From Phycisphaerae bacterium (GTDB taxonomy: Bacteria > Planctomycetota > Phycisphaerae > UBA1845), in assembly GCA_029260165.1 (NCBI GenBank), contig JAJDDT010000051.1:1-57255 (forward strand): a DNA stretch of 57,255 nucleotides. Reading direction: 5' to 3'. Below are positions 1 to 57,255 of the stretch, piece by piece. The position numbers and the translations under genes were made by a program. The notes under the pieces were generated by a model that saw nothing but the letters and a program-made list of their open reading frames with translations, had not been told where the DNA came from and searched no databases. The stretch's first letter is position 1; the number at the start of each line of letters is the position of its first letter.

Positions 1-1347
1 CGAATTGATGCGACCCTTGGAGGTGTCGCCCTCAAGCGAAATGATCGTGAGAGTCGAAAAATCCGTACTCGCCGTCCCGAAAACCTCAACAAACTCATCC
101 GTGTCAGCACCAGAATGATTGGCAATAAACTCGTTGATTACAACGTCAGGACCCGCAGCGGGGAAAAACGGTGCCAACGCCACTCCGGCATCCGAACCGG
201 CCCCCAGAAGATCGATCAACGCCAGACCCTTGTCCAGCGTATCGAGGACGTCGTGATCGAGCATCTCCGAATCGCCATCATTGGGGGTCGCGAAGAACAG
301 ACTACCGGCGTACAAAACCTCGGCTGTCCGTCTCTCGTAGGTGTTGAGGGCACCATCGTCGAGGTTTGGCACGCTGCAGATGTCCGCCTTAAGACAAACA
401 TCGACGACATTGTTCGCAAGCAGCCCAGCAGCAACATCAGAAGAGCCGGGGGGGGGCGGACTGGTGAACACGGTGTTCTTGTAGTTTCCAGACGTACCAA
501 AAGTGACCTCACCTGTCGTCAACTCGTCAAATCCACGCAAACTCCCAGTGTAGATACCTGGGCAGAAACCGACCGGGCAACCCGACAACCCAGCCTGGAA
601 ACGAAGGTCCGGGCCAATATTGACGGGCGAAGGGTCCGTCAGATTGGCTGCACAAAGAACCGCACCGTTGGTCGCCGAAACGACTCCGGGAACATCCGTA
701 ACGATGGATTGCGTTCCACCGGAACCCCAGCAGAACGACCCATCCGCCCTGAGATCGATGCCGTTGATATCGCCGGTTCCGATGTTTCCCGCGACTCCGT
801 TGGTGCCTTCCGCGTACAAACGACTCCAGGCGAAACCTGTCGCCGGATCATTGGTGGGGTTGGGGTCGATGGCTCCGTTCGTCAGACTGAGAACGGTCAA
901 CTCCATCAAATCGCCATCCCTGATCGCCTCGAATCCGAAATCGAATCCGGTCGTCGTTGCATCATCGTAGCTCAGGAGGAACTTGTTGCCCGAGACGGAG
1001 TCGTATGTCATTCCTAGGAGACCATTGTCGTCATCATCGTTGCCATTCGGGCCTGGTTCGGGAGCACTGTCCCAAATCTGGAAGAAAGAACCCGGGGCGC
1101 CCAAGTCGACACTGCCCGCACTGATGGCTGGTACCCACAACCAAATCTCATCGCCGCGAGCAAAACTCGCGCCGTCTGCCAAGACGACGTCGAAGCCGTC
1201 CCGCCCCTGGGCAGCCGTGAAAATAAGCGGTGCTTCTCCCCGTGCGAGGTCTTCCGGCGGAGCTGCCAGAACCATCGTCGAACCGATCACCCCCAACAAC
1301 AGAGCCAGACTAAAAACCGAACTGCGTTTGCTGTGCGTCCCAATCAC
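1..1347 (-). CDS. Secreted lamin-tail-domain protein, 3' end beyond window
   Basis: The frame runs off the left edge, so the C-terminus is missing. I chose the GTG at 1347 because a GGGAGGT ribosome site lies seven bases upstream. The product then starts MIGTHSKRSS followed by a hydrophobic stretch ending VLAAPP, a clear signal peptide. In-frame ATGs at 1386 and 1398 are alternatives but would bury that signal. The last visible part (DVVINEFIANHSGADTDEFVE) matches the start of a lamin-tail domain, a beta-sandwich common in secreted planctomycete proteins. The middle is rich in Gly, Asp and Thr with no catalytic motif I recognise. Probably exported and structural or adhesive. Confidence 0.8.
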   Translation of the reverse strand, partial: MIGTHSKRSSVFSLALLLGVIGSTMVLAAPPEDLARGEAPLIFTAAQGRDGFDVVLADGASFARGDEIWLWVPAISAGSVDLGAPGSFFQIWDSAPEPGPNGNDDDDNGLLGMTYDSVSGNKFLLSYDDATTTGFDFGFEAIRDGDLMELTVLSLTNGAIDPNPTNDPATGFAWSRLYAEGTNGVAGNIGTGDINGIDLRADGSFCWGSGGTQSIVTDVPGVVSATNGAVLCAANLTDPSPVNIGPDLRFQAGLSGCPVGFCPGIYTGSLRGFDELTTGEVTFGTSGNYKNTVFTSPPPPGSSDVAAGLLANNVVDVCLKADICSVPNLDDGALNTYERRTAEVLYAGSLFFATPNDGDSEMLDHDVLDTLDKGLALIDLLGAGSDAGVALAPFFPAAGPDVVINEFIANHSGADTDEFVEVFGTASTDFSTLTIISLEGDTSKGRINS

Positions 1348-1706
1348 TTTCCAACCTCCCCGGGAGTACCCGGTTTCCGAATCCATGTGCCTTCCCATCA
1401 GATCGAATCCCTGAGTAAGACCCGACCTAAACGTATTCTAATTGTCCGGCACCGAGTGTAGCGTGATCGATTGACGAATGTCAAGCGAATACTCAGTGAG
1501 TAATCGCAGGTTTTTTTGGCTGTACATCCCTGCCGAAATATGCTAGAAATGAGGTAGGTTGACGGCTTCAACGGGGACGCCCGAAACAAAAGCCCCACTT
1601 TACGGACCGAGCAGGTTTCAGGCATCGCATTGTGATAAAGTAACGATAACCCGTTGTCATTACAGATGTTATAGACTTGATTGCCCTCTTTAAGCGAGCG
1701 TGAGAC
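1348..1706. other. Divergent intergenic region
   Basis: This spacer separates the secreted protein (minus) from the unknown protein at 1707 (plus). It holds the minus-strand promoter listed separately and a perfect inverted repeat TTGAC-GAAT-GTCAA at 1471-1484. I see no other gene in it. Confidence 0.5.
1455..1484 (-). promoter_or_regulatory. Putative sigma-70 promoter with overlapping palindrome
   Basis: On the minus strand, TTGACA (1484-1479) is followed by an 18-base spacer and TACACT (1460-1455), about 110 bases before the GTG of the secreted protein. The -35 box lies inside TTGAC-N4-GTCAA (1471-1484), which has the shape of a Crp/Fnr-family site. The assignment is from sequence resemblance only. 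Confidence 0.4.
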
Positions 1707-2936
1707 TTGAGCACGACAATCCAGAGCATTGATACCGGATCGCTGGCGGAGCTCGGACAAATGCTGCGTGAGTCCTTCACGCGCATCCTGTCGGCGGAGT
1801 ATGGCCACCTTCCCAAGCCCACCGAGCTTGCGCGGAACTGGAAAATTGACCAGAGTTTGTGCATCCGCGTGTGTGCCGCCCTGAAAAAGGACGATCCCTT
1901 CAGCGTGATTCACGGACTTCCCGCCCCGTCAGGTCTGACCGCTTTTCTCGGGGCTGCCCAGCGAGCAGGGGCTGACTCAGAGCTGGTAGCCTCGTGCGAA
2001 CTGGCGATTCGACAGATGAACCGCGTGATCACGGGCGTCGGTGGCAGCAAATCGAACCTGGACACGCTGGTTGGCAGCCGTGTGTATGATGCGCGGAAGA
2101 AAATCGAACGTTCCAGCAAGCAGAGCATCTTCAGAGGAATGAGCAATCTTTTCGGGGTCGAGGTGGAAACGTCCCTGGTTTCGTATTTCGTTCACCCCTC
2201 GGAAGATCCCGGCTGGAACAACGATCTGGCTGTGTATGGTGTGCAGAAACTTCGCCGTCTTCGCACCGAGCTTCCGATATTGCTTGGCGGACGCAACTCC
2301 ACGCGTGATGATCTGGATGAAATTCCGGCCATGCTCGAATCGCTTCATAACGGGACGATTCGACCGGACGGGCTTGCCACCGCACTCAAGGAGTATTGCT
2401 CGACGCCGTTTCCGAACGTTCAGATTGCGCGTAACGGAAATACCCTGCTTTACACATTGCCCGACGATGAACGTGGTGCCTACGAAGATCTCTCGCTTAT
2501 TTTCGCGTCTGTCGAGCGACATTCGTCACCGCGTTACCAGGACGAAAGCATGACTCATGCTCAACATGCCTTCGCCCCGCGAAACGCATCGAAACACATG
2601 CTTCTGGATGTGTACGTTCACCCGGACGTCTGGCCTGGGGTCGAACCAACGCTCGTTGTCGCACGTACCGGTCCGGGTCACAACCCGAGTCGCTCAACCT
2701 TTGGATTCGACAAGGTGGACTTTGTCGAGAATCTGCAAAATCTCGGTACGAGCCGCTCGTCGATACACTTTAGTGAATTCCCGCGATATTCCGAACTCAT
2801 TGACCATGTACACGAACAGATGAACTGGGACATGGGAACCTATCGTTTATATCGCTGTGCCGTCAGATATCCGGTCGTGGGCGTCTGGTACTCAATCCAG
2901 TTTGGCCTCCCACACAGACAACCCTCCAATGCCTGA
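1707..2936 (+). CDS. Protein of unknown function with helix-turn-helix-like N-terminus
   Basis: The 409-residue frame starts with TTG at 1707; the ribosome site is weak, so the start is uncertain. Residues about 30-60 (KPTELARNWKIDQSLCIRV) could form a helix-turn-helix, followed by a short Pro/Gly segment. The rest is soluble mixed alpha/beta with no signal peptide, membrane segment or catalytic motif I recognise. It could be a large cytoplasmic regulator with a C-terminal ligand domain, but that is inference. It converges with the methyltransferase gene, leaving about 45 bases between the stops. Confidence 0.7.
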   Translation: MSTTIQSIDTGSLAELGQMLRESFTRILSAEYGHLPKPTELARNWKIDQSLCIRVCAALKKDDPFSVIHGLPAPSGLTAFLGAAQRAGADSELVASCELAIRQMNRVITGVGGSKSNLDTLVGSRVYDARKKIERSSKQSIFRGMSNLFGVEVETSLVSYFVHPSEDPGWNNDLAVYGVQKLRRLRTELPILLGGRNSTRDDLDEIPAMLESLHNGTIRPDGLATALKEYCSTPFPNVQIARNGNTLLYTLPDDERGAYEDLSLIFASVERHSSPRYQDESMTHAQHAFAPRNASKHMLLDVYVHPDVWPGVEPTLVVARTGPGHNPSRSTFGFDKVDFVENLQNLGTSRSSIHFSEFPRYSELIDHVHEQMNWDMGTYRLYRCAVRYPVVGVWYSIQFGLPHRQPSNA

Positions 2937-2981
2937 CGCCTCAGGGGCGATCCGCGTCGGAAACCCACGCCGGCAGCCGTA

Positions 2982-4247
2982 TCACGCGAATGCGGGTAGT
3001 GCCATTCCGGGGTCGATCCGAAGCGAGGTGAACGACGGCATGTCATCGTCGATCTGCGACAGCAATTCCGTCAGGGTAACGACTTCGACATTGTCCGGCA
3101 GAATCGCCTTTGCTTTTTCGGCAATCTCATGCTCGTAGTCGAAACTCGTTGCGACGCAAATTTCGGGATTTGACTTCCTCAGGTTTTCGGGCGAAACGCA
3201 TTCGGTGCCGTTCACGCTGTCAGTCGAACAGGCGTCGTCGCCTACAGCCATGATCTCCACACCAAGCCTTGAAAACACATCGCCGAAATATTTGAATTCC
3301 TTCCCCGCTCCGTAACAAACCACGCGACGATCAGCCAATCGATCGACCACCCTGCTCCGCGTTCGTTCGAGAAGCTCTTCGTAATAGTCCATCAGCGCGG
3401 AATGATACTCCACAATTTCGGGAAACTCGAATGATTCCACTCCATGATCACTCGGTGAGGCAGAAACCCACAGGTTTCCAATATCCGCTACCCGTGTCGT
3501 CTTGAAACCGGTGGCTGCCAGGTACCGTGTCAGACTGGGGCTGGAGAAGTGATTGATGTGCTGGCCGTAACACAGGAAGAAATTGCGATAGAAGAACACC
3601 AACGGTGAACAACCATAGACTCCCCGGTGCATTGCGTTTGTCTGAAAAGTCGGCGTGTATCGTGCAAGATCCGGAACCACCAGAAACAACTGACCGTCCC
3701 GACGCAGACGTGGCTGCACCGCCCGCAGGATATCGGTCGGCTCGCAGACGTGTTCAAAGACCGACGTCATCATGACCACATCAAAAAATCCTTCTGCGTA
3801 TTGGTCGATCCAGTCGGCGTCGAAGAGACCTTCATACAGTTTCGCCTCCGGCATCCTCGCACGCGCGGAGCGTACATTTTGTTCTCCAGGCTCAATCCCG
3901 TAACACTCAAAACCGATGTCATAAAATCTCTTGAGCAACGCTCCCCGGTTAAACCCGATTTCGAGTATTCTCGGCTTCCTGTTCATTGCGCGAAGCCCGG
4001 TCAGAACAAATTCAACATAGGCGGTGTACTGCTCCAGGTCATCGTCGCACGTCACATATTCTTCATCGGTATATTGATTAAGTCGATCGCGATCCCAAAT
4101 TCCGAATACATGACCACAGTCCCTGCAAATGGCTATCCTGTATGGAAACACCCTGTCAAGGGCGGGATCCACACAATGCCAGCTTCCCTCGCCTTCTACG
4201 CGAACATCAGAACGAGACGATTCACAAATGCGACAAATTGCATCCAC
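2982..4247 (-). CDS. SAM-dependent C-methyltransferase-like protein
   Basis: I start this gene at the GTG at 4247: an AGGAG site lies eight bases upstream and the upstream gene stops only two bases before. The longer frame from 4352 would overlap that gene by about 100 bases. The N-terminus has two cysteine pairs (CRIC and CRDCGH) typical of the zinc-binding domain of sugar C-methyltransferases. A class I SAM-binding motif follows (ILEIGFNRGALLKRF), then an acidic post-motif (FDVVMMTSVFEH) and a C-terminal domain with a VVCYGAGKE turn, as in the NDP-sugar C-methyltransferase family. Substrate unknown; the neighbour suggests glycan or polysaccharide modification. Likely cytoplasmic. Confidence 0.8.
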   Translation of the reverse strand: MDAICRICESSRSDVRVEGEGSWHCVDPALDRVFPYRIAICRDCGHVFGIWDRDRLNQYTDEEYVTCDDDLEQYTAYVEFVLTGLRAMNRKPRILEIGFNRGALLKRFYDIGFECYGIEPGEQNVRSARARMPEAKLYEGLFDADWIDQYAEGFFDVVMMTSVFEHVCEPTDILRAVQPRLRRDGQLFLVVPDLARYTPTFQTNAMHRGVYGCSPLVFFYRNFFLCYGQHINHFSSPSLTRYLAATGFKTTRVADIGNLWVSASPSDHGVESFEFPEIVEYHSALMDYYEELLERTRSRVVDRLADRRVVCYGAGKEFKYFGDVFSRLGVEIMAVGDDACSTDSVNGTECVSPENLRKSNPEICVATSFDYEHEIAEKAKAILPDNVEVVTLTELLSQIDDDMPSFTSLRIDPGMALPAFA

Positions 4248-4249
4248 TG

Positions 4250-5452
4250 CTAACTCTCCTGTCTGTCCATTGCGTACGAGCACGAGATCAATGATCCCCG
4301 CCCCCCTGCATGGTTCCGATTCTCTATTATTTTCATGATTTTGCGACAACAATGATCAATCGTATGTTCGGAAAGCGTCCTTCGCTGTCCCGCCGCTGCG
4401 ATCCGCCGTCGATCATCCTCATCGTCCAGGATGTTCAGCAACTTGTTCAGGCAATCCTCCTTCGATCCAAACGCGATCATTTCGGTCCCGACGTCGAAGT
4501 ATCTATCCAGGTTTGATTTCATCTCTGACAGAAGCAGTGTCCCGCATCCGGTGGCTTCAAACAATCTCATGTTGTTGGCAAGGTCCGTTCGGGAAGACTC
4601 GCCAACATCGATCTGCCCGTGAATATTTACGGTGACCCGCGATTGGGAGAGAATCCGATACATCCCGGTCCCCCAAACCGCTCCACCGTGATAACGCTGC
4701 GCATCGCGACTCAAACATTCTTTGCCATATCCAAACACGGATATATTTGTTTTGTCCCCCAGATACTCAATAAGCTCCTGACGTTCACGATGCACGCGTG
4801 ACATACCTCCGACAAAGGTCACATCGCAGGAACATTCGCCGTCCTCCAGGACATCCAATACTGATTTGTCGAATCCAAGCGGAACAAATTCCGCCGGTAC
4901 GTTGCGCGAGCGAAAATATTCCACGATCGGAGGCCAGGACGACACGATGATATCATGGTTGGCGAACGTACGCGACCTCGGCAAACTGCACGCGACCTGG
5001 CCTACGATCAATCCAACGTTCGGTTTGACGCGTGCCAGCAATTCGTCAGTCGCAAACGACAATTCCTGAACAAACAGCACGTCGGGCTGATAATGTCGCA
5101 ACTGCGCTTCAAAAATATCGAGCAGCGATTCGCGCTCTCCGGCGCAGATGAATCCCGCTTCTTCACGGGCCCACCGGCGTTGAAGATTTTCCGCGTTCAA
5201 GACGATCGTGTGCGCGTCGTGCCCCAATTCGCGAAAACCGGACGCGTACGCGTCGCCCGATCCGAACCGAATTCCCATCAAATGACGATGCTGCTCAACG
5301 TACGGGAGGTGCGCGCTATGCGGATATCTGACCTGATAATCAGCCACGAACGCATCGTAGTATGTGTCAGCCACAATGATACGAATGATCAGTCTCCCAA
5401 AGGCGTGCAGTGCGAGGCCCACCGGCGGCGTGCACTGAACTGCCACGCACAT
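4250..5452 (-). CDS. CgeB-like glycosyltransferase
   Basis: A 400-residue protein resembling the CgeB/GT-B glycosyltransferase family. It has an N-terminal Rossmann half, a linker with VPLGFDKSVLDV, and a C-terminal half with CDVTFVGGM and the RLFEATGCGTLLLSEM motif that is characteristic of CgeB-type enzymes. It probably transfers an activated sugar in the cytoplasm. The first ~20 residues look poorly coding; true translation may begin near LIIRIIVADTYY (a GTG at 5374 is one option), so the 5' end is uncertain. It is the first gene of a two-gene operon with the methyltransferase (stop two bases before the next start). Confidence 0.78.
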   Translation of the reverse strand: MCVAVQCTPPVGLALHAFGRLIIRIIVADTYYDAFVADYQVRYPHSAHLPYVEQHRHLMGIRFGSGDAYASGFRELGHDAHTIVLNAENLQRRWAREEAGFICAGERESLLDIFEAQLRHYQPDVLFVQELSFATDELLARVKPNVGLIVGQVACSLPRSRTFANHDIIVSSWPPIVEYFRSRNVPAEFVPLGFDKSVLDVLEDGECSCDVTFVGGMSRVHRERQELIEYLGDKTNISVFGYGKECLSRDAQRYHGGAVWGTGMYRILSQSRVTVNIHGQIDVGESSRTDLANNMRLFEATGCGTLLLSEMKSNLDRYFDVGTEMIAFGSKEDCLNKLLNILDDEDDRRRIAAAGQRRTLSEHTIDHCCRKIMKIIENRNHAGGRGSLISCSYAMDRQES

Positions 5453-5595
5453 ATCGGCGTCGAATGGCCTGTTTCCTGACCGGAAATGACCAGCGACTCC
5501 GTCCGGGTCACAACATCCCCTTTAGGACAGGGCACAGCGTCGCCGATAGAGCCACCGTACGTTGAAATTCGTAAGACGCCCGGAAGGCATCGGTC

Positions 5596-6555
5596 ATGAA
5601 CGAAGTATCTGAGAAACGCAAGACGCTCTACCGACTGGCTGGGCGCGATCCTTCGCGGTACGACGACCACATCATCATCGATATCTGCACAGCCTGCGGG
5701 GCGGATTGCGTCTACTGCCTTCACCAGGCGGCCGGTCTGGCAAAGTCGAAGCTAATGCCTCGCGAGTCTTTCCTGAAGATCGCCGACATCCTCCATTCTG
5801 AAGCATACGAGCTTGTGTATCTGTACCAGAGCGGTGAGTCGTTTCACCATCCTGATTATTTTGAATTCGTCGCAGCGATTGCCGAGCGAGACATGGACAG
5901 CAGCACAGCCACGAAGCTCTTCATGTCGGTCAATTGGGAGGCATTCGATCAAACGTTGGCTGTCTGTGAGACAACGGGTCGCTACGTCGAATACCTTGTC
6001 ACCGTCGATGCACTGGACCAGGACGTGCAGAACAAGATCGGACCCGGGATTCGGACCGATACCGTCAAGGCCAACCTCGAAAAACTCGCAGAACTCAATC
6101 AAAAATATGACTGCATGCGGTGCATTCTTGATACGGTCGTCCACGCAAACAATGAGCATGAGATCGATCGATTTCCCGCCTATTTCTCCAAGCTGGGATT
6201 TCAGACGTGGTATCCGCGCCGAATGGGCTATTTCATGCCATCATTCGCCCGCAAAGAGGATTTCGAAGCAATCGCCGCGGTTGTTCCATCGAGCAAGGAG
6301 CATCCGGCTCGCTTTTCCATCATCGAAAACGAATTGATTCCCAGCGAGCCACAGAAACGTTGCGACCTTGGTGCGGCAGCCATCGGTCCGGACGGCGATC
6401 TAACCGTGTGCTGCCACGACATGCTGCACGTCAACAAGCTTGGAAACATTCTGGAAGTCGGAAGCCTTCGCAAGATCATCAGCTCGGATCGATTTGATCA
6501 GGCTGCCAACAAGGGCAGAAATATGCAACTGCCGATCTGCCAGGGATGCAACTGA
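5596..6555 (+). CDS. Radical SAM protein with SPASM-like C-terminus
   Basis: A 319-residue enzyme starting at an ATG with GGAAGG eight bases upstream. The cluster-binding motif CGADCVYC (CxxxCxxC) is at residues 34-41. The C-terminal part has RCDLGAAAIGPDGDLTVCC and the final CQGC, the pattern of a SPASM auxiliary-cluster domain. Such proteins modify peptides or act on carbohydrate precursors by radical chemistry. It is transcribed divergently from the glycosyltransferase pair across about 140 bases, so a shared role in building a modified surface molecule is possible. No precursor peptide gene is visible nearby. Confidence 0.85.
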   Translation: MNEVSEKRKTLYRLAGRDPSRYDDHIIIDICTACGADCVYCLHQAAGLAKSKLMPRESFLKIADILHSEAYELVYLYQSGESFHHPDYFEFVAAIAERDMDSSTATKLFMSVNWEAFDQTLAVCETTGRYVEYLVTVDALDQDVQNKIGPGIRTDTVKANLEKLAELNQKYDCMRCILDTVVHANNEHEIDRFPAYFSKLGFQTWYPRRMGYFMPSFARKEDFEAIAAVVPSSKEHPARFSIIENELIPSEPQKRCDLGAAAIGPDGDLTVCCHDMLHVNKLGNILEVGSLRKIISSDRFDQAANKGRNMQLPICQGCN

Positions 6556-6755
6556 CAGTACAGCGCAGAGCTACTCTCCAGGCATGACCTGATTCGATTG
6601 ACATCGATTCCTGATCTCGACAGAGTTTTTCGCATGGTTTTGGTGTGGCAGTTGCGGCGGCGGTGACAAGCAATCAGCGCAGCGGCTGAGGTATCGGCCT
6701 GGGAACCAGTGGTTTCCGGACAAGCACACAGGTGTTTGGGGCAACTCAATTTGAA

Positions 6756-7487
6756 TCAGGCGACAAATCGAACGTCAAGGCTTCCGCGTGCCCAATCCAT
6801 CAATTGGCGATGCGTCAACGATTTCGCGTCGAGCACATGCTGGAAAAACCGGCTAATCCCGTTTTCGGTATCAACTTGAAAGACACGGGCAAGGGCATGT
6901 CTCAATCGTTCCTCTTTTCCATTGATTTCTCTTCGTTCGCGCTTGAGTCGGCCCTCGACGTGGATATCCCACAGCACACGGTACCTGTCGCGCTGAAGAT
7001 TTTGCTGTGATGGATCGCCGGAAAATGTTTCGCGCACATACCCGAACTGTTCATCCAACATGTCTGTCACATGCAAAAGATCGCGTCGCATCAGTTCGAT
7101 GAGCCTCCCGGTGTCGAGAAACGATTGCGGGCAGATTTGGAAAACGAGCGTCCTGCCAACGCGGTCTTCGCCGCCCTTGTTGCCTTGCACAAGCAACTCG
7201 GCAGATTGCGCTTTTTTTCTCGGTGCCTCCCGAACGACACATCGATCGACGAGTTCGCCGACCAGCGGTCTTTCTGCCAACAGCCCGGCAATCAACCGAT
7301 CGAACCCCAGCTTCGTGAAAAATTCGCGAAACACCGGCACAAACTCGCGTTGTCTGATCTCTTCATCGGGGATTTCGTAGAGATGATCAACGACCTGGTG
7401 CAGCTCACATTCCAGGCGATCGTCATTGCGTACCGCGAGGAAGACGGTCGTTTCAACGAGGGATTGTTCGTATTCAATCGTGACCAT
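6756..7487 (-). CDS. Unknown protein, last gene of molybdenum-enzyme operon
   Basis: A 243-residue soluble protein rich in Arg, Glu and Leu, with no signal peptide, cysteine pattern or membrane segment. Its ATG lies six bases after the stop of the TorD/NarJ-like gene, so the two are almost certainly cotranscribed. I do not recognise the family. Its position suggests an assembly factor or regulator for the enzyme encoded upstream, as seen for accessory genes at the end of nar- and nxr-type clusters; this is inferred from context only. About 200 bases without a gene separate it from the convergent radical SAM gene. Confidence 0.75.
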   Translation of the reverse strand: MVTIEYEQSLVETTVFLAVRNDDRLECELHQVVDHLYEIPDEEIRQREFVPVFREFFTKLGFDRLIAGLLAERPLVGELVDRCVVREAPRKKAQSAELLVQGNKGGEDRVGRTLVFQICPQSFLDTGRLIELMRRDLLHVTDMLDEQFGYVRETFSGDPSQQNLQRDRYRVLWDIHVEGRLKRERREINGKEERLRHALARVFQVDTENGISRFFQHVLDAKSLTHRQLMDWARGSLDVRFVA

Positions 7488-7493
7488 TTTTTG

Positions 7494-8315
7494 CTACCGA
7501 TTCCCGCTACCAGCTACGTCGGTGCCGAGCTGGACGAGCTGTTCATTCGTCTGTCCGTCGCCGCAACCGGTGGATGCACAGGAAATCTGCGTATCGAGCA
7601 GGGGATCGGGTGTCCGAAGTTCGAGCGTGGATGGTCCGGCATGAATATCGAAGTGGTTGCATTCCGCCTTGACGAAAGCATCCGCGAACCGGGCAAACGC
7701 GCCGAACAACCCATCAGCGTCGGCCTCCTCGACATGATGGGCGAACGCGGGCAACCAGCGAGCCAGATGATCTCGCAGGAATGTACGCTCCGCATCGAGG
7801 CAGACGTCGGCGTTTTCCTTGTCGCCATTTGCGTGTGCGTGCGCTTCCTTCGAGCACAAGGCGCTCATGAATTCGCATTCAGCCGCGATGTGGTCCGGTC
7901 GGCCGTTCGCTTCGCCGGCGATCTCCAAGCCGAACGCGCGGTAGAACCCGGCAAGATCAGCCAAGTCCGACGCCTGACGGATGATCTCGTTTCGACCATA
8001 CTCCATCTCATAAGTCGGGCACGCGCCGCGAACGGAGTGGCCAAAAAGGCTGTCGTATCGTTGCTGTGTCTCGCGATTTACGCTTTCGGAGCAGCCTGCA
8101 AGCGAAAACGCCGCCTTCTTCAAAAGTTGCAAGGTCGTTTCTATTTGTCCGTCGGGCGCATACAGTGCTTCGGGCCAGTGTTCCCATCTTCCGGGGTCGG
8201 CGAGCGCCGACAGGGCGTCTCGATTGGGGTATTGAAATCCGTATGCAACCAAGCCGTACGCGGCTGCACGCGCTTGTGCCGGTTCAAACTCTTTGACTGA
8301 TGGGGAGTAGGCCAT
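7494..8315 (-). CDS. TorD/NarJ-type molybdoenzyme chaperone
   Basis: An all-helical protein of 273 residues. I use the ATG at 8315, preceded by AGGA at seven bases, rather than a TTG six codons upstream. The pattern EFEPAQARAAAYGLVAYGFQYP at the N-terminus, the central ACPTYEMEYG segment and the acidic C-terminal half fit the TorD/DmsD/NarJ superfamily. These proteins bind the twin-arginine leader of the catalytic subunit and hold it until the molybdenum cofactor and Fe-S clusters are inserted. It sits directly downstream of the Fe-S subunit gene, as in other type II DMSO reductase operons. Cytoplasmic. Confidence 0.88.
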   Translation of the reverse strand: MAYSPSVKEFEPAQARAAAYGLVAYGFQYPNRDALSALADPGRWEHWPEALYAPDGQIETTLQLLKKAAFSLAGCSESVNRETQQRYDSLFGHSVRGACPTYEMEYGRNEIIRQASDLADLAGFYRAFGLEIAGEANGRPDHIAAECEFMSALCSKEAHAHANGDKENADVCLDAERTFLRDHLARWLPAFAHHVEEADADGLFGAFARFADAFVKAECNHFDIHAGPSTLELRTPDPLLDTQISCASTGCGDGQTNEQLVQLGTDVAGSGNR

Positions 8316-8339
8316 GTCCTGTTCCTGTCGCAACGCAAC

Positions 8340-9617
8340 TCAAATCGAGTTCTGGTGTTTAGCAGGTCGAATGTAAACGGGTTCCTCGACCTGGGTCCGG
8401 AAGATTTCCTTTCCACTGCGATTGAACGCGATGACCGTATCGTCGTACATCTCGTATTTTTTGCCGTTGCGCTCGGCTTCGTAGACCCTGGGGCCTTCCT
8501 TGATCTCGTATCGTGAGATGATCTGGTTGGAGCGGCGGTACAATTGCAGCACGGCGAGAAGCTCCCGGTCGGGGTTGCGATATCGCTCGACCGCCTGCGC
8601 TGCGCCTGGTCCAAACATCTGTTCGAGATAGGGCAGGGGAACCCATCGGGGCGGGACGTAGTAGCCGTTCGGCTCGGTGCCGAGCTGCGGGTAGAGTGGC
8701 AGAGCGACCTTGGCCACATGGACCATGTAATAGAGCGGGTTCTGACGATCTTCGATCCACGCGTTATCCTTGTCGACTTTCACCAGACCCTGCATACGCA
8801 CCTGTCCGATGCACGCGGCCATGCAGCGCGTCTCCATGGGCGAGCCACCCGTCTCCGGATCCTTACCTTCGACGCGCGGGTAGCATCCGATGCACTTTTC
8901 CGACGTTCGCGTGGTTCCGCGATAGAGTGACTTCTTGTAGGGGCAGGCCTCCACGCACTTGCGGTATCCGCGACACTCCTTCTGGTCGATCAGAACGATG
9001 CCGTCTTCCGGTCGCTTGTAAATCGCGGTTCGCGGACAGGCTGCGAGGCATGCGGGATACGAGCAATGATTACAAAGCCTGGCAAGATAGAAGAACCAGG
9101 CTTTGTGCTTTTTGCCGCCTGACAGTTCCTCACCTTTCCCGAAATCCATCGGTTTGGATTGACCGTGCTGAGGCGTGTCTTCATAGATGTTTGGAAAACG
9201 CCACTCCTCATCGGGCGGCAGGTAGCCCAGTACCTGATTCGGTTGGCTTCCGCGCGCGACGGCATGGGGTACCTCGAAAACGTTCTTTCCGGAAAACGTT
9301 CCGTACGGCTGTTTCGGATCGCCGTTGGGCGTACCGCTCCACTGTTGCTTTCCCGGATTGGCCTGCTCCAGTTTGTCCAGTATCTGCACATCCCAGTGCT
9401 GTGGATAGCCGCCGTACGGTTTGGTCTCAACGTTGGTCCACCACATGTGTTCCTGACCCTTGGCGAAGGTCCAGGTACTCTTGCATGCCATCGTGCACGT
9501 CTGGCAGCCGATGCACCGGTTGATGTTGATCACGAAGGCGAATTGTTCCTTCGGGGATGCCTGCTCATACGGATATTGCATCCCGCGACCCAGTTGCCAG
9601 TTATAGACGGATGGCAT
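8340..9617 (-). CDS. Fe-S (beta) subunit of NXR/type II DMSO reductase family enzyme
   Basis: A 425-residue electron-transfer subunit with four ferredoxin-type cysteine sets: Cys35/38/41/45, Cys182/185/190/194, Cys215/221/225, and Cys242/245/265/269. In the third set, the position that is Cys in [4Fe-4S] relatives is Tyr218 (ECRGYRKC), the arrangement that gives a [3Fe-4S] cluster in NarH-like proteins (where it is Trp). There is no signal peptide; such subunits are exported as partners of the Tat-tagged catalytic subunit. AGGAG lies eight bases before the ATG, overlapping the end of the preceding small gene. It passes electrons between the molybdenum subunit and the haem subunit. Confidence 0.9.
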   Translation of the reverse strand: MPSVYNWQLGRGMQYPYEQASPKEQFAFVININRCIGCQTCTMACKSTWTFAKGQEHMWWTNVETKPYGGYPQHWDVQILDKLEQANPGKQQWSGTPNGDPKQPYGTFSGKNVFEVPHAVARGSQPNQVLGYLPPDEEWRFPNIYEDTPQHGQSKPMDFGKGEELSGGKKHKAWFFYLARLCNHCSYPACLAACPRTAIYKRPEDGIVLIDQKECRGYRKCVEACPYKKSLYRGTTRTSEKCIGCYPRVEGKDPETGGSPMETRCMAACIGQVRMQGLVKVDKDNAWIEDRQNPLYYMVHVAKVALPLYPQLGTEPNGYYVPPRWVPLPYLEQMFGPGAAQAVERYRNPDRELLAVLQLYRRSNQIISRYEIKEGPRVYEAERNGKKYEMYDDTVIAFNRSGKEIFRTQVEEPVYIRPAKHQNSI

Positions 9618-9626
9618 GCTTTGCTC

Positions 9627-9953
9627 CTAGCTTTCCAGTATGGGAAGGCTGATCATCTGCTCGTTTTCCGACGATTCTGTCGCCGTCCTGTCCCTGCGAC
9701 CGCCCCAAAGGGGAAATAGTTCGTCGATGATGCGTCGAATCGCATCCTCGCCGAGCGTCTGGTACGCCAGGAACGGCCCGGCGTACCCTTTCGTCTGAAA
9801 CATCCTGAGTATGCGACCCGCATCGAACCCACCCCGGATGTATTCCTCCACGAAGCACTCGGCCATATCGCGCATGGCGGCGTCGTTCTCCGTTTCGACA
9901 ACAACACCGTGAAGGGTCATCGGATCAGTGGCATCGGGATCATCGTATGGCAT
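9627..9953 (-). CDS. Small unknown protein between alpha and beta subunits
   Basis: A 108-residue protein with start and stop tightly packed between the genes for the catalytic and Fe-S subunits. The core (HGVVVETENDAAMRDMAECF, then VEEYIRGGFDAGRIL, then KGYAGPFLAYQTLGEDAIRRI) looks like a small helical domain. I recall similar short proteins next to molybdopterin oxidoreductase genes, but no function. There is no export signal, so it is probably cytoplasmic. Its fixed place in the operon suggests a role in maturation or a small accessory subunit. Confidence 0.8.
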   Translation of the reverse strand: MPYDDPDATDPMTLHGVVVETENDAAMRDMAECFVEEYIRGGFDAGRILRMFQTKGYAGPFLAYQTLGEDAIRRIIDELFPLWGGRRDRTATESSENEQMISLPILES

Positions 9954-9956
9954 TAT

Positions 9957-12900
9957 TTACCCTTCCTCTTCTTCCTCTTCGTCCCGCCCACCGATGAAGC
10001 CGCCGGCGAGGTACCGCTTCATCACGTCGTTTTCATTGGCTGGTGACAACCCAGTGGTTGCCGGCTGCCAGATTCCCTTGCCGCCCAGACCGCCATCCTC
10101 GGCTTTGACCACGCGGACGAGGGTTTCCTTGGGCACTGTGTTGATCGCATGGTTGTCGGCTTCGCCTCCAAAGAAGAAGCCCATGTAGACTTTCTTCTTG
10201 TGGAAGAGTGTGTCGGTCTGGTGCATGGGCATATGCCAGTTTCTGGTCAGGCTCTGCTGCGATCCGTACCGCAGGTTTGCCTGGTAGCCATCTTTGGAAA
10301 GTGCCCGTCCGTCCTTGCGCGTCTCGTGCGCTTTGACGCTCTTTTCCGTCGCGATGTAGGGGGCGTGCTTCATCATGATCACGCTATAGGGATAGGCTGG
10401 GTTGTAGGTGACGCGCAACATGAGACGAGCCACCTTGTAGAATTCGTCGTCGGGTTTCCATCCGCGGTAAGGTCGGTCGGCTGGGTTCGCGTCAACGTGG
10501 ACATAATCCCCGTCGTTGATCCCCAAGTCCTTCGCCGCCTGCGGATTGATGTGAAGTTGGCTCTCGCCGACGTACGGTGACCGTCGATCCATGCGGTGCG
10601 GGTCGCCGAAATTGCTGTCGTAGATCATGTGCCAATCGACGTTGCTCCACTGCGAATGGACTTTGTGTCGGGTCTTCGGCGTCAGACAATAGAAACGGAA
10701 TCCCTTTTCCCACAGGAAGTTCTTGGTCTGTTTGACCTGCCGCCAGGGCATCTTCACGTTGCGAACGGTTCGATCGTCCCAGTGTTCGGCGTCTGTCGGA
10801 ATTCCGTAGTCCTCCGGACGAACAAGCGGATTGCTCGACACGATGACGTTGGGCAGGTACGGCGTCGCTTCCGGTCCCTCACGGTGGACGATGAAATTCT
10901 CCCCGTACTCGATGGCTTCGGGCACGTCGGTGTAGGCGTGCATGCGACCGGTGTCTGTGTGGAATGGCTCGTCGTCGTGAATCTGCTCCCAGAACGGTAT
11001 TCGTGGATACGTTCTAAAGAGCATCAACGCCGCTCCGGGAGGACCGTACCTGCCGGCCATGATGTCTTTGAGCTTGTATCCGATCGTGGTCGTGCATGTA
11101 TCCAATAAACGCTGAATATAGATACCGCGTTTGCCCTCGTGCTCGAATTTGAACATGTCGTAGCACCGGCGGTCGCCGATCTCTTCGCCTACTGCCCTGG
11201 CGATGTTTGCGAGTATGGTCAGATCGTCTTTGGAGTCGAACACCGGCTTGATGCCGCCCTTCCAGATTTGCAGGAAAGGGTTGGAACACGAGGCGGTCAT
11301 CTCCAGGTCCTCGAACTCGATCCAACTGTTGGCCGGCAACCCGATGTCGGCATACTGCACGGACGCCGTCATAACAATGTCCTGGGCAATGATCATCTCG
11401 ATGTTCGGGTTGACGTTCTTGAACATGTCGTAGGCATGCTTGGCGTTGTTAAACAAATTGACATTGTTGAAGTGCAGTGTCTTGGTCGGCGTCGGCATGT
11501 GCGTCTGACCGGTGAACACCTTGCGGCCCTTCGGCGTATCGACAATCAGCGGACGATCACCGTGATTCCAGTAGGCAGGCTCTTCGCCCTTGCAACGCGC
11601 CTTCACCTTAACGGCCTTGCCGGGCGCGTTTTCGTCAAGATTCAGGTCGAACGGATCCTCGGCCACCCATCCCTTGAAACCCGGTCCGGTGATCTTGCTG
11701 CCCTGGAACAATGCGGCTTTGTAGTTGCCCGCCCATGCATGAACACCGGCACCCTTTTTGCCGATGTTTCCGGTCAGCATCATCGGCAGATACGCGGCGC
11801 GATTGGCTTCGGTGGCGTGGAACCAGTGATTGATGCCCTCACCCTGATGAATCGCGACCGGCCCGCCGTTTTGCGTCGTTTCCCATATGTCCCGCGCCAG
11901 TCGCTCGATCATCTCCTTTGGCGAGTGCGTTATCTCCGCAACCGAATCGAGGTCGTAGTCCTTCAGATGCTCCTGATACATGGTCCAGACCGTCTGGACT
12001 TCCGTCTTCGTTCCATCGACGAGCGTGATCGTCCATTTGCCTTCCAGCGTTGGATCAACGCCCTTTTTGGTCATCCGGCCTCCGACTTCATCACGGGTCA
12101 GGGCCACAGGCTTGTTCGTCTTCGCATCCCAGACGACACGATCGCCGATGATGTCGTGTTGTTCCCCGGTCAGTCCCTGAACCTTGAAGCTCGGACCGTT
12201 TTTCGATAAATCACTCTTGTAGTCTGGAATGACCTCGTCGGCCCGGAGTCGCTGTAGATTGTCCGTCCGAACGAGCAGCGGGAAATCGGTGAACTCCTTG
12301 ACGAATTTCTCGTCGTACCATTTGTTGTCGATCATGTGGCGCGTGATGCCAAGAAACAGCGCCGCGTCGGTCTGTGGCCTGATGGGCATCCAGTAGTCCG
12401 CCTTGGTGCTCGGTGCCCCGTATTCCGGGGCGATGACCACGATGCGTCCGCCGCGTTCCATGCACTCGATGAACCAGTGCGAGTCGGTCATCTTGTTTTC
12501 GACCAGGTTCTTGCCGTTCATGATGATGAGCTTGCTGAACCGAAGGTCGTTGAAATCGCAATCGGAAGTCTGCAGCCCATGCACCCACGGATGCCCCGGA
12601 GCCTGGTCACCGTGCCAGGTGTAGTTGCTCCAGTTGCGACCACCACGGGCTTTGTCAGGACCAACTCCGCGAACGTGCGCGTCGAGCAACGCCATCGAGT
12701 TGTTCAGGCGATACATGCCGTATTTGCCGATGACGCCCAGCAACCCCATGCCACCGCGCATCTTGAACGTACGCGTGCCAGCCCCCTCCATGTCATCGAC
12801 CATCTCCTGAGGATACCCCTGCGCGAGAAGTTTTTTGGCACCGGCGTCACCACTGTACCGCCTGGCCACCGCGACGTACGCCCTGGCGATGTACGGGAAG

Positions 12901-13460
12901 ACATCTTTCCAACTGATTCGAACATGCTCATCCGTGCCGCGGGCGTCGAACTTGTATTTCGATCGATTGTTATCGATATCCAGATCGGGGTATCCCGCGT
13001 CCGCCCACGCCTTCCATCCCTTGCGGATGATCGGATGTTTCAAACGATAGGGGCCATAGATGATTCGGTGGAACGTGTAGCCTTTGGCGCACTGACGTGG
13101 GTTCCAGTTGGCGGTGGCTTTGTTGCCGTAGATATCCGCATAAGTTTGATGGTCGTACTGCGACCCCATGCGCGTGACGATCCCGTTGCGCGTGTAGGCC
13201 AATACGCGACACGAATGGGTATCATTCGGAGAGCAAACCCAACTGAACGTCCCGTCGTAGGCGTACTGATCGCGGTAGATCTTCTCCCAACCTCGCGTCG
13301 GGTAGAACGCAAGTGGATTGGCAATATCCGGGCGCGATGCGAGTGTTCTGAGCGGCCAACCCCAGGCGCTCGCGGCACCGATAACCGCACCGGTGGTTTT
13401 CAGGAAATCCCGTCGCGACGCGCCCTCGTGAGCAGGTCCATTGTTCTTGTTTTGCACCAT
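9957..13460 (-). CDS. Catalytic molybdopterin (alpha) subunit, NxrA-like, Tat-exported
   Basis: A 1167-residue molybdenum bis-MGD oxidoreductase. I start at the ATG at 13460 (GAGAG seven bases upstream), which puts the twin-arginine leader SRRDFLKTTGAVIGAA at residues 15-30; the longer frame adds seven residues. The proximal cluster region has Cys76, Cys84 and Cys124 in CSPNDTHSC...NPRQC. This spacing, followed by KGYTFHRIIYGPYRLKHPII, resembles nitrite oxidoreductase NxrA and periplasmic NarG-like enzymes. The SDCDFND segment (Asp300/Asp302) aligns with the region carrying the Mo-ligating Asp of type II enzymes. It ends in a run of glutamates. Periplasmic; the substrate (nitrite/nitrate or another oxyanion) cannot be decided from sequence. 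Confidence 0.9.
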   Translation of the reverse strand: MVQNKNNGPAHEGASRRDFLKTTGAVIGAASAWGWPLRTLASRPDIANPLAFYPTRGWEKIYRDQYAYDGTFSWVCSPNDTHSCRVLAYTRNGIVTRMGSQYDHQTYADIYGNKATANWNPRQCAKGYTFHRIIYGPYRLKHPIIRKGWKAWADAGYPDLDIDNNRSKYKFDARGTDEHVRISWKDVFPYIARAYVAVARRYSGDAGAKKLLAQGYPQEMVDDMEGAGTRTFKMRGGMGLLGVIGKYGMYRLNNSMALLDAHVRGVGPDKARGGRNWSNYTWHGDQAPGHPWVHGLQTSDCDFNDLRFSKLIIMNGKNLVENKMTDSHWFIECMERGGRIVVIAPEYGAPSTKADYWMPIRPQTDAALFLGITRHMIDNKWYDEKFVKEFTDFPLLVRTDNLQRLRADEVIPDYKSDLSKNGPSFKVQGLTGEQHDIIGDRVVWDAKTNKPVALTRDEVGGRMTKKGVDPTLEGKWTITLVDGTKTEVQTVWTMYQEHLKDYDLDSVAEITHSPKEMIERLARDIWETTQNGGPVAIHQGEGINHWFHATEANRAAYLPMMLTGNIGKKGAGVHAWAGNYKAALFQGSKITGPGFKGWVAEDPFDLNLDENAPGKAVKVKARCKGEEPAYWNHGDRPLIVDTPKGRKVFTGQTHMPTPTKTLHFNNVNLFNNAKHAYDMFKNVNPNIEMIIAQDIVMTASVQYADIGLPANSWIEFEDLEMTASCSNPFLQIWKGGIKPVFDSKDDLTILANIARAVGEEIGDRRCYDMFKFEHEGKRGIYIQRLLDTCTTTIGYKLKDIMAGRYGPPGAALMLFRTYPRIPFWEQIHDDEPFHTDTGRMHAYTDVPEAIEYGENFIVHREGPEATPYLPNVIVSSNPLVRPEDYGIPTDAEHWDDRTVRNVKMPWRQVKQTKNFLWEKGFRFYCLTPKTRHKVHSQWSNVDWHMIYDSNFGDPHRMDRRSPYVGESQLHINPQAAKDLGINDGDYVHVDANPADRPYRGWKPDDEFYKVARLMLRVTYNPAYPYSVIMMKHAPYIATEKSVKAHETRKDGRALSKDGYQANLRYGSQQSLTRNWHMPMHQTDTLFHKKKVYMGFFFGGEADNHAINTVPKETLVRVVKAEDGGLGGKGIWQPATTGLSPANENDVMKRYLAGGFIGGRDEEEEEEG

Positions 13461-13524
13461 GACATATCTCTCAAACCACAAGGCTCATCAAAAGCCCGTG
13501 TCGACCCTTGAACATTCGCGTCCG

Positions 13525-15276
13525 CTATTCAATCACCAGCTTCTGCCAGATGCTGATGTTCTTCTTTCCGTCACGATCGCCTGCGCTGCCGTTCCAGATG
13601 GCGAACGATACCGGGAGATAATCGCCTTTTCTAAAGATTCGTTCGCCGGCGTGATCTCCATCGGAAAAACTCATACGGCGACGCAGTTGCACCGACCAGA
13701 CCCCTCGTTCGTATACCGCCTGCCCCTGGACAAGTTGTGCACTCGCCGGTTTGCCCGACAGCGTTCCAGGACCACGGGCAACGAGACACTCAACGGGTGT
13801 CTTGAGATTCGGATCGGACACAAGGTTCCCAGCCCCCCACGCCGTCACGAATTGTGGATCATGCCTGGCGAGTATCTCGCGTGGCCAGGACATGAACGTG
13901 GCATGGTCCGCCGGACCTTCCTGCTCCGGGTACATGTCAACCGCACGATCCGGAAACGCGGCATCAACATCCTGGTGGCCGCTTTCGATATCTTTTTGGC
14001 GATCTGCCTTCCAATACCAGATGTTCACACCGCCGTGGTCACCGGCATCGCCCATATAGAACGGGGGATCACTCGACAGCGAGAACTGAATAGCCACACC
14101 GTCGCGAAACTCATCATGTCGAACAGCCCGCTCGTCCTGCGTGGGATCAAGCCACGACAATTTGATGGCCAATTCGTCGTTGTTGTGTAACGCCTGGACC
14201 ATCAGTCCTTCGACCCGATCCTCCGTCCACCACAGCGGAGTCAACGCTACATACAGGGGACGTGCCTGCGACCACGCGTTGTCTGTCGGGTTGGACGGGA
14301 GTTGCCCGCGGACGTTTGGTGCTACAAAGGTTCCCTGTTTGAGTTGGGCTCGCTCCTGAGCACCCGAACGGGCCAACGACTGAACATAGTGAATAATGTC
14401 CCACGTCTCATCGCCCGAATACAGGCCTTCCGACGCGGGCATCGGCGTTCCTTTCATGCCCTTCCAGATGCGCGCATAAAACTGGTGCCCGTCACTGCCG
14501 CCCTTGAAAATACCGTTGACAAATGAACGCGGCGGAACCGGGTATCCTTCGTTGTCGAACTTCACGGCATCCGCCACGGGGTGGCCGTCGGTGCCATGAC
14601 AACTGGCGCAATTTTCCAGATAAAGCCTTCGACCGCGAAACCAGTGGATTTCATCGAAAGCGGGTTCCGGCGGGACGACGAGTTGTTGGCCCGGCTGGGT
14701 CAGGCCTGCGAGCGTTTCGGGAAGCTCCGCTGCCTTCATCGAACCGTCGTTCACCCATGCCTGGAGTTTGTCCCTGATCCCGTCTTCATAGAACTGTCGC
14801 ACATACGTCGCTAAAGCTTGCAGGTCTGCGAGAGGAAGATGGTCCCAGGGCGGCATGGCTGACCCGGGCATTCCGCGACCGATCGTCCGAACGAGGTCCT
14901 CCCTGGTCGGGATCCGGTTCTGCGTCGTCGCCAGCTTGAAATCCCCCTGTCTGAAATCACGCGGGCGGGGGTTCATCAGGTAGGCAAACTTGCCTGCCCC
15001 ATCACCGTTGTCGCCGTGGCAGATCGTGCAGTACTTGGCATACAACGCACGACCACGGGTCAATCGCGGGTCATGATCGCGGGTGGAGGCTGCCTGAATA
15101 CGCGTGTCTTTTGACGCCCCACGCCGATCGGCGGATTCAATTTCCGAACCCGCGTTTGCCTGTGGGGCTGAACCGGATTCGCCCGCAGACGCAATGGCGA
15201 GAAAACAACAACACGGGGCGATCATGACCGCCACAAGACACATCCATCCACTCGACCGGTGATGCTTTTTTTTCAT
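13525..15276 (-). CDS. Di-haem cytochrome c fused to haem-b-type gamma subunit
   Basis: The first gene of the operon encodes 583 residues starting at an ATG with AAGGA seven bases upstream. A Sec signal peptide covers residues 1-31. Two cytochrome c domains follow: CTICH (Cys83, Cys86, His87) with a GMPGSAMPPW axial-Met loop, and CASCH (Cys223, Cys226, His227) with GMKGTPMPA. From about residue 315 to the end (NAWSQARPLYVALTPLWW... WNGSAGDRDGKKNISIW) it resembles the haem-b-binding gamma subunit of ethylbenzene dehydrogenase and NxrC. The product probably links the Fe-S subunit to periplasmic electron carriers. The ATG is followed by eight adenines, a possible slippage site. Confidence 0.88.
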   Translation of the reverse strand: MKKKHHRSSGWMCLVAVMIAPCCCFLAIASAGESGSAPQANAGSEIESADRRGASKDTRIQAASTRDHDPRLTRGRALYAKYCTICHGDNGDGAGKFAYLMNPRPRDFRQGDFKLATTQNRIPTREDLVRTIGRGMPGSAMPPWDHLPLADLQALATYVRQFYEDGIRDKLQAWVNDGSMKAAELPETLAGLTQPGQQLVVPPEPAFDEIHWFRGRRLYLENCASCHGTDGHPVADAVKFDNEGYPVPPRSFVNGIFKGGSDGHQFYARIWKGMKGTPMPASEGLYSGDETWDIIHYVQSLARSGAQERAQLKQGTFVAPNVRGQLPSNPTDNAWSQARPLYVALTPLWWTEDRVEGLMVQALHNNDELAIKLSWLDPTQDERAVRHDEFRDGVAIQFSLSSDPPFYMGDAGDHGGVNIWYWKADRQKDIESGHQDVDAAFPDRAVDMYPEQEGPADHATFMSWPREILARHDPQFVTAWGAGNLVSDPNLKTPVECLVARGPGTLSGKPASAQLVQGQAVYERGVWSVQLRRRMSFSDGDHAGERIFRKGDYLPVSFAIWNGSAGDRDGKKNISIWQKLVIE

Positions 15277-15980
15277 CGCTATGTCCTTCTCAACACTGCG
15301 CGATTCGCGACATCGCGGGCAGGAACGGTATCAAACGAAATGAATACCTCGGAAAGCCGGATTTCTCGTGCAGATACGCCCGCTCGAAAATCCATGGCGA
15401 TGTTCGGGGAAGACCTGTATGTCCGCGCGCACAAGCCCGCCGCGGATTGCGGAGAAATTTCTACAGGGGCTGCCTGGTTGTTCAGCGGTCGGCCGCTTAT
15501 CGAGGTGTCGTGCAAAATGTGTCGTTGCAGGCATCGCATGTACACAGGTCCATGGTGTCATGTTCGACCGAATCAACTATAAGACCATGTCCGTATCGAC
15601 AATTGCCTGAGGTGTCAAGAAAATTCTCCCGGGCATCGTGCGTGTTGGCCCATTTATTCCTGCACCGTGTTGTTGGTTCGGGTCGTGCCGGTCCGTGTAC
15701 GCCGTGGTAACGTGCGTTGTTCCCGCAGACGAAAGGGGCTTTCCTGAAAACATCGTACTCTTTGTCGTGCAAGGAGTTATGATTCGTCGCCACATGCGTT
15801 GAGGTTACGCTTTCTGCGTTGATTCCGACGTATGTGGAGGCTGTGAAATCTGGTTGCTCAGGATGGATGATTGCTCAGTTCTTTCGAGCGGTCGTGTGCT
15901 CCGGGTCTGGCGCGAGATTCCTGATCTCACCCGGCAGATGTGCAGCGGGAACAACGGAGCCGGCGACCGGGACAGGAGTA
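15277..15980. other. 700-base region upstream of the molybdenum-enzyme operon
   Basis: This stretch lies between the operon's first gene and the end of the kinase gene, both on the minus strand. It probably holds the operon's promoter and leader. I found no convincing sigma-70 boxes, Fnr palindrome or terminator. The short open frames in it lack ribosome sites and recognisable products. Confidence 0.4.
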
Positions 15981-18383
15981 TCAATCCTGCTTTGGGGTTG
16001 TTGTCAAACTCAGTTCCGCCGATTGTCTTGCAACAAAATCCGCGGCGAATTGATCGGCTTCGGTGTCTCTGCCGGCTTTTCGGAGTGCGTTTTCGAGTCT
16101 GTCGGCGGAACATTGGGCTTCGTGGTGATGGAGGCCGAATACGTTTTCGGATATCTGGTGGGATTCCATGTAGAGCGTGACGGCGTCCTGGTGATCGCCT
16201 GTCTGCTCCCTGAGGTACGCCATGGCGTTGAGCGTGTTTGCGACTTCGATATGACCGTCACCGACAATGTCGCGCTTGAGCGCGAGGGCGTATTGATAGG
16301 TTTCCAGGGCTTCATCCCATCGGTTTTGGCGTGTGAGCGTGCCTGCGAGATAACTGGTGATCCACGCGTAATCGAGGTCTTTCCGGCCTGCCAGCGACTC
16401 AAAGATGGTCATGCACCTGCGACAAAGTTGTTCGGCTTCAATGAGGTCGCGGCCCTGTCGGCGGGTCGTGAGCATGTGAGCGAGATAGCCCATTTGCTCG
16501 GCAGTTCCGACGTCGTGTTCCCCGACGACGGCGGTTCGGGTGCGAACCCCTTCGCGCTGAAGATCAATGGCTTCGTCAATTCGGCCTGCATGACAGAGCA
16601 GGTCCGCGTATTTCTCGACACCCTCAGCGTATTGAATCGACCATCGACCGTGGAAGCGTTGGCGGGCGGCGATGGACTGCTCGCAATATGACTCGGCTGA
16701 TTCGAATTTGTTCCGTAGCTTTGCGGCGGTGCCGAAGCCGTCGTACACACCTATGATTGACGGGTCATCAGGCGCAATCGCATCCCTTACCTGAGATAAC
16801 AATTCCAGGGCGGCGGGAATGTTCTGTTTCACGAGCAGCAGATCGGCGAGCGACGTCTTTTCGCAAGTAACGTCGGGGTGATCCGGGCCCAAGAGTTCGT
16901 CGTTGATCTGTATCGCGGCGAACATGTGCTCTTCGGCACGGTCAAGTCGATTCATTGGCCAATAGACGTTCGCACCGAGCAGCCAGCGGATGCGGGCTTC
17001 GACTTCCGGCGTGTCGGCGAGGTCTTCGTGCACGGTGGCTGCTGCCTCATCGATGACTTCGCGCATGGTGATGTCGTGTCCGGCTGACTTGGGATTCCCG
17101 TGAATGAGAATGGACTCGAGATACGAGCTGATCCGGTTGGCCCGATCACGTTCGCGTGCGATGTTGATGGACTGCGACGTCAGTGCACCGGCGGCTCCGA
17201 CGACGAGCAGAACAAGAACACCGCACAAAGCTGCGATGCCGCGGTGCCGCCTGGTCCACATGCGAAGTTGGTAGGTGATGGTCGGGTTTCGCGCGGAAAC
17301 TGGATGCCTAGACACGATTGCGCGAGCATCGCGGGCGAGGTCGGCGACGCTTTGATAACGGTCCGCCGGGTTCTTTTGAAGAGCATGCAGGACAACGGAC
17401 TGCGTGTCGCGCGTAATCGATGGGTTGATCGATGATGGGTTTTTCGGTTGCTGCTGTTCAACGATACGGGCGGATTTTACCAGGGAACCGACATCAACCT
17501 GGTAGGGAAGCGCGTCGGTCAGGAGTTCGTACAGAACGATGCCCAGCGAATAGACGTCGGTGCGAAGGTCGATCCTGGCGCTGCCAGGGCTGCACTGCTC
17601 GGGGCTCATGTATTGAAGTGTGCCAACAAGGTGGTCTGCGGTGGCATCAAGCGCGATATCGGCTGTCTGGGCAATTCCGAAGTCGATGAGTTTCGGGTGT
17701 CCGGCAGAATCGACAAGAATGTTCGCGGGTTTGATGTCCCGGTGGATGATTCCGTTTTGGTGGGCGTGGTGGACGGCATCACACACCATTGCGAAAAGCG
17801 ACAATTTCCGCGCAAGTGTCAGGTTTTCGCTGGTGGCATAACGGGTGATGGACTGGGCGTTTTCGATGAACTCGAGGGCGAAATACGGATCGGTTTCGCC
17901 GTCGATGTCCTGCCTTGCGGACTCGTGGACCTGGGCGATGCCGGGGTGTTGCAGTTGAGCGAGCAGTTCGGATTCGTATTCAAATCGACGCTGGGCCTGG
18001 TGCGATCGCAAGCCGGTCTTCAAGACCTTGAGCGCGACTTTGCGCGTGGGGTTGGCTTGCGTGGCTTCGTAAACGTCGCCCATACCACCGCCTGAGATTC
18101 GTCGGACGATTGTGTATTTTCCGATCTGCCTGGATGGTTCGAGGTGTTGCACATTTGGGAGGCGTTGGGACTGATCGAGGTGGAAGTCCTCGCCGAGGGC
18201 GGGGTTTTCCAGAAATCGCCCGGCGCTGCTGTGGGCGTGCAGCATTTGTTCAACCGCGGACCTGATCTCATCGTCGTTTGGGCAGTGTTCGTCGAGGAAC
18301 GTTGGCCAATCGGATTCCGGCTTCTTCGATGCGTTTTCGAAGAGTCGCTTGACCTGTTGCCATCGTTTCGGTGCGAGGAGCAT
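15981..18383 (-). CDS. Membrane Ser/Thr protein kinase with TPR sensor region
   Basis: An 800-residue Hanks-type kinase. The kinase domain spans about residues 88-360: glycine loop SGGGMGDVYEA, catalytic Lys119, HRDIKPAN (His214-Arg-Asp216), DFG at 234-236 and a SPEQ activation-segment end. One membrane segment follows at about 382-403 and then several tetratricopeptide repeats, likely outside the membrane. The gene starts 22 bases after the stop of the ECF sigma gene, the usual planctomycete pairing in which kinase and sigma factor form one signalling unit. GGAA lies about seven bases before the ATG. The signal is unknown. Confidence 0.92.
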   Translation of the reverse strand: MLLAPKRWQQVKRLFENASKKPESDWPTFLDEHCPNDDEIRSAVEQMLHAHSSAGRFLENPALGEDFHLDQSQRLPNVQHLEPSRQIGKYTIVRRISGGGMGDVYEATQANPTRKVALKVLKTGLRSHQAQRRFEYESELLAQLQHPGIAQVHESARQDIDGETDPYFALEFIENAQSITRYATSENLTLARKLSLFAMVCDAVHHAHQNGIIHRDIKPANILVDSAGHPKLIDFGIAQTADIALDATADHLVGTLQYMSPEQCSPGSARIDLRTDVYSLGIVLYELLTDALPYQVDVGSLVKSARIVEQQQPKNPSSINPSITRDTQSVVLHALQKNPADRYQSVADLARDARAIVSRHPVSARNPTITYQLRMWTRRHRGIAALCGVLVLLVVGAAGALTSQSINIARERDRANRISSYLESILIHGNPKSAGHDITMREVIDEAAATVHEDLADTPEVEARIRWLLGANVYWPMNRLDRAEEHMFAAIQINDELLGPDHPDVTCEKTSLADLLLVKQNIPAALELLSQVRDAIAPDDPSIIGVYDGFGTAAKLRNKFESAESYCEQSIAARQRFHGRWSIQYAEGVEKYADLLCHAGRIDEAIDLQREGVRTRTAVVGEHDVGTAEQMGYLAHMLTTRRQGRDLIEAEQLCRRCMTIFESLAGRKDLDYAWITSYLAGTLTRQNRWDEALETYQYALALKRDIVGDGHIEVANTLNAMAYLREQTGDHQDAVTLYMESHQISENVFGLHHHEAQCSADRLENALRKAGRDTEADQFAADFVARQSAELSLTTTPKQD

Positions 18384-18404
18384 GTCGGTTCCGTTGTGCT
18401 TTTC

Positions 18405-19019
18405 CTATTCCCTGGTGAGCTGATGATACAGCCAGGCTTTGGCACTGCTCCATTCAGTCTTGATCGTGCGTGTCGAGAGGCCAAAGACATCGGCAATCTC
18501 CGTCAATGACAGTCCACCGAAAAAGCGAAGTTCGACGATCCTGCTTTGGCGTTCGTCCATTTTTGCGAGAGTGTCGAGGGCTTCGTTGAGAGCGAGGACG
18601 TCGACGTTGTCGGCGGGCGCTTCGGCCCAGTCGTTCGTCAGCTCAATTCGATCAACATCGCCGCCACGTTTCTTTCGCTTCCTGGTTCGTGCGTGATCGA
18701 CGAGAACACGGCGGATCATACGCGAGGCGGCTGCGAAGAAGTGTGCACGACTCTGCCATTTGATGTCGCGAAGTGATTGAAGTCGCAGAAATGCTTCGTG
18801 GACAAGGGCGGTGGGTTGCAGTGTGTGATCTGCGCGCTCGTGCACGAGGTGGCGTTCGGCAATGCCGTGCAGTTCGCGATACACCATTGGCAGCGCTCGA
18901 TCGGCTGCGGTTTTGTCGCCGTCGAAACATTTCGCCAGCAATTCGGTCAGGTATTCGCCATCTGTTGGCGAGGCTGACGCAGTGCCGGCTTGACCTGCTT
19001 GTTCGGACTCCGACCCCAT
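18405..19019 (-). CDS. ECF-family RNA polymerase sigma factor (TIGR02999-like)
   Basis: The frame is open from 19169, but the first 50 residues are Arg/Pro-rich and unlike the family, so I place the start at the ATG at 19019 (204 residues). A G-run precedes it directly and no clear ribosome site is seen, so the start is uncertain. Sigma region 2 has LPMVYRELHGIAERHLVHER and PTALVHEAFLRL; region 4 has ELRFFGGLSLTEIADVFGLSTRTIKTEW. This is the ECF group typical of Planctomycetes and Acidobacteria, controlled by adjacent Ser/Thr kinases rather than anti-sigma factors. It directs transcription of unknown targets, possibly including the surface protein gene upstream. Confidence 0.9.
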   Translation of the reverse strand: MGSESEQAGQAGTASASPTDGEYLTELLAKCFDGDKTAADRALPMVYRELHGIAERHLVHERADHTLQPTALVHEAFLRLQSLRDIKWQSRAHFFAAASRMIRRVLVDHARTRKRKKRGGDVDRIELTNDWAEAPADNVDVLALNEALDTLAKMDERQSRIVELRFFGGLSLTEIADVFGLSTRTIKTEWSSAKAWLYHQLTRE

Positions 19020-19178
19020 CCCCCTATTGTGCGCGAAATCCGTCCGAAATCGAACCCCAAACTTCGGGGGTATTTTTGCAGGCAATTGGCGAGGGACGGA
19101 CGGGCGGCTCCGCTTTTCCCAGATCGCCCGTCCTGTCCCACGCCGGTCCGAAATCCCTGGCACTGCCATCGGAGCATC

Positions 19179-22100
19179 CTATGGCAAATCACCGGTAAAG
19201 GATCGCTGGAACACGCTCCAGTCGACCAGATCGATATCGCCATCGCCGTCGAAATCGCTGCACGCACAGTTTCCAAGCAACGGTCCACCGGCAGGTCCGG
19301 TTTCACAGTTGGCCAGGTTTGCAAAGTCAGCCAGATCGAAGTCGCCGTCGTTGTCGCAATCGCCGGTACTGTCGGCGACGACGTTAAGCGTCACATTGCC
19401 CACATTGTAGATGACATCGAACCGGGTTCCGCCAAGAGCGGCGCCGGTGACGTTTAAGAACGTGCCGAAACCGACGGCGTGGTTCATGATAACGAACGAG
19501 TCGCCGACCGATGGCGCGAATCCGTTGATGACCCGGATGTCCAGCGTGCCATTGAGGAACGCGTTGTCCGACACGTTGAGGACGTCGTGCTCCGTACCCG
19601 CCGTCAACCCACCGATTTCGACACGGAGAACGCCGTTGACCGTCTGCGTGTAGTCGCCAACGATGTCGATAACGCCCGGAGACGCGCCCGGTTCAAACGC
19701 TCCGCCATTGGTCACGTCAGCCGTGATCATTCCATCACCCGTCACGATACCACCCTGAATGTTGATGTTGCTGTTGCTACCGAGTGTTCCACCATCCAGA
19801 ATCGTCGCCCCGGCATTCTGGCGATAACCGGCGCCGTTGAATTGCATGGATCCGTTTTGAAGCCGGAGAATGCCGTTATTGATGAACCTCGCAGAAACGG
19901 CTTGATTGGCTGCGCCAAGTTTGTTGTAGGTGCCGTTGTTGACGAACTGAGGCGTCCCGCCATTGGTGGTGATACTGCCATCCGACTCCGCGTCAAACGT
20001 GCCGTTGTTGTGGAATTCGACGCGATTCTGCAACCGCAAATGAGCGGCATTACCGACAAACGTGACGGTTTGCTCGGATTGGAACACGCGGTCGCCCCCA
20101 AGCTGGAAGAACCCGTCAATCTGGACGTCGCCGTTGGCGCGGGTGGTCCAGGGTACGCCGCCTTCAGTCGACATCGTTCCACCCGAAATCAGTGAGGGAC
20201 CGTTGATCGTCAGTCCGCTGCTGGAACCCGTGAACGTGCCGCCTGTCAGCGTGAAGGAGCTTACCTCCGCCGATTCACCACTACTGAGATTCAGAACACC
20301 GGCACCAATGGTCAGGCTGTCGCCGATATTGACGAGGTTGGCGGGCGGGTTGAAGTTGAGCGTACCATTGGTCAGCGTCAAATCCTGCCCGCACTCGAAC
20401 AACCCATTGACGTCCGTGGATCCGCCGGTCACGCTGAGATTTGCGATGTTCACGGTGCTCGCGGATTCCAACACATGATTGCCGGTGCTCAATTGCAGCG
20501 TGCCGTTGGGACTGCTTCCAATATCGCCCCGATTGGTCAGACCACCGCCCGAAAACGAGAGTATTCCATCGTTAACGTTCACTTGACCGTTGTTGACATA
20601 GGCAATGGAAATTGGCTGCACATTGGGACCGTTCTTGTTGTACGCGCCATTGTTCACAAATGCGCTGTCACCACCCGTACCGGAGTCCATCCTGCCATCC
20701 GCGTTGGCGTCAAAAGTCCCGTCGTTGATGAACACAGCGTCGTTGTTCACGCGTAACCAGGCCTGAGCACCGGTCATCGTCGTTGTCGATTGGCTGACAA
20801 ACGTTCGGTCACCGGACAGGGTGAAAAACCCGTCGATCGTCGCGTCACCCCGGGCAGTCGTTGTTACAGGATTACCACCACTGCTGCCCATGGTTCCGCC
20901 CGATAACATCGACGTTCCAACAACGTCGAGGGAGCTTGTCGCACCGGCGAGTATCCCTCCGGTTTGCAACAGCGTTTGAACCGTCTGACCTGGTCCGGTG
21001 TTGATGTTCAACGTGCCGCTCCCGATCTCCAGATTGCTGCCGAGACTTGCAAGATTGGCGACCGGGTTGATGTTGAGCGACCCCCCGCCAATACGGGTCG
21101 TTCCCGACACCGTGTAAGAGCCGTTCACGTCCACGGTCCCCGTGACGACGGTCAGATTGGGAACGTCAATCAACGAGGATGGCAGAAAAGTGTGTGCGCC
21201 GCCGCTGAATTGCAGCCTCGCGTCATTGAGACCGTTCACGCTGCCCGTGCTGGTCAACCCGAGTCCGCCAAACGCCAGCGTCCCGTTGGTCACGTCGATT
21301 TGACCTGAGTTGTCGAATTGCACCGAGATATTCTGCACATTGGGGCCCAACTTGTTGTAGCTCCCCAGGTTGTCAAACGAACCGTTGCCTCCGCTTCGGT
21401 CAATGGGCCCGTCGCTTTGCGCGTTGAAAGTGCCCATGTTGCGAAACGCCGCATTGTTGTTAATCCGAAGCCACGCGGGCGTTGTTTCAAACGTCGCGGT
21501 TCCAATATTGTTAAATGTCCGGTCGCCAGCCAGGATCACGAACCCCTGAATCGTCGTGCTGCCCTGGGCATTGGTCGTCAGTTTCGCATTGTCGGACGTC
21601 GTCATCGTTCCGCCGTTCCACACCACCGGACCCGCCACGTCAACCTGACCACTGCTTCCGGTAAACGTCCCGCTCTGCTGGGTGTACTCGGTGACCGAAA
21701 CGCCCTCGCCGCAACTAACGTCCATGATCCCACCGGCGAGAGTCAACGCGTCGCCGACATCGACGAGCGTCGCCGTCGGCTGAAACGTCAGCGTCCCCGT
21801 GTTGATGCGTGTGCTCTCGGTCGCTTCAAATGTGCCGAAGACGTCGGTCGTTCCGCCCGTCACGAGCAAATTGGCGATATCCGTGTTGGACCCGAAATCG
21901 AGAGACGAATTGCTTCCGCTCGATTGCATGGTGGTACCCGCCGCGCCGACAATGCCCGCGTTGTTGACGACCCCATCGATCGAAAAATGGAGCGTCCCGC
22001 TGTTGATGTTCAACGTATCGTTGTTCTCGAAGAGCACGCCGATTCGCTCCACATCGTTGCCGTTCTTGTTGAAAACACCGTTATTGACGAATCGGCCCGT

Positions 22101-24860
22101 CCCGCCGGAGCGGTCAATCGTCCCATCCTGAAGCGTGGTGAACGTCCCCGTATTCGTAAACATGGCCCCTTCGCGCAATCGCAACCAGGCCTGGTTCGTC
22201 GTCATTTGACCTGAACCGTTGTTGACTGCGTTTCGCGCTCCCGCGAGCGTGACGAATCCTTCGATATCGAGTCCACCGTTCATCTGCAAGTCAGAGGGAG
22301 TCATCGGATCAAGCGTTTGAATCGTTCCGCTCGACCAGCCCATCTGACCTTCGACCGTGATGTCACCAGAACCGCTCATCACACCACCAGTCATGGTGTA
22401 GTCGTCGAAAAAGGCAGCATTGTCAGCTATGTTCATCGTGCCACCGCTCATGAAAAACGGCTCATAACAACCCAGGCTCAGGATGTCTGTCGTGCCGGAT
22501 TGAAACGTGTGCTCCACCAGCAGCGACAAGGGCCCCTCCTCGATGCAGACGTTGTCATTGGGACCCGGCGGCATACCATCACGCCAGTTCGTCGCAACAT
22601 GCCAACCGCACATTTGCACACCCAGGGGTGGCGGACCGGTGGTGCATGCGTTCCACAAGGCGAAATTCAACCCCTCGCACTCGTCAGGAACCAGGTTGAC
22701 GTTGCAATCGCTGCTGTTTCCGCCATCAATATCGCACGAATCAGGATTCACATTGGCGTTGCAGTCGGACGCCATACCACAGTCCGCGACGTTGCAGAAT
22801 CCGCCAAACGCGGCGCAATTCACCTCGCAAACATCAACGATCCCGTTCCCGTTGCATTCGGTGATCTCAAACGGTCCGAACGACGACCATTCTGTGCTCC
22901 AATTCCCCAGACAGTCGCGCGCTCGCAGACTGATAAACAGCGTTGAACCAACGGGTATCGGGGGACTGTCGGAAGTCGTGACGCCAAGGATATCAGCCGT
23001 GAAATCAGGCTCGAGCGGACTGGTCGCCCATACGATCGAATAGTCTTCCGCGCCCGAAGCGTCGTCGGGAGCGTGCGTCCAATCAACCGTGACCACCGGC
23101 AACGTCCCGCCGGTTCCCATCGGATGAGTCGGCGAATTGAGCTGCTGTACAATCCCCGGCGGATCATTATCAGGCCAAACAAATGCGTTGCCGCCAATGC
23201 TGTTGGCAGTCCGCCACAAACCCGGAGCATTTTCCGGAAATCGCACACGAAAAGCGCTGATAAACTCAAGAATGTTGACAGGCTGATCAAGCCGAACGAC
23301 CTGGAATATTTCATCAACACCCAACGCCAGCGAGTCGCTCGCGCACAATGGCTGGGTGTCCTGCACGCCGTCGTTGTCGGCATCCTCGCCGGTATCTTCA
23401 ATATCGCGGCACAGCGCGCCTGCGAATCCCTCCGTGATCAGCGGATTGGCGAATTGATTATCCTGAGAACAGGGCCGGAGCGCCTCCTGTGGACGCGTGT
23501 TAATCGACGCATAATCCGCCAATTCCCCCGACGCATACGCTCGCGTCACGACGTCCGCCAACCAGTTGGGCCAACCCTCATTCCATGCGTCATGGTCGTT
23601 TTCCGGACACCACATGCAGTGACCACAACCGTTGGTGTCACAGAATCCGTTGCAATAATCAGGGCCTGGGTTCTGCGAATGATTTTCCAGATAATGATGA
23701 CCATACTCGTGCGTGTGCGTGTCTTCCCGCCACTCCCGATCCACGCCAATGTGAATCTCTTCAAAAAAGGTGTTGTACCACGCGCCGGAATCCTCGGGCC
23801 ACTGCACGTCCACCTGCTCCACATCCGTCCCGTCACGAGACAGAATAAACTGGTGTGCCTTCGTAATACTGTTGTGAATATGAGTGGCTGGATTGGTATC
23901 CATACCATCTGACGCGGGCAGCAACGTGCCGAAGTTGATGGCTGACCCGGTAAAGTCGTCCATGGATTCATCCGACGTACTCCAACTGTATTCAATTTCG
24001 AGAATGTCGGTGGACTGCACCTTGACGATGTCGGTGTCCGCTTCAAACTCGATGTAGATGTCCGGACAATCGCACCCGAAAATGTCGCAATCGTCCCAGA
24101 CAAAGTTGGCCGAAAAATCACCGTTGCGGTCGGTCTCGCCTTCAAACATAGTCTCCCCGCCGACGAGATCGTCATCGACGATGCGGAAGGCGATGCTGTC
24201 AACGGGCGTGCATTGACCCGCTCCGGTGCAGTCCTCACCCGTGCGCTCATAAACGAATCGACCGCTGATCGCGAGACTCATGTTGGAACATTCACCACCG
24301 CTGGCAGCGTCAGGTCCCTGGTCGATCAGTCCGATGCGTGCTCTCCCGATCAATTCCACGGGCCTGGTTCCAGGCAACCATTGCAGGGGAAAACCGCGTT
24401 CGCGCTTCGCGACGTAGTCTTCGCCAATGAGCAATTCCTTCGCGATGGTCTGTCCGTTCCAGTCGAACGAAAGCATCAATGGTTTCTCTGCGTCGTCCGG
24501 AGTGGCGCGAAGCAACATGGTGATGGACTCACCCCGTTTCGCGTCAATCCGATTCCGTGAGTCGATGCGTTCGACCTGCCAACCGTCCCCGGCGGCAGTT
24601 ATCCGACTCAGTTGACCGTCTTCCGGAATCAGAATCTCAATTTGTGTCTCAAACGGCTGCCCCGACCTGGCAGGAGTAAAAGATGCGTGGTCGATGCGGA
24701 CTTTCGGAAAAACACGAACATCCGCCTGTGAAAACGGTCCGCCAAGTGCTGCCACCAGCACCGTCGCCCAACAGATGTTTCGCACAATTCTACCTGTTGA
24801 GTTGTCCAGGTCTTCGACTGTCGGGTGGAACTTTGCAGACTTTTCCTGCTGTGTCATCAT
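19179..24860 (-). CDS. Large secreted metalloprotease-like repeat protein with dockerin-like tail
   Basis: The frame is open from 25160, but I start at the double ATG at 24860; a signal peptide (IVRNICWATVLVAALGG) then lies near the N-terminus of a 1893-residue product. A zinc-protease motif HEYGHH lies in a cysteine-containing domain, followed by a fibronectin III-like segment and short Cys/Asp/Asn repeats (DCNANVNPDSCDIDGG). Most of the protein is a series of at least four long repeats, each with NNGTF, a DRSGG or similar turn, YNKLG and INxGTL-type strands, as expected for a right-handed beta-helix. The end (GDCDNDGDFDLADF... DFDGDGDIDLVDW) is a dockerin-like calcium-binding pair. Probably a cell-surface or extracellular protein. 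Confidence 0.85.
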   Translation of the reverse strand: MMTQQEKSAKFHPTVEDLDNSTGRIVRNICWATVLVAALGGPFSQADVRVFPKVRIDHASFTPARSGQPFETQIEILIPEDGQLSRITAAGDGWQVERIDSRNRIDAKRGESITMLLRATPDDAEKPLMLSFDWNGQTIAKELLIGEDYVAKRERGFPLQWLPGTRPVELIGRARIGLIDQGPDAASGGECSNMSLAISGRFVYERTGEDCTGAGQCTPVDSIAFRIVDDDLVGGETMFEGETDRNGDFSANFVWDDCDIFGCDCPDIYIEFEADTDIVKVQSTDILEIEYSWSTSDESMDDFTGSAINFGTLLPASDGMDTNPATHIHNSITKAHQFILSRDGTDVEQVDVQWPEDSGAWYNTFFEEIHIGVDREWREDTHTHEYGHHYLENHSQNPGPDYCNGFCDTNGCGHCMWCPENDHDAWNEGWPNWLADVVTRAYASGELADYASINTRPQEALRPCSQDNQFANPLITEGFAGALCRDIEDTGEDADNDGVQDTQPLCASDSLALGVDEIFQVVRLDQPVNILEFISAFRVRFPENAPGLWRTANSIGGNAFVWPDNDPPGIVQQLNSPTHPMGTGGTLPVVTVDWTHAPDDASGAEDYSIVWATSPLEPDFTADILGVTTSDSPPIPVGSTLFISLRARDCLGNWSTEWSSFGPFEITECNGNGIVDVCEVNCAAFGGFCNVADCGMASDCNANVNPDSCDIDGGNSSDCNVNLVPDECEGLNFALWNACTTGPPPLGVQMCGWHVATNWRDGMPPGPNDNVCIEEGPLSLLVEHTFQSGTTDILSLGCYEPFFMSGGTMNIADNAAFFDDYTMTGGVMSGSGDITVEGQMGWSSGTIQTLDPMTPSDLQMNGGLDIEGFVTLAGARNAVNNGSGQMTTNQAWLRLREGAMFTNTGTFTTLQDGTIDRSGGTGRFVNNGVFNKNGNDVERIGVLFENNDTLNINSGTLHFSIDGVVNNAGIVGAAGTTMQSSGSNSSLDFGSNTDIANLLVTGGTTDVFGTFEATESTRINTGTLTFQPTATLVDVGDALTLAGGIMDVSCGEGVSVTEYTQQSGTFTGSSGQVDVAGPVVWNGGTMTTSDNAKLTTNAQGSTTIQGFVILAGDRTFNNIGTATFETTPAWLRINNNAAFRNMGTFNAQSDGPIDRSGGNGSFDNLGSYNKLGPNVQNISVQFDNSGQIDVTNGTLAFGGLGLTSTGSVNGLNDARLQFSGGAHTFLPSSLIDVPNLTVVTGTVDVNGSYTVSGTTRIGGGSLNINPVANLASLGSNLEIGSGTLNINTGPGQTVQTLLQTGGILAGATSSLDVVGTSMLSGGTMGSSGGNPVTTTARGDATIDGFFTLSGDRTFVSQSTTTMTGAQAWLRVNNDAVFINDGTFDANADGRMDSGTGGDSAFVNNGAYNKNGPNVQPISIAYVNNGQVNVNDGILSFSGGGLTNRGDIGSSPNGTLQLSTGNHVLESASTVNIANLSVTGGSTDVNGLFECGQDLTLTNGTLNFNPPANLVNIGDSLTIGAGVLNLSSGESAEVSSFTLTGGTFTGSSSGLTINGPSLISGGTMSTEGGVPWTTRANGDVQIDGFFQLGGDRVFQSEQTVTFVGNAAHLRLQNRVEFHNNGTFDAESDGSITTNGGTPQFVNNGTYNKLGAANQAVSARFINNGILRLQNGSMQFNGAGYRQNAGATILDGGTLGSNSNINIQGGIVTGDGMITADVTNGGAFEPGASPGVIDIVGDYTQTVNGVLRVEIGGLTAGTEHDVLNVSDNAFLNGTLDIRVINGFAPSVGDSFVIMNHAVGFGTFLNVTGAALGGTRFDVIYNVGNVTLNVVADSTGDCDNDGDFDLADFANLANCETGPAGGPLLGNCACSDFDGDGDIDLVDWSVFQRSFTGDLP

Positions 24861-25239
24861 GATTTTCCCGCACTTCCTTTCCGTGGCCGCCCCATCGGTG
24901 ATCCAACTCCCGCCGGCAGTGATCTCGCGCCCTGGTGAAGTGACGCAACCGCCCCACCTCCAAAGGCGACAGACAGCGGCAAAAAGGGAAGTGAATTCCG
25001 GGAAATTGCGGCAATGACTCAAAAACGCGGAAAACATTGGCTGCCCCTCCTGAAAGCATCGTATGACTTCAACCGTGTGCGGTGTTTTTCGAATAGAAGA
25101 GGTGGTTGGACCGTTTCGAGGCAGGGTTTGAGGGAGTTGGCGATGGCCTCGACTTCGCAAGGTGTGTGGCTACAGGAAGCTGAGTCGTTTGCGAACCATG
25201 TTGCATACGAACCCGAAAAGCCGCCTGGAACATGTGACG
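24861..25239. other. Intergenic region left of the integration site
   Basis: The spacer lies between the start of the large secreted protein (minus strand) and the decayed integrase. Open frames on both strands lack start signals and recognisable domains. It should contain the promoter of the large protein, but I cannot place it. Confidence 0.4.
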
Positions 25240-25440
25240 TAAACCCACAAAGCCGTTCCCCGATTTCTTGACCGTGAATTCCGATGCGGATAGGGTTCCA
25301 AGGTCGGGCCGGGGAGTCTGCGTGGATATCGGCAGCAACCGCAGGATACCCGATCGCGGGCTGCTTGCGGGTCGCCCCGAATACCAGGGAGATACACCCT
25401 GCCGCGATCCTCTTGCGCCACGGGCCGATTGTCGTTGCGA
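25240..25440 (-). pseudogene. Decayed N-terminal part of a tyrosine integrase
   Basis: Read on the minus strand and switching frame at least twice, this stretch gives GPWRKRI, then GIRGDPQAARDR, then AVAADIHA, then SEFTVKKSGNGF. These match, in order, the N-terminal region of the complete integrase at 40207-41421 (NGQWCKKI, GVWNEPQAAHDR, AVAADLHA, AELTVKKLGNEF). The DNA also aligns directly, for example TTTCTTGACCGT and TCGGCAGCAAC are shared. The remnant sits about 50 bases from the partial tRNA-Met, in the same orientation as the intact integrase next to its tRNA. It is therefore a relic of a related element that used the same site. Catalytic parts are gone. Confidence 0.8.
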
Positions 25441-25485
25441 GTTTTTTGTTGTGCGTGGTATACGCATAACGCATTGAGAATAATG

Positions 25486-25529
25486 GATTTGGCGGCGTAG
25501 CTCAGTTGGTTAGAGCGGCGGATTCATAA
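25486..25529 (+). repeat. attL-like repeat: 5' half of tRNA-Met
   Basis: These 44 bases are identical to 41551-41594. They start five bases before the tRNA and run through the D arm to the anticodon loop (TTCATAA), after which the sequence becomes unrelated. The partial tRNA cannot be functional. Together with the copy at 41551 it bounds the island. Confidence 0.88.
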
Positions 25530-25743
25530 TTCTCTCAAGAGCCCCTCTCATTGAGCAGAAACCGCGTTTTTCGCCCAAGAATGCCGCTCCAAGTCGCACG
25601 AAACCGCCACAATCGCTGGTCGGGTTGTCGCGACAACCGCCACAGACAGCCTGGGTGACACCTTGATATCGAGTACGAAGTTCCGGCCGACTTGAGTTGT
25701 TCATACCTGGAGCCACGCTGGTTTTACCTCCCCCGCTGGTCCC

Positions 25744-26028
25744 GCTGTCGCAGTCAGCTAGGGCTGGGCCGAGCTTGCCGGCGACTCGGTAGGTGTTTCC
25801 CCGGTTTCTTAGACTGTTGGCAAGGTCGTCGGCGAGCTTTTCACGTTTCTCAACTTCGACGAGGTGTGTTTGAATATCGATGGCTCTGTTTTGGTCAGGA
25901 ATGGCCTCGCTGAGCTTGCCCAACCAGCACTAGGCGTCTCCCCGGTTGATTCGGCTTCTGGTAAGGGAATCGGCGAATTCTTCGCGTTTCTCGATTTCGA
26001 CGAGGCGTGTTCTAATGTAGATGGACTT
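25744..26028 (-). pseudogene. TPR protein fragment with in-frame stop
   Basis: The minus strand encodes two tetratricopeptide-like units: IYIRTRLVEIEKREEFADSL, then, after an in-frame TAG at 25932-25930, GKLSEAIPDQNRAIDIQTHL and VEVEKREKLADDLANSLRNR. The stop falls where a TPR would have a tyrosine or similar residue. No start codon or upstream domain is left and the downstream part loses the repeat pattern. I read it as a remnant of a planctomycete TPR protein carried on the island. Confidence 0.6.
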
Positions 26029-26251
26029 GGGGGAGCTACGGAGGAAAGTGGAAGCGAACAACCGGCTGGTGCACGAGCAGATTGGAAAGCCGGTCGAGAC
26101 CCGGTTGGACCCACCGAGCCGGACGGCTCCGACGTCCGTTGCACGGCGTTCGCACAAGAATGCCCCCTGAAATCGCACGGACCAGGGGCTTGTACCAAGG
26201 GCCGAAACGTGCTAAACGCTCTATGTGATAAACGCGATTATCATGTAGAAA

Positions 26252-26794
26252 ATGGATGCCGCGATGAAGGGTAGACAATTCGAGGAACAGATTCTGGCAA
26301 TCCTAACCGACGTGGTGAGTCGCCATCCAGATGCGGCGAAGCTCACGCCGCAACCAAAGATCCAGCTAAATGACGGAGGATACGTAAAGCCTGACTTTGA
26401 CTTCGCCTATCGCACGCCCGCTGCCTGGGTCTTCGAGCTCGTCGAATGCCAAAATCAAAAGCGAAGTAGACCGGCCATCATGCAGAAGATCCGGTACATA
26501 AAGACCACGTCTCCTCGCAACCGGTTCATCTTCGTCCACAAATCTCCGATTCCCGAGGCGACGCGTAGAGCCTTGGAGGCCGATGGCGTCAACGTGACTT
26601 CTCTTGACGAATTTCGGGCGTATGCTACCCGCATCGACGAGATGTTGGAGGCGATTGACATCAGAGACCGACTTGTGGACGAGACCGCGGTCGATCGCGA
26701 AGAATACGTCCACCACATCCTCGGAGGGATCATACGCCCCACCGACCGGTCGGAAAATTACCCGTACGCTGACTACCCTCGAATGAAGAAGTAA
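26252..26794 (+). CDS. Predicted PD-(D/E)XK-fold nuclease-like protein
   Basis: A 180-residue cytoplasmic protein. Residues about 43-69 (GGYVKPDFDF, a strand, then VFELVECQNQK) have the order expected of the PD-(D/E)XK core: Asp in the first strand, then Glu followed by a polar residue in the next, although the usual Lys is not certain. A helix-rich C-terminal half follows. No obvious ribosome site precedes the ATG; an alternative ATG lies four codons further (MKGRQFEEQI). Its place on an island with a methyltransferase and SIR2-HerA suggests a restriction or defence role, but that is inference. Confidence 0.6.
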   Translation: MDAAMKGRQFEEQILAILTDVVSRHPDAAKLTPQPKIQLNDGGYVKPDFDFAYRTPAAWVFELVECQNQKRSRPAIMQKIRYIKTTSPRNRFIFVHKSPIPEATRRALEADGVNVTSLDEFRAYATRIDEMLEAIDIRDRLVDETAVDREEYVHHILGGIIRPTDRSENYPYADYPRMKK

Positions 26795-26807
26795 TGGAGC
26801 AATCGCC

Positions 26808-27026
26808 ATGCCGGAACGGACGCCGGATTCGCCCACCAGGGCACTCACCAGACCCGAATCCGGGCTCCTCGCGGGATGCCGACGGGCGGTCAAGGTCATC
26901 GCCGCCACCCCCGAGAACGAAATCTGGCTCGCCAGCCTGAAGAACGAGCAAACCCGCCGGGCGTATCGCCGCGACGTGCAACACTTCGTCGGCACGCTCG
27001 GCGTCCGGTCGTTGAATAGAAGCTGA
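26808..27026 (+). pseudogene. Truncated tyrosine recombinase (N-terminal domain only)
   Basis: The 72 codons end with NEIWLASLKNEQTRRAYRRD and VQHFVGTLGVRS, the core-binding (SAM-like) domain start of a XerC/D-type recombinase. The frame stops a few residues later, before the rest of that domain and the whole catalytic domain. The break falls where the sequence changes to an FG-GAP fragment, so it marks a recombination junction. It is a different type from the intact integrase at 40207. Confidence 0.7.
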
Positions 27027-27180
27027 CTGCAGGGTCTCCTGCGGCGAACGCATGCTTTGGCAACTCGGTTGCAATCAGCGGGGATTGGCTTGTGGTCGGA
27101 GCCCGTAACGATGGCCAAGTAGCCACTGGACAGGGTGCCGCCTATGTGTTCTACCGAAATGGAATCACTTGGCACGAGAG
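27018..27180 (+). pseudogene. FG-GAP repeat fragment
   Basis: Reading the frame that contains TGC TTT GGC AAC TCG gives KLTAGSPAANACFGNSVAIS, then GDWLVVGARNDG and GAAYVFYRNGITWHESP. This is one unit of the FG-GAP (integrin beta-propeller) repeat found in planctomycete secreted proteins. It has no start codon and merges into the leader of the SIR2 gene. I interpret it as debris joined to the truncated recombinase. Confidence 0.65.
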
Positions 27181-27243
27181 CCCAGTATGCGACCGGCGGA
27201 AGCGTGCGGTGACGCGGAACACAGTCGAAAGGACTTCGATTTA

Positions 27244-28269
27244 GTGGACCATATAGAAACAGTCATTCAGCTGGCTCAAAGGTGCCTTGAGGCGATGCCG
27301 GCCATCGTTCTTGGAAGCGGAGCCTCTGCCCCGTATGGTGTCTGCGGGATGGGAGCTCTCCGCGAGCACCTGTTGAATACCGTCATACCGTCCGCTGATG
27401 ACGAGTCCGATTGGGGTGCTTTCAAGGCGTCGCTAGACATTACCGACGACCTCGAACGAAGTCTCCAGGACGTTAGTCTTTCGCCAACCATTGTCGCTGC
27501 CATCGTGAACGAGACGCGTGCATTGATGCTGGCGGACGATTTGAGCGTCTTTGCGAAGGTGGTTGCCAACCCGGGTGAGCTAGCCCTGTCGCGGCTATAC
27601 CGCCATTTGTTTAACAGCACACACAGGGCTCTGTCTATCGTAACAACAAACTACGACCGTCTGGCTGAATACGCTGCCGACGCAGCCCACTTTGCTCACG
27701 ATACCGGGTTCACCCATGGGTACTTCCGTTTCTTCTCGCCTGAGCGATCGTCACTGTCTCGCAACAGGAACATCCGGACTGTTGAAGTTTGGAAGGTTCA
27801 CGGCTCCGTCGATTGGTTTGTGGACCAGAACCACGTTGCGAACGCCATCCCTTTCCAGCACGATTGTCCGCCAACTTTGACGCCGCTGCTTGTCACGCCG
27901 GGAACCACAAAATACGAGGAGACGCACCGGGAGCCGTTTCGCACTATCATCACGAATGCTGACTCCGCCCTTGGGCGAGCCACCGCCTACCTCTGCGTGG
28001 GCTACGGGTTCAACGATATTCATATTCAGCCGAAACTCGTCGAAAGAGTCCGCCACCAGGCAACGCCAATTGTCATACTCGCCCGTACATTGACGAACAA
28101 GGCTCGTGAATTCCTTGGGACCTGTCAGGCTTCCAGCTACCTAGCACTTGAACAATCGGGGACCGCGACCAAAGCGTATTTTCAAGAAGCACCCGATGGT
28201 GTTGAATTGCCGGACTTAGCCCTCTGGGACCTAGCTCGTTTTCTCGACGCGACAATCGCAAACGCATAG
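27244..28269 (+). CDS. SIR2-domain protein of a SIR2-HerA defence pair
   Basis: I start at the GTG at 27244, preceded by AAGGA ten bases upstream; an ATG at 27169 or 27187 would overlap the FG-GAP fragment. The 341-residue product has the NAD-binding start PAIVLGSGASAPYG, then TTNYDR, a KVHGSVDW segment with the candidate catalytic His, and VGYGFNDIHI, the pattern of SIR2_2-type NADases. In known defence systems such proteins destroy NAD+ when infection is sensed, together with a HerA ATPase. The HerA gene follows 12 bases downstream. The SIR2 frame looks intact even though its partner is not. Confidence 0.82.
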   Translation: MDHIETVIQLAQRCLEAMPAIVLGSGASAPYGVCGMGALREHLLNTVIPSADDESDWGAFKASLDITDDLERSLQDVSLSPTIVAAIVNETRALMLADDLSVFAKVVANPGELALSRLYRHLFNSTHRALSIVTTNYDRLAEYAADAAHFAHDTGFTHGYFRFFSPERSSLSRNRNIRTVEVWKVHGSVDWFVDQNHVANAIPFQHDCPPTLTPLLVTPGTTKYEETHREPFRTIITNADSALGRATAYLCVGYGFNDIHIQPKLVERVRHQATPIVILARTLTNKAREFLGTCQASSYLALEQSGTATKAYFQEAPDGVELPDLALWDLARFLDATIANA

Positions 28270-28281
28270 GATTGAATCGTT

Positions 28282-29379
28282 ATGGCACTACTTGAATATG
28301 AAGACTCAGAGGCCCTTGGCTTGGTGCGAGCCGTCGATACGGCCACCGTTGCCGTTACGGTGGAGAACATTGAGCTTCTTCGGAAGCTCCAGGTGAATCG
28401 CCTTGTCGTCCTCCAAAGTTCCAAGCCGGGACAGCACCTTGTCGGCGTTGTGCAGAAAATTACCCGCGACGCCGCGACCGCATCGGCACTTGGCGAAACG
28501 GAAGAACACGCTGGCGATGCTTCGGAAGAACGAAACATCGTCCGAATTACACTCATCGGCACGTTCATCGACCGCCTCGGCTCCGATGAAAACATATTCC
28601 GCCGGACTCTCGAAACCGTTCCAGAAATCGACTCTCGCTGCTTCCCGATCGAAGGAGACCGTCTGACCCAGTTCATGCGGGCCATTTCCTACCTCGGAAG
28701 TGCGGACGCACAGCGGCTTTCTCTCGGGACCTATACCCTTGACGAGAGTGCCGACGCGTTTCTCAATGCCAACCGTTTCTTCCAACGACACGCCGTGCTC
28801 GTCGGAAGCACCGGCTCAGGCAAGTCATGGACGACGGCCCGGTTGCTCGAACAGGTCGCACAACTCGTGAACGCCAACGCCATTCTGTTCGACATCCACG
28901 GCGAATACGGCACACTCTCTGGCGATGGCGTCCGCCATTTTCGCATCGCCGGACCGAATGACTTGGGAACCAACGATTCGTTCGACGACGGTGTTCTCTA
29001 CCTGCCCTATTGGCTGCTGAGCTACGAGGAAATGACGGCTATGCTCGTAGACCGGAGTGACCAGAACGCTCCAAATCAAGCCATGGTCCTCTCACGGACG
29101 GTAACTGCCGCCAAGCAAAAACATCTGGAAGAGGGGGGCCATACAGACGTTCTCGCGAATTTCACCATCGACAGCCCTGTACCCTACGACATACAAGAGG
29201 TTCTCGGCGAACTAAGCCGCCTGAATACGGAGATGGTGGATGGGTCTCGTGGGCAGAAACAAGGAGAGTTTCACGGGCGATTAAGCCGTTTCATCGCCCG
29301 TTTAGAAAACAAGCTCAAGGGGGCTGTTCGTGGAGTATTACATGCATGCCCGGCGTTCGGTGACAGTGCGAGCGGGTGA
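28282..29379 (+). pseudogene. HerA-like ATPase, C-terminally truncated
   Basis: A 365-codon frame directly after the SIR2 gene. The N-terminal HAS-barrel (residues 1-110), the Walker A motif GSTGSGKS at 175-182 and the DIHGEYG motif at 204-210 are present. HerA proteins usually have roughly 550-620 residues; here homology stops after RLSRFIARLENKLKG and the frame ends 18 residues later. The Walker B segment, arginine finger and C-terminal helix are missing, so a hexameric ATPase is unlikely. The sequence beyond does not resume HerA in another frame, which points to deletion rather than a single frameshift. Confidence 0.78.
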
Positions 29380-29660
29380 AAGAGTCTCTTGGCATTGTAC
29401 CGAGTTATAAATCACCCTGTTTCTTAGTCGGAGGCGGGCTCATGCAGAAGAAACTGACTTGAACTTGCAGATCATCCCAACCCCGGCCACGATTTCGATA
29501 TTGGCCACAGAGTACGAAGAATTCCATTTGGACTCGATCGCCTCTTCATCCGGAGGGGAATTTTCTTTCTCCCCAACAGCCTTTGCAAGCCTGCTATTCG
29601 GCTCCATCCTTTTCAACTCGCCAAGCCAGGCATCTCCAACAACCACAAGGAGGTGCTACC

Positions 29661-29915
29661 ATGACAAACAACGAACAATACCCAGCCCATCATGAACAGA
29701 ACGGCGACAATGAGGACCAGCCACGATGTGTAGAATGCAAGCAGGAATTCTACCTCGGTGACGAAATGATTCGCCTTGATACCGGAGTCTTGGGCGGCAA
29801 GGGATTTGTCCCGCTTCCCACCGAGCGGACGAGTTTCCTCTGTAACTCCGAGTGTGCCCGTCGCTACTTCATCCCGGAAGAGGACCTCGTCCCGATGAAA
29901 CGGCGGATACCGTGA
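29661..29915 (+). CDS. Small zinc-finger-like protein
   Basis: The ATG at 29661 has a perfect AAGGAGGT eight bases... five bases or so upstream, so I prefer it to the longer frame from 29583. The 84-residue product has CVECKQEFYLGDEMI and later CNSECARRYF, a four-cysteine treble-clef or MYM/TRASH-like zinc site. It is probably a cytoplasmic, possibly nucleic-acid-binding protein. The next gene overlaps its stop by one base (TGATG), so the two are translationally coupled. About 280 bases with no recognisable gene separate it from the HerA remnant. Confidence 0.72.
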   Translation: MTNNEQYPAHHEQNGDNEDQPRCVECKQEFYLGDEMIRLDTGVLGGKGFVPLPTERTSFLCNSECARRYFIPEEDLVPMKRRIP

Positions 29916-30082
29916 TGGGCAAGAAAACGTACACGCTGGAAGAATGCAAGCGGCTTGCCCGTGCGGAATTCGATTCCAGCGTCGATTACCTCGAGGTGCT
30001 CAAGGCGATGATTGGGTGTATCTTCGTCAAACCGAATAACACCACAAAGCATTCAAAAGACACTCTCAAAAAGAAGTGCTAA
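29915..30082 (+). CDS. Small hypothetical protein, coupled to zinc-finger gene
   Basis: A 55-residue product beginning MGKKTYTLEECKRLARAEFD, mostly helical and basic at the end (KKKC). The start shares one base with the preceding stop, so translation is likely coupled. I see no family. A frame upstream extends it, but the coupling supports this ATG. Confidence 0.55.
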   Translation: MGKKTYTLEECKRLARAEFDSSVDYLEVLKAMIGCIFVKPNNTTKHSKDTLKKKC

Positions 30083-30085
30083 TAC

Positions 30086-31024
30086 CTACCGTATGCTGAC
30101 AACACGCCACTTGTCCTTTTCGAGTAGAAAATCAAGCCTGTGTCCTTCACCTAGACCAAGCTGTGCGGCAGATGGCACTTTTCCAAGCACTGGGGTGGTC
30201 GTTGTGCTATTTCGCATCCGTTCCACTAGTTGGGCGATTGCCGGATTGCGTAAGACATTATTGACGATCTCCTCATCGCTTTCACTAGAGAAAACCCGCT
30301 CTGACGCAATCGACCTAAATGTTGCCGGAGACTCCGACTCAATCGCTGCTATCAAAGTCTCTACTGCCGCCCTAATTGCGACTATTTCGGAATCACCAAA
30401 TCCCTGTGAAGACAGTCTGCGATCAATTACTTTAGTCGCAACGGAACAACGATCAGCAAGGCTTGCATCATTCGTATTCGTAGCGAATTCTTGGAGTACC
30501 TGCTTGCTCTCAACTCCACCTACATATTCGAGAGCCACGATGCACTTTCGCACTACACCACTCGATAGATTCCCCTCAGCAAGTAGCTGATGTGCAATTG
30601 AAGCCGCTCGGTCGTCGTCGCCCTTAGCTACAACTGTCGCAATCGACGCCAGTGAGAGAATATCCATTGGTGAATATAACGCCGACTGGGATTTCTTCTC
30701 CTCGATCGACTGAGCACGCCTCAAGAGTGCCTCACGAACCTGCGGCCCGCTTACATGTTTCGTTATGAGGAATCCGTGTTCCCACGGCACACCTTCCCAT
30801 AGTCCGTCTACAATTTGGGCCAAGTGCTGATCAAGGGCCCCTTGGTTCTTTTCACCCCAGCATCGCGGATCACAATCGGACTTCCATATCAATTCGTTAT
30901 TTGGATGCATCTTAGTGTAGAGCTGTTTCCAAATCTCAAATTCCGATTTTGTCATTTCAGAACCATGAACGACAGAATACAATACCAGAAAAACGTTGGT
31001 TGCAACTATAATTGGGTTTTTCAT
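30086..31024 (-). CDS. Secreted protein with helical repeats and NTF2-like end
   Basis: A 312-residue protein with a short signal peptide (MKNPIIVATNVFLVLYSVVHG). The middle has paired helices such as ALYSPMDILSLASIATVVAK and SSGVVRKCIVALEYVGGVES, like HEAT/armadillo repeats. The end (AVETLIAAIESESPATFRSI and GHRLDFLLEKDKWRVVSIR) resembles an NTF2-like fold. No catalytic motif is visible. Its start lies six bases after the stop of the cysteine-rich protease gene, so they form one transcription unit. Base composition looks more AT-rich than the flanking chromosome, fitting acquired DNA. Confidence 0.7.
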   Translation of the reverse strand: MKNPIIVATNVFLVLYSVVHGSEMTKSEFEIWKQLYTKMHPNNELIWKSDCDPRCWGEKNQGALDQHLAQIVDGLWEGVPWEHGFLITKHVSGPQVREALLRRAQSIEEKKSQSALYSPMDILSLASIATVVAKGDDDRAASIAHQLLAEGNLSSGVVRKCIVALEYVGGVESKQVLQEFATNTNDASLADRCSVATKVIDRRLSSQGFGDSEIVAIRAAVETLIAAIESESPATFRSIASERVFSSESDEEIVNNVLRNPAIAQLVERMRNSTTTTPVLGKVPSAAQLGLGEGHRLDFLLEKDKWRVVSIR

Positions 31025-31030
31025 CAGTGC

Positions 31031-34000
31031 CTACTCCACATCCATATCTCTACGCATTTCGGCAGCTTGCTCTTCCGTCAAGTCCCGCTTTTCTGCATCC
31101 GTGACCGGGAACATAAGATTCCTGATTTCGCCTACATGGTCGTTGTTAGCGGGGCTATTGTTCAACAAGAAATGAACAAGCTCGTGAGCAATCGTGCGAA
31201 CGGCAGGCTGTCCAATCAATGGGCCGTCGGCCGTAGAATCCGCGATCACAATACCAGAATTGAAGATGGGGCCTGACATACTAGGATTTCCCGTAATCCC
31301 TGCAGTAGCACCGCCTCCAGGTCCAGGGTCGATTGAATTGATGAAATATATATCTACAGCATCAGGGTCATGAACAGCACCAAACAACAACCACATGTTG
31401 AGATTGAGTGTAATCGTTGTATCTAAGTCCATGAGTTCGGCCCAGACTTGAGTCGATACGACCGAATCAATTGATACTTGAATGCCTGTTTGCGACAATA
31501 GGATATTTACGTCATCAATCAATGCACGTATTTGTGCCGCAGTACGAACTGTTGTCGCTCCATTAGCAACCCAGCACAGATGCACTCTTAATGGAACAAT
31601 AATGGTGTTTCCCACCAACGTCCGTGCTGGTGCGCATTCTGTACCTGCGATTTCAATACTTACGTTGGCTTCCCCTGCATTCCCCGCCGACAAAAACGGA
31701 AATCTGACGTTTACAGATTTCAAGTCAGGGCTTTGATCTAACATGTGTTGAGGATCAATCTGCCCACTTGTCATCGAAAGTGTCCATTCAAATGGATAAT
31801 CGGCAAGTCGAAGTTCCGGAAAAGGGCGAATCAGTTCGAAGCGGTTACCATCAGTGAAATTCGTTCCGTCGGCGAGTGGGATGAACACCGGAGATATGAT
31901 CGCGGGATTAACAGGTAGCGGATTCACACCACTTGTGATAGTTTCAAGTCCAGCGTCAAATGACGTTATCTTCATGACATCTCTGCAAATACGGATATCA
32001 TCTTCGTATTGGAGGGTCAAGACGAGATCACCTTCTGTATCACTTGACGAGAACCCTTCGACCCAATACGAGCCAAACGGTGGGCCATCAACACTTGAAT
32101 CAATTGGAAGAACAACTGGCATGGCATCGAGGCCCTTAAAAAACCTCAGGCGATTCGATTGACCTCCGAGACTAACCTTAAACACACCAGCATCTGTGTT
32201 GACATGGGGCGGCGGGCCTAAGAGCCAGAATGGAATCAAGTTGTTTTCGCCTTCGACGAACGGTGCCTCGAAGCGATCTTCGGTACCGTTGCCATCATCA
32301 TCATCTTGATTCACACAGACTACTGTTTGGAATTCGATAGGTGGCCCTCCATTGCGATTTGGCCAGAAAATCTTGCCTATTTGTTCGACGCCAAGTTCTA
32401 CGGCGAAACTGCAGGTCTGGCGTCGGTTGATGAGCGTGAATCCTATCGGCTCGAGAGGAATGTCCACAGCGGTCATGACTTGCAAGCGTCCGATATGTTC
32501 CTCGCCGTCGCAAGGAATCTGATCAAGGATTGTCACGACTGCATTTTCTGGCTGTTCTAGCACTCGTACCTCCATAAATCCCGAGCAGGAGGGTAAACAA
32601 CTCCCTCGGAATTCTAGCTCGACAGTACCGTTCCGGCAAGCACTCACCCCGGATTCGATCGATATGAGTGAGCAAGTGAATGGTACGCACGCGTTATCGC
32701 AGCACATGAAGCCCTTTGCACAGCATTTGACCTCACAGCAGTCCCGGTCCTCAGTGCAGCATGTGTCACTGCAACACGTCTGGTCGAATTCGCCTCCCGT
32801 GCTGGTTTTGCCCAGGCAGAAATGCCCGGGTTCATCACAGCATTCTGCGTCGAACGGAATACACACATCATGGCAGCATTGGTCGCAATCCTCTACACAT
32901 GTCCCTCCGCAGCAAGTCTGACCGGTGGTGCAACATTCCCCGTTGCCGCAACAAGTCGTGTCGGTCGGGCAAAAGAATTCAGGATCACCTGAACAGCACA
33001 TGCCCTCAGGCCAACACTGCTGATTGCAGCAGGTCTGCTCGGATGCACAGCAGTTCGGCTCACAGCATCGCTCGCAATCTGGCTTGCATCCTTCTTCACA
33101 GCATCGGTCACTTTCAAGGCAACAATCGAATTCACCGTTGCCCAATGAGCAACAACCCGTATCGACAGGGCAGTAGTGCTCCGGAAAGCTGTCTTCGCAA
33201 CATTCGCCTCCAGGAGCCTCACATATTCCGTTGCAACAAATCTGTCCCTCATTGCAGCATTCTTTGTTGCCGTCAGGTCCCACGCAACAAAATTGGTTGT
33301 CGTTGCCATTGCAGCAATCATCGCCGCAGCACTGAGTACAGTCTGGAATGCACTGGCCATCACAACATGTTTCTTGACCGTCCACGCAACAATCCATCGT
33401 TCCGTCGGAGCCTTCGCAGCATGACGTTCCATCATCGCAACATCCGGACGTTTCGCAACAATGTTCTCCGGGCAGGCATGCCTCGGCACGCCCTTGGCAG
33501 CACTCCGTACCCAATGGCTTACAGCCTATGGGGCTAGGACAGCAGACCCGACAGCTTGACTGAGTGACGCAGGACCCATTGCAGCAAGTCTTGTTGGGTT
33601 CATCGCAGCATTCGTTTCCGCAGCAGTTTTCGCAGCACAAAACGCATTCGACACAAACATCGTCGAAGGGACAATAGAGCCCATCGGCATCCTTGCTTTG
33701 CGGTTTGAATTCAGGGCAGAATGGGGGACATATGACCTTTTGGCATTGGTCACTGGGAAGAAGAATAGCCTTGCAACAGAAGCCCTCTTCTGGAGGAAAA
33801 ACGCCACCGCCGCCAAAATCGCCGTACCAGTCGATGTCTACGGTCACATACTCTGCGAGCCCAGCCGGCACCTTGTTGAAAGTGCCCGAAGTCAACGTAT
33901 CCCAAAAAAACGTTGTTGCGGGATCATCCGTGTCGCCGACATACGCCACATATTCCAGAAACGCCGAATCCGTATCCAATTCCTTGAAAGACGCACCTGC

Positions 34001-34084
34001 CTTTTCAAGCTCTTGAATCGCATTCCAGGGATCACCGGCGACCGAAACCCACCATGTCTTGTCTAGGTCATTATGCCAAAACAT
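31031..34084 (-). CDS. Cysteine-rich zinc-metalloprotease-like protein, probably 5'-truncated
   Basis: Of 1017 residues, roughly positions 103-480 hold about 90 cysteines, mostly as CC pairs in short repeats (TCCNGSC, QTCCGGTCV, ECCNEGQICC), reminiscent of granulin-like disulfide stacks. A beta-rich region follows, and the C-terminal domain has HELVHFLLNNSPANNDH with a downstream NLMFP turn, the metzincin-like HExxHxxxxxxxxH plus Met-turn arrangement. Such a protein must be exported to fold, yet there is no signal peptide: the frame is open upstream into the truncated integrase, and PADTFTMFWHND just before and after the ATG looks like the interior of a protein. The true 5' end seems lost at the junction near 34.11 kb. 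Confidence 0.72.
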   Translation of the reverse strand: MFWHNDLDKTWWVSVAGDPWNAIQELEKAGASFKELDTDSAFLEYVAYVGDTDDPATTFFWDTLTSGTFNKVPAGLAEYVTVDIDWYGDFGGGGVFPPEEGFCCKAILLPSDQCQKVICPPFCPEFKPQSKDADGLYCPFDDVCVECVLCCENCCGNECCDEPNKTCCNGSCVTQSSCRVCCPSPIGCKPLGTECCQGRAEACLPGEHCCETSGCCDDGTSCCEGSDGTMDCCVDGQETCCDGQCIPDCTQCCGDDCCNGNDNQFCCVGPDGNKECCNEGQICCNGICEAPGGECCEDSFPEHYCPVDTGCCSLGNGEFDCCLESDRCCEEGCKPDCERCCEPNCCASEQTCCNQQCWPEGMCCSGDPEFFCPTDTTCCGNGECCTTGQTCCGGTCVEDCDQCCHDVCIPFDAECCDEPGHFCLGKTSTGGEFDQTCCSDTCCTEDRDCCEVKCCAKGFMCCDNACVPFTCSLISIESGVSACRNGTVELEFRGSCLPSCSGFMEVRVLEQPENAVVTILDQIPCDGEEHIGRLQVMTAVDIPLEPIGFTLINRRQTCSFAVELGVEQIGKIFWPNRNGGPPIEFQTVVCVNQDDDDGNGTEDRFEAPFVEGENNLIPFWLLGPPPHVNTDAGVFKVSLGGQSNRLRFFKGLDAMPVVLPIDSSVDGPPFGSYWVEGFSSSDTEGDLVLTLQYEDDIRICRDVMKITSFDAGLETITSGVNPLPVNPAIISPVFIPLADGTNFTDGNRFELIRPFPELRLADYPFEWTLSMTSGQIDPQHMLDQSPDLKSVNVRFPFLSAGNAGEANVSIEIAGTECAPARTLVGNTIIVPLRVHLCWVANGATTVRTAAQIRALIDDVNILLSQTGIQVSIDSVVSTQVWAELMDLDTTITLNLNMWLLFGAVHDPDAVDIYFINSIDPGPGGGATAGITGNPSMSGPIFNSGIVIADSTADGPLIGQPAVRTIAHELVHFLLNNSPANNDHVGEIRNLMFPVTDAEKRDLTEEQAAEMRRDMDVE

Positions 34085-34109
34085 CGTGAAAGTATCTGCC
34101 GGATACAGC

Positions 34110-35213
34110 TTACCCTTCCCGCGAACTGGGCCTATGTCCGAGGCGTTGATTGACCTCGTCGGTCGTCCAGCCCTTGCTCAAGAGATCGCAGGCCATCGAA
34201 CTCCGCAGGTCTTTGAGCGTCACCTTCTGCCCGCCCGGAATGCACTTGGCCGCGGTAATTCGCGTTGCTCGATCCAGCACCTTCATGGTCATACGAGCAC
34301 CGAAAGCGAACAACATCTCGTTTTCTGAAAGCTGGGCCAGAATCAGATCGAGGGATTGGACGGTTTCCTTGTAATTGGTGATTTCAGTTCGTGGCGTCCT
34401 CGTCCTTTTCAGGATTTCGCGACGAAGGATGATCGTGTACTCGGGTTCTTTGGTGTGCTCGTTGATCTGCCGTGTGCAGTCGCACTTTCGCAGCCTCAGC
34501 AATGACGTGGCGTTTTCCCCGATGTCCCATGCCAACCAGAGAAACGCCTTATGCTCGGGTTTGATTGTGGTATCGACGATTTGACGAAATGCAGCTTCAC
34601 GAATGAATCGCACTTCGGTGGGTTTGGGCTTGGCCCGAAACTCCAGGGCTTCACGAACAATTCCCTTCTTGCCCGCCAGTTCAAACGGCTTGCCCAGCAA
34701 CACTTTCGTATATAGTGTCTCACGATCGCGAAACGGTCGGCCATCGAGTGTTGTGATGCGACCATCTTCGATGGCATCGTAAACCTGCTTGATGTCGTCC
34801 TTCGTCAACTCGGCCCACGGCTTGTTGCCGAACCAGCGATTCACGGTCCGAAGTCGCGTGACGTAGGAGTAGACCGTTTTGATCGAGTTTGCGTCCAGCT
34901 TCGCCAAGCCGTTTATTCGTTTCAGTTTGTACTCCCGATGGTCAAGAAACTGTCGAAAAATATCGCGGTTCTCTGAACAGATCGTCTCATCGTTTAAGAG
35001 CTTCGCCTTGGCCGTCACATATCGATTCCATCCCATACTGCTCGGCTCGGCATCCGAAATACTTAAGGCACGAGCCGTATCGTCACCCCGCGGTTTGGGT
35101 TTTTCGGAACCTTTTTGTTCAAAGCCCCTAGAGGGCGTAGAACAAATTGGTTCGCTTTTTTGAAAGTCTTGGAGCGAGTCCATCGTGAGTATGATTTCCT
35201 GGTCGATCAACAA
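34110..35213 (-). pseudogene. Tyrosine integrase lacking the catalytic tyrosine
   Basis: A 367-codon frame with an N-terminal core-binding domain (AKLLNDETICSENRDIFRQF) and a catalytic domain with LKDLRSSMACDLLSKGWTTD and the RLGHRPSS box. In relatives the HRPSS segment is followed by a helix with the nucleophilic Tyr; here the frame ends three codons later. The junction abuts the start of the cysteine-rich protein. The protein may still bind DNA but cannot recombine it. It marks an older element inside the island. Confidence 0.72.
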
Positions 35214-35411
35214 CGCATCGCTTCTATTTAACCTTTGCGGTAAACGCCGTGAAATCGATTAACCGCCCATTTGATATCCAGCATCCACCGCAATGCTTTT
35301 TACTCGTGGAATCGTTCCCAGGAGCAGTCCACAATATGGTGAACAACATGAAAGAAAAAACAGAGAGCGATTCGGCTCCCACAATAAAAATGACATCAGT
35401 CTCAGTAGTAC

Positions 35412-35990
35412 ATGGTTACAAAAAATCCGAGCTTGCCCACGCAGAACGACTCCCGCGTGCGTGCCCTACAGCAGTTTACTCAGCCCCTGACCTCCGTGCA
35501 GTTGGCCCGCCGCCTAGAAGTATCACTGTCACGGGCAAGTCGTCTGGCCCGGATACTCGCCAAGAATGGCCTACTGAGATGCTTGAATCCTGAAACCCGC
35601 CAGAATCGGTTGTACTGGCTGACGGACAGGGGCCGGGAAACCCAGTTGTCCGTTGGTCCGAACAAGGAACTCGAGGCGATCGTTCATGATTTTCCGGATG
35701 TCGATTGGTCGCAATACGGCTGGATTTGCAATCGGCACCGTGAATCCGTCATCAAGGCACTCACAAGGCCACTGCCCCCACCTCGCATCAAACGAACCGC
35801 CCTTCAGCAGAATCCTCGCCTGCGAATGAGTAACGGCAATTGCCGGGTTGTGGTTCGTGACATGCGACGTCGCGGAATCGTACGTCCGGTCGAATTGCCT
35901 GGGCAGCCACATCCCGCCTACCAACTGACAGACGAGAGTCTGCACTACCAACGACTGCTGCGACAGGCGGACTGGGGTGTGCGACGATGA
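35412..35990 (+). CDS. Winged-helix-like transcriptional regulator
   Basis: A 192-residue protein with an N-terminal helix-turn-helix (LTSVQLARRLEVSLSRASRLA, then RILAKNGLLRCL and a wing NRLYWLTDRG). The C-terminal half contains a second, weaker winged-helix-like segment (RVVVRDMRRRGIVRPVELPG). Its stop overlaps the methyltransferase ATG (ATGA), so they are coupled. It may control the methyltransferase module. No clear ribosome site precedes the ATG. Confidence 0.7.
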   Translation: MVTKNPSLPTQNDSRVRALQQFTQPLTSVQLARRLEVSLSRASRLARILAKNGLLRCLNPETRQNRLYWLTDRGRETQLSVGPNKELEAIVHDFPDVDWSQYGWICNRHRESVIKALTRPLPPPRIKRTALQQNPRLRMSNGNCRVVVRDMRRRGIVRPVELPGQPHPAYQLTDESLHYQRLLRQADWGVRR

Positions 35991-36700
35991 CGCTTGGGAT
36001 CAACACGATCCACCAAATGGACGCCATCGAGGGTCTCCGCAAGATCAACGACAACTCCGTCGATCTCATCATCACCGATCCGCCGTACAACGTAGCCAGT
36101 CCCAATCGGCGGACATTTTCCCGTGGCAAGCCGGTTCGCACGTCCGACAAGTTCGGGCATTGGGACACCTTACATCCATTCGATCATGAACTCTTGATGC
36201 TCCAGACGCTCACCCACGCCTATCGGGTCTTGAAACCCGGAAGATCGCTCTATTTGTTCGCGGCCCTCCAACAGCAGGGACTGCTGATAGGAAAGGCCAT
36301 CGAGCGTGGTTTCGTCTATCGCAACCACTTGGTGATCATCAAGAAGAACCCACTCCCACAGCTCAACAGCAACAACTGGCGAAACGCGTTCGAGTTGTGC
36401 GTGTATTTCACCAAGGGAAAGGCGGGGCCGTTCAACTTTCCGTCCCAGCAGGAGTGCGTAAACGTGTTCCCGTACGCCATTGGCAAAAAGCAATCAACGC
36501 ACCCGACCGAAAAGCCGGTCGCGTTTATCGAACGACTCGTGCAGGTGGGATCAAACAAAGGCGACCTCGTCGTCGATCCGTTCATGGGTTCGGAGATCAC
36601 CGCGGTCGCCTCTGCCAAACTGGGTCGCAAATTCATCGGCTTTGAACGCGAGAGCGATTACATCGCGATGGCGAGAAAGCGGTTGCGGGAGGTGGCGTAG
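35987..36700 (+). CDS. DNA methyltransferase, beta-class (probably adenine-N6)
   Basis: A 237-residue enzyme with DPPYNV at residues 31-36 and, later, the SAM-binding box VVDPFMGSEIT near 195-205 followed by GRKFIGFERESDYI. This DPPY-then-FxGS order defines the beta group of amino-methyltransferases (N6-adenine, less often N4-cytosine). HPTEKPVAFIERLV is also typical. No cognate restriction enzyme is adjacent; the nuclease-like protein at 26252 is 9 kb away. It may be an orphan methyltransferase of a phage-like module that shields the element. The start overlaps the regulator stop. Confidence 0.88.
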   Translation: MTLGINTIHQMDAIEGLRKINDNSVDLIITDPPYNVASPNRRTFSRGKPVRTSDKFGHWDTLHPFDHELLMLQTLTHAYRVLKPGRSLYLFAALQQQGLLIGKAIERGFVYRNHLVIIKKNPLPQLNSNNWRNAFELCVYFTKGKAGPFNFPSQQECVNVFPYAIGKKQSTHPTEKPVAFIERLVQVGSNKGDLVVDPFMGSEITAVASAKLGRKFIGFERESDYIAMARKRLREVA

Positions 36701-37204
36701 TTGGCCACTCAAACCCAACAACCGGAAAAAGCAAGGATCGTCCCGATCAGCCTCAAGGTTGCCAACGCCTTCGTCGTGGAACACCATCGGCACAACACCA
36801 AGGTCGTCACCCACAAGGTTTCGATTGGGCTTCGGAAGGGGGATGAACTCATCGGTGTAGGTATCGGTGCTCAACCGATCGCTCGCATGCTCGACGACGG
36901 CAAGACATTCGAAATCCGCCGCGTCTGCGTTCTTCCCGGTTACAAAAACGCTTGCTCTAAATTGCTCGCCCGATTGAAGAACATCGCCCAGCTCATGGGC
37001 TACGAGAAAATCATCACTTACACGCTCAAAGAGGAATCAGGCTCATCGCTTCGAGCGGTCAATGCCCGTCAAGTTGCCAAGACACCTCCCGGCATGTGGA
37101 ATCGAAAGGGAAGAAAGAGCACCTGGCAGCCCGCAAACGACCATTGGAAATACCGCTGGGAACTGCAGGACCAGAATCATGGTCCACCACAAAACCAAAA
37201 ATGA
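36701..37204 (+). CDS. XF1762-like GNAT-family acetyltransferase
   Basis: A 167-residue protein starting with TTG directly after the methyltransferase stop. The pattern VANAFVVEHHRHNTKVVTHK, then FEIRRVCVLPGYKNACSKLL, YEKIITYTL and GSSLRAVN matches the XF1762 family, found mostly in phages and mobile elements and related to GNAT N-acetyltransferases. Its biochemical substrate is unknown to me. It overlaps the following gene by four bases (ATGA). Confidence 0.78.
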   Translation: MATQTQQPEKARIVPISLKVANAFVVEHHRHNTKVVTHKVSIGLRKGDELIGVGIGAQPIARMLDDGKTFEIRRVCVLPGYKNACSKLLARLKNIAQLMGYEKIITYTLKEESGSSLRAVNARQVAKTPPGMWNRKGRKSTWQPANDHWKYRWELQDQNHGPPQNQK

Positions 37205-37701
37205 CACGCATCAGAATCATCAAAAAAGAAAAGAAGCCGACCTTCGTGGAGCAACTCGAAGCACGAGCGAGAGCACTCGTCAAGGACGCAAATCACCATT
37301 CAGACTGTCGTAGCGTCGAATCGGCCCTCGAACAAGAACTCGCCCTCGTCGTCAGCCACATCGAAAGCGTGCGAAACGTCCACAACAATCTTCGCCGAAA
37401 CCTGCTCCGCCACGAGTGCTACCTCAGCACCGAAATCCTCCAACGAGAACCCCCCGAACCGGTTTATGACGATCCACGGCTGTCCGAGCGTGATAGACTG
37501 CGGGATCGGCTTCGAGATGTGGACAAGGAACGGCGACGACTGGCATTGCAAGAGGATGAAACGATGCGGGGGTTGCAAGATCAATTGCTGCAAGCAGTTA
37601 ACCGTTCGGGGCACTTAGGTATGCGGCTGCGTCGTGAGAGTCGACCACCGCGATGGGCGGACACGGGCCAACGCTACGGACGATCAAGAGTGAATACATA
37701 A
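37201..37701 (+). CDS. Coiled-coil hypothetical protein of the phage-like module
   Basis: I start at the ATG at 37201, which overlaps the acetyltransferase stop; a longer frame from 37096 lies within that gene. The 166-residue product is highly charged and helical, with long heptad-like stretches (EQLEARARALVKDANHH, DRLRDRLRDVDKERRRL). No known domain. It is the last of four coupled genes: regulator, methyltransferase, acetyltransferase and this protein. Confidence 0.65.
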   Translation: MTRIRIIKKEKKPTFVEQLEARARALVKDANHHSDCRSVESALEQELALVVSHIESVRNVHNNLRRNLLRHECYLSTEILQREPPEPVYDDPRLSERDRLRDRLRDVDKERRRLALQEDETMRGLQDQLLQAVNRSGHLGMRLRRESRPPRWADTGQRYGRSRVNT

Positions 37702-37723
37702 TCACAGGCGTGCCCACGGCATT

Positions 37724-38077
37724 TTAGTTTGTATCACGGTAGAGATCGGTGACCATGTCGCGAGCCAGTTGCTCTTTTTCCTGCAACGACAAATCGACGT
37801 CATTCTTGACCCAATTTCTTGTAAACCCCTTTGTGTAACGACTGATCAGCTCCCAATACGAGTCCGGATCGACCTCCTTGAGTTTGATCAGTCGTGCGAC
37901 TCGACCAGAGGCTTCGATCATGAGTTTTTTCATCTCGGCATCCGTAATCCGTGAGAGCCCATCGTTCTTGAGCAGGCTTGACGAATTGCCCGCGTGAAGA
38001 TTCTCCAGATAGCTGTTTCGGAACGAATAGCAAGTAATAGCGTTGGCTTCTTCGCGAATCGTGAGTTTCTCCTGCAT
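37724..38077 (-). CDS. Small hypothetical protein
   Basis: A 117-residue soluble protein, helical and charged. I recall similar small proteins with an xxAITxxxFRNxxLExLHAG start (here ANAITCYSFRNSYLENLHAG) in planctomycete genomes, but no function. It is convergent with the coiled-coil gene with about 22 bases between stops. The 220 bases upstream contain no gene that I can see. Confidence 0.65.
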   Translation of the reverse strand: MQEKLTIREEANAITCYSFRNSYLENLHAGNSSSLLKNDGLSRITDAEMKKLMIEASGRVARLIKLKEVDPDSYWELISRYTKGFTRNWVKNDVDLSLQEKEQLARDMVTDLYRDTN

Positions 38078-38296
38078 GTAATTGGGCAGTGTGCCTCAGT
38101 TAAAAACGTTTCGTTCCTGCGACGTGATCGATTCAGCCGCTCCCTTAAATCTGGGGCACTCGTATTCGATGCGTGGACATCAAAACGCTCACCCGGAAAT
38201 CTGAGCCCTCCCACTTATGCATCGTGGCGTAAGAAGCCAAAACCAACGCCGACCCAAGGCAGCGTATTCAGAGGGGCCAGCCTCGCTCGTTGACCA

Positions 38297-38791
38297 TCAT
38301 TCCATGCGACGCATCGATGCCGTTACAGGGGACCAATCTCGCGACGGAATCGACTCGACGCGAACGGTTGCCGTGCGTGAACTTGTAAATGTCAGCGTTG
38401 CGATAGCCGTCACATTGTTTCCGGTGTCGCGGTAGGTGGTATCCAGCGAGACCACGGTACCGCAGTCACGTTCGGGGGAACCAAAGAATGAAAGGTCCGG
38501 CATAACGCGGGTTCCACACTCGACACGTGTACCACTCTCGTAGCAAACGTCGTCATCGCTTGTGAATCCGCGACGAGTCCCGACTGACACGCGGAAGTCC
38601 CCAATGAAAGGAAAAATGGACATTGATCCGTCTAAGTCGTGTCCGTCACGGTCCTGTCCTGTGAGCTCCCAACGCCCTTCGTAACGCTCCATCGAGCAAT
38701 CACCGACTACGACAACACCGCCACAGCCACCCGCAGATGCCAGTGCTGACGCGAGGACCAAAATCACTGTGACGATTTTTCGGTATTTCAC
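38297..38791 (-). CDS. Small lipoprotein-like secreted protein
   Basis: The GTG at 38791 has a perfect AAGGAGGT six bases upstream and overlaps the preceding stop (GTGA), so I prefer it to the longer frame. The 164-residue product starts MKYRKIVTVILVLASALASAGGCGG: a signal peptide with a cysteine that could be lipidated, although the AGGC box is not canonical. The mature part has four further Cys and beta-strand patterns (ATLTFTSSRTATVRVESIP). Fourth and last gene of a cassette of small exported proteins. Confidence 0.7.
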   Translation of the reverse strand: MKYRKIVTVILVLASALASAGGCGGVVVVGDCSMERYEGRWELTGQDRDGHDLDGSMSIFPFIGDFRVSVGTRRGFTSDDDVCYESGTRVECGTRVMPDLSFFGSPERDCGTVVSLDTTYRDTGNNVTAIATLTFTSSRTATVRVESIPSRDWSPVTASMRRME

Positions 38792-38976
38792 GGTAAGACC
38801 TCCTTGCGTTCGCTGATGCATACGGTGAGTGACTCATTGCAGAGCGTGATTCCTGCCTCTTCCCGAACGACGTCCTCAAGAATGAGGCTTTCGGGGCCCA
38901 AGCCGCACTGCGAAATTTGCGGAAAAATGGCCAAAACAATGAGATACTGCCAACTCAATAAGCGTCGAAACATCAT
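38788..38976 (-). CDS. Very small secreted protein
   Basis: Two adjacent ATGs (38976 and 38973) follow GGAG at four and seven bases; either gives a product of about 62 residues beginning MMFRRLLSWQYLIVLAIFPQ. A hydrophobic leader ends at ISQCGLG, a lipoprotein-like cysteine, and the mature part has two more Cys (TLCNESLTVCIS). The stop overlaps the next start. No family recognised. Confidence 0.6.
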   Translation of the reverse strand: MMFRRLLSWQYLIVLAIFPQISQCGLGPESLILEDVVREEAGITLCNESLTVCISERKEVLP

Positions 38977-38989
38977 TCGTCTCCTACAG

Positions 38990-39157
38990 TCACAGACAGT
39001 CCGCGTTTGATCCAAACCGAACACAGTCAACGATTTCGTCAAAGCACGAGCTTCGTGATCCGCAGATCAGTTCACGCACAACGAAATTGCATGCCCCAAA
39101 CGAAATGAGAACGCTTGTTACGAGCAAGTAGACGCCAGTTCTGAAGACATTCTTCAC
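38990..39157 (-). CDS. Very small lipoprotein-like protein
   Basis: A 55-residue frame from a GTG at 39157 with AAGGAG about nine bases upstream. The leader MKNVFRTGVYLLVTSVLISF ends at GAC, a lipobox-like cysteine at residue 23, and the short mature part has four Cys (at 32, 38, 45 and 54). It lies 19 bases after the stop of the PEGA-domain gene and about 13 bases before the start of the next small gene. The strong ribosome site and position support it in spite of its size. Confidence 0.6.
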   Translation of the reverse strand: MKNVFRTGVYLLVTSVLISFGACNFVVRELICGSRSSCFDEIVDCVRFGSNADCL

Positions 39158-39176
39158 CGATCCAGCTCCTTTCTGG

Positions 39177-39581
39177 TCAATCTTGCGAACCAGTCATCGA
39201 CGAGTTGGTCTTGTTTGGTGTCAGATTCGCAACGATGTGGTTGGGTTCGAGATCATGGATCGCACCGGTCGCAAGGTCGACGATCAGTCCGGGTATGCCG
39301 CCGAAAATAATGTTGCCCCAAATCCAGCCGTTTGCCTTCGTGGTAATGGCCCTCTCGAACGCCTCGTAGCCATCCATCTCAACGCGAACGGAGTGGCCCT
39401 TTCGGCGTTTTAGTTCCACCGACGTGGGGGTTCTTCCGTGCGTGCTGCCGTCGATGAAGACGTTGGCACCACTTGGTTGGCTGGTGATCGAAATGCTCTC
39501 CGTTGTGCCGCTCACAATCGTGGCACAACCCGCCAAGCTGAATGGAATTGCAATCGAGAAAAGAATACTGAAATGCTTCAT
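39177..39581 (-). CDS. PEGA-domain lipoprotein
   Basis: A 134-residue lipoprotein: signal peptide MKHFSILFSIAIPFSLAGC with the lipobox LAGC (Cys19). The mature part has the PEGA pattern ITSQPSGANVFIDG, then GRTPTSVEL and SVRVEMDGYEAF. A short hydrophobic Gly-rich stretch (WIWGNIIFGGIPGLIVDLAT) follows, as in many small PEGA lipoproteins. PEGA domains are surface beta-sandwiches, often with a scaffolding role. First gene of the four-gene cassette that runs to 38297. Confidence 0.82.
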   Translation of the reverse strand: MKHFSILFSIAIPFSLAGCATIVSGTTESISITSQPSGANVFIDGSTHGRTPTSVELKRRKGHSVRVEMDGYEAFERAITTKANGWIWGNIIFGGIPGLIVDLATGAIHDLEPNHIVANLTPNKTNSSMTGSQD

Positions 39582-40206
39582 GGCTCGCTCCTCAAGTCAG
39601 AGACCACGTTTGTCACATGCAACGCTGCACGTGGACGTTCGCAAATGAGGAGGAACTAATCTGGCGAAATCGAGAGGTGGACTGCCGGTTAGATAGGGTG
39701 GCCAGATGAGTCCCAGCGTAGCCACCCGGCAAGGTAAGCGTTCGCCAAGCATGCCCATCTGGCCACTGGCCATGGAACTGGGATACTTGACGTGTCTAGA
39801 AAAAGGGCGATACGACCTTTTCACCTTGCCGGGTGGACTTGCTCAATTGTCAAAGTCGAGGCTACCGATTCGTCGCGGAAAGGTCAAGCCGAAAGACACC
39901 GCAAGAAACGGCAGGTGCGAATAGCGTGCTAGGCTACGTTTGGGAATCGCTAGGAAACGTTGTGGTTGAATTGATCAGAAAATCGCCTGCACATCACGGC
40001 GTTCGAGCTTGACTTCATCGTTGAGAACTGCGACTAGACGGCCACCAACGTTCGCCACTCGGCAAATCGTCGTTCGGGGTGGCCGGGAAGTTCCCAGCGT
40101 GTCCTGCGGGATAGCCAAGCCTTCTCGGTCACCCGCTTTTCGCACCGTTCGTGGGGTCGATCACGGACCAATGGCCAGATTTGTCAGAATTGGCTCGTTT
40201 TTTGCC
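39582..40206. other. Non-coding region with nested inverted repeats
   Basis: No gene is evident in these 625 bases. Two perfect inverted repeats interleave: TGGCCAGATG (39699-39708) with CATCTGGCCA (39756-39765), and CCACCCGGCAAGGT (39722-39735) with ACCTTGCCGGGTGG (39823-39836). TGGCCAGAT occurs again near 40170. The region lies just beyond the 3' end of the integrase gene and could hold recombinase-arm, excision or origin sites. Confidence 0.5.
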
Positions 40207-41421
40207 TCATGAATTGAATTGCGTCCGCACATGATCAACAACGGCACGAAGCCGCTCGACACTGATTTCCTCAACGTACACCCCGCTCATTCCGGGAAGT
40301 GAATGACCCATGATTCGATGGATCGCATGTTGATCGCGGGATTCGTCTGCCCAAGTTCGGAAAGTGTGCCGCAGCGTATAAAAACCAAAACCCGGACGTT
40401 TCAGTCCGAGTGACTGGAGGAGACTGTCAAACCAAGGCCGGAGTCGGTCGGCGTACGAAACCTTCGTCGTGCCATCATCCATTACGTTAATTCGATTCCG
40501 AACAAGTGCCCTCCCCGTTTCGGTTAGGAACACCAATTGTCCCGCGTCCTCATCCACAGGTTTAGGGCGATCACCATGCAATATGCCCTCAAGAGCAGTC
40601 ATGGTCTCGGGCCACAGAGGTACGGTGCGACGTACAGCGGTTTTGGGTCGGTCAAAATCAATGACGGATGCTTGAAGATCGATCGCAACCTTGGGAAGCT
40701 GGGCACAGTCGGTATTTCCGAATCCTCCGTTGATCCCAAGCAAGATAGCCGCACGCAACATCGGGTTCGTTGCGTTATCGATCAACGCTTGCACCTCGGT
40801 GGATGAAAACAGTCGCTTTCCGTTTGCGATTTCATGGGCCTGTCTGCTCTTTCGCTTTTCAACTGCCGACGGCTTCCGCATCGCCTTACCCCACTTTGGC
40901 AATTTGTCCAGGTATCCGCCGTCAATGGCCCATGTAAACATTGCTGAAATGACTGCCAATGCTCTCGTCAAGGCATGAACGCCAAGTCCTCGCTCGCCGG
41001 TCAATCCACTGCGTACGAGTTTCGTTCGGTACCGCTGAAAATCCGTCATTGCGAGTCCATTAGCCATCCGCAATTTCCCAACAGTTTTCGCAAAGTGCAC
41101 GATGACCCGGCGACAGTCCTCAAACCACCGACCGCTGATCTGCCCGGACTGCACTCGCTCAAGCTGATAGGCGAGGAACTCATTGCCCAGTTTCTTGACC
41201 GTCAGTTCGGCCGGGGTTAGGTTACTTGCGTGGATTTCACGACCCGCATGGAGGTCGGCAGCAACAGCGAGATAGCGGTCGTGGGCGGCCTGCGGTTCAT
41301 TCCACACACCGAAGAAGTGAATCTTGCCTCGAATCTTCTTGCACCACTGGCCGTTGTTGTGGGGTGTGAGCGGAAACGTGGGAAACGGTTTGCTAGGCTT
41401 TGAAGGGCGTTTTGACGACAT
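40207..41421 (-). CDS. int: Tyrosine integrase of the island
   Basis: A complete 404-residue site-specific recombinase. An N-terminal DNA-binding segment (NGQWCKKIRGKIHFFGVWNE) and core-binding domain precede the catalytic domain. Visible active-site residues are Arg351 in YTLRHTFR, His373 in IMGH and the nucleophile Tyr382 in GVYVEE. The box I position, Arg in most recombinases, is replaced in GINGGFGNTDCAQL, and the box II His is Tyr; I recall this as usual in a planctomycete integrase clade. The gene begins about 130 bases from the intact tRNA-Met, the expected place for the island's integrase. Confidence 0.9.
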   Translation of the reverse strand: MSSKRPSKPSKPFPTFPLTPHNNGQWCKKIRGKIHFFGVWNEPQAAHDRYLAVAADLHAGREIHASNLTPAELTVKKLGNEFLAYQLERVQSGQISGRWFEDCRRVIVHFAKTVGKLRMANGLAMTDFQRYRTKLVRSGLTGERGLGVHALTRALAVISAMFTWAIDGGYLDKLPKWGKAMRKPSAVEKRKSRQAHEIANGKRLFSSTEVQALIDNATNPMLRAAILLGINGGFGNTDCAQLPKVAIDLQASVIDFDRPKTAVRRTVPLWPETMTALEGILHGDRPKPVDEDAGQLVFLTETGRALVRNRINVMDDGTTKVSYADRLRPWFDSLLQSLGLKRPGFGFYTLRHTFRTWADESRDQHAIHRIMGHSLPGMSGVYVEEISVERLRAVVDHVRTQFNS

Positions 41422-41550
41422 GGCGATTCCTCCGAATACTGGACTGGCACAAGGACACCAAGCTAGCTACCTCAAGCATCGGTTGTCGTCAAGGTTGTCG
41501 TCAAGAATCGTTCAGCGGACAGAAATGCCCGTAAGTTATTGAAAACAAAA

Positions 41551-41594
41551 GATTTGGCGGCGTAGCTCAGTTGGTTAGAGCGGCGGATTCATAA
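41551..41594 (+). repeat. attR-like repeat covering 5' half of tRNA-Met
   Basis: Forty-four bases identical to 25486-25529, ending in the anticodon loop. Here the sequence continues into the 3' half of an intact tRNA. This is the junction at the integrase-proximal end of the island. Confidence 0.88.
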
Positions 41595-41629
41595 ACCGCA
41601 GGTCACTGGTTCAAATCCAGTCGCCGCTA
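41556..41629 (+). tRNA. tRNA-Met(CAT)
   Basis: A 74-base cloverleaf: acceptor GGCGGCG/CGCCGCT, D arm GCTC-GAGC, anticodon loop TTCATAA (CAT) and T arm ACTGG/CCAGT. The acceptor's first pair is G-U and the anticodon stem (GCGGA/ACCGC) has an A-A opposition next to the loop, where Met tRNAs usually have A-U. CCA is not encoded. Because the initiator hallmark of three G-C pairs next to the loop is absent, this is an elongator-type Met tRNA; a CAT tRNA modified to read Ile AUA is the other option. Confidence 0.9.
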
Positions 41630-41788
41630 GTTGTAAGTGGCTGCAGTATCCGATCATTCCGATTCGGCTACCTGTGGTGCGGTGGATGCAGTTGTCGTCC
41701 TCGTGCTGCACCGCGGGTAGGAATCGGCGCGGACAACTCCGATCCATCGAGACGAGCTGGAGGGGTACGGTGTGTTGATCGTATCATC

Positions 41789-41862
41789 GGGCGGTTAGCT
41801 CAATTGGCCAGAGCACCTGCCTTACAAGCAGGGGGTTACAGGTTCGAGTCCTGTACTGCCCA
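41789..41862 (+). tRNA. tRNA-Val(TAC)
   Basis: A 74-base cloverleaf: acceptor GGGCGGT/ACTGCCC, D arm GCTC-GAGC, anticodon stem CCTGC/GCAGG with loop CTTACAA (TAC) and T loop TTCGAGT in an ACAGG/CCTGT stem. CCA is not encoded. It lies 159 bases after tRNA-Met and outside the island. Confidence 0.92.
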
Positions 41863-42603
41863 GTCGCAAAGACTGCATTTCTATCCCCCGGAATCGTCAT
41901 TGCTCGCAGCATTTGGGCACGGGCACACCTGCAATCCCCAGATGTCAGGCGACAATGACCTGTTCCCGTCGGCGGCGATTATTATTCCCCGAAAACCACG
42001 TTCTCCAGCCGTGTTGCGCCGGACGTCAACGCGACCGTCTGCACATTCGTTCCCGCCGAGAATGGCGAACCGTCATTTTGGACCGCGAGCACCGATACAT
42101 TGTCCGAGGCATTATTCCCGACGAACAACGCCAGTCGCAATGCCTGACCGCTAACATTTTCCGAACAAACAAACGGGAAGTGGTCCCGCGAATACGAAGA
42201 GACGATTCCAAAAAGGCGGTCTCCATCGTTTTTTCTCCTTCCCGCAGGTTCATAAATCGCGTCGATGGGTTCCTGGCCCAGTATACCAAAATTACCTCGT
42301 TGATTTCCGAATCAGCCGGAATATGCAAGGTTTTCAGCAATAATTCCACACTCAACGGACAGTTCCACGCGAGGTCTCTACAGGTAATTCCCACAAGAAT
42401 CACGCAACGATGACATCCCGGTGTCACCACAACTATTCACTCAAAATAATGGCCGATTGGTTCAGGAATCGCTCATCACTTTGGGATTTCGCCGTTGACA
42501 TAAGCGGACAAATGCAATACTTCTTTCCGGACGCAGGAGGATTGATCCAAATCGATTCCGTTTTCGGTTTGGTCGTTGGGTTTGGAAAAAGTGGAGGTGC
42601 AAC
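41863..42603. other. Long intergenic region after the tRNAs
   Basis: No supported gene in about 740 bases. A minus-strand frame ending near 42000 reads coherently for about 100 codons (ALRLALFVGNNASDNVSVLA, SGATRLENVVFGE) but has no start codon or ribosome site; it may be a relic. A TTGACA at 42495 with AATACT 15 bases later may be the promoter of the AT-hook gene, though the spacing is short. Confidence 0.4.
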
Positions 42604-43080
42604 ATGGCACGCAGAAAAACGAAAAAGGCAAAAGCGACAGGGAAGAGGCGTGGCAGGCCGCCCGGCTCGAAGAACAGCAGCGGGTCGGCGGGATTGCTGT
42701 CTGAGTTGGTGACCTACCGACGTCGGCTGGAAGACAAACATAATGCGCTTGGCGATGAAATCCGGGCCATTGCTGCCGCCATCAACGCGATGCAGTCGGT
42801 ACCTTTCGGCGCAGGGCGTATCATGATGAGTTCATCGAGTTCATCGGTTGGCGCACGTCGCGGACCGCGCCCACCTGGAACTTCGCTCAAGGATTTCATC
42901 GGTAAGGTTCTTGTCGGTGCTGGTGGTGCCATGAAAGCCAAGGACATCACCTCGGGCGTGATTTCCACCGGTTACAAGACCAGCAGTGCCAATCTCAGTG
43001 CTCAGGTGAGCACCGCGTTGGCTGACATGGTCAGAAACAAGCAGGTTCGCAAACTAGGCCGAGGTCTGTACGCAGGCTAA
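42604..43080 (+). CDS. AT-hook DNA-binding protein
   Basis: A 158-residue basic protein starting at an ATG with GGAGG six bases upstream. Residues 10-25 (KATGKRRGRPPGSKNS) contain an AT-hook core (RGRPPGSK). A helical middle (LVTYRRRLEDKHNALGDEIRA), a Ser-rich linker and a second hook-like stretch (RRGPRPPG) follow, and the C-terminal part (LKDFIGKVLVGAGGAMKAKD... KQVRKLGRGLYAG) looks like a winged-helix domain. Probably a small nucleoid or regulatory protein. A terminator-like hairpin follows the gene. Confidence 0.75.
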   Translation: MARRKTKKAKATGKRRGRPPGSKNSSGSAGLLSELVTYRRRLEDKHNALGDEIRAIAAAINAMQSVPFGAGRIMMSSSSSSVGARRGPRPPGTSLKDFIGKVLVGAGGAMKAKDITSGVISTGYKTSSANLSAQVSTALADMVRNKQVRKLGRGLYAG

Positions 43081-43121
43081 AGTCCTCAAAAACAGAGCCG
43101 AAGAATCTATAGTGGTCGATT

Positions 43122-43162
43122 CGCCCACACGTCGTTGCTACTTTACGACGTGCGGGCGTTTT
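43122..43162 (+). terminator. Rho-independent terminator-like hairpin
   Basis: CGCCCACACGTCG (43122-43134) pairs with CGACGTGCGGGCG (43146-43158) with one mismatch, an 11-base loop and TTTT directly after the stem. It lies about 40 bases past the AT-hook gene stop and insulates it from the zinc operon. Confidence 0.65.
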
Positions 43163-43247
43163 CTGTTGGGGGAAATGCCCCAATCTGACCGCCAATACCT
43201 CAATTCCCGCAACTCAAGTGTTACTCCGATTATTGACGACTTATCAC

Positions 43248-43286
43248 TTGACAAGGATGTAATACGTTGTAATACTCCCGGAATAC
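43248..43286 (+). promoter_or_regulatory. Zinc-operon promoter with triple operator-like repeat
   Basis: TTGACA (43248-43253) and AATACT (43271-43276) are 17 bases apart. GTAATAC at 43259-43265 and 43269-43275, and GGAATAC at 43280-43286, form three direct repeats spaced 10-11 bases, so they lie on one face of the helix and cover the spacer, the -10 box and the likely start point. Direct repeats of this length suit a ribbon-helix-helix repressor such as the one encoded 40 bases downstream. Confidence 0.6.
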
Positions 43287-43326
43287 GAGACTGGAGCAGC
43301 AAAACAGCAGAATCACGAATTCAACC

Positions 43327-43590
43327 ATGTCAAAGCCAAAACATGAGATCATCACGTTCAAAGCCGACGAAACGCTATTGGCTGAATTGAAGGGTATTCC
43401 CAACCGGTCGGAGTTCATTCGACAAGCTGTGCTGCTCGCGTTGAACAGTCTCTGTCCTCTTTGTCGCGGGACCGGCAGTCTCACCCCGGATCAGCAAAAC
43501 CACTGGAGGAAATTCGCAGCCAACCACTCCATCGCGGAATGCAACGACTGCCAGGAAGTCTACCTCGTCTGCGACGCCACCGAAAAATGA
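43327..43590 (+). CDS. Ribbon-helix-helix regulator with zinc-ribbon-like tail
   Basis: An 87-residue protein. Residues 7-40 (EIITFKADETLLAELKGIPN and RSEFIRQAVLLAL) form a CopG/Arc-type ribbon-helix-helix. The tail has Cys43/Cys46 (CPLCRGTG), His59, His67 and Cys72/Cys75 (CNDC), a plausible zinc site. As first gene of a zinc-transport operon it is probably a metal-sensing autoregulator taking the place of Zur. It overlaps znuA by four bases (ATGA). Confidence 0.82.
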   Translation: MSKPKHEIITFKADETLLAELKGIPNRSEFIRQAVLLALNSLCPLCRGTGSLTPDQQNHWRKFAANHSIAECNDCQEVYLVCDATEK

Positions 43591-44474
43591 ATACCCGCCG
43601 AACGACATATCGATGGCACACCGTCGGACTTATGGCGACGCTGATGACTTCATTCACGCAGTCAGCCCCAAAAGAGCACGCAACCCGTCCTGTGGATATC
43701 CAGGTCGTTGTGGCTATCCCACCACAGGCGTACATCGCTGATTGCCTCCTCGGTAAGCACGCATCCGTCACGATCCTCCTGCCGCCTGGACAATCGCCGG
43801 CCACCTTCGAGCCTGCCCCGAGCCAATTGGCTGCCCTTGCTTCCGCGGATGTTTACTTTTCCGCCTCCGTGCCTTTTGAAGAACGCTTTCTTCATCGCAT
43901 CGAACGACAATTCCCGAAACTCGCCGTCGTTCGTACCCATGCCGCCGCGCAGCATCACGACCATGGTGCACCGAACGACTGTCATGATCCGCACTATTGG
44001 CTCGACCCCCGACAGATGATGTCTCAGGCGAAAACGATCTCCCACAGTCTTGCATTGATTGCTGAGACGCGTTCGTCGGTCATCGAGCGAAACCTCTCCA
44101 CACTCACCGCGGCGCTCGAACGGCTGGACGAATCGATCGATAGCATTTTCGACGAACATCGCGAAAAAGCGTTCTACGTCTACCACCCCGCCTTTGGACA
44201 CCTTGCTGACAGATTCGACCTGACACAGATATCCGTCGAACACGATGGCAAGGAACCTGCCACGCGACGATTGGCGAAACTCATCGGCGACGCACGCCGC
44301 ACCAATGCCAGGACGATCATCGTTCAACCTCAATTCGCAAACCACGCAGCCAGGACGCTCGCCAGGGAGATTGGCGCGACCACCGTAGCGCTCGACCCAT
44401 TAGCGTACGACTACCCGAACAACATGATCCACATTGCAAACACCATTCGCGACGCCCTCGTCGAACGACCATGA
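43587..44474 (+). CDS. znuA: Zinc ABC transporter substrate-binding protein
   Basis: A 295-residue cluster A-I solute-binding protein with an N-terminal export signal (MNTRRTTYRWHTVGLMATLM). The ATG at 43587 overlaps the regulator stop; the longer frame from 43461 lies within that gene. The His-rich loop HAAAQHHDHGAPNDCHDPHYWLDP contains the second metal His (DPHYW) and a mobile metal-gathering stretch; later motifs are YVYHPAFGHLADRF and the terminal DPLAYDYPNNM. The first ligand His of ZnuA (PGxxPH) is replaced by Ala in PPGQSPATFEP, so metal binding may be altered, with the His-rich loop compensating. Periplasmic; delivers Zn2+ (or Mn2+) to ZnuBC. Confidence 0.88.
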   Translation: MNTRRTTYRWHTVGLMATLMTSFTQSAPKEHATRPVDIQVVVAIPPQAYIADCLLGKHASVTILLPPGQSPATFEPAPSQLAALASADVYFSASVPFEERFLHRIERQFPKLAVVRTHAAAQHHDHGAPNDCHDPHYWLDPRQMMSQAKTISHSLALIAETRSSVIERNLSTLTAALERLDESIDSIFDEHREKAFYVYHPAFGHLADRFDLTQISVEHDGKEPATRRLAKLIGDARRTNARTIIVQPQFANHAARTLAREIGATTVALDPLAYDYPNNMIHIANTIRDALVERP

Positions 44475-45265
44475 CAGACACCCACTCCGTCCCAAACATC
44501 GAATTGCGCGACGTTTCGTTCGCTTTCAGCGGTCCAAACGTTTTGGACGCGGTCGACCTGACCATAGGCCAACGCGATCTGGTCTGCATCATCGGGCCCA
44601 ACGGCGGTGGTAAGACCACACTGCTGCGTCTCATCCTGGGCTTGCTCATACCCAACACCGGCTCGATCAAGGTTCTCGGTTCGACACCCAAAAAGAGTCG
44701 CCACCGCATCGGGTACATGCCGCAACACACGCGACTGGACCCGCAATTTCCGGTTACCGTCCGCGACGTCGTTCTGATGGGCCGACTCGGACTCGCGCCG
44801 TCCGCCGGTCCGTTCCGCTCAATCGATCACGACGCCGCAGACGCCGCCCTCAAACGACTCGAACTGCTCGACCGCCGCGACGACTCCTTCGCCGCACTCT
44901 CAGGAGGCCAACGTCAACGCGTTCTTATCGCACGCGCGCTCGCCTGCGAACCGAAAATCCTGCTGCTCGACGAGCCGACCGCCAACCTCGACCTCCCCAT
45001 CCAACGCGATCTTTACGATCTTCTCCGCGAATTCGCCAGGGAATTCACCGTCGTCCTCGTCTCGCACGACGTTGGCTTCGTTTCAGATTTCGTCAGGAGC
45101 GTCGTTTGCGTTAATCGAACCGTTCGCGTCCACGAAACCAACCAACTGACCGGCGACGTCATGTCTGACGTCTACGGCAGGGACGTGCGTATGGTGCATC
45201 ACGATCACGATCATCACCACGACCAGGATCAGGGCCGAGACCAAATTGGGCACCGCCATGACTGA
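44471..45265 (+). CDS. znuC: Zinc ABC transporter ATP-binding protein
   Basis: A 264-residue ATPase with Walker A GPNGGGKTT, signature LSGGQRQRVLIARALA, Walker B ILLLDEPTANLD and the switch His in VVLVSHDVGF. Its start overlaps the znuA stop by four bases. The C-terminus is a histidine/aspartate-rich tail (VHHDHDHHHDQDQGRDQ and GHRHD) that could bind zinc and feed back on transport. It powers ZnuB in the cytoplasmic membrane. Confidence 0.93.
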   Translation: MTDTHSVPNIELRDVSFAFSGPNVLDAVDLTIGQRDLVCIIGPNGGGKTTLLRLILGLLIPNTGSIKVLGSTPKKSRHRIGYMPQHTRLDPQFPVTVRDVVLMGRLGLAPSAGPFRSIDHDAADAALKRLELLDRRDDSFAALSGGQRQRVLIARALACEPKILLLDEPTANLDLPIQRDLYDLLREFAREFTVVLVSHDVGFVSDFVRSVVCVNRTVRVHETNQLTGDVMSDVYGRDVRMVHHDHDHHHDQDQGRDQIGHRHD

Positions 45266-46112
45266 ATTTTTCTCGGCCGTCCTCGAACACAGTTTCCTCC
45301 GCCTCGCCGTGTTGATGACCCTGCTGGCGGGCGTCGCCTGCGGAATCGTCGGCACCTACGTCGTCACAAGACGCATCACCTACATCGCCGGCGCTGTTGC
45401 ACACTGCGTCCTGGGCGGCATGGGGGTTGAACGATACTTCCAAGCCATCTATGGATGGGAGCACACCCACCCGATCATTGGTGCCACCGTCGCCGCCCTG
45501 ATCGCCGCCATCATCATTGGCCTGGTCACCCTCAAAGCCAAACAACGCGAGGACACCGTCATCAGCGCGGTCTGGGCGATCGGGATGGCTGTCGGCGTAT
45601 TGTTCATCGCAAAGACCCCGGGATATCAGACCGACCTTCAGAGCTACCTTTTTGGAAATATCCTGCTTGTTTCACCGGCTGAGATCACGATGGTCGCGCT
45701 GCTCGACGCGATCGTCCTTACGCTGGTGTTGCTGTTTTACAAGCAATTTCAAGCCGTCTGCTTCGACGAGGAATTCGCAAGACTCCGCGGTATCCACGTG
45801 GAAATGTACTACCTGCTGCTGCTCGCCATGACCGCGCTGGCCGTCGTCCTGCTCGTCTACGTCGTTGGAATCGTCATGGTCATCGCCCTGCTCACGCTCC
45901 CCGCCGCCATCGCCGCCATGTTCGCACGCAAACTCTGGCACACCATGACCGGAGCAGCCATCCTCGCCACCCTCTTCAGCCTCGGCGGACTCGCCATCAG
46001 CTACGAACCCGATCTTCCCGCAGGTGCCACCACCATCGTTCTGGCCGGCGTCACCTACATCACCGTCGCCATCCTCACCAGCCTATCCACCCGCCGACAC
46101 CAACCTGGCTGA
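45258..46112 (+). CDS. znuB: Zinc ABC transporter permease
   Basis: A 284-residue multi-pass membrane protein of the ABC-3 family. I take the ATG at 45258, which overlaps znuC by eight bases; a TTG at 45246 is an alternative. About eight hydrophobic segments are visible, including LRLAVLMTLLAGVACGIVGT at the start and VVLLVYVVGIVMVIALLTLP further on. AGAVAHCVLGGMGVERYF matches the conserved loop of the family. Its 3' end overlaps the convergent VanZ-like gene by 30 bases. Confidence 0.92.
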   Translation: MTEFFSAVLEHSFLRLAVLMTLLAGVACGIVGTYVVTRRITYIAGAVAHCVLGGMGVERYFQAIYGWEHTHPIIGATVAALIAAIIIGLVTLKAKQREDTVISAVWAIGMAVGVLFIAKTPGYQTDLQSYLFGNILLVSPAEITMVALLDAIVLTLVLLFYKQFQAVCFDEEFARLRGIHVEMYYLLLLAMTALAVVLLVYVVGIVMVIALLTLPAAIAAMFARKLWHTMTGAAILATLFSLGGLAISYEPDLPAGATTIVLAGVTYITVAILTSLSTRRHQPG

Positions 46113-47615
46113 TTGGCCGCGATGTCGCACCACGGCGATGTAAACAATCTCCGCAACCATCAACCCCAACCACCACCAAACCAGCGACTCCCAATCCGGA
46201 ATATCCCCGGACGTCACAAACCGCAATACCCATCCGACCGCGACCAACGTCACCATACCCAATGCATTGCACAGCACCACGCCCCGCCGTCGCCACAATC
46301 GTCCGACGACGACCACAGGCCAAACCCACGCAAAACCAGCCACCCACTTCGCAATCCCCGTCACTCCCGCACGCAACACGACCGCGGGCTGATGCGCATC
46401 CACATATCCCGCTGGATTAACCGAATCCACATAAACCCGCGAAACTCCGCGGTCATAAACAGCCACCACCCGTTGCCATTGCCCCGCCTTCAAAACCGCC
46501 GTCGTGATGCAGGCGGGTCTCGACCCGTTTGACCCCGACAGCGCATGACGCACACGGAAATTGATCGTCTCGCCAGCCTGCCCGACCGCCATGTCTCGCT
46601 CGTCAAACGTTCGCGACAACGTCACAATCCGCGCAGGCCCGTCCTGATCCAGATCATCCGTCCGTACCAAAACCGCCACCGAAAACGCGTCCGACGCGCG
46701 AACTGCGTCACAGAATCCCGCACCGCCCTCGTGCTTCGCGGTCTCCCTGGGAGTATCGAAAACCAGCCCTTCACCCGGCACGCAATCCACGAAATCCCCC
46801 CAAAACATGCTTTCGATTCCGCCCACGCAATCACCCGCCAGATCCATCACAATCACCGCATCTTCCGCAGCCAGCTCGTGATTGTCGCTTGCCATCCACG
46901 CCGCAATCTCGTCGTCCGACAATCCCCGATCAAACAGGGCTACATACCCGATCGCACCGCGAAACAATCGCAGGCGGTCGGTTTCGTTGGCCAGCCGCAA
47001 ATGATGCCCACAATCCCAGGTATCCAGCGTCAATAGACACAACGCCGGCACCACCATCGCAGCCAAAAACCCGATACCGACTGTGACAGACAGCACCCAT
47101 ACCACCACCGGACGCCGCACCTCAACAATGCGCGACAGGCGAATCAACAGGGGTCTGACCATCACACCAACAACCGCCCCCACCCCCGCACCAAACACGT
47201 TCACCGCAAAATCAACGACATGCGCATGCCGCATCGCCACAATCAGTTGAAAAAACTCGATAACCAACAACGGTCCGACACAAACCCCAACCGCCGTCAG
47301 CAAACGTCGTTTACGCGACGCCCCCAGCCCCGACCAACCCATCAATACCAACAACCCCAGCGGACAGAAAATGACCCCATGCCTGACCAGCTCGCGCACC
47401 GCACCGATCGACACCGCATCAAACCGAAAACATTGCGCCAACCGCTCACCAAACTCAGGATCACGATCCGTGACATCAAACGGAGAAAGGCTGACAATCC
47501 CCAACAGGCAAACGAGCCAGACAAACCCCGCCCGCGCTATCATTTTCGGAAATGAATATCGATCCGCGTCGTCACCCACGCCGCATGGTCTACCCGCCAA
47601 CGTGCGAATTAGCAA
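46083..47615 (-). CDS. VanZ-like membrane protein with LamG-like domain
   Basis: A 510-residue protein. The N-terminal part has four to five membrane segments with the VanZ signature (VIFCPLGLLVLMGW, VGPLLVIEFFQLIVAMRHAH and VVDFAVNVFGAGVGAVVGVM). A soluble domain of about 200 residues follows, with the LamG-like pattern RLFRGAIGYVALFDRGLSDD and GQWQRVVAVYDRGVSRVYVD. It ends with further membrane helices. VanZ proteins confer glycopeptide tolerance in some Firmicutes; the role in planctomycetes is unknown. The outside LamG domain suggests binding of cell-surface sugar. It may be cotranscribed with the BNR protein upstream, which stops 15 bases before. Confidence 0.8.
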   Translation of the reverse strand: MLIRTLAGRPCGVGDDADRYSFPKMIARAGFVWLVCLLGIVSLSPFDVTDRDPEFGERLAQCFRFDAVSIGAVRELVRHGVIFCPLGLLVLMGWSGLGASRKRRLLTAVGVCVGPLLVIEFFQLIVAMRHAHVVDFAVNVFGAGVGAVVGVMVRPLLIRLSRIVEVRRPVVVWVLSVTVGIGFLAAMVVPALCLLTLDTWDCGHHLRLANETDRLRLFRGAIGYVALFDRGLSDDEIAAWMASDNHELAAEDAVIVMDLAGDCVGGIESMFWGDFVDCVPGEGLVFDTPRETAKHEGGAGFCDAVRASDAFSVAVLVRTDDLDQDGPARIVTLSRTFDERDMAVGQAGETINFRVRHALSGSNGSRPACITTAVLKAGQWQRVVAVYDRGVSRVYVDSVNPAGYVDAHQPAVVLRAGVTGIAKWVAGFAWVWPVVVVGRLWRRRGVVLCNALGMVTLVAVGWVLRFVTSGDIPDWESLVWWWLGLMVAEIVYIAVVRHRGQSARLVSAGG

Positions 47616-47630
47616 TCAACCGGACGATGC

Positions 47631-50006
47631 CTACGGACATTCGTTGACGATCACCTCAGCCACCTCGGACGTTTCGTCGTTGCACTCGTTTGACACAACG
47701 ACTTGATAATCTCCGGCATCCGCCAACGACGCACCCTCAACCGAATAAAAGAATTGCGTCGCCCCCGAAATCTCAACCCCCTCCCTGAACCACTGAAATC
47801 CGACCGCACGATGGGCCGACACGAACAAGATGAAAGGCGCCCCAACGCAAGCCGTGCCCCCCTGCGGACCGGTGTGAATCTCAACATCACGCCGTTCGAC
47901 CTCAACCACCTCAGATTCGGTCACCTGCCCACAACCATCGGTAATCAAACAACTGTAATCACCAAAATCGTCACCGTCCGTCCGCCCGACAAACAAATCC
48001 CCGTCGGTCGCACCGGGTACATCCTCACCATCCAACCGCCATTGATAACTCAACGGAGCCACCCCCGTCGCTTGTACCGACAGCGAAAATCCGTCACCCT
48101 CGCAAATCGATCCTCCCACCGGCTGACTCGTCACCGTCGCCGACAACGGCACATCCAACGCAGCCGACCGCGACATCGCCTGACTGCACGCACCGACCAC
48201 CGTCACATGATACAACCCCGCCTGATCATGCGTCACATCCTCAAGCGTCAGCGTCGAACCATCGGCCCCCGGGATCACCACACCGTTGCGATGCCAACGG
48301 TACGTCAACGCCTCACCAACAACCCCCACTGAAAACCACACGTCATCGCCCGGACAAACCGCCGAATCCTCCGGTTCCTCGACAATCGTCACACCGCACG
48401 CCCCAGAAAACCCGTCCTGAAACCCACCATAATCAACCAGATCCACGTCTTCATCCGAATCCAGATCGAACCGATCGCAAAACGTGCCAAATTCCTGCGA
48501 ACACGCGACGAACTCCCCATAGTCCGATAAATCCGTATCACCATCCAAATCGCCATCACCAATCGTCCGCTCAACCCGAAGATGGTAAACATCCTGCTCG
48601 CCGTTGAACGTCGCGGAATACGCAAGATTCACTCCGCGATCGTCAGAACGCGCCTGCCAATAATCACCGATTTTGTTCTGTATCGGATAACCAAGGAAAT
48701 GATTGAAAGGTGGACTCACCACCTGATTCGTCGACCACGTCTTTCCACCATCCACGCTCGATGAATAATAAACCTCCGAAAACGTCACCGTCGGATCATG
48801 GCGTGTGTCGTTCCAAAACACATCGATCCGGCCATTCGGTGCCACCGACATCGTACCAAACCATTGAAACGCCCCGTTCCCGGGAACATCGTCATTGACC
48901 CGAACGGGCGCGCTCCACGTCGATCCGCCGTCCTCACTGCGAATGAACATCACATCCGCCGGATCGTCCCCTGCAAATGGCGTGATTGACGACAGAATGT
49001 ATATATTCCCACGCGTTGGCCCGTCCGAATGATCCGCGTCAATCCACACCTGACCCAACAATCCCCCAGGGTTAGGCCCGAACGACCGTGGCAAGCTGCC
49101 ACCAAGAGCCAGGAACCGGCTCTGATCAAACTTCGGAACCACATTCGGATCACCCGCGTTGCTTGATCGTGACACGACGAAACTTCCAAAAAGATCCGTC
49201 GCACCAACAACAAACAACCGCCCATCGGGATCAACCGTCAGCGTCCCGAAGAACGGCTCGAAAGGCACATTGATAGGCTCCATAAACGTCACACCGCCAT
49301 CCACCGACCGCGTAAATGTTCGATTCCCACAGCAATTCGCGAACCGGCTCCACGCGATGTAGATGTTGCCCCGACCGATGCCACCCGTCCGATCAACCTC
49401 GATCCACGCCTTGTCACCACCAAACCCGTATTCATCCGCAGGCCAGCTTTTGCCCCCGTCCGTCGATTTGTACAAATAGCACGCCCATTGCCCGGGACCG
49501 CGATTAGGCTGCAGACTGTAGTAAAAGAAATTCCCCTCCAAATCGAACGACAGCACCGGATCGCTCGCAAAAATGTTCTCCTCAAGCGTCCCCGGAAACG
49601 TCCACGACCGACCCCCATCCTCGCTAAACGCAAACCCACCCTTGCGAAAATCGCTCTCAATCGTATCAAACTGCCGCCAACCGATCGCAATGCGATTCGG
49701 ATCAAACGGGTCCACAGCCATCGAAGGTTCGTTGGCAGCGTCACCGACAATATTCAACCCCTCCGCATTGACGTTAACCTGCGTACTTCGCACCGAACCA
49801 ACCAACACCACCGCCCCAGGCGTCGTCAACTGAACCGGACCCTGCGCACCCACCACCTCCACAGGATCCGTCGCAAATTCCATATGACCAGGCCGGCGCA
49901 GCAACTCCGGAATCTCCGCGCGCACAACGTCGCCCAACAGCAGAAACACCGCCAACACCAATCCGATACCAAACTCCGGGCGAAAACCGTCCCGTTTCAT
50001 TTCCAC
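47631..50006 (-). CDS. Secreted BNR-repeat protein with dockerin-like and Ig-like domains
   Basis: A 791-residue exported protein with signal peptide FGIGLVLAVFLLLGDVVRAE. Residues about 90-480 contain Asp-box/BNR repeats of a sialidase-type beta-propeller (SEDGGRSWTFPG, STDGGKSWPADE, SEDGGSTWSAP, SVDGGKTWSTN). A dockerin-like calcium pair follows (GDGDLDGDTDLSDYGEF and DLDSDEDVDLVDYGGF), then three Ig-like domains (for example YRWHRNGVVIPGADGSTLTL, YQWRLDGEDVPGATDGDL, FQWFREGVEISGATQFF). Catalytic sialidase residues are not evident. It probably binds glycans or acts as a large surface protein. Confidence 0.85.
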   Translation of the reverse strand: MEMKRDGFRPEFGIGLVLAVFLLLGDVVRAEIPELLRRPGHMEFATDPVEVVGAQGPVQLTTPGAVVLVGSVRSTQVNVNAEGLNIVGDAANEPSMAVDPFDPNRIAIGWRQFDTIESDFRKGGFAFSEDGGRSWTFPGTLEENIFASDPVLSFDLEGNFFYYSLQPNRGPGQWACYLYKSTDGGKSWPADEYGFGGDKAWIEVDRTGGIGRGNIYIAWSRFANCCGNRTFTRSVDGGVTFMEPINVPFEPFFGTLTVDPDGRLFVVGATDLFGSFVVSRSSNAGDPNVVPKFDQSRFLALGGSLPRSFGPNPGGLLGQVWIDADHSDGPTRGNIYILSSITPFAGDDPADVMFIRSEDGGSTWSAPVRVNDDVPGNGAFQWFGTMSVAPNGRIDVFWNDTRHDPTVTFSEVYYSSSVDGGKTWSTNQVVSPPFNHFLGYPIQNKIGDYWQARSDDRGVNLAYSATFNGEQDVYHLRVERTIGDGDLDGDTDLSDYGEFVACSQEFGTFCDRFDLDSDEDVDLVDYGGFQDGFSGACGVTIVEEPEDSAVCPGDDVWFSVGVVGEALTYRWHRNGVVIPGADGSTLTLEDVTHDQAGLYHVTVVGACSQAMSRSAALDVPLSATVTSQPVGGSICEGDGFSLSVQATGVAPLSYQWRLDGEDVPGATDGDLFVGRTDGDDFGDYSCLITDGCGQVTESEVVEVERRDVEIHTGPQGGTACVGAPFILFVSAHRAVGFQWFREGVEISGATQFFYSVEGASLADAGDYQVVVSNECNDETSEVAEVIVNECP

Positions 50007-50155
50007 GCTCCATTACACCCCATGGCCAGGCCCGATCACGGAAAGACTAACAAAGGGTACCAAAATCCGCCGAATCATTACAATGTCAGCACGTCAACAC
50101 GGGACAGGCCCGTCAGCACAGAACCCAACAACCGCACGATCCACTAGAGGTACCC

Positions 50156-50965
50156 ATGCGCCGCACAGCAGATAGACAAAGAACCCGCCCGCTCTGCGTC
50201 GCCCCTTTTACCCTTATTCTTACACTAACCTCAGCCTTTCTCTCCCTCTCAGGCTGCGGACTCGCCGTCGGCATCTTCCTCCAGCAGAACCTCGAGGGAT
50301 TTATTGTGCCACTGGAAGATTTCGACTTCGACCTTTGCGAAATACCCCCCAATGGCTGCGGACCCACCGGTATCCTGGTCGCCATCATACCCGACTGCCC
50401 GCTCCGGCTGCCTTGTTTCACCACAGGCTGCAATTCCCACGACCTGTGCTATCGGACCTGCGGCTCCACCCAAATCGCCTGCGACAACGAATTCCGCACC
50501 AACCTCAACGACATCTGCATGACCGCCCTCGCCGACAACCCTCCCGAACTCGAACGCTGCCAACGCGTCGCGAGCATTTTCGCCAACGTCGTCACCGGTG
50601 CGGGCAACACCTTTTTCGACGCCTCGCAAAACTTCGCCTGCGTTTGCGACGACCCCACGCTGAATCCCAATCTAACCGTCACAAAAACAACACCAACAGC
50701 ACCCACCTCATATGGCAGCGACCTCCCACACGACGACGACTCCGACGGCGACCTCCTGCCCGATAACATGGAGCTCGCCGCCGGTCTCGATCCGTTCGAC
50801 CCCACTGACGCCGAACGCGACGACGACGGCGACGGGCTTATCAACTTTCAGGAACTGATCCACGGCACCAATCCCTTCCTGCCCGACAGCGATGGCGACG
50901 GTATCTCCGACGCCGACGAGGTCGCGCAATACGAACGAACCATCAACGCCACCTCGGAAGGGTAG
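50156..50965 (+). CDS. Phospholipase A2-like lipoprotein with thrombospondin type 3 repeats
   Basis: A 269-residue lipoprotein: AGAGGT precedes the ATG, and the lipobox LSGC places the lipidated Cys at residue 34. Residues 85-121 (CFTTGCNSHDLCYRTCGS... ACDNEFRTNL) match the phospholipase A2 core CxxHDxCY, with His95/Asp96 as the catalytic and calcium pair and Asp110 as a second acidic residue. The C-terminal 75 residues are calcium-binding repeats (DSDGDLLPDNMELAAGLDPF, DDDGDGLINFQELIHGTNPF, DSDGDGISDADEV). It probably hydrolyses phospholipids at the outer membrane or binds calcium there. A degraded copy of its last repeat lies 480 bases downstream. Confidence 0.8.
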   Translation: MRRTADRQRTRPLCVAPFTLILTLTSAFLSLSGCGLAVGIFLQQNLEGFIVPLEDFDFDLCEIPPNGCGPTGILVAIIPDCPLRLPCFTTGCNSHDLCYRTCGSTQIACDNEFRTNLNDICMTALADNPPELERCQRVASIFANVVTGAGNTFFDASQNFACVCDDPTLNPNLTVTKTTPTAPTSYGSDLPHDDDSDGDLLPDNMELAAGLDPFDPTDAERDDDGDGLINFQELIHGTNPFLPDSDGDGISDADEVAQYERTINATSEG

Positions 50966-51107
50966 CCGCCGCGCACCGGATTCGCCCCCACCTTTACCAT
51001 CACCCAGCCAATCAGGAAGGCCATTGAAAACTGCCGCAAACTGGACGCCGCGACGGGGCATTATTACAATGATCGCTGTCAATTGTTGGAAACGCGCAAA
51101 CCCGTAG

Positions 51108-51127
51108 GGCAGGTGCTCGCATCTGCC
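51108..51127. repeat. REP-like hairpin, family A (imperfect)
   Basis: GGCAGGTGCTCGCATCTGCC, an inverted repeat with one mispair (GGTGC/GCATC). It matches two other copies at 51271 and 56138. Confidence 0.7.
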
Positions 51128-51270
51128 GTCACCATAAACCGCACCCGAAGAGCAATCGCCACCCAGGCAGGGAAAACACTCGACAAAACCACCCAATCCG
51201 GATAAACACACACCCGGGTACAAGTAAGGCCATGAAACCGCCCCCGCACACATCAACGGTTGATAGTAAA

Positions 51271-51290
51271 GGCAGGTGCAAGCACCTGCC
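51271..51290. repeat. REP-like hairpin, family A
   Basis: GGCAGGTGCAAGCACCTGCC is a perfect 9-base stem with a two-base loop. It sits inside an outer inverted repeat TGATAGT (51261-51267) / ACTATCA (51294-51300), giving an extended 40-base hairpin. Confidence 0.75.
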
Positions 51291-51434
51291 GTCACTATCA
51301 ATCTGCGGGCAACAAGAGGTTCGTTTGAGCACCGTGGCGAACTGGACGCCGCGACGTTGTATCATTTCAATCATCGCTCGCAATAGTTGGACCCGCGCAG
51401 CGGCTCCGAGAGCCTCGATATGCAGATTATCCCC

Positions 51435-51530
51435 GGCACCAATCCCTTCCTGCCCGACGCGGATGGCGACGGCATCTCCGGCGCCGACGAGGTCGCACGT
51501 CACGAACGAACCATCGACACAGACCGATAA
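51435..51530 (+). pseudogene. Fragment of thrombospondin type 3 repeat
   Basis: The frame GTNPFLPDADGDGISGADEV, then ARHERTIDTDR and a stop, is nearly the same as the end of the phospholipase-like protein (GTNPFLPDSDGDGISDADEV, AQYERTINATSEG). There is no start or upstream domain, so it is a leftover of a partial duplication. Confidence 0.7.
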
Positions 51531-51708
51531 CAACAAGTCGACAACATCACGGCACCGCTCCGGTGACTTTTTGGGTACCGCTTCCTGGTGAATCACGTCC
51601 CTCCGTCGGCCGATATCCCCTGGATGCGTCGCGCACCGTGCAGCCGACGTCAGAAACCGGACGACGAAAACCGCAACCATTCTCTGCCCGATTGCCAGGA
51701 GCAACACC

Positions 51709-54700
51709 ATGGCCCGCAACGCCTGTCGCATCGCGATTCTCACAGCCTTCATCAGCCTCGTCTCCACGGACAAGACCAACGCGGTCGACGTCTTCGTCGG
51801 CGCGAGCGCCAACATCTCCACCCTCGTCACCGCCAACGACACCACGCTCCACTTCCTGGGCAACCACACCGTCACCGTCGATCAGACCACAACCTTCACC
51901 CTCGCTGGCATCAACGCAGCCGGAAACACCGTGGTCTTCGCCTTCGGCGGTAACGCATTCAAGGTTCTCATGGGCAACACCGCAGGCGACGTCGTCATCC
52001 AAACCGGTGGCGGCGACATCTCCGTCACAGGCTCCAACGTCAACGCAGGGTTCCAGGTCAATCCGGCTGTCACCGGTGAAATCGTTGAACTCAACACCGC
52101 CCTCATCAACGACGCGGATAACGCCAATCGATGGTTCATCAACAACAACATCCTCAAATTCACCAACGGTGCGAGCCAGGCAGGCACCGTTGTCATTGGC
52201 GGCAGCTCCGCTGTTATCGACGCCGACCAGTCCTCCACCATCGCCACCATCACCCCAACCGGAAACTTCAACATCGACATCGCAGGCACGAAAACCCTCA
52301 CCGTCACCAACGCTCTCGCCGTCGGCGCCAACACCGTCACACTCAACGGCGCGAACGCTGCCTCTGTCTACACAGGCACCATCAATCTCGACAACGCCGG
52401 CAGTCTGCTCAACGCATCGGGCACCGCAACCCTCTCAACCCTCACCCTCGGCGCCTCCGCGGGCATCACCCTCGCAGACGCAGCCACCCTCGCCATCACA
52501 AACGCCGTCAATATTGGCGCCAACACCTTCACCGTCGCAGGCACCACAGGATCATCCGCGGAAACCCTCACCGCCACCGCCGGACTCGCCCTCAATAACG
52601 CAAACTCCGTCCTCAAAATCAACGGCGACTCCGCCAACCCACTCGTCATCAGCAAGGTCGACATCGCCACCACCGATCTCAACGCAGGCAAGGGACTCGA
52701 CCTCGACGAGTCCGCCTCTGTCACCGCACTCACCGTCTCGAACAACGCCACCCTCGACGTCGCCTCCGGCAAAACCCTCTCCGGAACAACGACCCTCAAC
52801 GCCGCAAAAACACTCATCCTCAACAACACCGGAACCGTCGCCACCCTCAACACCACAACCGCAGCAGGCACCGTTCAGATCACCGGACAAGCCATCGTCA
52901 CCACCCTCACCAACACCGTCGCGGGCACCGTCATCGACGCAAACGAATCCTCAACCATCACCAATCTGGCCGCCAACGAAAACACCACCCTCGACGTCGC
53001 CACCACCAAAACACTCACCACCACCGCCACCGTAGCCGCAGGCAAAATCCTCACCACACGCGAAACGGGAACCATCTCCACCGTCGCGCTCAACGGTGCG
53101 AGCGCCAAACTCAACATCACCACAGCCTCACCAACCATCACAACACTCAACGTCACCACCGACGGAGGCATCCTCGACGCCGACATCGCCTGCACCATCG
53201 GCACCTGCAATCAAACCGCCACCAAAGGCAACCTCACCGTTGAAAACGCGGGTGTCAGCATCTCCGCCACCAACGGCTTCGACGTCAATGACAACACCCT
53301 CACTTTCTCCCAGGCAGCAGGCTCCGTCACCCTCGTCACCCTCGACACCACCGGCGGAACCCTGGACATCAACGAATCCACCTCCGTCACGACCCTCACC
53401 GTCAACGCCAACACCACGCTCGACGTCGCGCCAGCCAAAACCCTTTCCACCAACGCCAACGTCTCAGCCGGGAGCATCGTCACCTACAACAACACCGGCG
53501 CGACCACCGTCATCAACCTCGCAGGCTCCGCCGCTGAACTCAACATGACCGCCACAGGAGCCGTCAGCACACTCAACGTCACCGGCGACGGAGCCATCCT
53601 CGACCTCGACGTCACCTGCACCCTCACAAGCCTCAACATGACCCCCACGGCAGGCAACTGCACCCTCGACGTCGCCGCAGGCAGAACCCTCACCTCCAGC
53701 ATCGACGTCAACGACAACACCCTCACCATCGCCGGAACGGGCGTCCCGGGCACCATTCGCATGGACACCGACAACGGCTCACTTAACATCGACGCAACCA
53801 CGACACCGACAAGCCTCACCATCTCCGCAAACGTCGGCATCGACGTCGCAACCAGCACCACCCTCAACGGCACCACAGACATCAACACCAGAACCCTCAC
53901 TGCCACAGGCACCGGAACCTTCGCACGACTCGACGCCTCCACCGGCGAGGTCATCGCCAACGGAAACCTCACCTTCACCGACCTCCGCGCCAGCTTCGGC
54001 GCGGGCGGCACCTTCACCTTCGGCGGAACCGGCGACACCACCATCACCAACCTCTCCAACAGCCCCGCAGGCCCCGGCGAAAACTTCCGCAAAACCGGAA
54101 CCGGAACCCTCACCATCAACAGCGGTTTCTCAAACATCTTCTCAAAAGCGACCGGAATCAAACTCGATATCGACGGCGGCGAAATCATCCTCGGATCAGC
54201 AGGCAACAGCGACGACGTCACCTTCAATGACGACGGCGATGAAATCACTCTCGCCTCAGGCGCAACACTCACTACCTTCGGAAGCTTCACCGCACAAGCC
54301 TCAGGCGCAAACGTCAACCTCGACGCCGAGCAGGGTTCCACCATCAACCTACAGTCCGCCTCCGGTGCCGAAACCATCACCGCCACCCACGACAACGACT
54401 TCAATCTCCTCGGAACCGTCAACATCAACGGCTCCAACGGAGACTACACCCTCGCAGGATCATTCACCCACAAGCTCGGCCACGTCAACATCACAAGCAA
54501 CGGATCACTCATCGCACAAACCCCGTCAGCCACCATCGAATTCGTCCCAGGCTCCGAAATCGACGTCGCGGGCAGCAGGAGCACCGGCGGAACCCTCAAC
54601 ATCAACGGACAAGCCCCGACAACCCCCATCCTGCTCACCACAACCACCGGCGACGGAACCTTCACCATCGATCGCAACAATTCCGACAACATGACCGTCG

Positions 54701-55527
54701 AAAACGTCACTCTCTCACGATCCACCTACACCAGCACATCCCGCGCCGACGCCAAATCAGAACTGAACTTCACCAACGTCACCGACGAGGGCGGAAATAC
54801 CAATTGGTTCACCCCAGCTCAGGTCGTCGATGACGAACCCGACGATACGAACAACCCAACCGACGACGACACGACCGACGACACTCAGGACGACGACATG
54901 ACCGACAACACCCCAACCACCTTCATCGGCGACCCCGTCACCGTCAGCAGCTCCGGACAAGCCATCGCAACCTCAATATCCACCGTCACGAACGCCTTTG
55001 GCTCCGTCACCGTCCGAAACGCCGACGCAGGATCGGTCCGCGTCACACTGGCCGACGGAAACATCCACAAAAACTTCGATGGCATCCCCAACGAATCCGC
55101 ACTACCCGTCACCCTGTCCGTCTCCGACAGCCTCGCAGGTCCGTTCAACGTCATCGTCGAACTCTGCTACACTGACAAACTCCTCGCCGACGCCAACCTC
55201 AATCCCGACCAACTCGTCCTTTACACCTTCAGCGAACCCGACGGACCATGGGTACTCGCCGGAATCGAAGGACAATACCAGGGCAACGGACCACCAACCG
55301 ACACCGTCGGCGACCACGGATACGACTCCTCCGCCATGTGCGTGTGGGCCGTCCGAGACGACCTCTCCGACTTCGCGATCGGCATGGGCGACACGACCCT
55401 CGCCTCCGACAACGACAACACCCAACCCCCCGCCGCCCCACAAATGTGCGGCCTCCTGGGCATGATGACCCTCCCACTATTGTCAATAGGACTCATCACA
55501 ACCCGACGAGCAACAAGACACCACTAA
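51709..55527 (+). CDS. Large repeat-rich surface protein with C-terminal sorting-like signal
   Basis: A 1272-residue exported protein starting at an ATG with AGGAG seven bases upstream. A signal peptide (ACRIAILTAFISLVSTDKTN) is followed by about 1000 residues of low-complexity beta repeats of the form TLDVAxxKTLxxTxxVxAGxILT, as in beta-helical adhesins. An acidic Asp/Thr linker (around residue 1040-1070) leads to a globular domain, and the end has a hydrophobic segment plus Arg (CGLLGMMTLPLLSIGLITTR, then RATRHH), like a protein-sorting tail. Codons end overwhelmingly in C, which opens long false frames on both strands. Confidence 0.85.
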   Translation: MARNACRIAILTAFISLVSTDKTNAVDVFVGASANISTLVTANDTTLHFLGNHTVTVDQTTTFTLAGINAAGNTVVFAFGGNAFKVLMGNTAGDVVIQTGGGDISVTGSNVNAGFQVNPAVTGEIVELNTALINDADNANRWFINNNILKFTNGASQAGTVVIGGSSAVIDADQSSTIATITPTGNFNIDIAGTKTLTVTNALAVGANTVTLNGANAASVYTGTINLDNAGSLLNASGTATLSTLTLGASAGITLADAATLAITNAVNIGANTFTVAGTTGSSAETLTATAGLALNNANSVLKINGDSANPLVISKVDIATTDLNAGKGLDLDESASVTALTVSNNATLDVASGKTLSGTTTLNAAKTLILNNTGTVATLNTTTAAGTVQITGQAIVTTLTNTVAGTVIDANESSTITNLAANENTTLDVATTKTLTTTATVAAGKILTTRETGTISTVALNGASAKLNITTASPTITTLNVTTDGGILDADIACTIGTCNQTATKGNLTVENAGVSISATNGFDVNDNTLTFSQAAGSVTLVTLDTTGGTLDINESTSVTTLTVNANTTLDVAPAKTLSTNANVSAGSIVTYNNTGATTVINLAGSAAELNMTATGAVSTLNVTGDGAILDLDVTCTLTSLNMTPTAGNCTLDVAAGRTLTSSIDVNDNTLTIAGTGVPGTIRMDTDNGSLNIDATTTPTSLTISANVGIDVATSTTLNGTTDINTRTLTATGTGTFARLDASTGEVIANGNLTFTDLRASFGAGGTFTFGGTGDTTITNLSNSPAGPGENFRKTGTGTLTINSGFSNIFSKATGIKLDIDGGEIILGSAGNSDDVTFNDDGDEITLASGATLTTFGSFTAQASGANVNLDAEQGSTINLQSASGAETITATHDNDFNLLGTVNINGSNGDYTLAGSFTHKLGHVNITSNGSLIAQTPSATIEFVPGSEIDVAGSRSTGGTLNINGQAPTTPILLTTTTGDGTFTIDRNNSDNMTVENVTLSRSTYTSTSRADAKSELNFTNVTDEGGNTNWFTPAQVVDDEPDDTNNPTDDDTTDDTQDDDMTDNTPTTFIGDPVTVSSSGQAIATSISTVTNAFGSVTVRNADAGSVRVTLADGNIHKNFDGIPNESALPVTLSVSDSLAGPFNVIVELCYTDKLLADANLNPDQLVLYTFSEPDGPWVLAGIEGQYQGNGPPTDTVGDHGYDSSAMCVWAVRDDLSDFAIGMGDTTLASDNDNTQPPAAPQMCGLLGMMTLPLLSIGLITTRRATRHH

Positions 55528-55560
55528 CCTTCGTCAGCGTCGGAGACAATTCACGCAGGC

Positions 55561-56138
55561 CGGGTGGCCCATGGCTTCAGCCCTGGGGGGAGTCGAATCA
55601 TCCTCCACGAACGGTTCAACAGCCTCGCGTCTACAGCGCAAGTCCATTCGACTACCCCACTGCTAAAAACGGTGGGCCACCCAACCGGCGCACCCGGACG
55701 ACAACGGTCCGGTGACCATGACCACCACTCCACTTGTTGAGAGCCAAACTTCAACCAAGCGACTTGGTTGATCGATCAACTAATTCCGTTGGTTGAAGTC
55801 AGCGTGACGTGGGTCCGCAGGGAACTCTATACCTGGGTTGTGACGGGTGGCCCATGGCTTCAGCCCTGGGGGAGTCGAATCATTGTTCGCGCATCATCCA
55901 CGAGTGGCTTGAATTGATCGAGTCCACGGCCTATCCCCATTCGACGACCCCACCGCTAGAAACGGTGGGGCACCCGACCGGCGCACCCGGACGACAACGG
56001 TCCGGTGACCATGACCACCACTCCACTTGTTGAGAGCCAAACTTCAACCAAGCGACTTGGTTGATCGATCAACTAATTCCGTTGGTTGAAGTCAGCGTGA
56101 CGTGGGCCCGCAGGGAACTCTGTGCGTGGGTTGTGACG
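55561..56138. repeat. Tandem direct repeat of about 284 bases with internal hairpins
   Basis: Two copies, starting at 55562 and 55845, are nearly identical over most of their length. Each contains the family B hairpin CCCATGGCTTCAGCCCTGGG (55568-55587 and 55851-55870), an inverted pair of GGGTGGCCCA-type ends, and an 11-base inverted repeat ACTTCAACCAA/TTGGTTGAAGT around the palindrome TTGATCGATCAA. Nothing in it codes convincingly for protein. The 30 bases before it follow the stop of the surface-protein gene. Confidence 0.8.
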
Positions 56139-56157
56139 GCAGGTGCGAGCACCTGCC
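56138..56157. repeat. REP-like hairpin, family A, at end of PEP-CTERM gene
   Basis: GGCAGGTGCGAGCACCTGCC, a perfect 9-base stem with a GA loop, ends directly against the stop codon (TAA, 56160-56158) of the minus-strand PEP-CTERM gene. It could stabilise or terminate that transcript. Confidence 0.75.
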
Positions 56158-56928
56158 TTACGACCGCGGCGTTGAGCCTTCGATAAAGGGGGTTCTTCGG
56201 GGTCTGCGAATCATGCTCCAGCCAAGGGTAAGCAACACCATCGCTCCCGGTTCGGGAACAACACTGAACCTCAAGGACAGATCCATGTCGTAATTACGGC
56301 CTGTCCCGGGTCCCATGCCGCCCGCGCCATCGCCATCGACGGTCAGGCGGATCACATCACCCGCTGCTGCGTTAAACGGAATGAACCCGTCAGACGTTGT
56401 TTCCTCGGTGAGGTCCAGGATCACCGAGGATTGTGTCAGGTTTTCCATCAGGACGCTGGACGAACCATCAAAAAGCTCTGGATGGGTGTTGTCTATAAAG
56501 AAATCGTAGAACCAGATGGCATTGTCTTTGGGAACCACAAACTCCACGAGCGAGTGTACTTCGCCAGACGCCGAACCGCCCGGATTGTCCCCCCCGGGAA
56601 ATGATGATGGGAAATAGCCGACCAGTAGATCGACTGTGATGTTCATCACAAAACTGCCGTCGAAGTTCTCGAAGGATTCAACTATTGACGTACCTCCAGC
56701 AGAGGCTGAAGCACCCTGGCTACCTGGCCTGGTTCGATCTGCCGCCGTAAAAGTAATCCTTCCATCGTCAAGCCCCTCGGTCGCAACACTCCGCACAACC
56801 GGCGGGCCGCCATCCATGACATTCGACATCCCGCTACCGCTCGCGTCATGCGTCCACTGCCAAAGCTCAGTGGCATGGGCGACCGCTGCGGTAAGGAAAA
56901 TGGTTATGATGCTGCCGTAAAACCTCAT
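56158..56928 (-). CDS. PEP-CTERM secreted protein
   Basis: A 256-residue exported protein: signal peptide MRFYGSIITIFLTAAVAHA and, near the C-terminus, the PEP-CTERM sorting signal VPEPGAMVLLTLGWSMIRRP followed by a short extra tail. The mature domain is Gly/Ser-rich with beta strands and no catalytic motif. AGGAG lies before the ATG, inside the end of the upstream paralogue, whose stop overlaps this start (ATGA). The tail beyond the arginines is longer than usual and runs up to the REP hairpin, perhaps an extension caused by repeat insertion. Confidence 0.85.
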   Translation of the reverse strand: MRFYGSIITIFLTAAVAHATELWQWTHDASGSGMSNVMDGGPPVVRSVATEGLDDGRITFTAADRTRPGSQGASASAGGTSIVESFENFDGSFVMNITVDLLVGYFPSSFPGGDNPGGSASGEVHSLVEFVVPKDNAIWFYDFFIDNTHPELFDGSSSVLMENLTQSSVILDLTEETTSDGFIPFNAAAGDVIRLTVDGDGAGGMGPGTGRNYDMDLSLRFSVVPEPGAMVLLTLGWSMIRRPRRTPFIEGSTPRS

Positions 56929-57255
56929 GATGTGCTCCTAACGGGGTGGTCGAGCGTGGGGATGTTGCGGGGCTTTGTGACCAGAATCAAACCAAGGGTA
57001 AGCAACACCAGCGCTCCCGGTTCTGGAACACTAAGAGTCATGAACAGATCCATACCGTAATCACGGCCTGTCCCCGATCCCATCCCGCCCGAACCCTCGG
57101 CATCGACGGTCAGCCGGATCACATCGCCTGCTGCCGCATTGAACGGAATGTAACCATCCGAATCAGTTTCCTCGGTGAGATCCAGGATCACTGTGGATTG
57201 TGTCAGATTCTCCATCAGGACACTTGACAAGCCGTCAAAAATCTGTGGGTGCGTA
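56925..57255 (-). CDS. PEP-CTERM protein, tandem paralogue, 5' end beyond window
   Basis: Reading inward from the right edge gives THPQIFDGLSSVLMENLTQS and the rest of a domain nearly identical to that of the downstream gene (NTHPELFDGSSSVLMENLTQ), ending with VPEPGALVLLTLGLILVTKP. It is the first gene of a tandem pair with overlapping stop and start. The N-terminus and its export signal are outside the window. Confidence 0.82.
   Translation of the reverse strand, partial: THPQIFDGLSSVLMENLTQSTVILDLTEETDSDGYIPFNAAAGDVIRLTVDAEGSGGMGSGTGRDYGMDLFMTLSVPEPGALVLLTLGLILVTKPRNIPTLDHPVRSTS

Follow-up and report, generated by a model that had tools for sequence, protein, structure and literature searches.

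By what route do electrons leave NXR, and what role do alternative forms of NxrC play in nitrite oxidisers? The available text of PMC6606698 and PMC8026999 leaves both points open. A locus in an uncultured planctomycete makes the question of electron exit simple: its gene cassette has one gamma subunit with three predicted haems, and no rival gamma was found in the genome. We analysed a stretch of 57,255 nucleotides (the window; contig JAJDDT010000051.1 of the Phycisphaerae bacterium assembly GCA_029260165.1) and conclude that six of its genes probably encode an enzyme that interconverts nitrite and nitrate.

Organization of the cassette

The six genes are packed on the minus strand at window positions 6756-15276, with intergenic gaps of 3-43 bases in the ORF listing, and read on that strand in the order gamma, alpha, u108, beta, chaperone, u243. 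A kinase gene and a radical SAM gene flank the operon. The initial annotation of this DNA had described such a block, with these subunits, in a planctomycete-like genome. The ORFs and family matches confirm the genes, and the nearest named relatives are indeed Phycisphaerae/Planctomycetota MAGs, from the phylum that also holds Kuenenia. A plasmid search with alpha returned 12 records, every one below 60% identity.

Alpha and beta subunits

The NxrA-type alpha subunit (1174 residues, 9957..13481, minus strand) belongs to the Molybdopterin family PF00384, with a predicted Mo-bis-MGD cofactor and FS0 site (motifs CSPNDTHSC and WHGDQ). Its Tat signal matches TIGR01409 just above the cut-off (17.0 against 16.7 bits) and PF10518 below it (19.7 against 22.7 bits). 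The best PDB match is Kuenenia NXR-A, aligned end to end at 1761 bits, compared with 183 bits for 4ydd, which we take to be PcrA, 153 for EbdA and 106-112 for NarG. The FS0 residues Cys67, Asn70, Asp71 and Cys75, the fourth Cys and the Mo-ligand Asp275 are all present. Asp71 is retained in 53 of 55 alpha rows from fused-gamma loci and in all rows of the anammox (9/9) and b-haem-only (9/9) groups; the E. coli and Haloferax rows carry His67/Cys71 and the ClrA-like row Asn67/Cys71. The roles assigned here to the NXR-type FS0 (three Cys and one Asp), the Mo-ligand Asp and the substrate residue Asn70 follow the accessible portion of PMC8387239.

The NxrB-type beta subunit (425 residues, 8340..9617, minus strand) is a 4Fe-4S dicluster protein whose best PDB match is likewise Kuenenia NXR. 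It aligns over its full length with 7b04_A, 15 Cys being aligned when counted by eye, and is expected to carry three 4Fe-4S clusters and one 3Fe-4S cluster. The Tat-exported NxrA-like alpha and NarH-like Fe-S beta proposed at the outset are thus upheld. The placement of alpha, for which a phylogeny with NxrA, NarG and five further enzymes had been suggested, was examined in part: alpha groups with anammox NxrA to the exclusion of E. coli NarG, a NarG-like row of haloarchaeal origin and the ClrA-like row, encoded next to a chlorite dismutase, in trees that contained no PcrA, EbdA, SerA or DdhA rows. This placement, with the 1761-bit match to NXR-A, rules out an unrelated DMSO reductase clade.

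A gamma subunit with three predicted haems

Gamma (583 residues, 13525..15276, minus strand) has a Sec-type signal, two c-type cytochrome domains (Cytochrome_CBB3 and Cytochrom_C) and a C-terminal NXR-C/EB_dh b-haem domain at about residues 333-572 (PF09459, 80 bits against a cut-off of 33). The best PDB match of its N-terminal half is the dihaem chain 6h5l_B (121 bits), presumably from a Kuenenia structure; that of its C-terminal half is NXR-C (71 bits), and Kuenenia NXR is the second-best PDB match for gamma. The matched EBDH gamma chain has 214 residues, and its alignment is confined to the C-terminal domain. Two CxxCH motifs (C83-H87 and C223-H227) are accompanied by Met141 and Met279, the likely distal ligands of the c haems, and Met408 and Lys572 align with the b-haem ligands Met155 and Lys305 of Kuenenia NXR-C. 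All four ligand residues are invariant in a 14-row alignment, and each of the 76 gamma rows assigned to a group keeps the b-haem Met/Lys pair, the 77th (L166) belonging to no group. The three-haem fusion subunit of the initial annotation therefore holds as a prediction: two c haems and one b haem.

None of the six genes encodes a membrane anchor, as had been noted before, and NarI was not found within the operon, where it was looked for. A Kyte-Doolittle scan of gamma detected a single hydrophobic stretch, N-terminal and signal-like, and no C-terminal membrane helix. A whole-genome search returned one EB_dh match, the fusion itself, and so neither a second EB_dh protein nor a separate b-haem-only NXR-C of the anammox form.

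The chaperone and two conserved proteins

The remaining genes encode a TorD/NarJ-type chaperone (279 residues, 7494..8333, minus strand; PF02613 above its cut-off, TIGR03482 below its own) and the two proteins that had been listed as unknowns, u108 (108 residues, 9627..9953, minus strand) and u243 (243 residues, 6756..7487, minus strand). The window copies of both lack any Pfam or NCBIfam match above cut-off. Structure models reach a mean pLDDT of 83.9 for u108, modelled as four helices, and 94.5 for u243; neither has a PDB match at E ≤ 0.001. u243 is homologous to the protein at the Kuenenia kustd1701 position, which itself has no match in Pfam. It matches DUF3097_N weakly (E 0.05) and stops short of a C-terminal CPxC...CxxC stretch in the alignment consensus. 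u108 is likely a cytoplasmic assembly factor.

Distribution of the cassette

Relatives of gamma are encoded at 346 places, so a fusion peculiar to a single genome was rejected. The 80 best of these loci were fetched for gene-order counts. Both CxxCH motifs are present in 79 of the 80, alpha lies at most 300 bases downstream of gamma in 77, and, of the 52 loci long enough to judge, 48 have all six genes in the same order; the arrangement is thus not due to chance. The loci fall under about ten phylum names, and across this wide range the cassette normally has the fused gamma. NXR-T was not found among the 80 related loci, in the window or in the stretches of its own genome that were searched, and a kustd1712-like gene was seen in only one of the 80 (L116) within the fetched DNA. 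Rrf2 genes with a Cys triad directly precede gamma in several relatives, and NnrS genes lie near a few; these equally suit NO-linked nitrate/nitrite respiration.

Ancestry of the gamma subunit

The alternative NXR gamma, alt_NxrC, of anammox bacteria, Nitrospira and Nitrospina corresponds to the kustd1709 position in Kuenenia and to alt_NxrC_2 of N. moscoviensis in the available text of PMC6606698. We compared it with the fused gamma in trees of alpha and of the two parts of gamma. The 80-row alpha tree comprised 35 of the 80 named loci, the window, 12 + 18 further planctomycete rows, nine anammox rows and five outgroup rows, some trimmed of long N-terminal read-through; 36 of these rows entered a more careful tree. 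Nitrospira and Nitrospina rows were in no tree, and L159, for which no gamma was found, and L166, with a single CxxCH and a long branch, were labelled "other".

Anammox alpha nests inside the fused-gamma clade, beside L045/L046 (98/95), and an AU test rejected a topology keeping the fused rows, a group defined after the first tree was viewed, together. The c-haem domain of anammox alt_NxrC attaches beside the same neighbour, L045 (97/90), in a tree that has no outgroup, so that the attachment point is informative and nesting is not; L046 sits elsewhere in it. The EB_dh-domain tree opposes this picture: one branch (95/84; 96% of 200 bootstrap trees) parts all 55 fused gammas from NXR-C, alt_NxrC and b-only rows, so that for this domain the anammox proteins do not fall within the fused group. 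An ancestral three-haem gamma is thus favoured on balance, the alpha and c-haem trees speaking for it and that of the b-haem domain against. Within its clade, the window type of gamma is probably the older, anammox bacteria keeping a form of it, alt_NxrC, beside the b-haem NXR-C.

We doubt, though do not dismiss, that NXR-C and alt_NxrC of anammox bacteria have no descent from the window type, their b-haem domains coming from a b-only lineage and alt_NxrC gaining its cytochrome part independently. The EB_dh branch argues for such an origin, as does a fused-gamma profile that on this domain ranks NXR-C (179 bits) above alt_NxrC (128 bits); yet branches in the EB_dh tree are long and its root split is weak (69/29), Kuenenia alt_NxrC reaches 361 bits with the full-length fused profile, and the positions of the alt_NxrC c-haem domain and of anammox alpha, with the AU result, speak against it. 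Equally speculative is the broadest form of descent from a three-haem gamma, in which the fused gamma would have been the original outlet of the whole NXR clade. Anammox bacteria and, by transfer, Nitrospira and Nitrospina would have split or doubled it, giving a small NXR-C that is soluble and an alt_NxrC held at the membrane, the latter a true interchangeable gamma that binds alpha-beta and passes electrons to the respiratory chain; many mostly uncultured Planctomycetota, Acidobacteria, Omnitrophota, Rokubacteria and others would then be nitrite oxidisers or nitrate reducers with a self-wired soluble enzyme.

Proposed function and direction of the reaction

The sequence evidence gives the subunit make-up, cofactor ligands, alpha clade, gene order and the sole EB_dh protein found in the genome. 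From this we infer complex formation, haem order, the soluble state, the partner and the export routes beyond the signals. We consider it fairly probable that the six genes specify an NXR of the anammox/Nitrospira type, periplasmic, soluble and chemically reversible, in which electrons would pass from Mo through Fe-S clusters, the b haem and two c haems to a soluble carrier. Alpha and beta would fold in the cytoplasm, assisted by the chaperone and probably by u108 and u243, and exit together via Tat; gamma would exit via Sec and receive its haem in the periplasm. The Mo-bis-MGD site of alpha would oxidise nitrite, or reduce nitrate, with FS0, the four beta clusters, the gamma b haem and the two gamma c haems forming the electron path. 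The c haems would replace the separate acceptor needed by the anammox core enzyme, and a soluble cytochrome c or a cupredoxin would take up the electrons and hand them on to an aa3-type oxidase or a cytochrome b/multihaem complex. The earlier suggestion of a soluble enzyme in the periplasm, equipped with a c-type outlet of its own, is consistent with the sequences.

The rest of the genome bears on direction. It has one COX1 match, closest to CtaD (aa3-type oxidase) and hence no NorB-like second protein; nearby lie genes of cytochrome b type and genes for a protein with eight or more CxxCH motifs and a kustd1699/1713-like protein. A molybdopterin protein elsewhere, considered as ActB of alternative complex III, proved NapA-like by its NCBIfam NapA match (311 bits, below the cut-off of 904) and its best PDB match, 2jio (238 bits), and the notion of a genome without another nitrate-linked enzyme was dropped. 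With an octahaem HAO/ONR-like protein accompanied by NrfD, this enzyme provides other candidates for nitrate/nitrite reduction. Searches of the genome returned no match for NirK, NrfA, RuBisCO or CODH/Hcp; given the last two, the host may or may not be a lithoautotroph.

The same enzyme could serve the reverse duty, reducing nitrate for respiration in the periplasm of a facultatively anaerobic heterotroph with electrons from c-type cytochromes or a cytochrome bc-type complex, a reading to which we give a little under an even chance. In the accessible part of PMC8387239, Kuenenia NXR-ABC was obtained from the soluble fraction and runs in both directions. Thermogutta terrifontis is described as growing anaerobically with nitrate (PMC5673643, in part) and its NarG falls in the NXR-containing clade of the available text of PMC10732223. 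For the Phycisphaerae order UBA1845, to which the window likely belongs, the portion of PMC11266412 at hand describes narGH and norBC as widespread and complete terminal oxidases as few. The lack of RuBisCO and CODH matches and the Rrf2 and NnrS genes of relatives point the same way. Against it stand the NapA-like enzyme already in the genome, the lack of NirK, NrfA and NorB-like matches, the aa3-type oxidase, and the b haem, expected to have a high potential, and c haems, expected to have His/Met ligation, both of which fit export to an oxidase. Another main substrate, whether an oxyanion or other compound (chlorate, selenate, arsenite, a hydrocarbon), as in other type II DMSO-reductase enzymes, is very improbable: type II family models match alpha, beta, gamma and the chaperone, each below its own cut-off, and the EB_dh domain is common to EBDH, but the scores of alpha against NXR-A versus 4ydd and EbdA, the conserved Mo-ligand Asp, Asn70 and FS0 Asp, and the clade shared with anammox NXR all oppose it. 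For the periplasmic NXR that we prefer, net nitrite oxidation under oxic conditions is somewhat likelier than respiratory nitrate reduction. The initial annotation had treated family similarity as seen and substrate and direction as inferred, and for direction that distinction still holds.

Comparison with known systems

The alpha-beta-chaperone plan and the DMSO reductase family are shared with E. coli NarGHI; unlike that enzyme, the window operon has no NarI, carries Cys67/Asp71 in place of the FS0 His arrangement, and combines a Tat signal with a haem gamma of EB_dh type. "narGH" operons without narI in such genomes may thus be fused-gamma NXR cassettes. Ethylbenzene dehydrogenase and chlorate reductase type II enzymes are periplasmic alpha-beta-gamma complexes with a b-haem gamma, as the available text of PMC3578206 describes for EBDH; their alpha is only distant kin, and EBDH gamma covers the C-terminal domain alone.

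Closest is NXR-ABC of Kuenenia stuttgartiensis (kustd1700/1703/1704; PDB 7b04), with full-length alpha and beta homology, the FS0 Asp site, a b-haem gamma domain with Met/Lys ligands, and a chaperone and kustd1701-type protein in the cluster. Its gamma, in contrast, is b-haem only (322 residues, no CxxCH) and is joined by NXR-T, whereas the window gamma is fused to two c-haem domains in a cassette without NXR-T. NXR in Planctomycetota is already in print (PMC10732223): the MAG genes there share the alpha family, and several window relatives are OFTM MAGs, names used in that paper. Its accessible text presents NxrABC as a putative membrane-bound set and makes no mention of a fused three-haem gamma or a six-gene cassette.

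In alt_NxrC, as in the window gamma, a single polypeptide unites two c-haem motifs and an EB_dh domain. By hydropathy scan, all ten anammox copies have a hydrophobic stretch close to the C-terminus that is absent from the window gamma and from 80/80 fused ORFs (L051-L130). Kuenenia alt_NxrC is set among bd-like oxidase and cytochrome genes, with a separate NXR-C also present, whereas the window gamma is the only one found in its genome. The three-haem design occurs in many bacterial groups and is possibly older than the well-known anammox version; if gamma binds alpha-beta, alt_NxrC of anammox bacteria and nitrite oxidisers becomes a likely and testable NXR partner.

A compact cassette of NXR-type genes

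Six minus-strand ORFs, with 3 to 43 bases between them, fill positions 6756-15276 of the window. They encode gamma (583 aa), alpha (1174 aa), u108 (108 aa), beta (425 aa), a chaperone (279 aa) and u243 (243 aa). Family searches assign two cytochrome c domains and an ethylbenzene-dehydrogenase-type (EB_dh) domain to gamma, a Molybdopterin oxidoreductase domain and a Tat signal to alpha, a 4Fe-4S dicluster domain to beta and a NarJ/TorD-type family to the chaperone, and return no match above cut-off for u108 or u243. Unrelated genes flank the set, a TPR-bearing Ser/Thr kinase on one side and radical SAM/SPASM and glycosyltransferase-like genes on the other.

Comparison with PDB sequences identifies the subunits. 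The top match of alpha is Kuenenia NXR-A (residues 22-1163, 1761 bits), followed at 183 bits by 4ydd, which we take to be PcrA, then by EbdA (153 bits) and NarG (106-112 bits). Beta is matched end to end by NXR-B (564 bits; EbdB, 202 bits). For gamma, the N-terminal half is matched by the dihaem chain 6h5l_B at 121 bits, and the C-terminal half by NXR-C (7b04_C) at 71 bits and by EBDH gamma at 42 bits. The initial annotation of a six-gene NXR-like operon, with a Tat-exported NxrA-like alpha, a chaperone and two unknowns, is real and its first reading sound. Among the fetched loci, L042 is treated as that of Kuenenia, since its three subunits equal the 7b04 chains exactly in length and bit score.

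Elsewhere in the window, the ORFs of 1993 aa (19179-25160) and 1017 aa (31031-34084) had no Pfam/NCBIfam match at the thresholds used. Between 44000 and 57255 the two strands differ strongly in composition, GC skew falling to -0.38 and AT skew rising to +0.34; this stretch spans a 1272-aa ORF with degenerate repeats (51709-55527) and an Ig/BNR-domain protein (47631-50006), and direct repeats of 248 nt and 228 nt lie nearby.

Cofactor sites

Alpha retains Cys67, Asn70, Asp71, Cys75 and the fourth Cys, as well as the Mo-ligand Asp275 (Kuenenia numbering). An Asp-ligated site for FS0, the first Fe-S cluster, is described as an NXR trait in a part of PMC8387239. Asp71 is found in 53 of 55 rows with a fused gamma (Cys in the other two), in all nine anammox rows, in all nine b-only rows, whose gamma lacks CxxCH, and in both "other" rows. 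The E. coli NarG and Haloferax rows have His67/Cys71, the ClrA-like row Asn67/Cys71 and the Halobaculum row Cys67/Cys71; the Natronococcus row is blank at these columns.

Gamma carries CxxCH motifs at residues 83 and 223, and its Met141, Met279, Met408 and Lys572 do not vary across an alignment of 14 rows. Met408 and Lys572 align with Met155 and Lys305 of Kuenenia NXR-C, and the Met/Lys pair is conserved in 76/76 grouped gamma rows. From these residues gamma is predicted to bind three haems, two c and one b, and the fusion of two c-type haem domains to an EB_dh/NxrC-type domain, as initially annotated, holds.

Distribution of the cassette

Alpha was detected at E <= 1e-100 in 70 of 294 genomes of the phylum, and in 40 of 298 of the class (own genome counted in both). 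The class search returned 13 matches from the window's family, own included, yet the single same-genus genome among those listed had none; we therefore call the occurrence patchy. Among 20 loci taken around alpha across the phylum, 17 have a two-CxxCH gamma; of the rest, L041 has no gamma with two CxxCH, Kuenenia a b-only gamma and L043 a fragment only.

A gamma-alignment scan of genome contigs gave 490 pattern stretches, 346 of them coding for relatives, and the best 80 of the 346 were examined. Their names, which come from MAGs and may include binning errors, are Planctomycetota, Sumerlaeota, Omnitrophota, Deltaproteobacteria, Methylomirabilota, KSB1, Acidobacteria, Hydrogenedentota, Rokubacteria, Gemmatimonadetes, Neomarinimicrobiota and one Aromatoleum. 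Both CxxCH are present in 79 of these 80 (the exception, L075, is incomplete), and alpha follows within 300 bases downstream of gamma in 77. All six genes occur in order in 48 of the 52 loci in which gamma is followed by 6.8 kb or more (exceptions L061, L083, L121 and L129). In one Methylomirabilota locus (L116), genes related to kustd1708, 1711 and 1712 (bd-like) adjoin the cassette, and a gamma-like ORF of 940 aa has three CxxCH.

Accessory and neighbouring genes

u243 has its Kuenenia homologue in the kustd1701-position protein (88 bits). The u243 alignment consensus has a terminal CPxC...CxxC pair past the last residue of the window copy, perhaps the "putative zinc finger" mentioned in a portion of PMC3578206. 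The proteome table of PMC6423088, as far as excerpted, gives values for kustd1700, 1703 and 1704 but none for kustd1701 or the chaperone kustd1702, a pattern that would suit assembly factors rather than subunits.

Rrf2-type genes near cassettes form a cluster of 27, with a Cys triad in 26 by a loose pattern. In a number of relatives, such as L085, one lies directly upstream of gamma with the three-Cys pattern conserved, and Fe-S or NO sensing is possible for this regulator. Radical-SAM genes, MoaA-like by eye, occur in 18 relatives, and an NnrS-type cluster has six members. These three clusters have no member within the window's first 26 kb.

Host genome

The host genome (4.43 Mb, 119 contigs) is listed as 100% complete. 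Its one COX1 match, nearest CtaD (587 bits, cut-off 671), lies near cytochrome b-type genes and a protein with at least eight CxxCH. Near aa3-type oxidase genes, the protein at L138:3293-4117 is matched by the Kuenenia queries from the kustd1699 and kustd1713 positions (88 and 90 bits), and may be a shared type of electron carrier. Four PF00384 matches comprise NXR, a NapA-like and an FdhF/YdeP-like protein and one in a complex I-like cluster (by eye). The NapA-like cluster (L141:6968-14810) includes cytochrome b and a ten-CxxCH cytochrome, with a Rieske-like neighbour by eye. An octahaem HAO/ONR-like protein (L183:9019-13560; nearest 4qo5, 183 bits) is encoded with NrfD, Fe-S and tetrahaem genes, possibly a quinol-linked nitrite or hydroxylamine reductase. 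A single NirA/Sir-type gene is present, and NrfA, NirK, RuBisCO and Prismane/CODH had no match in this genome. This gene content fits a facultative, probably heterotrophic host that could either oxidise nitrite with oxygen or reduce nitrate, and does not decide between the two.

Ancestry of the three-haem gamma

Alpha phylogenies, covering part of the set of enzymes proposed for this check, place the anammox rows among alphas of the window's fused-gamma type. In an 80-row tree (quick method) they form one clade (100) within the fused-gamma rows, adjoining L045/L046. In a careful 36-row tree with a b-only root, the nodes enclosing anammox and fused rows have supports of 100/100, 97/95, 99/95 and 98/95, and 0 of 200 bootstrap trees place the fused rows on one side of a branch. 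A tree that keeps them together is worse by 128 log units (p-AU 4e-83), for a "fused" group chosen after the first tree was seen. The tree of the two c-haem domains (without outgroup) agrees: alt_NxrC, the anammox protein with two c-haems and EB_dh, attaches beside L045 (97/90), with L046 placed elsewhere. The EB_dh tree, whose branches are long and whose root split is weak (69/29), instead contains a branch (95/84; 96% of 200 bootstrap trees) separating all 55 fused gammas from the NXR-C, alt_NxrC, b-only and outgroup rows. Alpha and the c-haem domain thus favour a fused ancestor of the anammox form, whereas the b-haem domain does not; domain replacement and tree artefact are both possible explanations of the conflict.

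A further lineage of ten loci, at 41-47% alpha identity, has a gamma without CxxCH in nine, the order alpha-beta-gamma in seven, and no gamma found in L159. In the NXR-A tree in the consulted part of PMC12758564, two non-anammox planctomycetes are not monophyletic with anammox, and a passage of PMC10203281 proposes a Planctomycetota origin of Nitrospirota and Nitrospinota nxr, groups without rows in our trees.

Comparison with known NXR systems

NXR in non-anammox Planctomycetota is already known (PMC10732223 and PMC12758564, in part). In the literature searched, covering parts of main texts and no supplements, no cassette is described with a fused three-haem protein as its only gamma. What is new is the context: the six-gene cassette is conserved and widespread, and its three-haem gamma is self-contained.

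A known counterpart lies about 5 kb past NXR-C in the Kuenenia NXR cluster: a protein of 535 aa that has two CxxCH as well as EB_dh, and which by gene order is the kustd1709 "diheme" protein tabulated in PMC6423088 (seen in part). The fused-gamma profile gives it 361 bits versus 180 for NXR-C; with the EB_dh domain alone the order is reversed (NXR-C 179 bits, Kuenenia alt_NxrC 128 bits). This description also applies to the Nitrospina protein called alternative NxrC (PMC3578206) and to alt_NxrC_2 of Nitrospira moscoviensis (PMC6606698), and the sections available from both papers leave the role of alternative NxrC open. The anammox alt_NxrC has a hydrophobic stretch near the C-terminus in 10/10 copies found, which is absent from the window gamma and the 80 fused ORFs scanned. 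Kuenenia NXR-C is b-only, whereas the window gamma joins two CxxCH and the b-haem domain in one protein, an arrangement possibly ancestral to the split anammox form.
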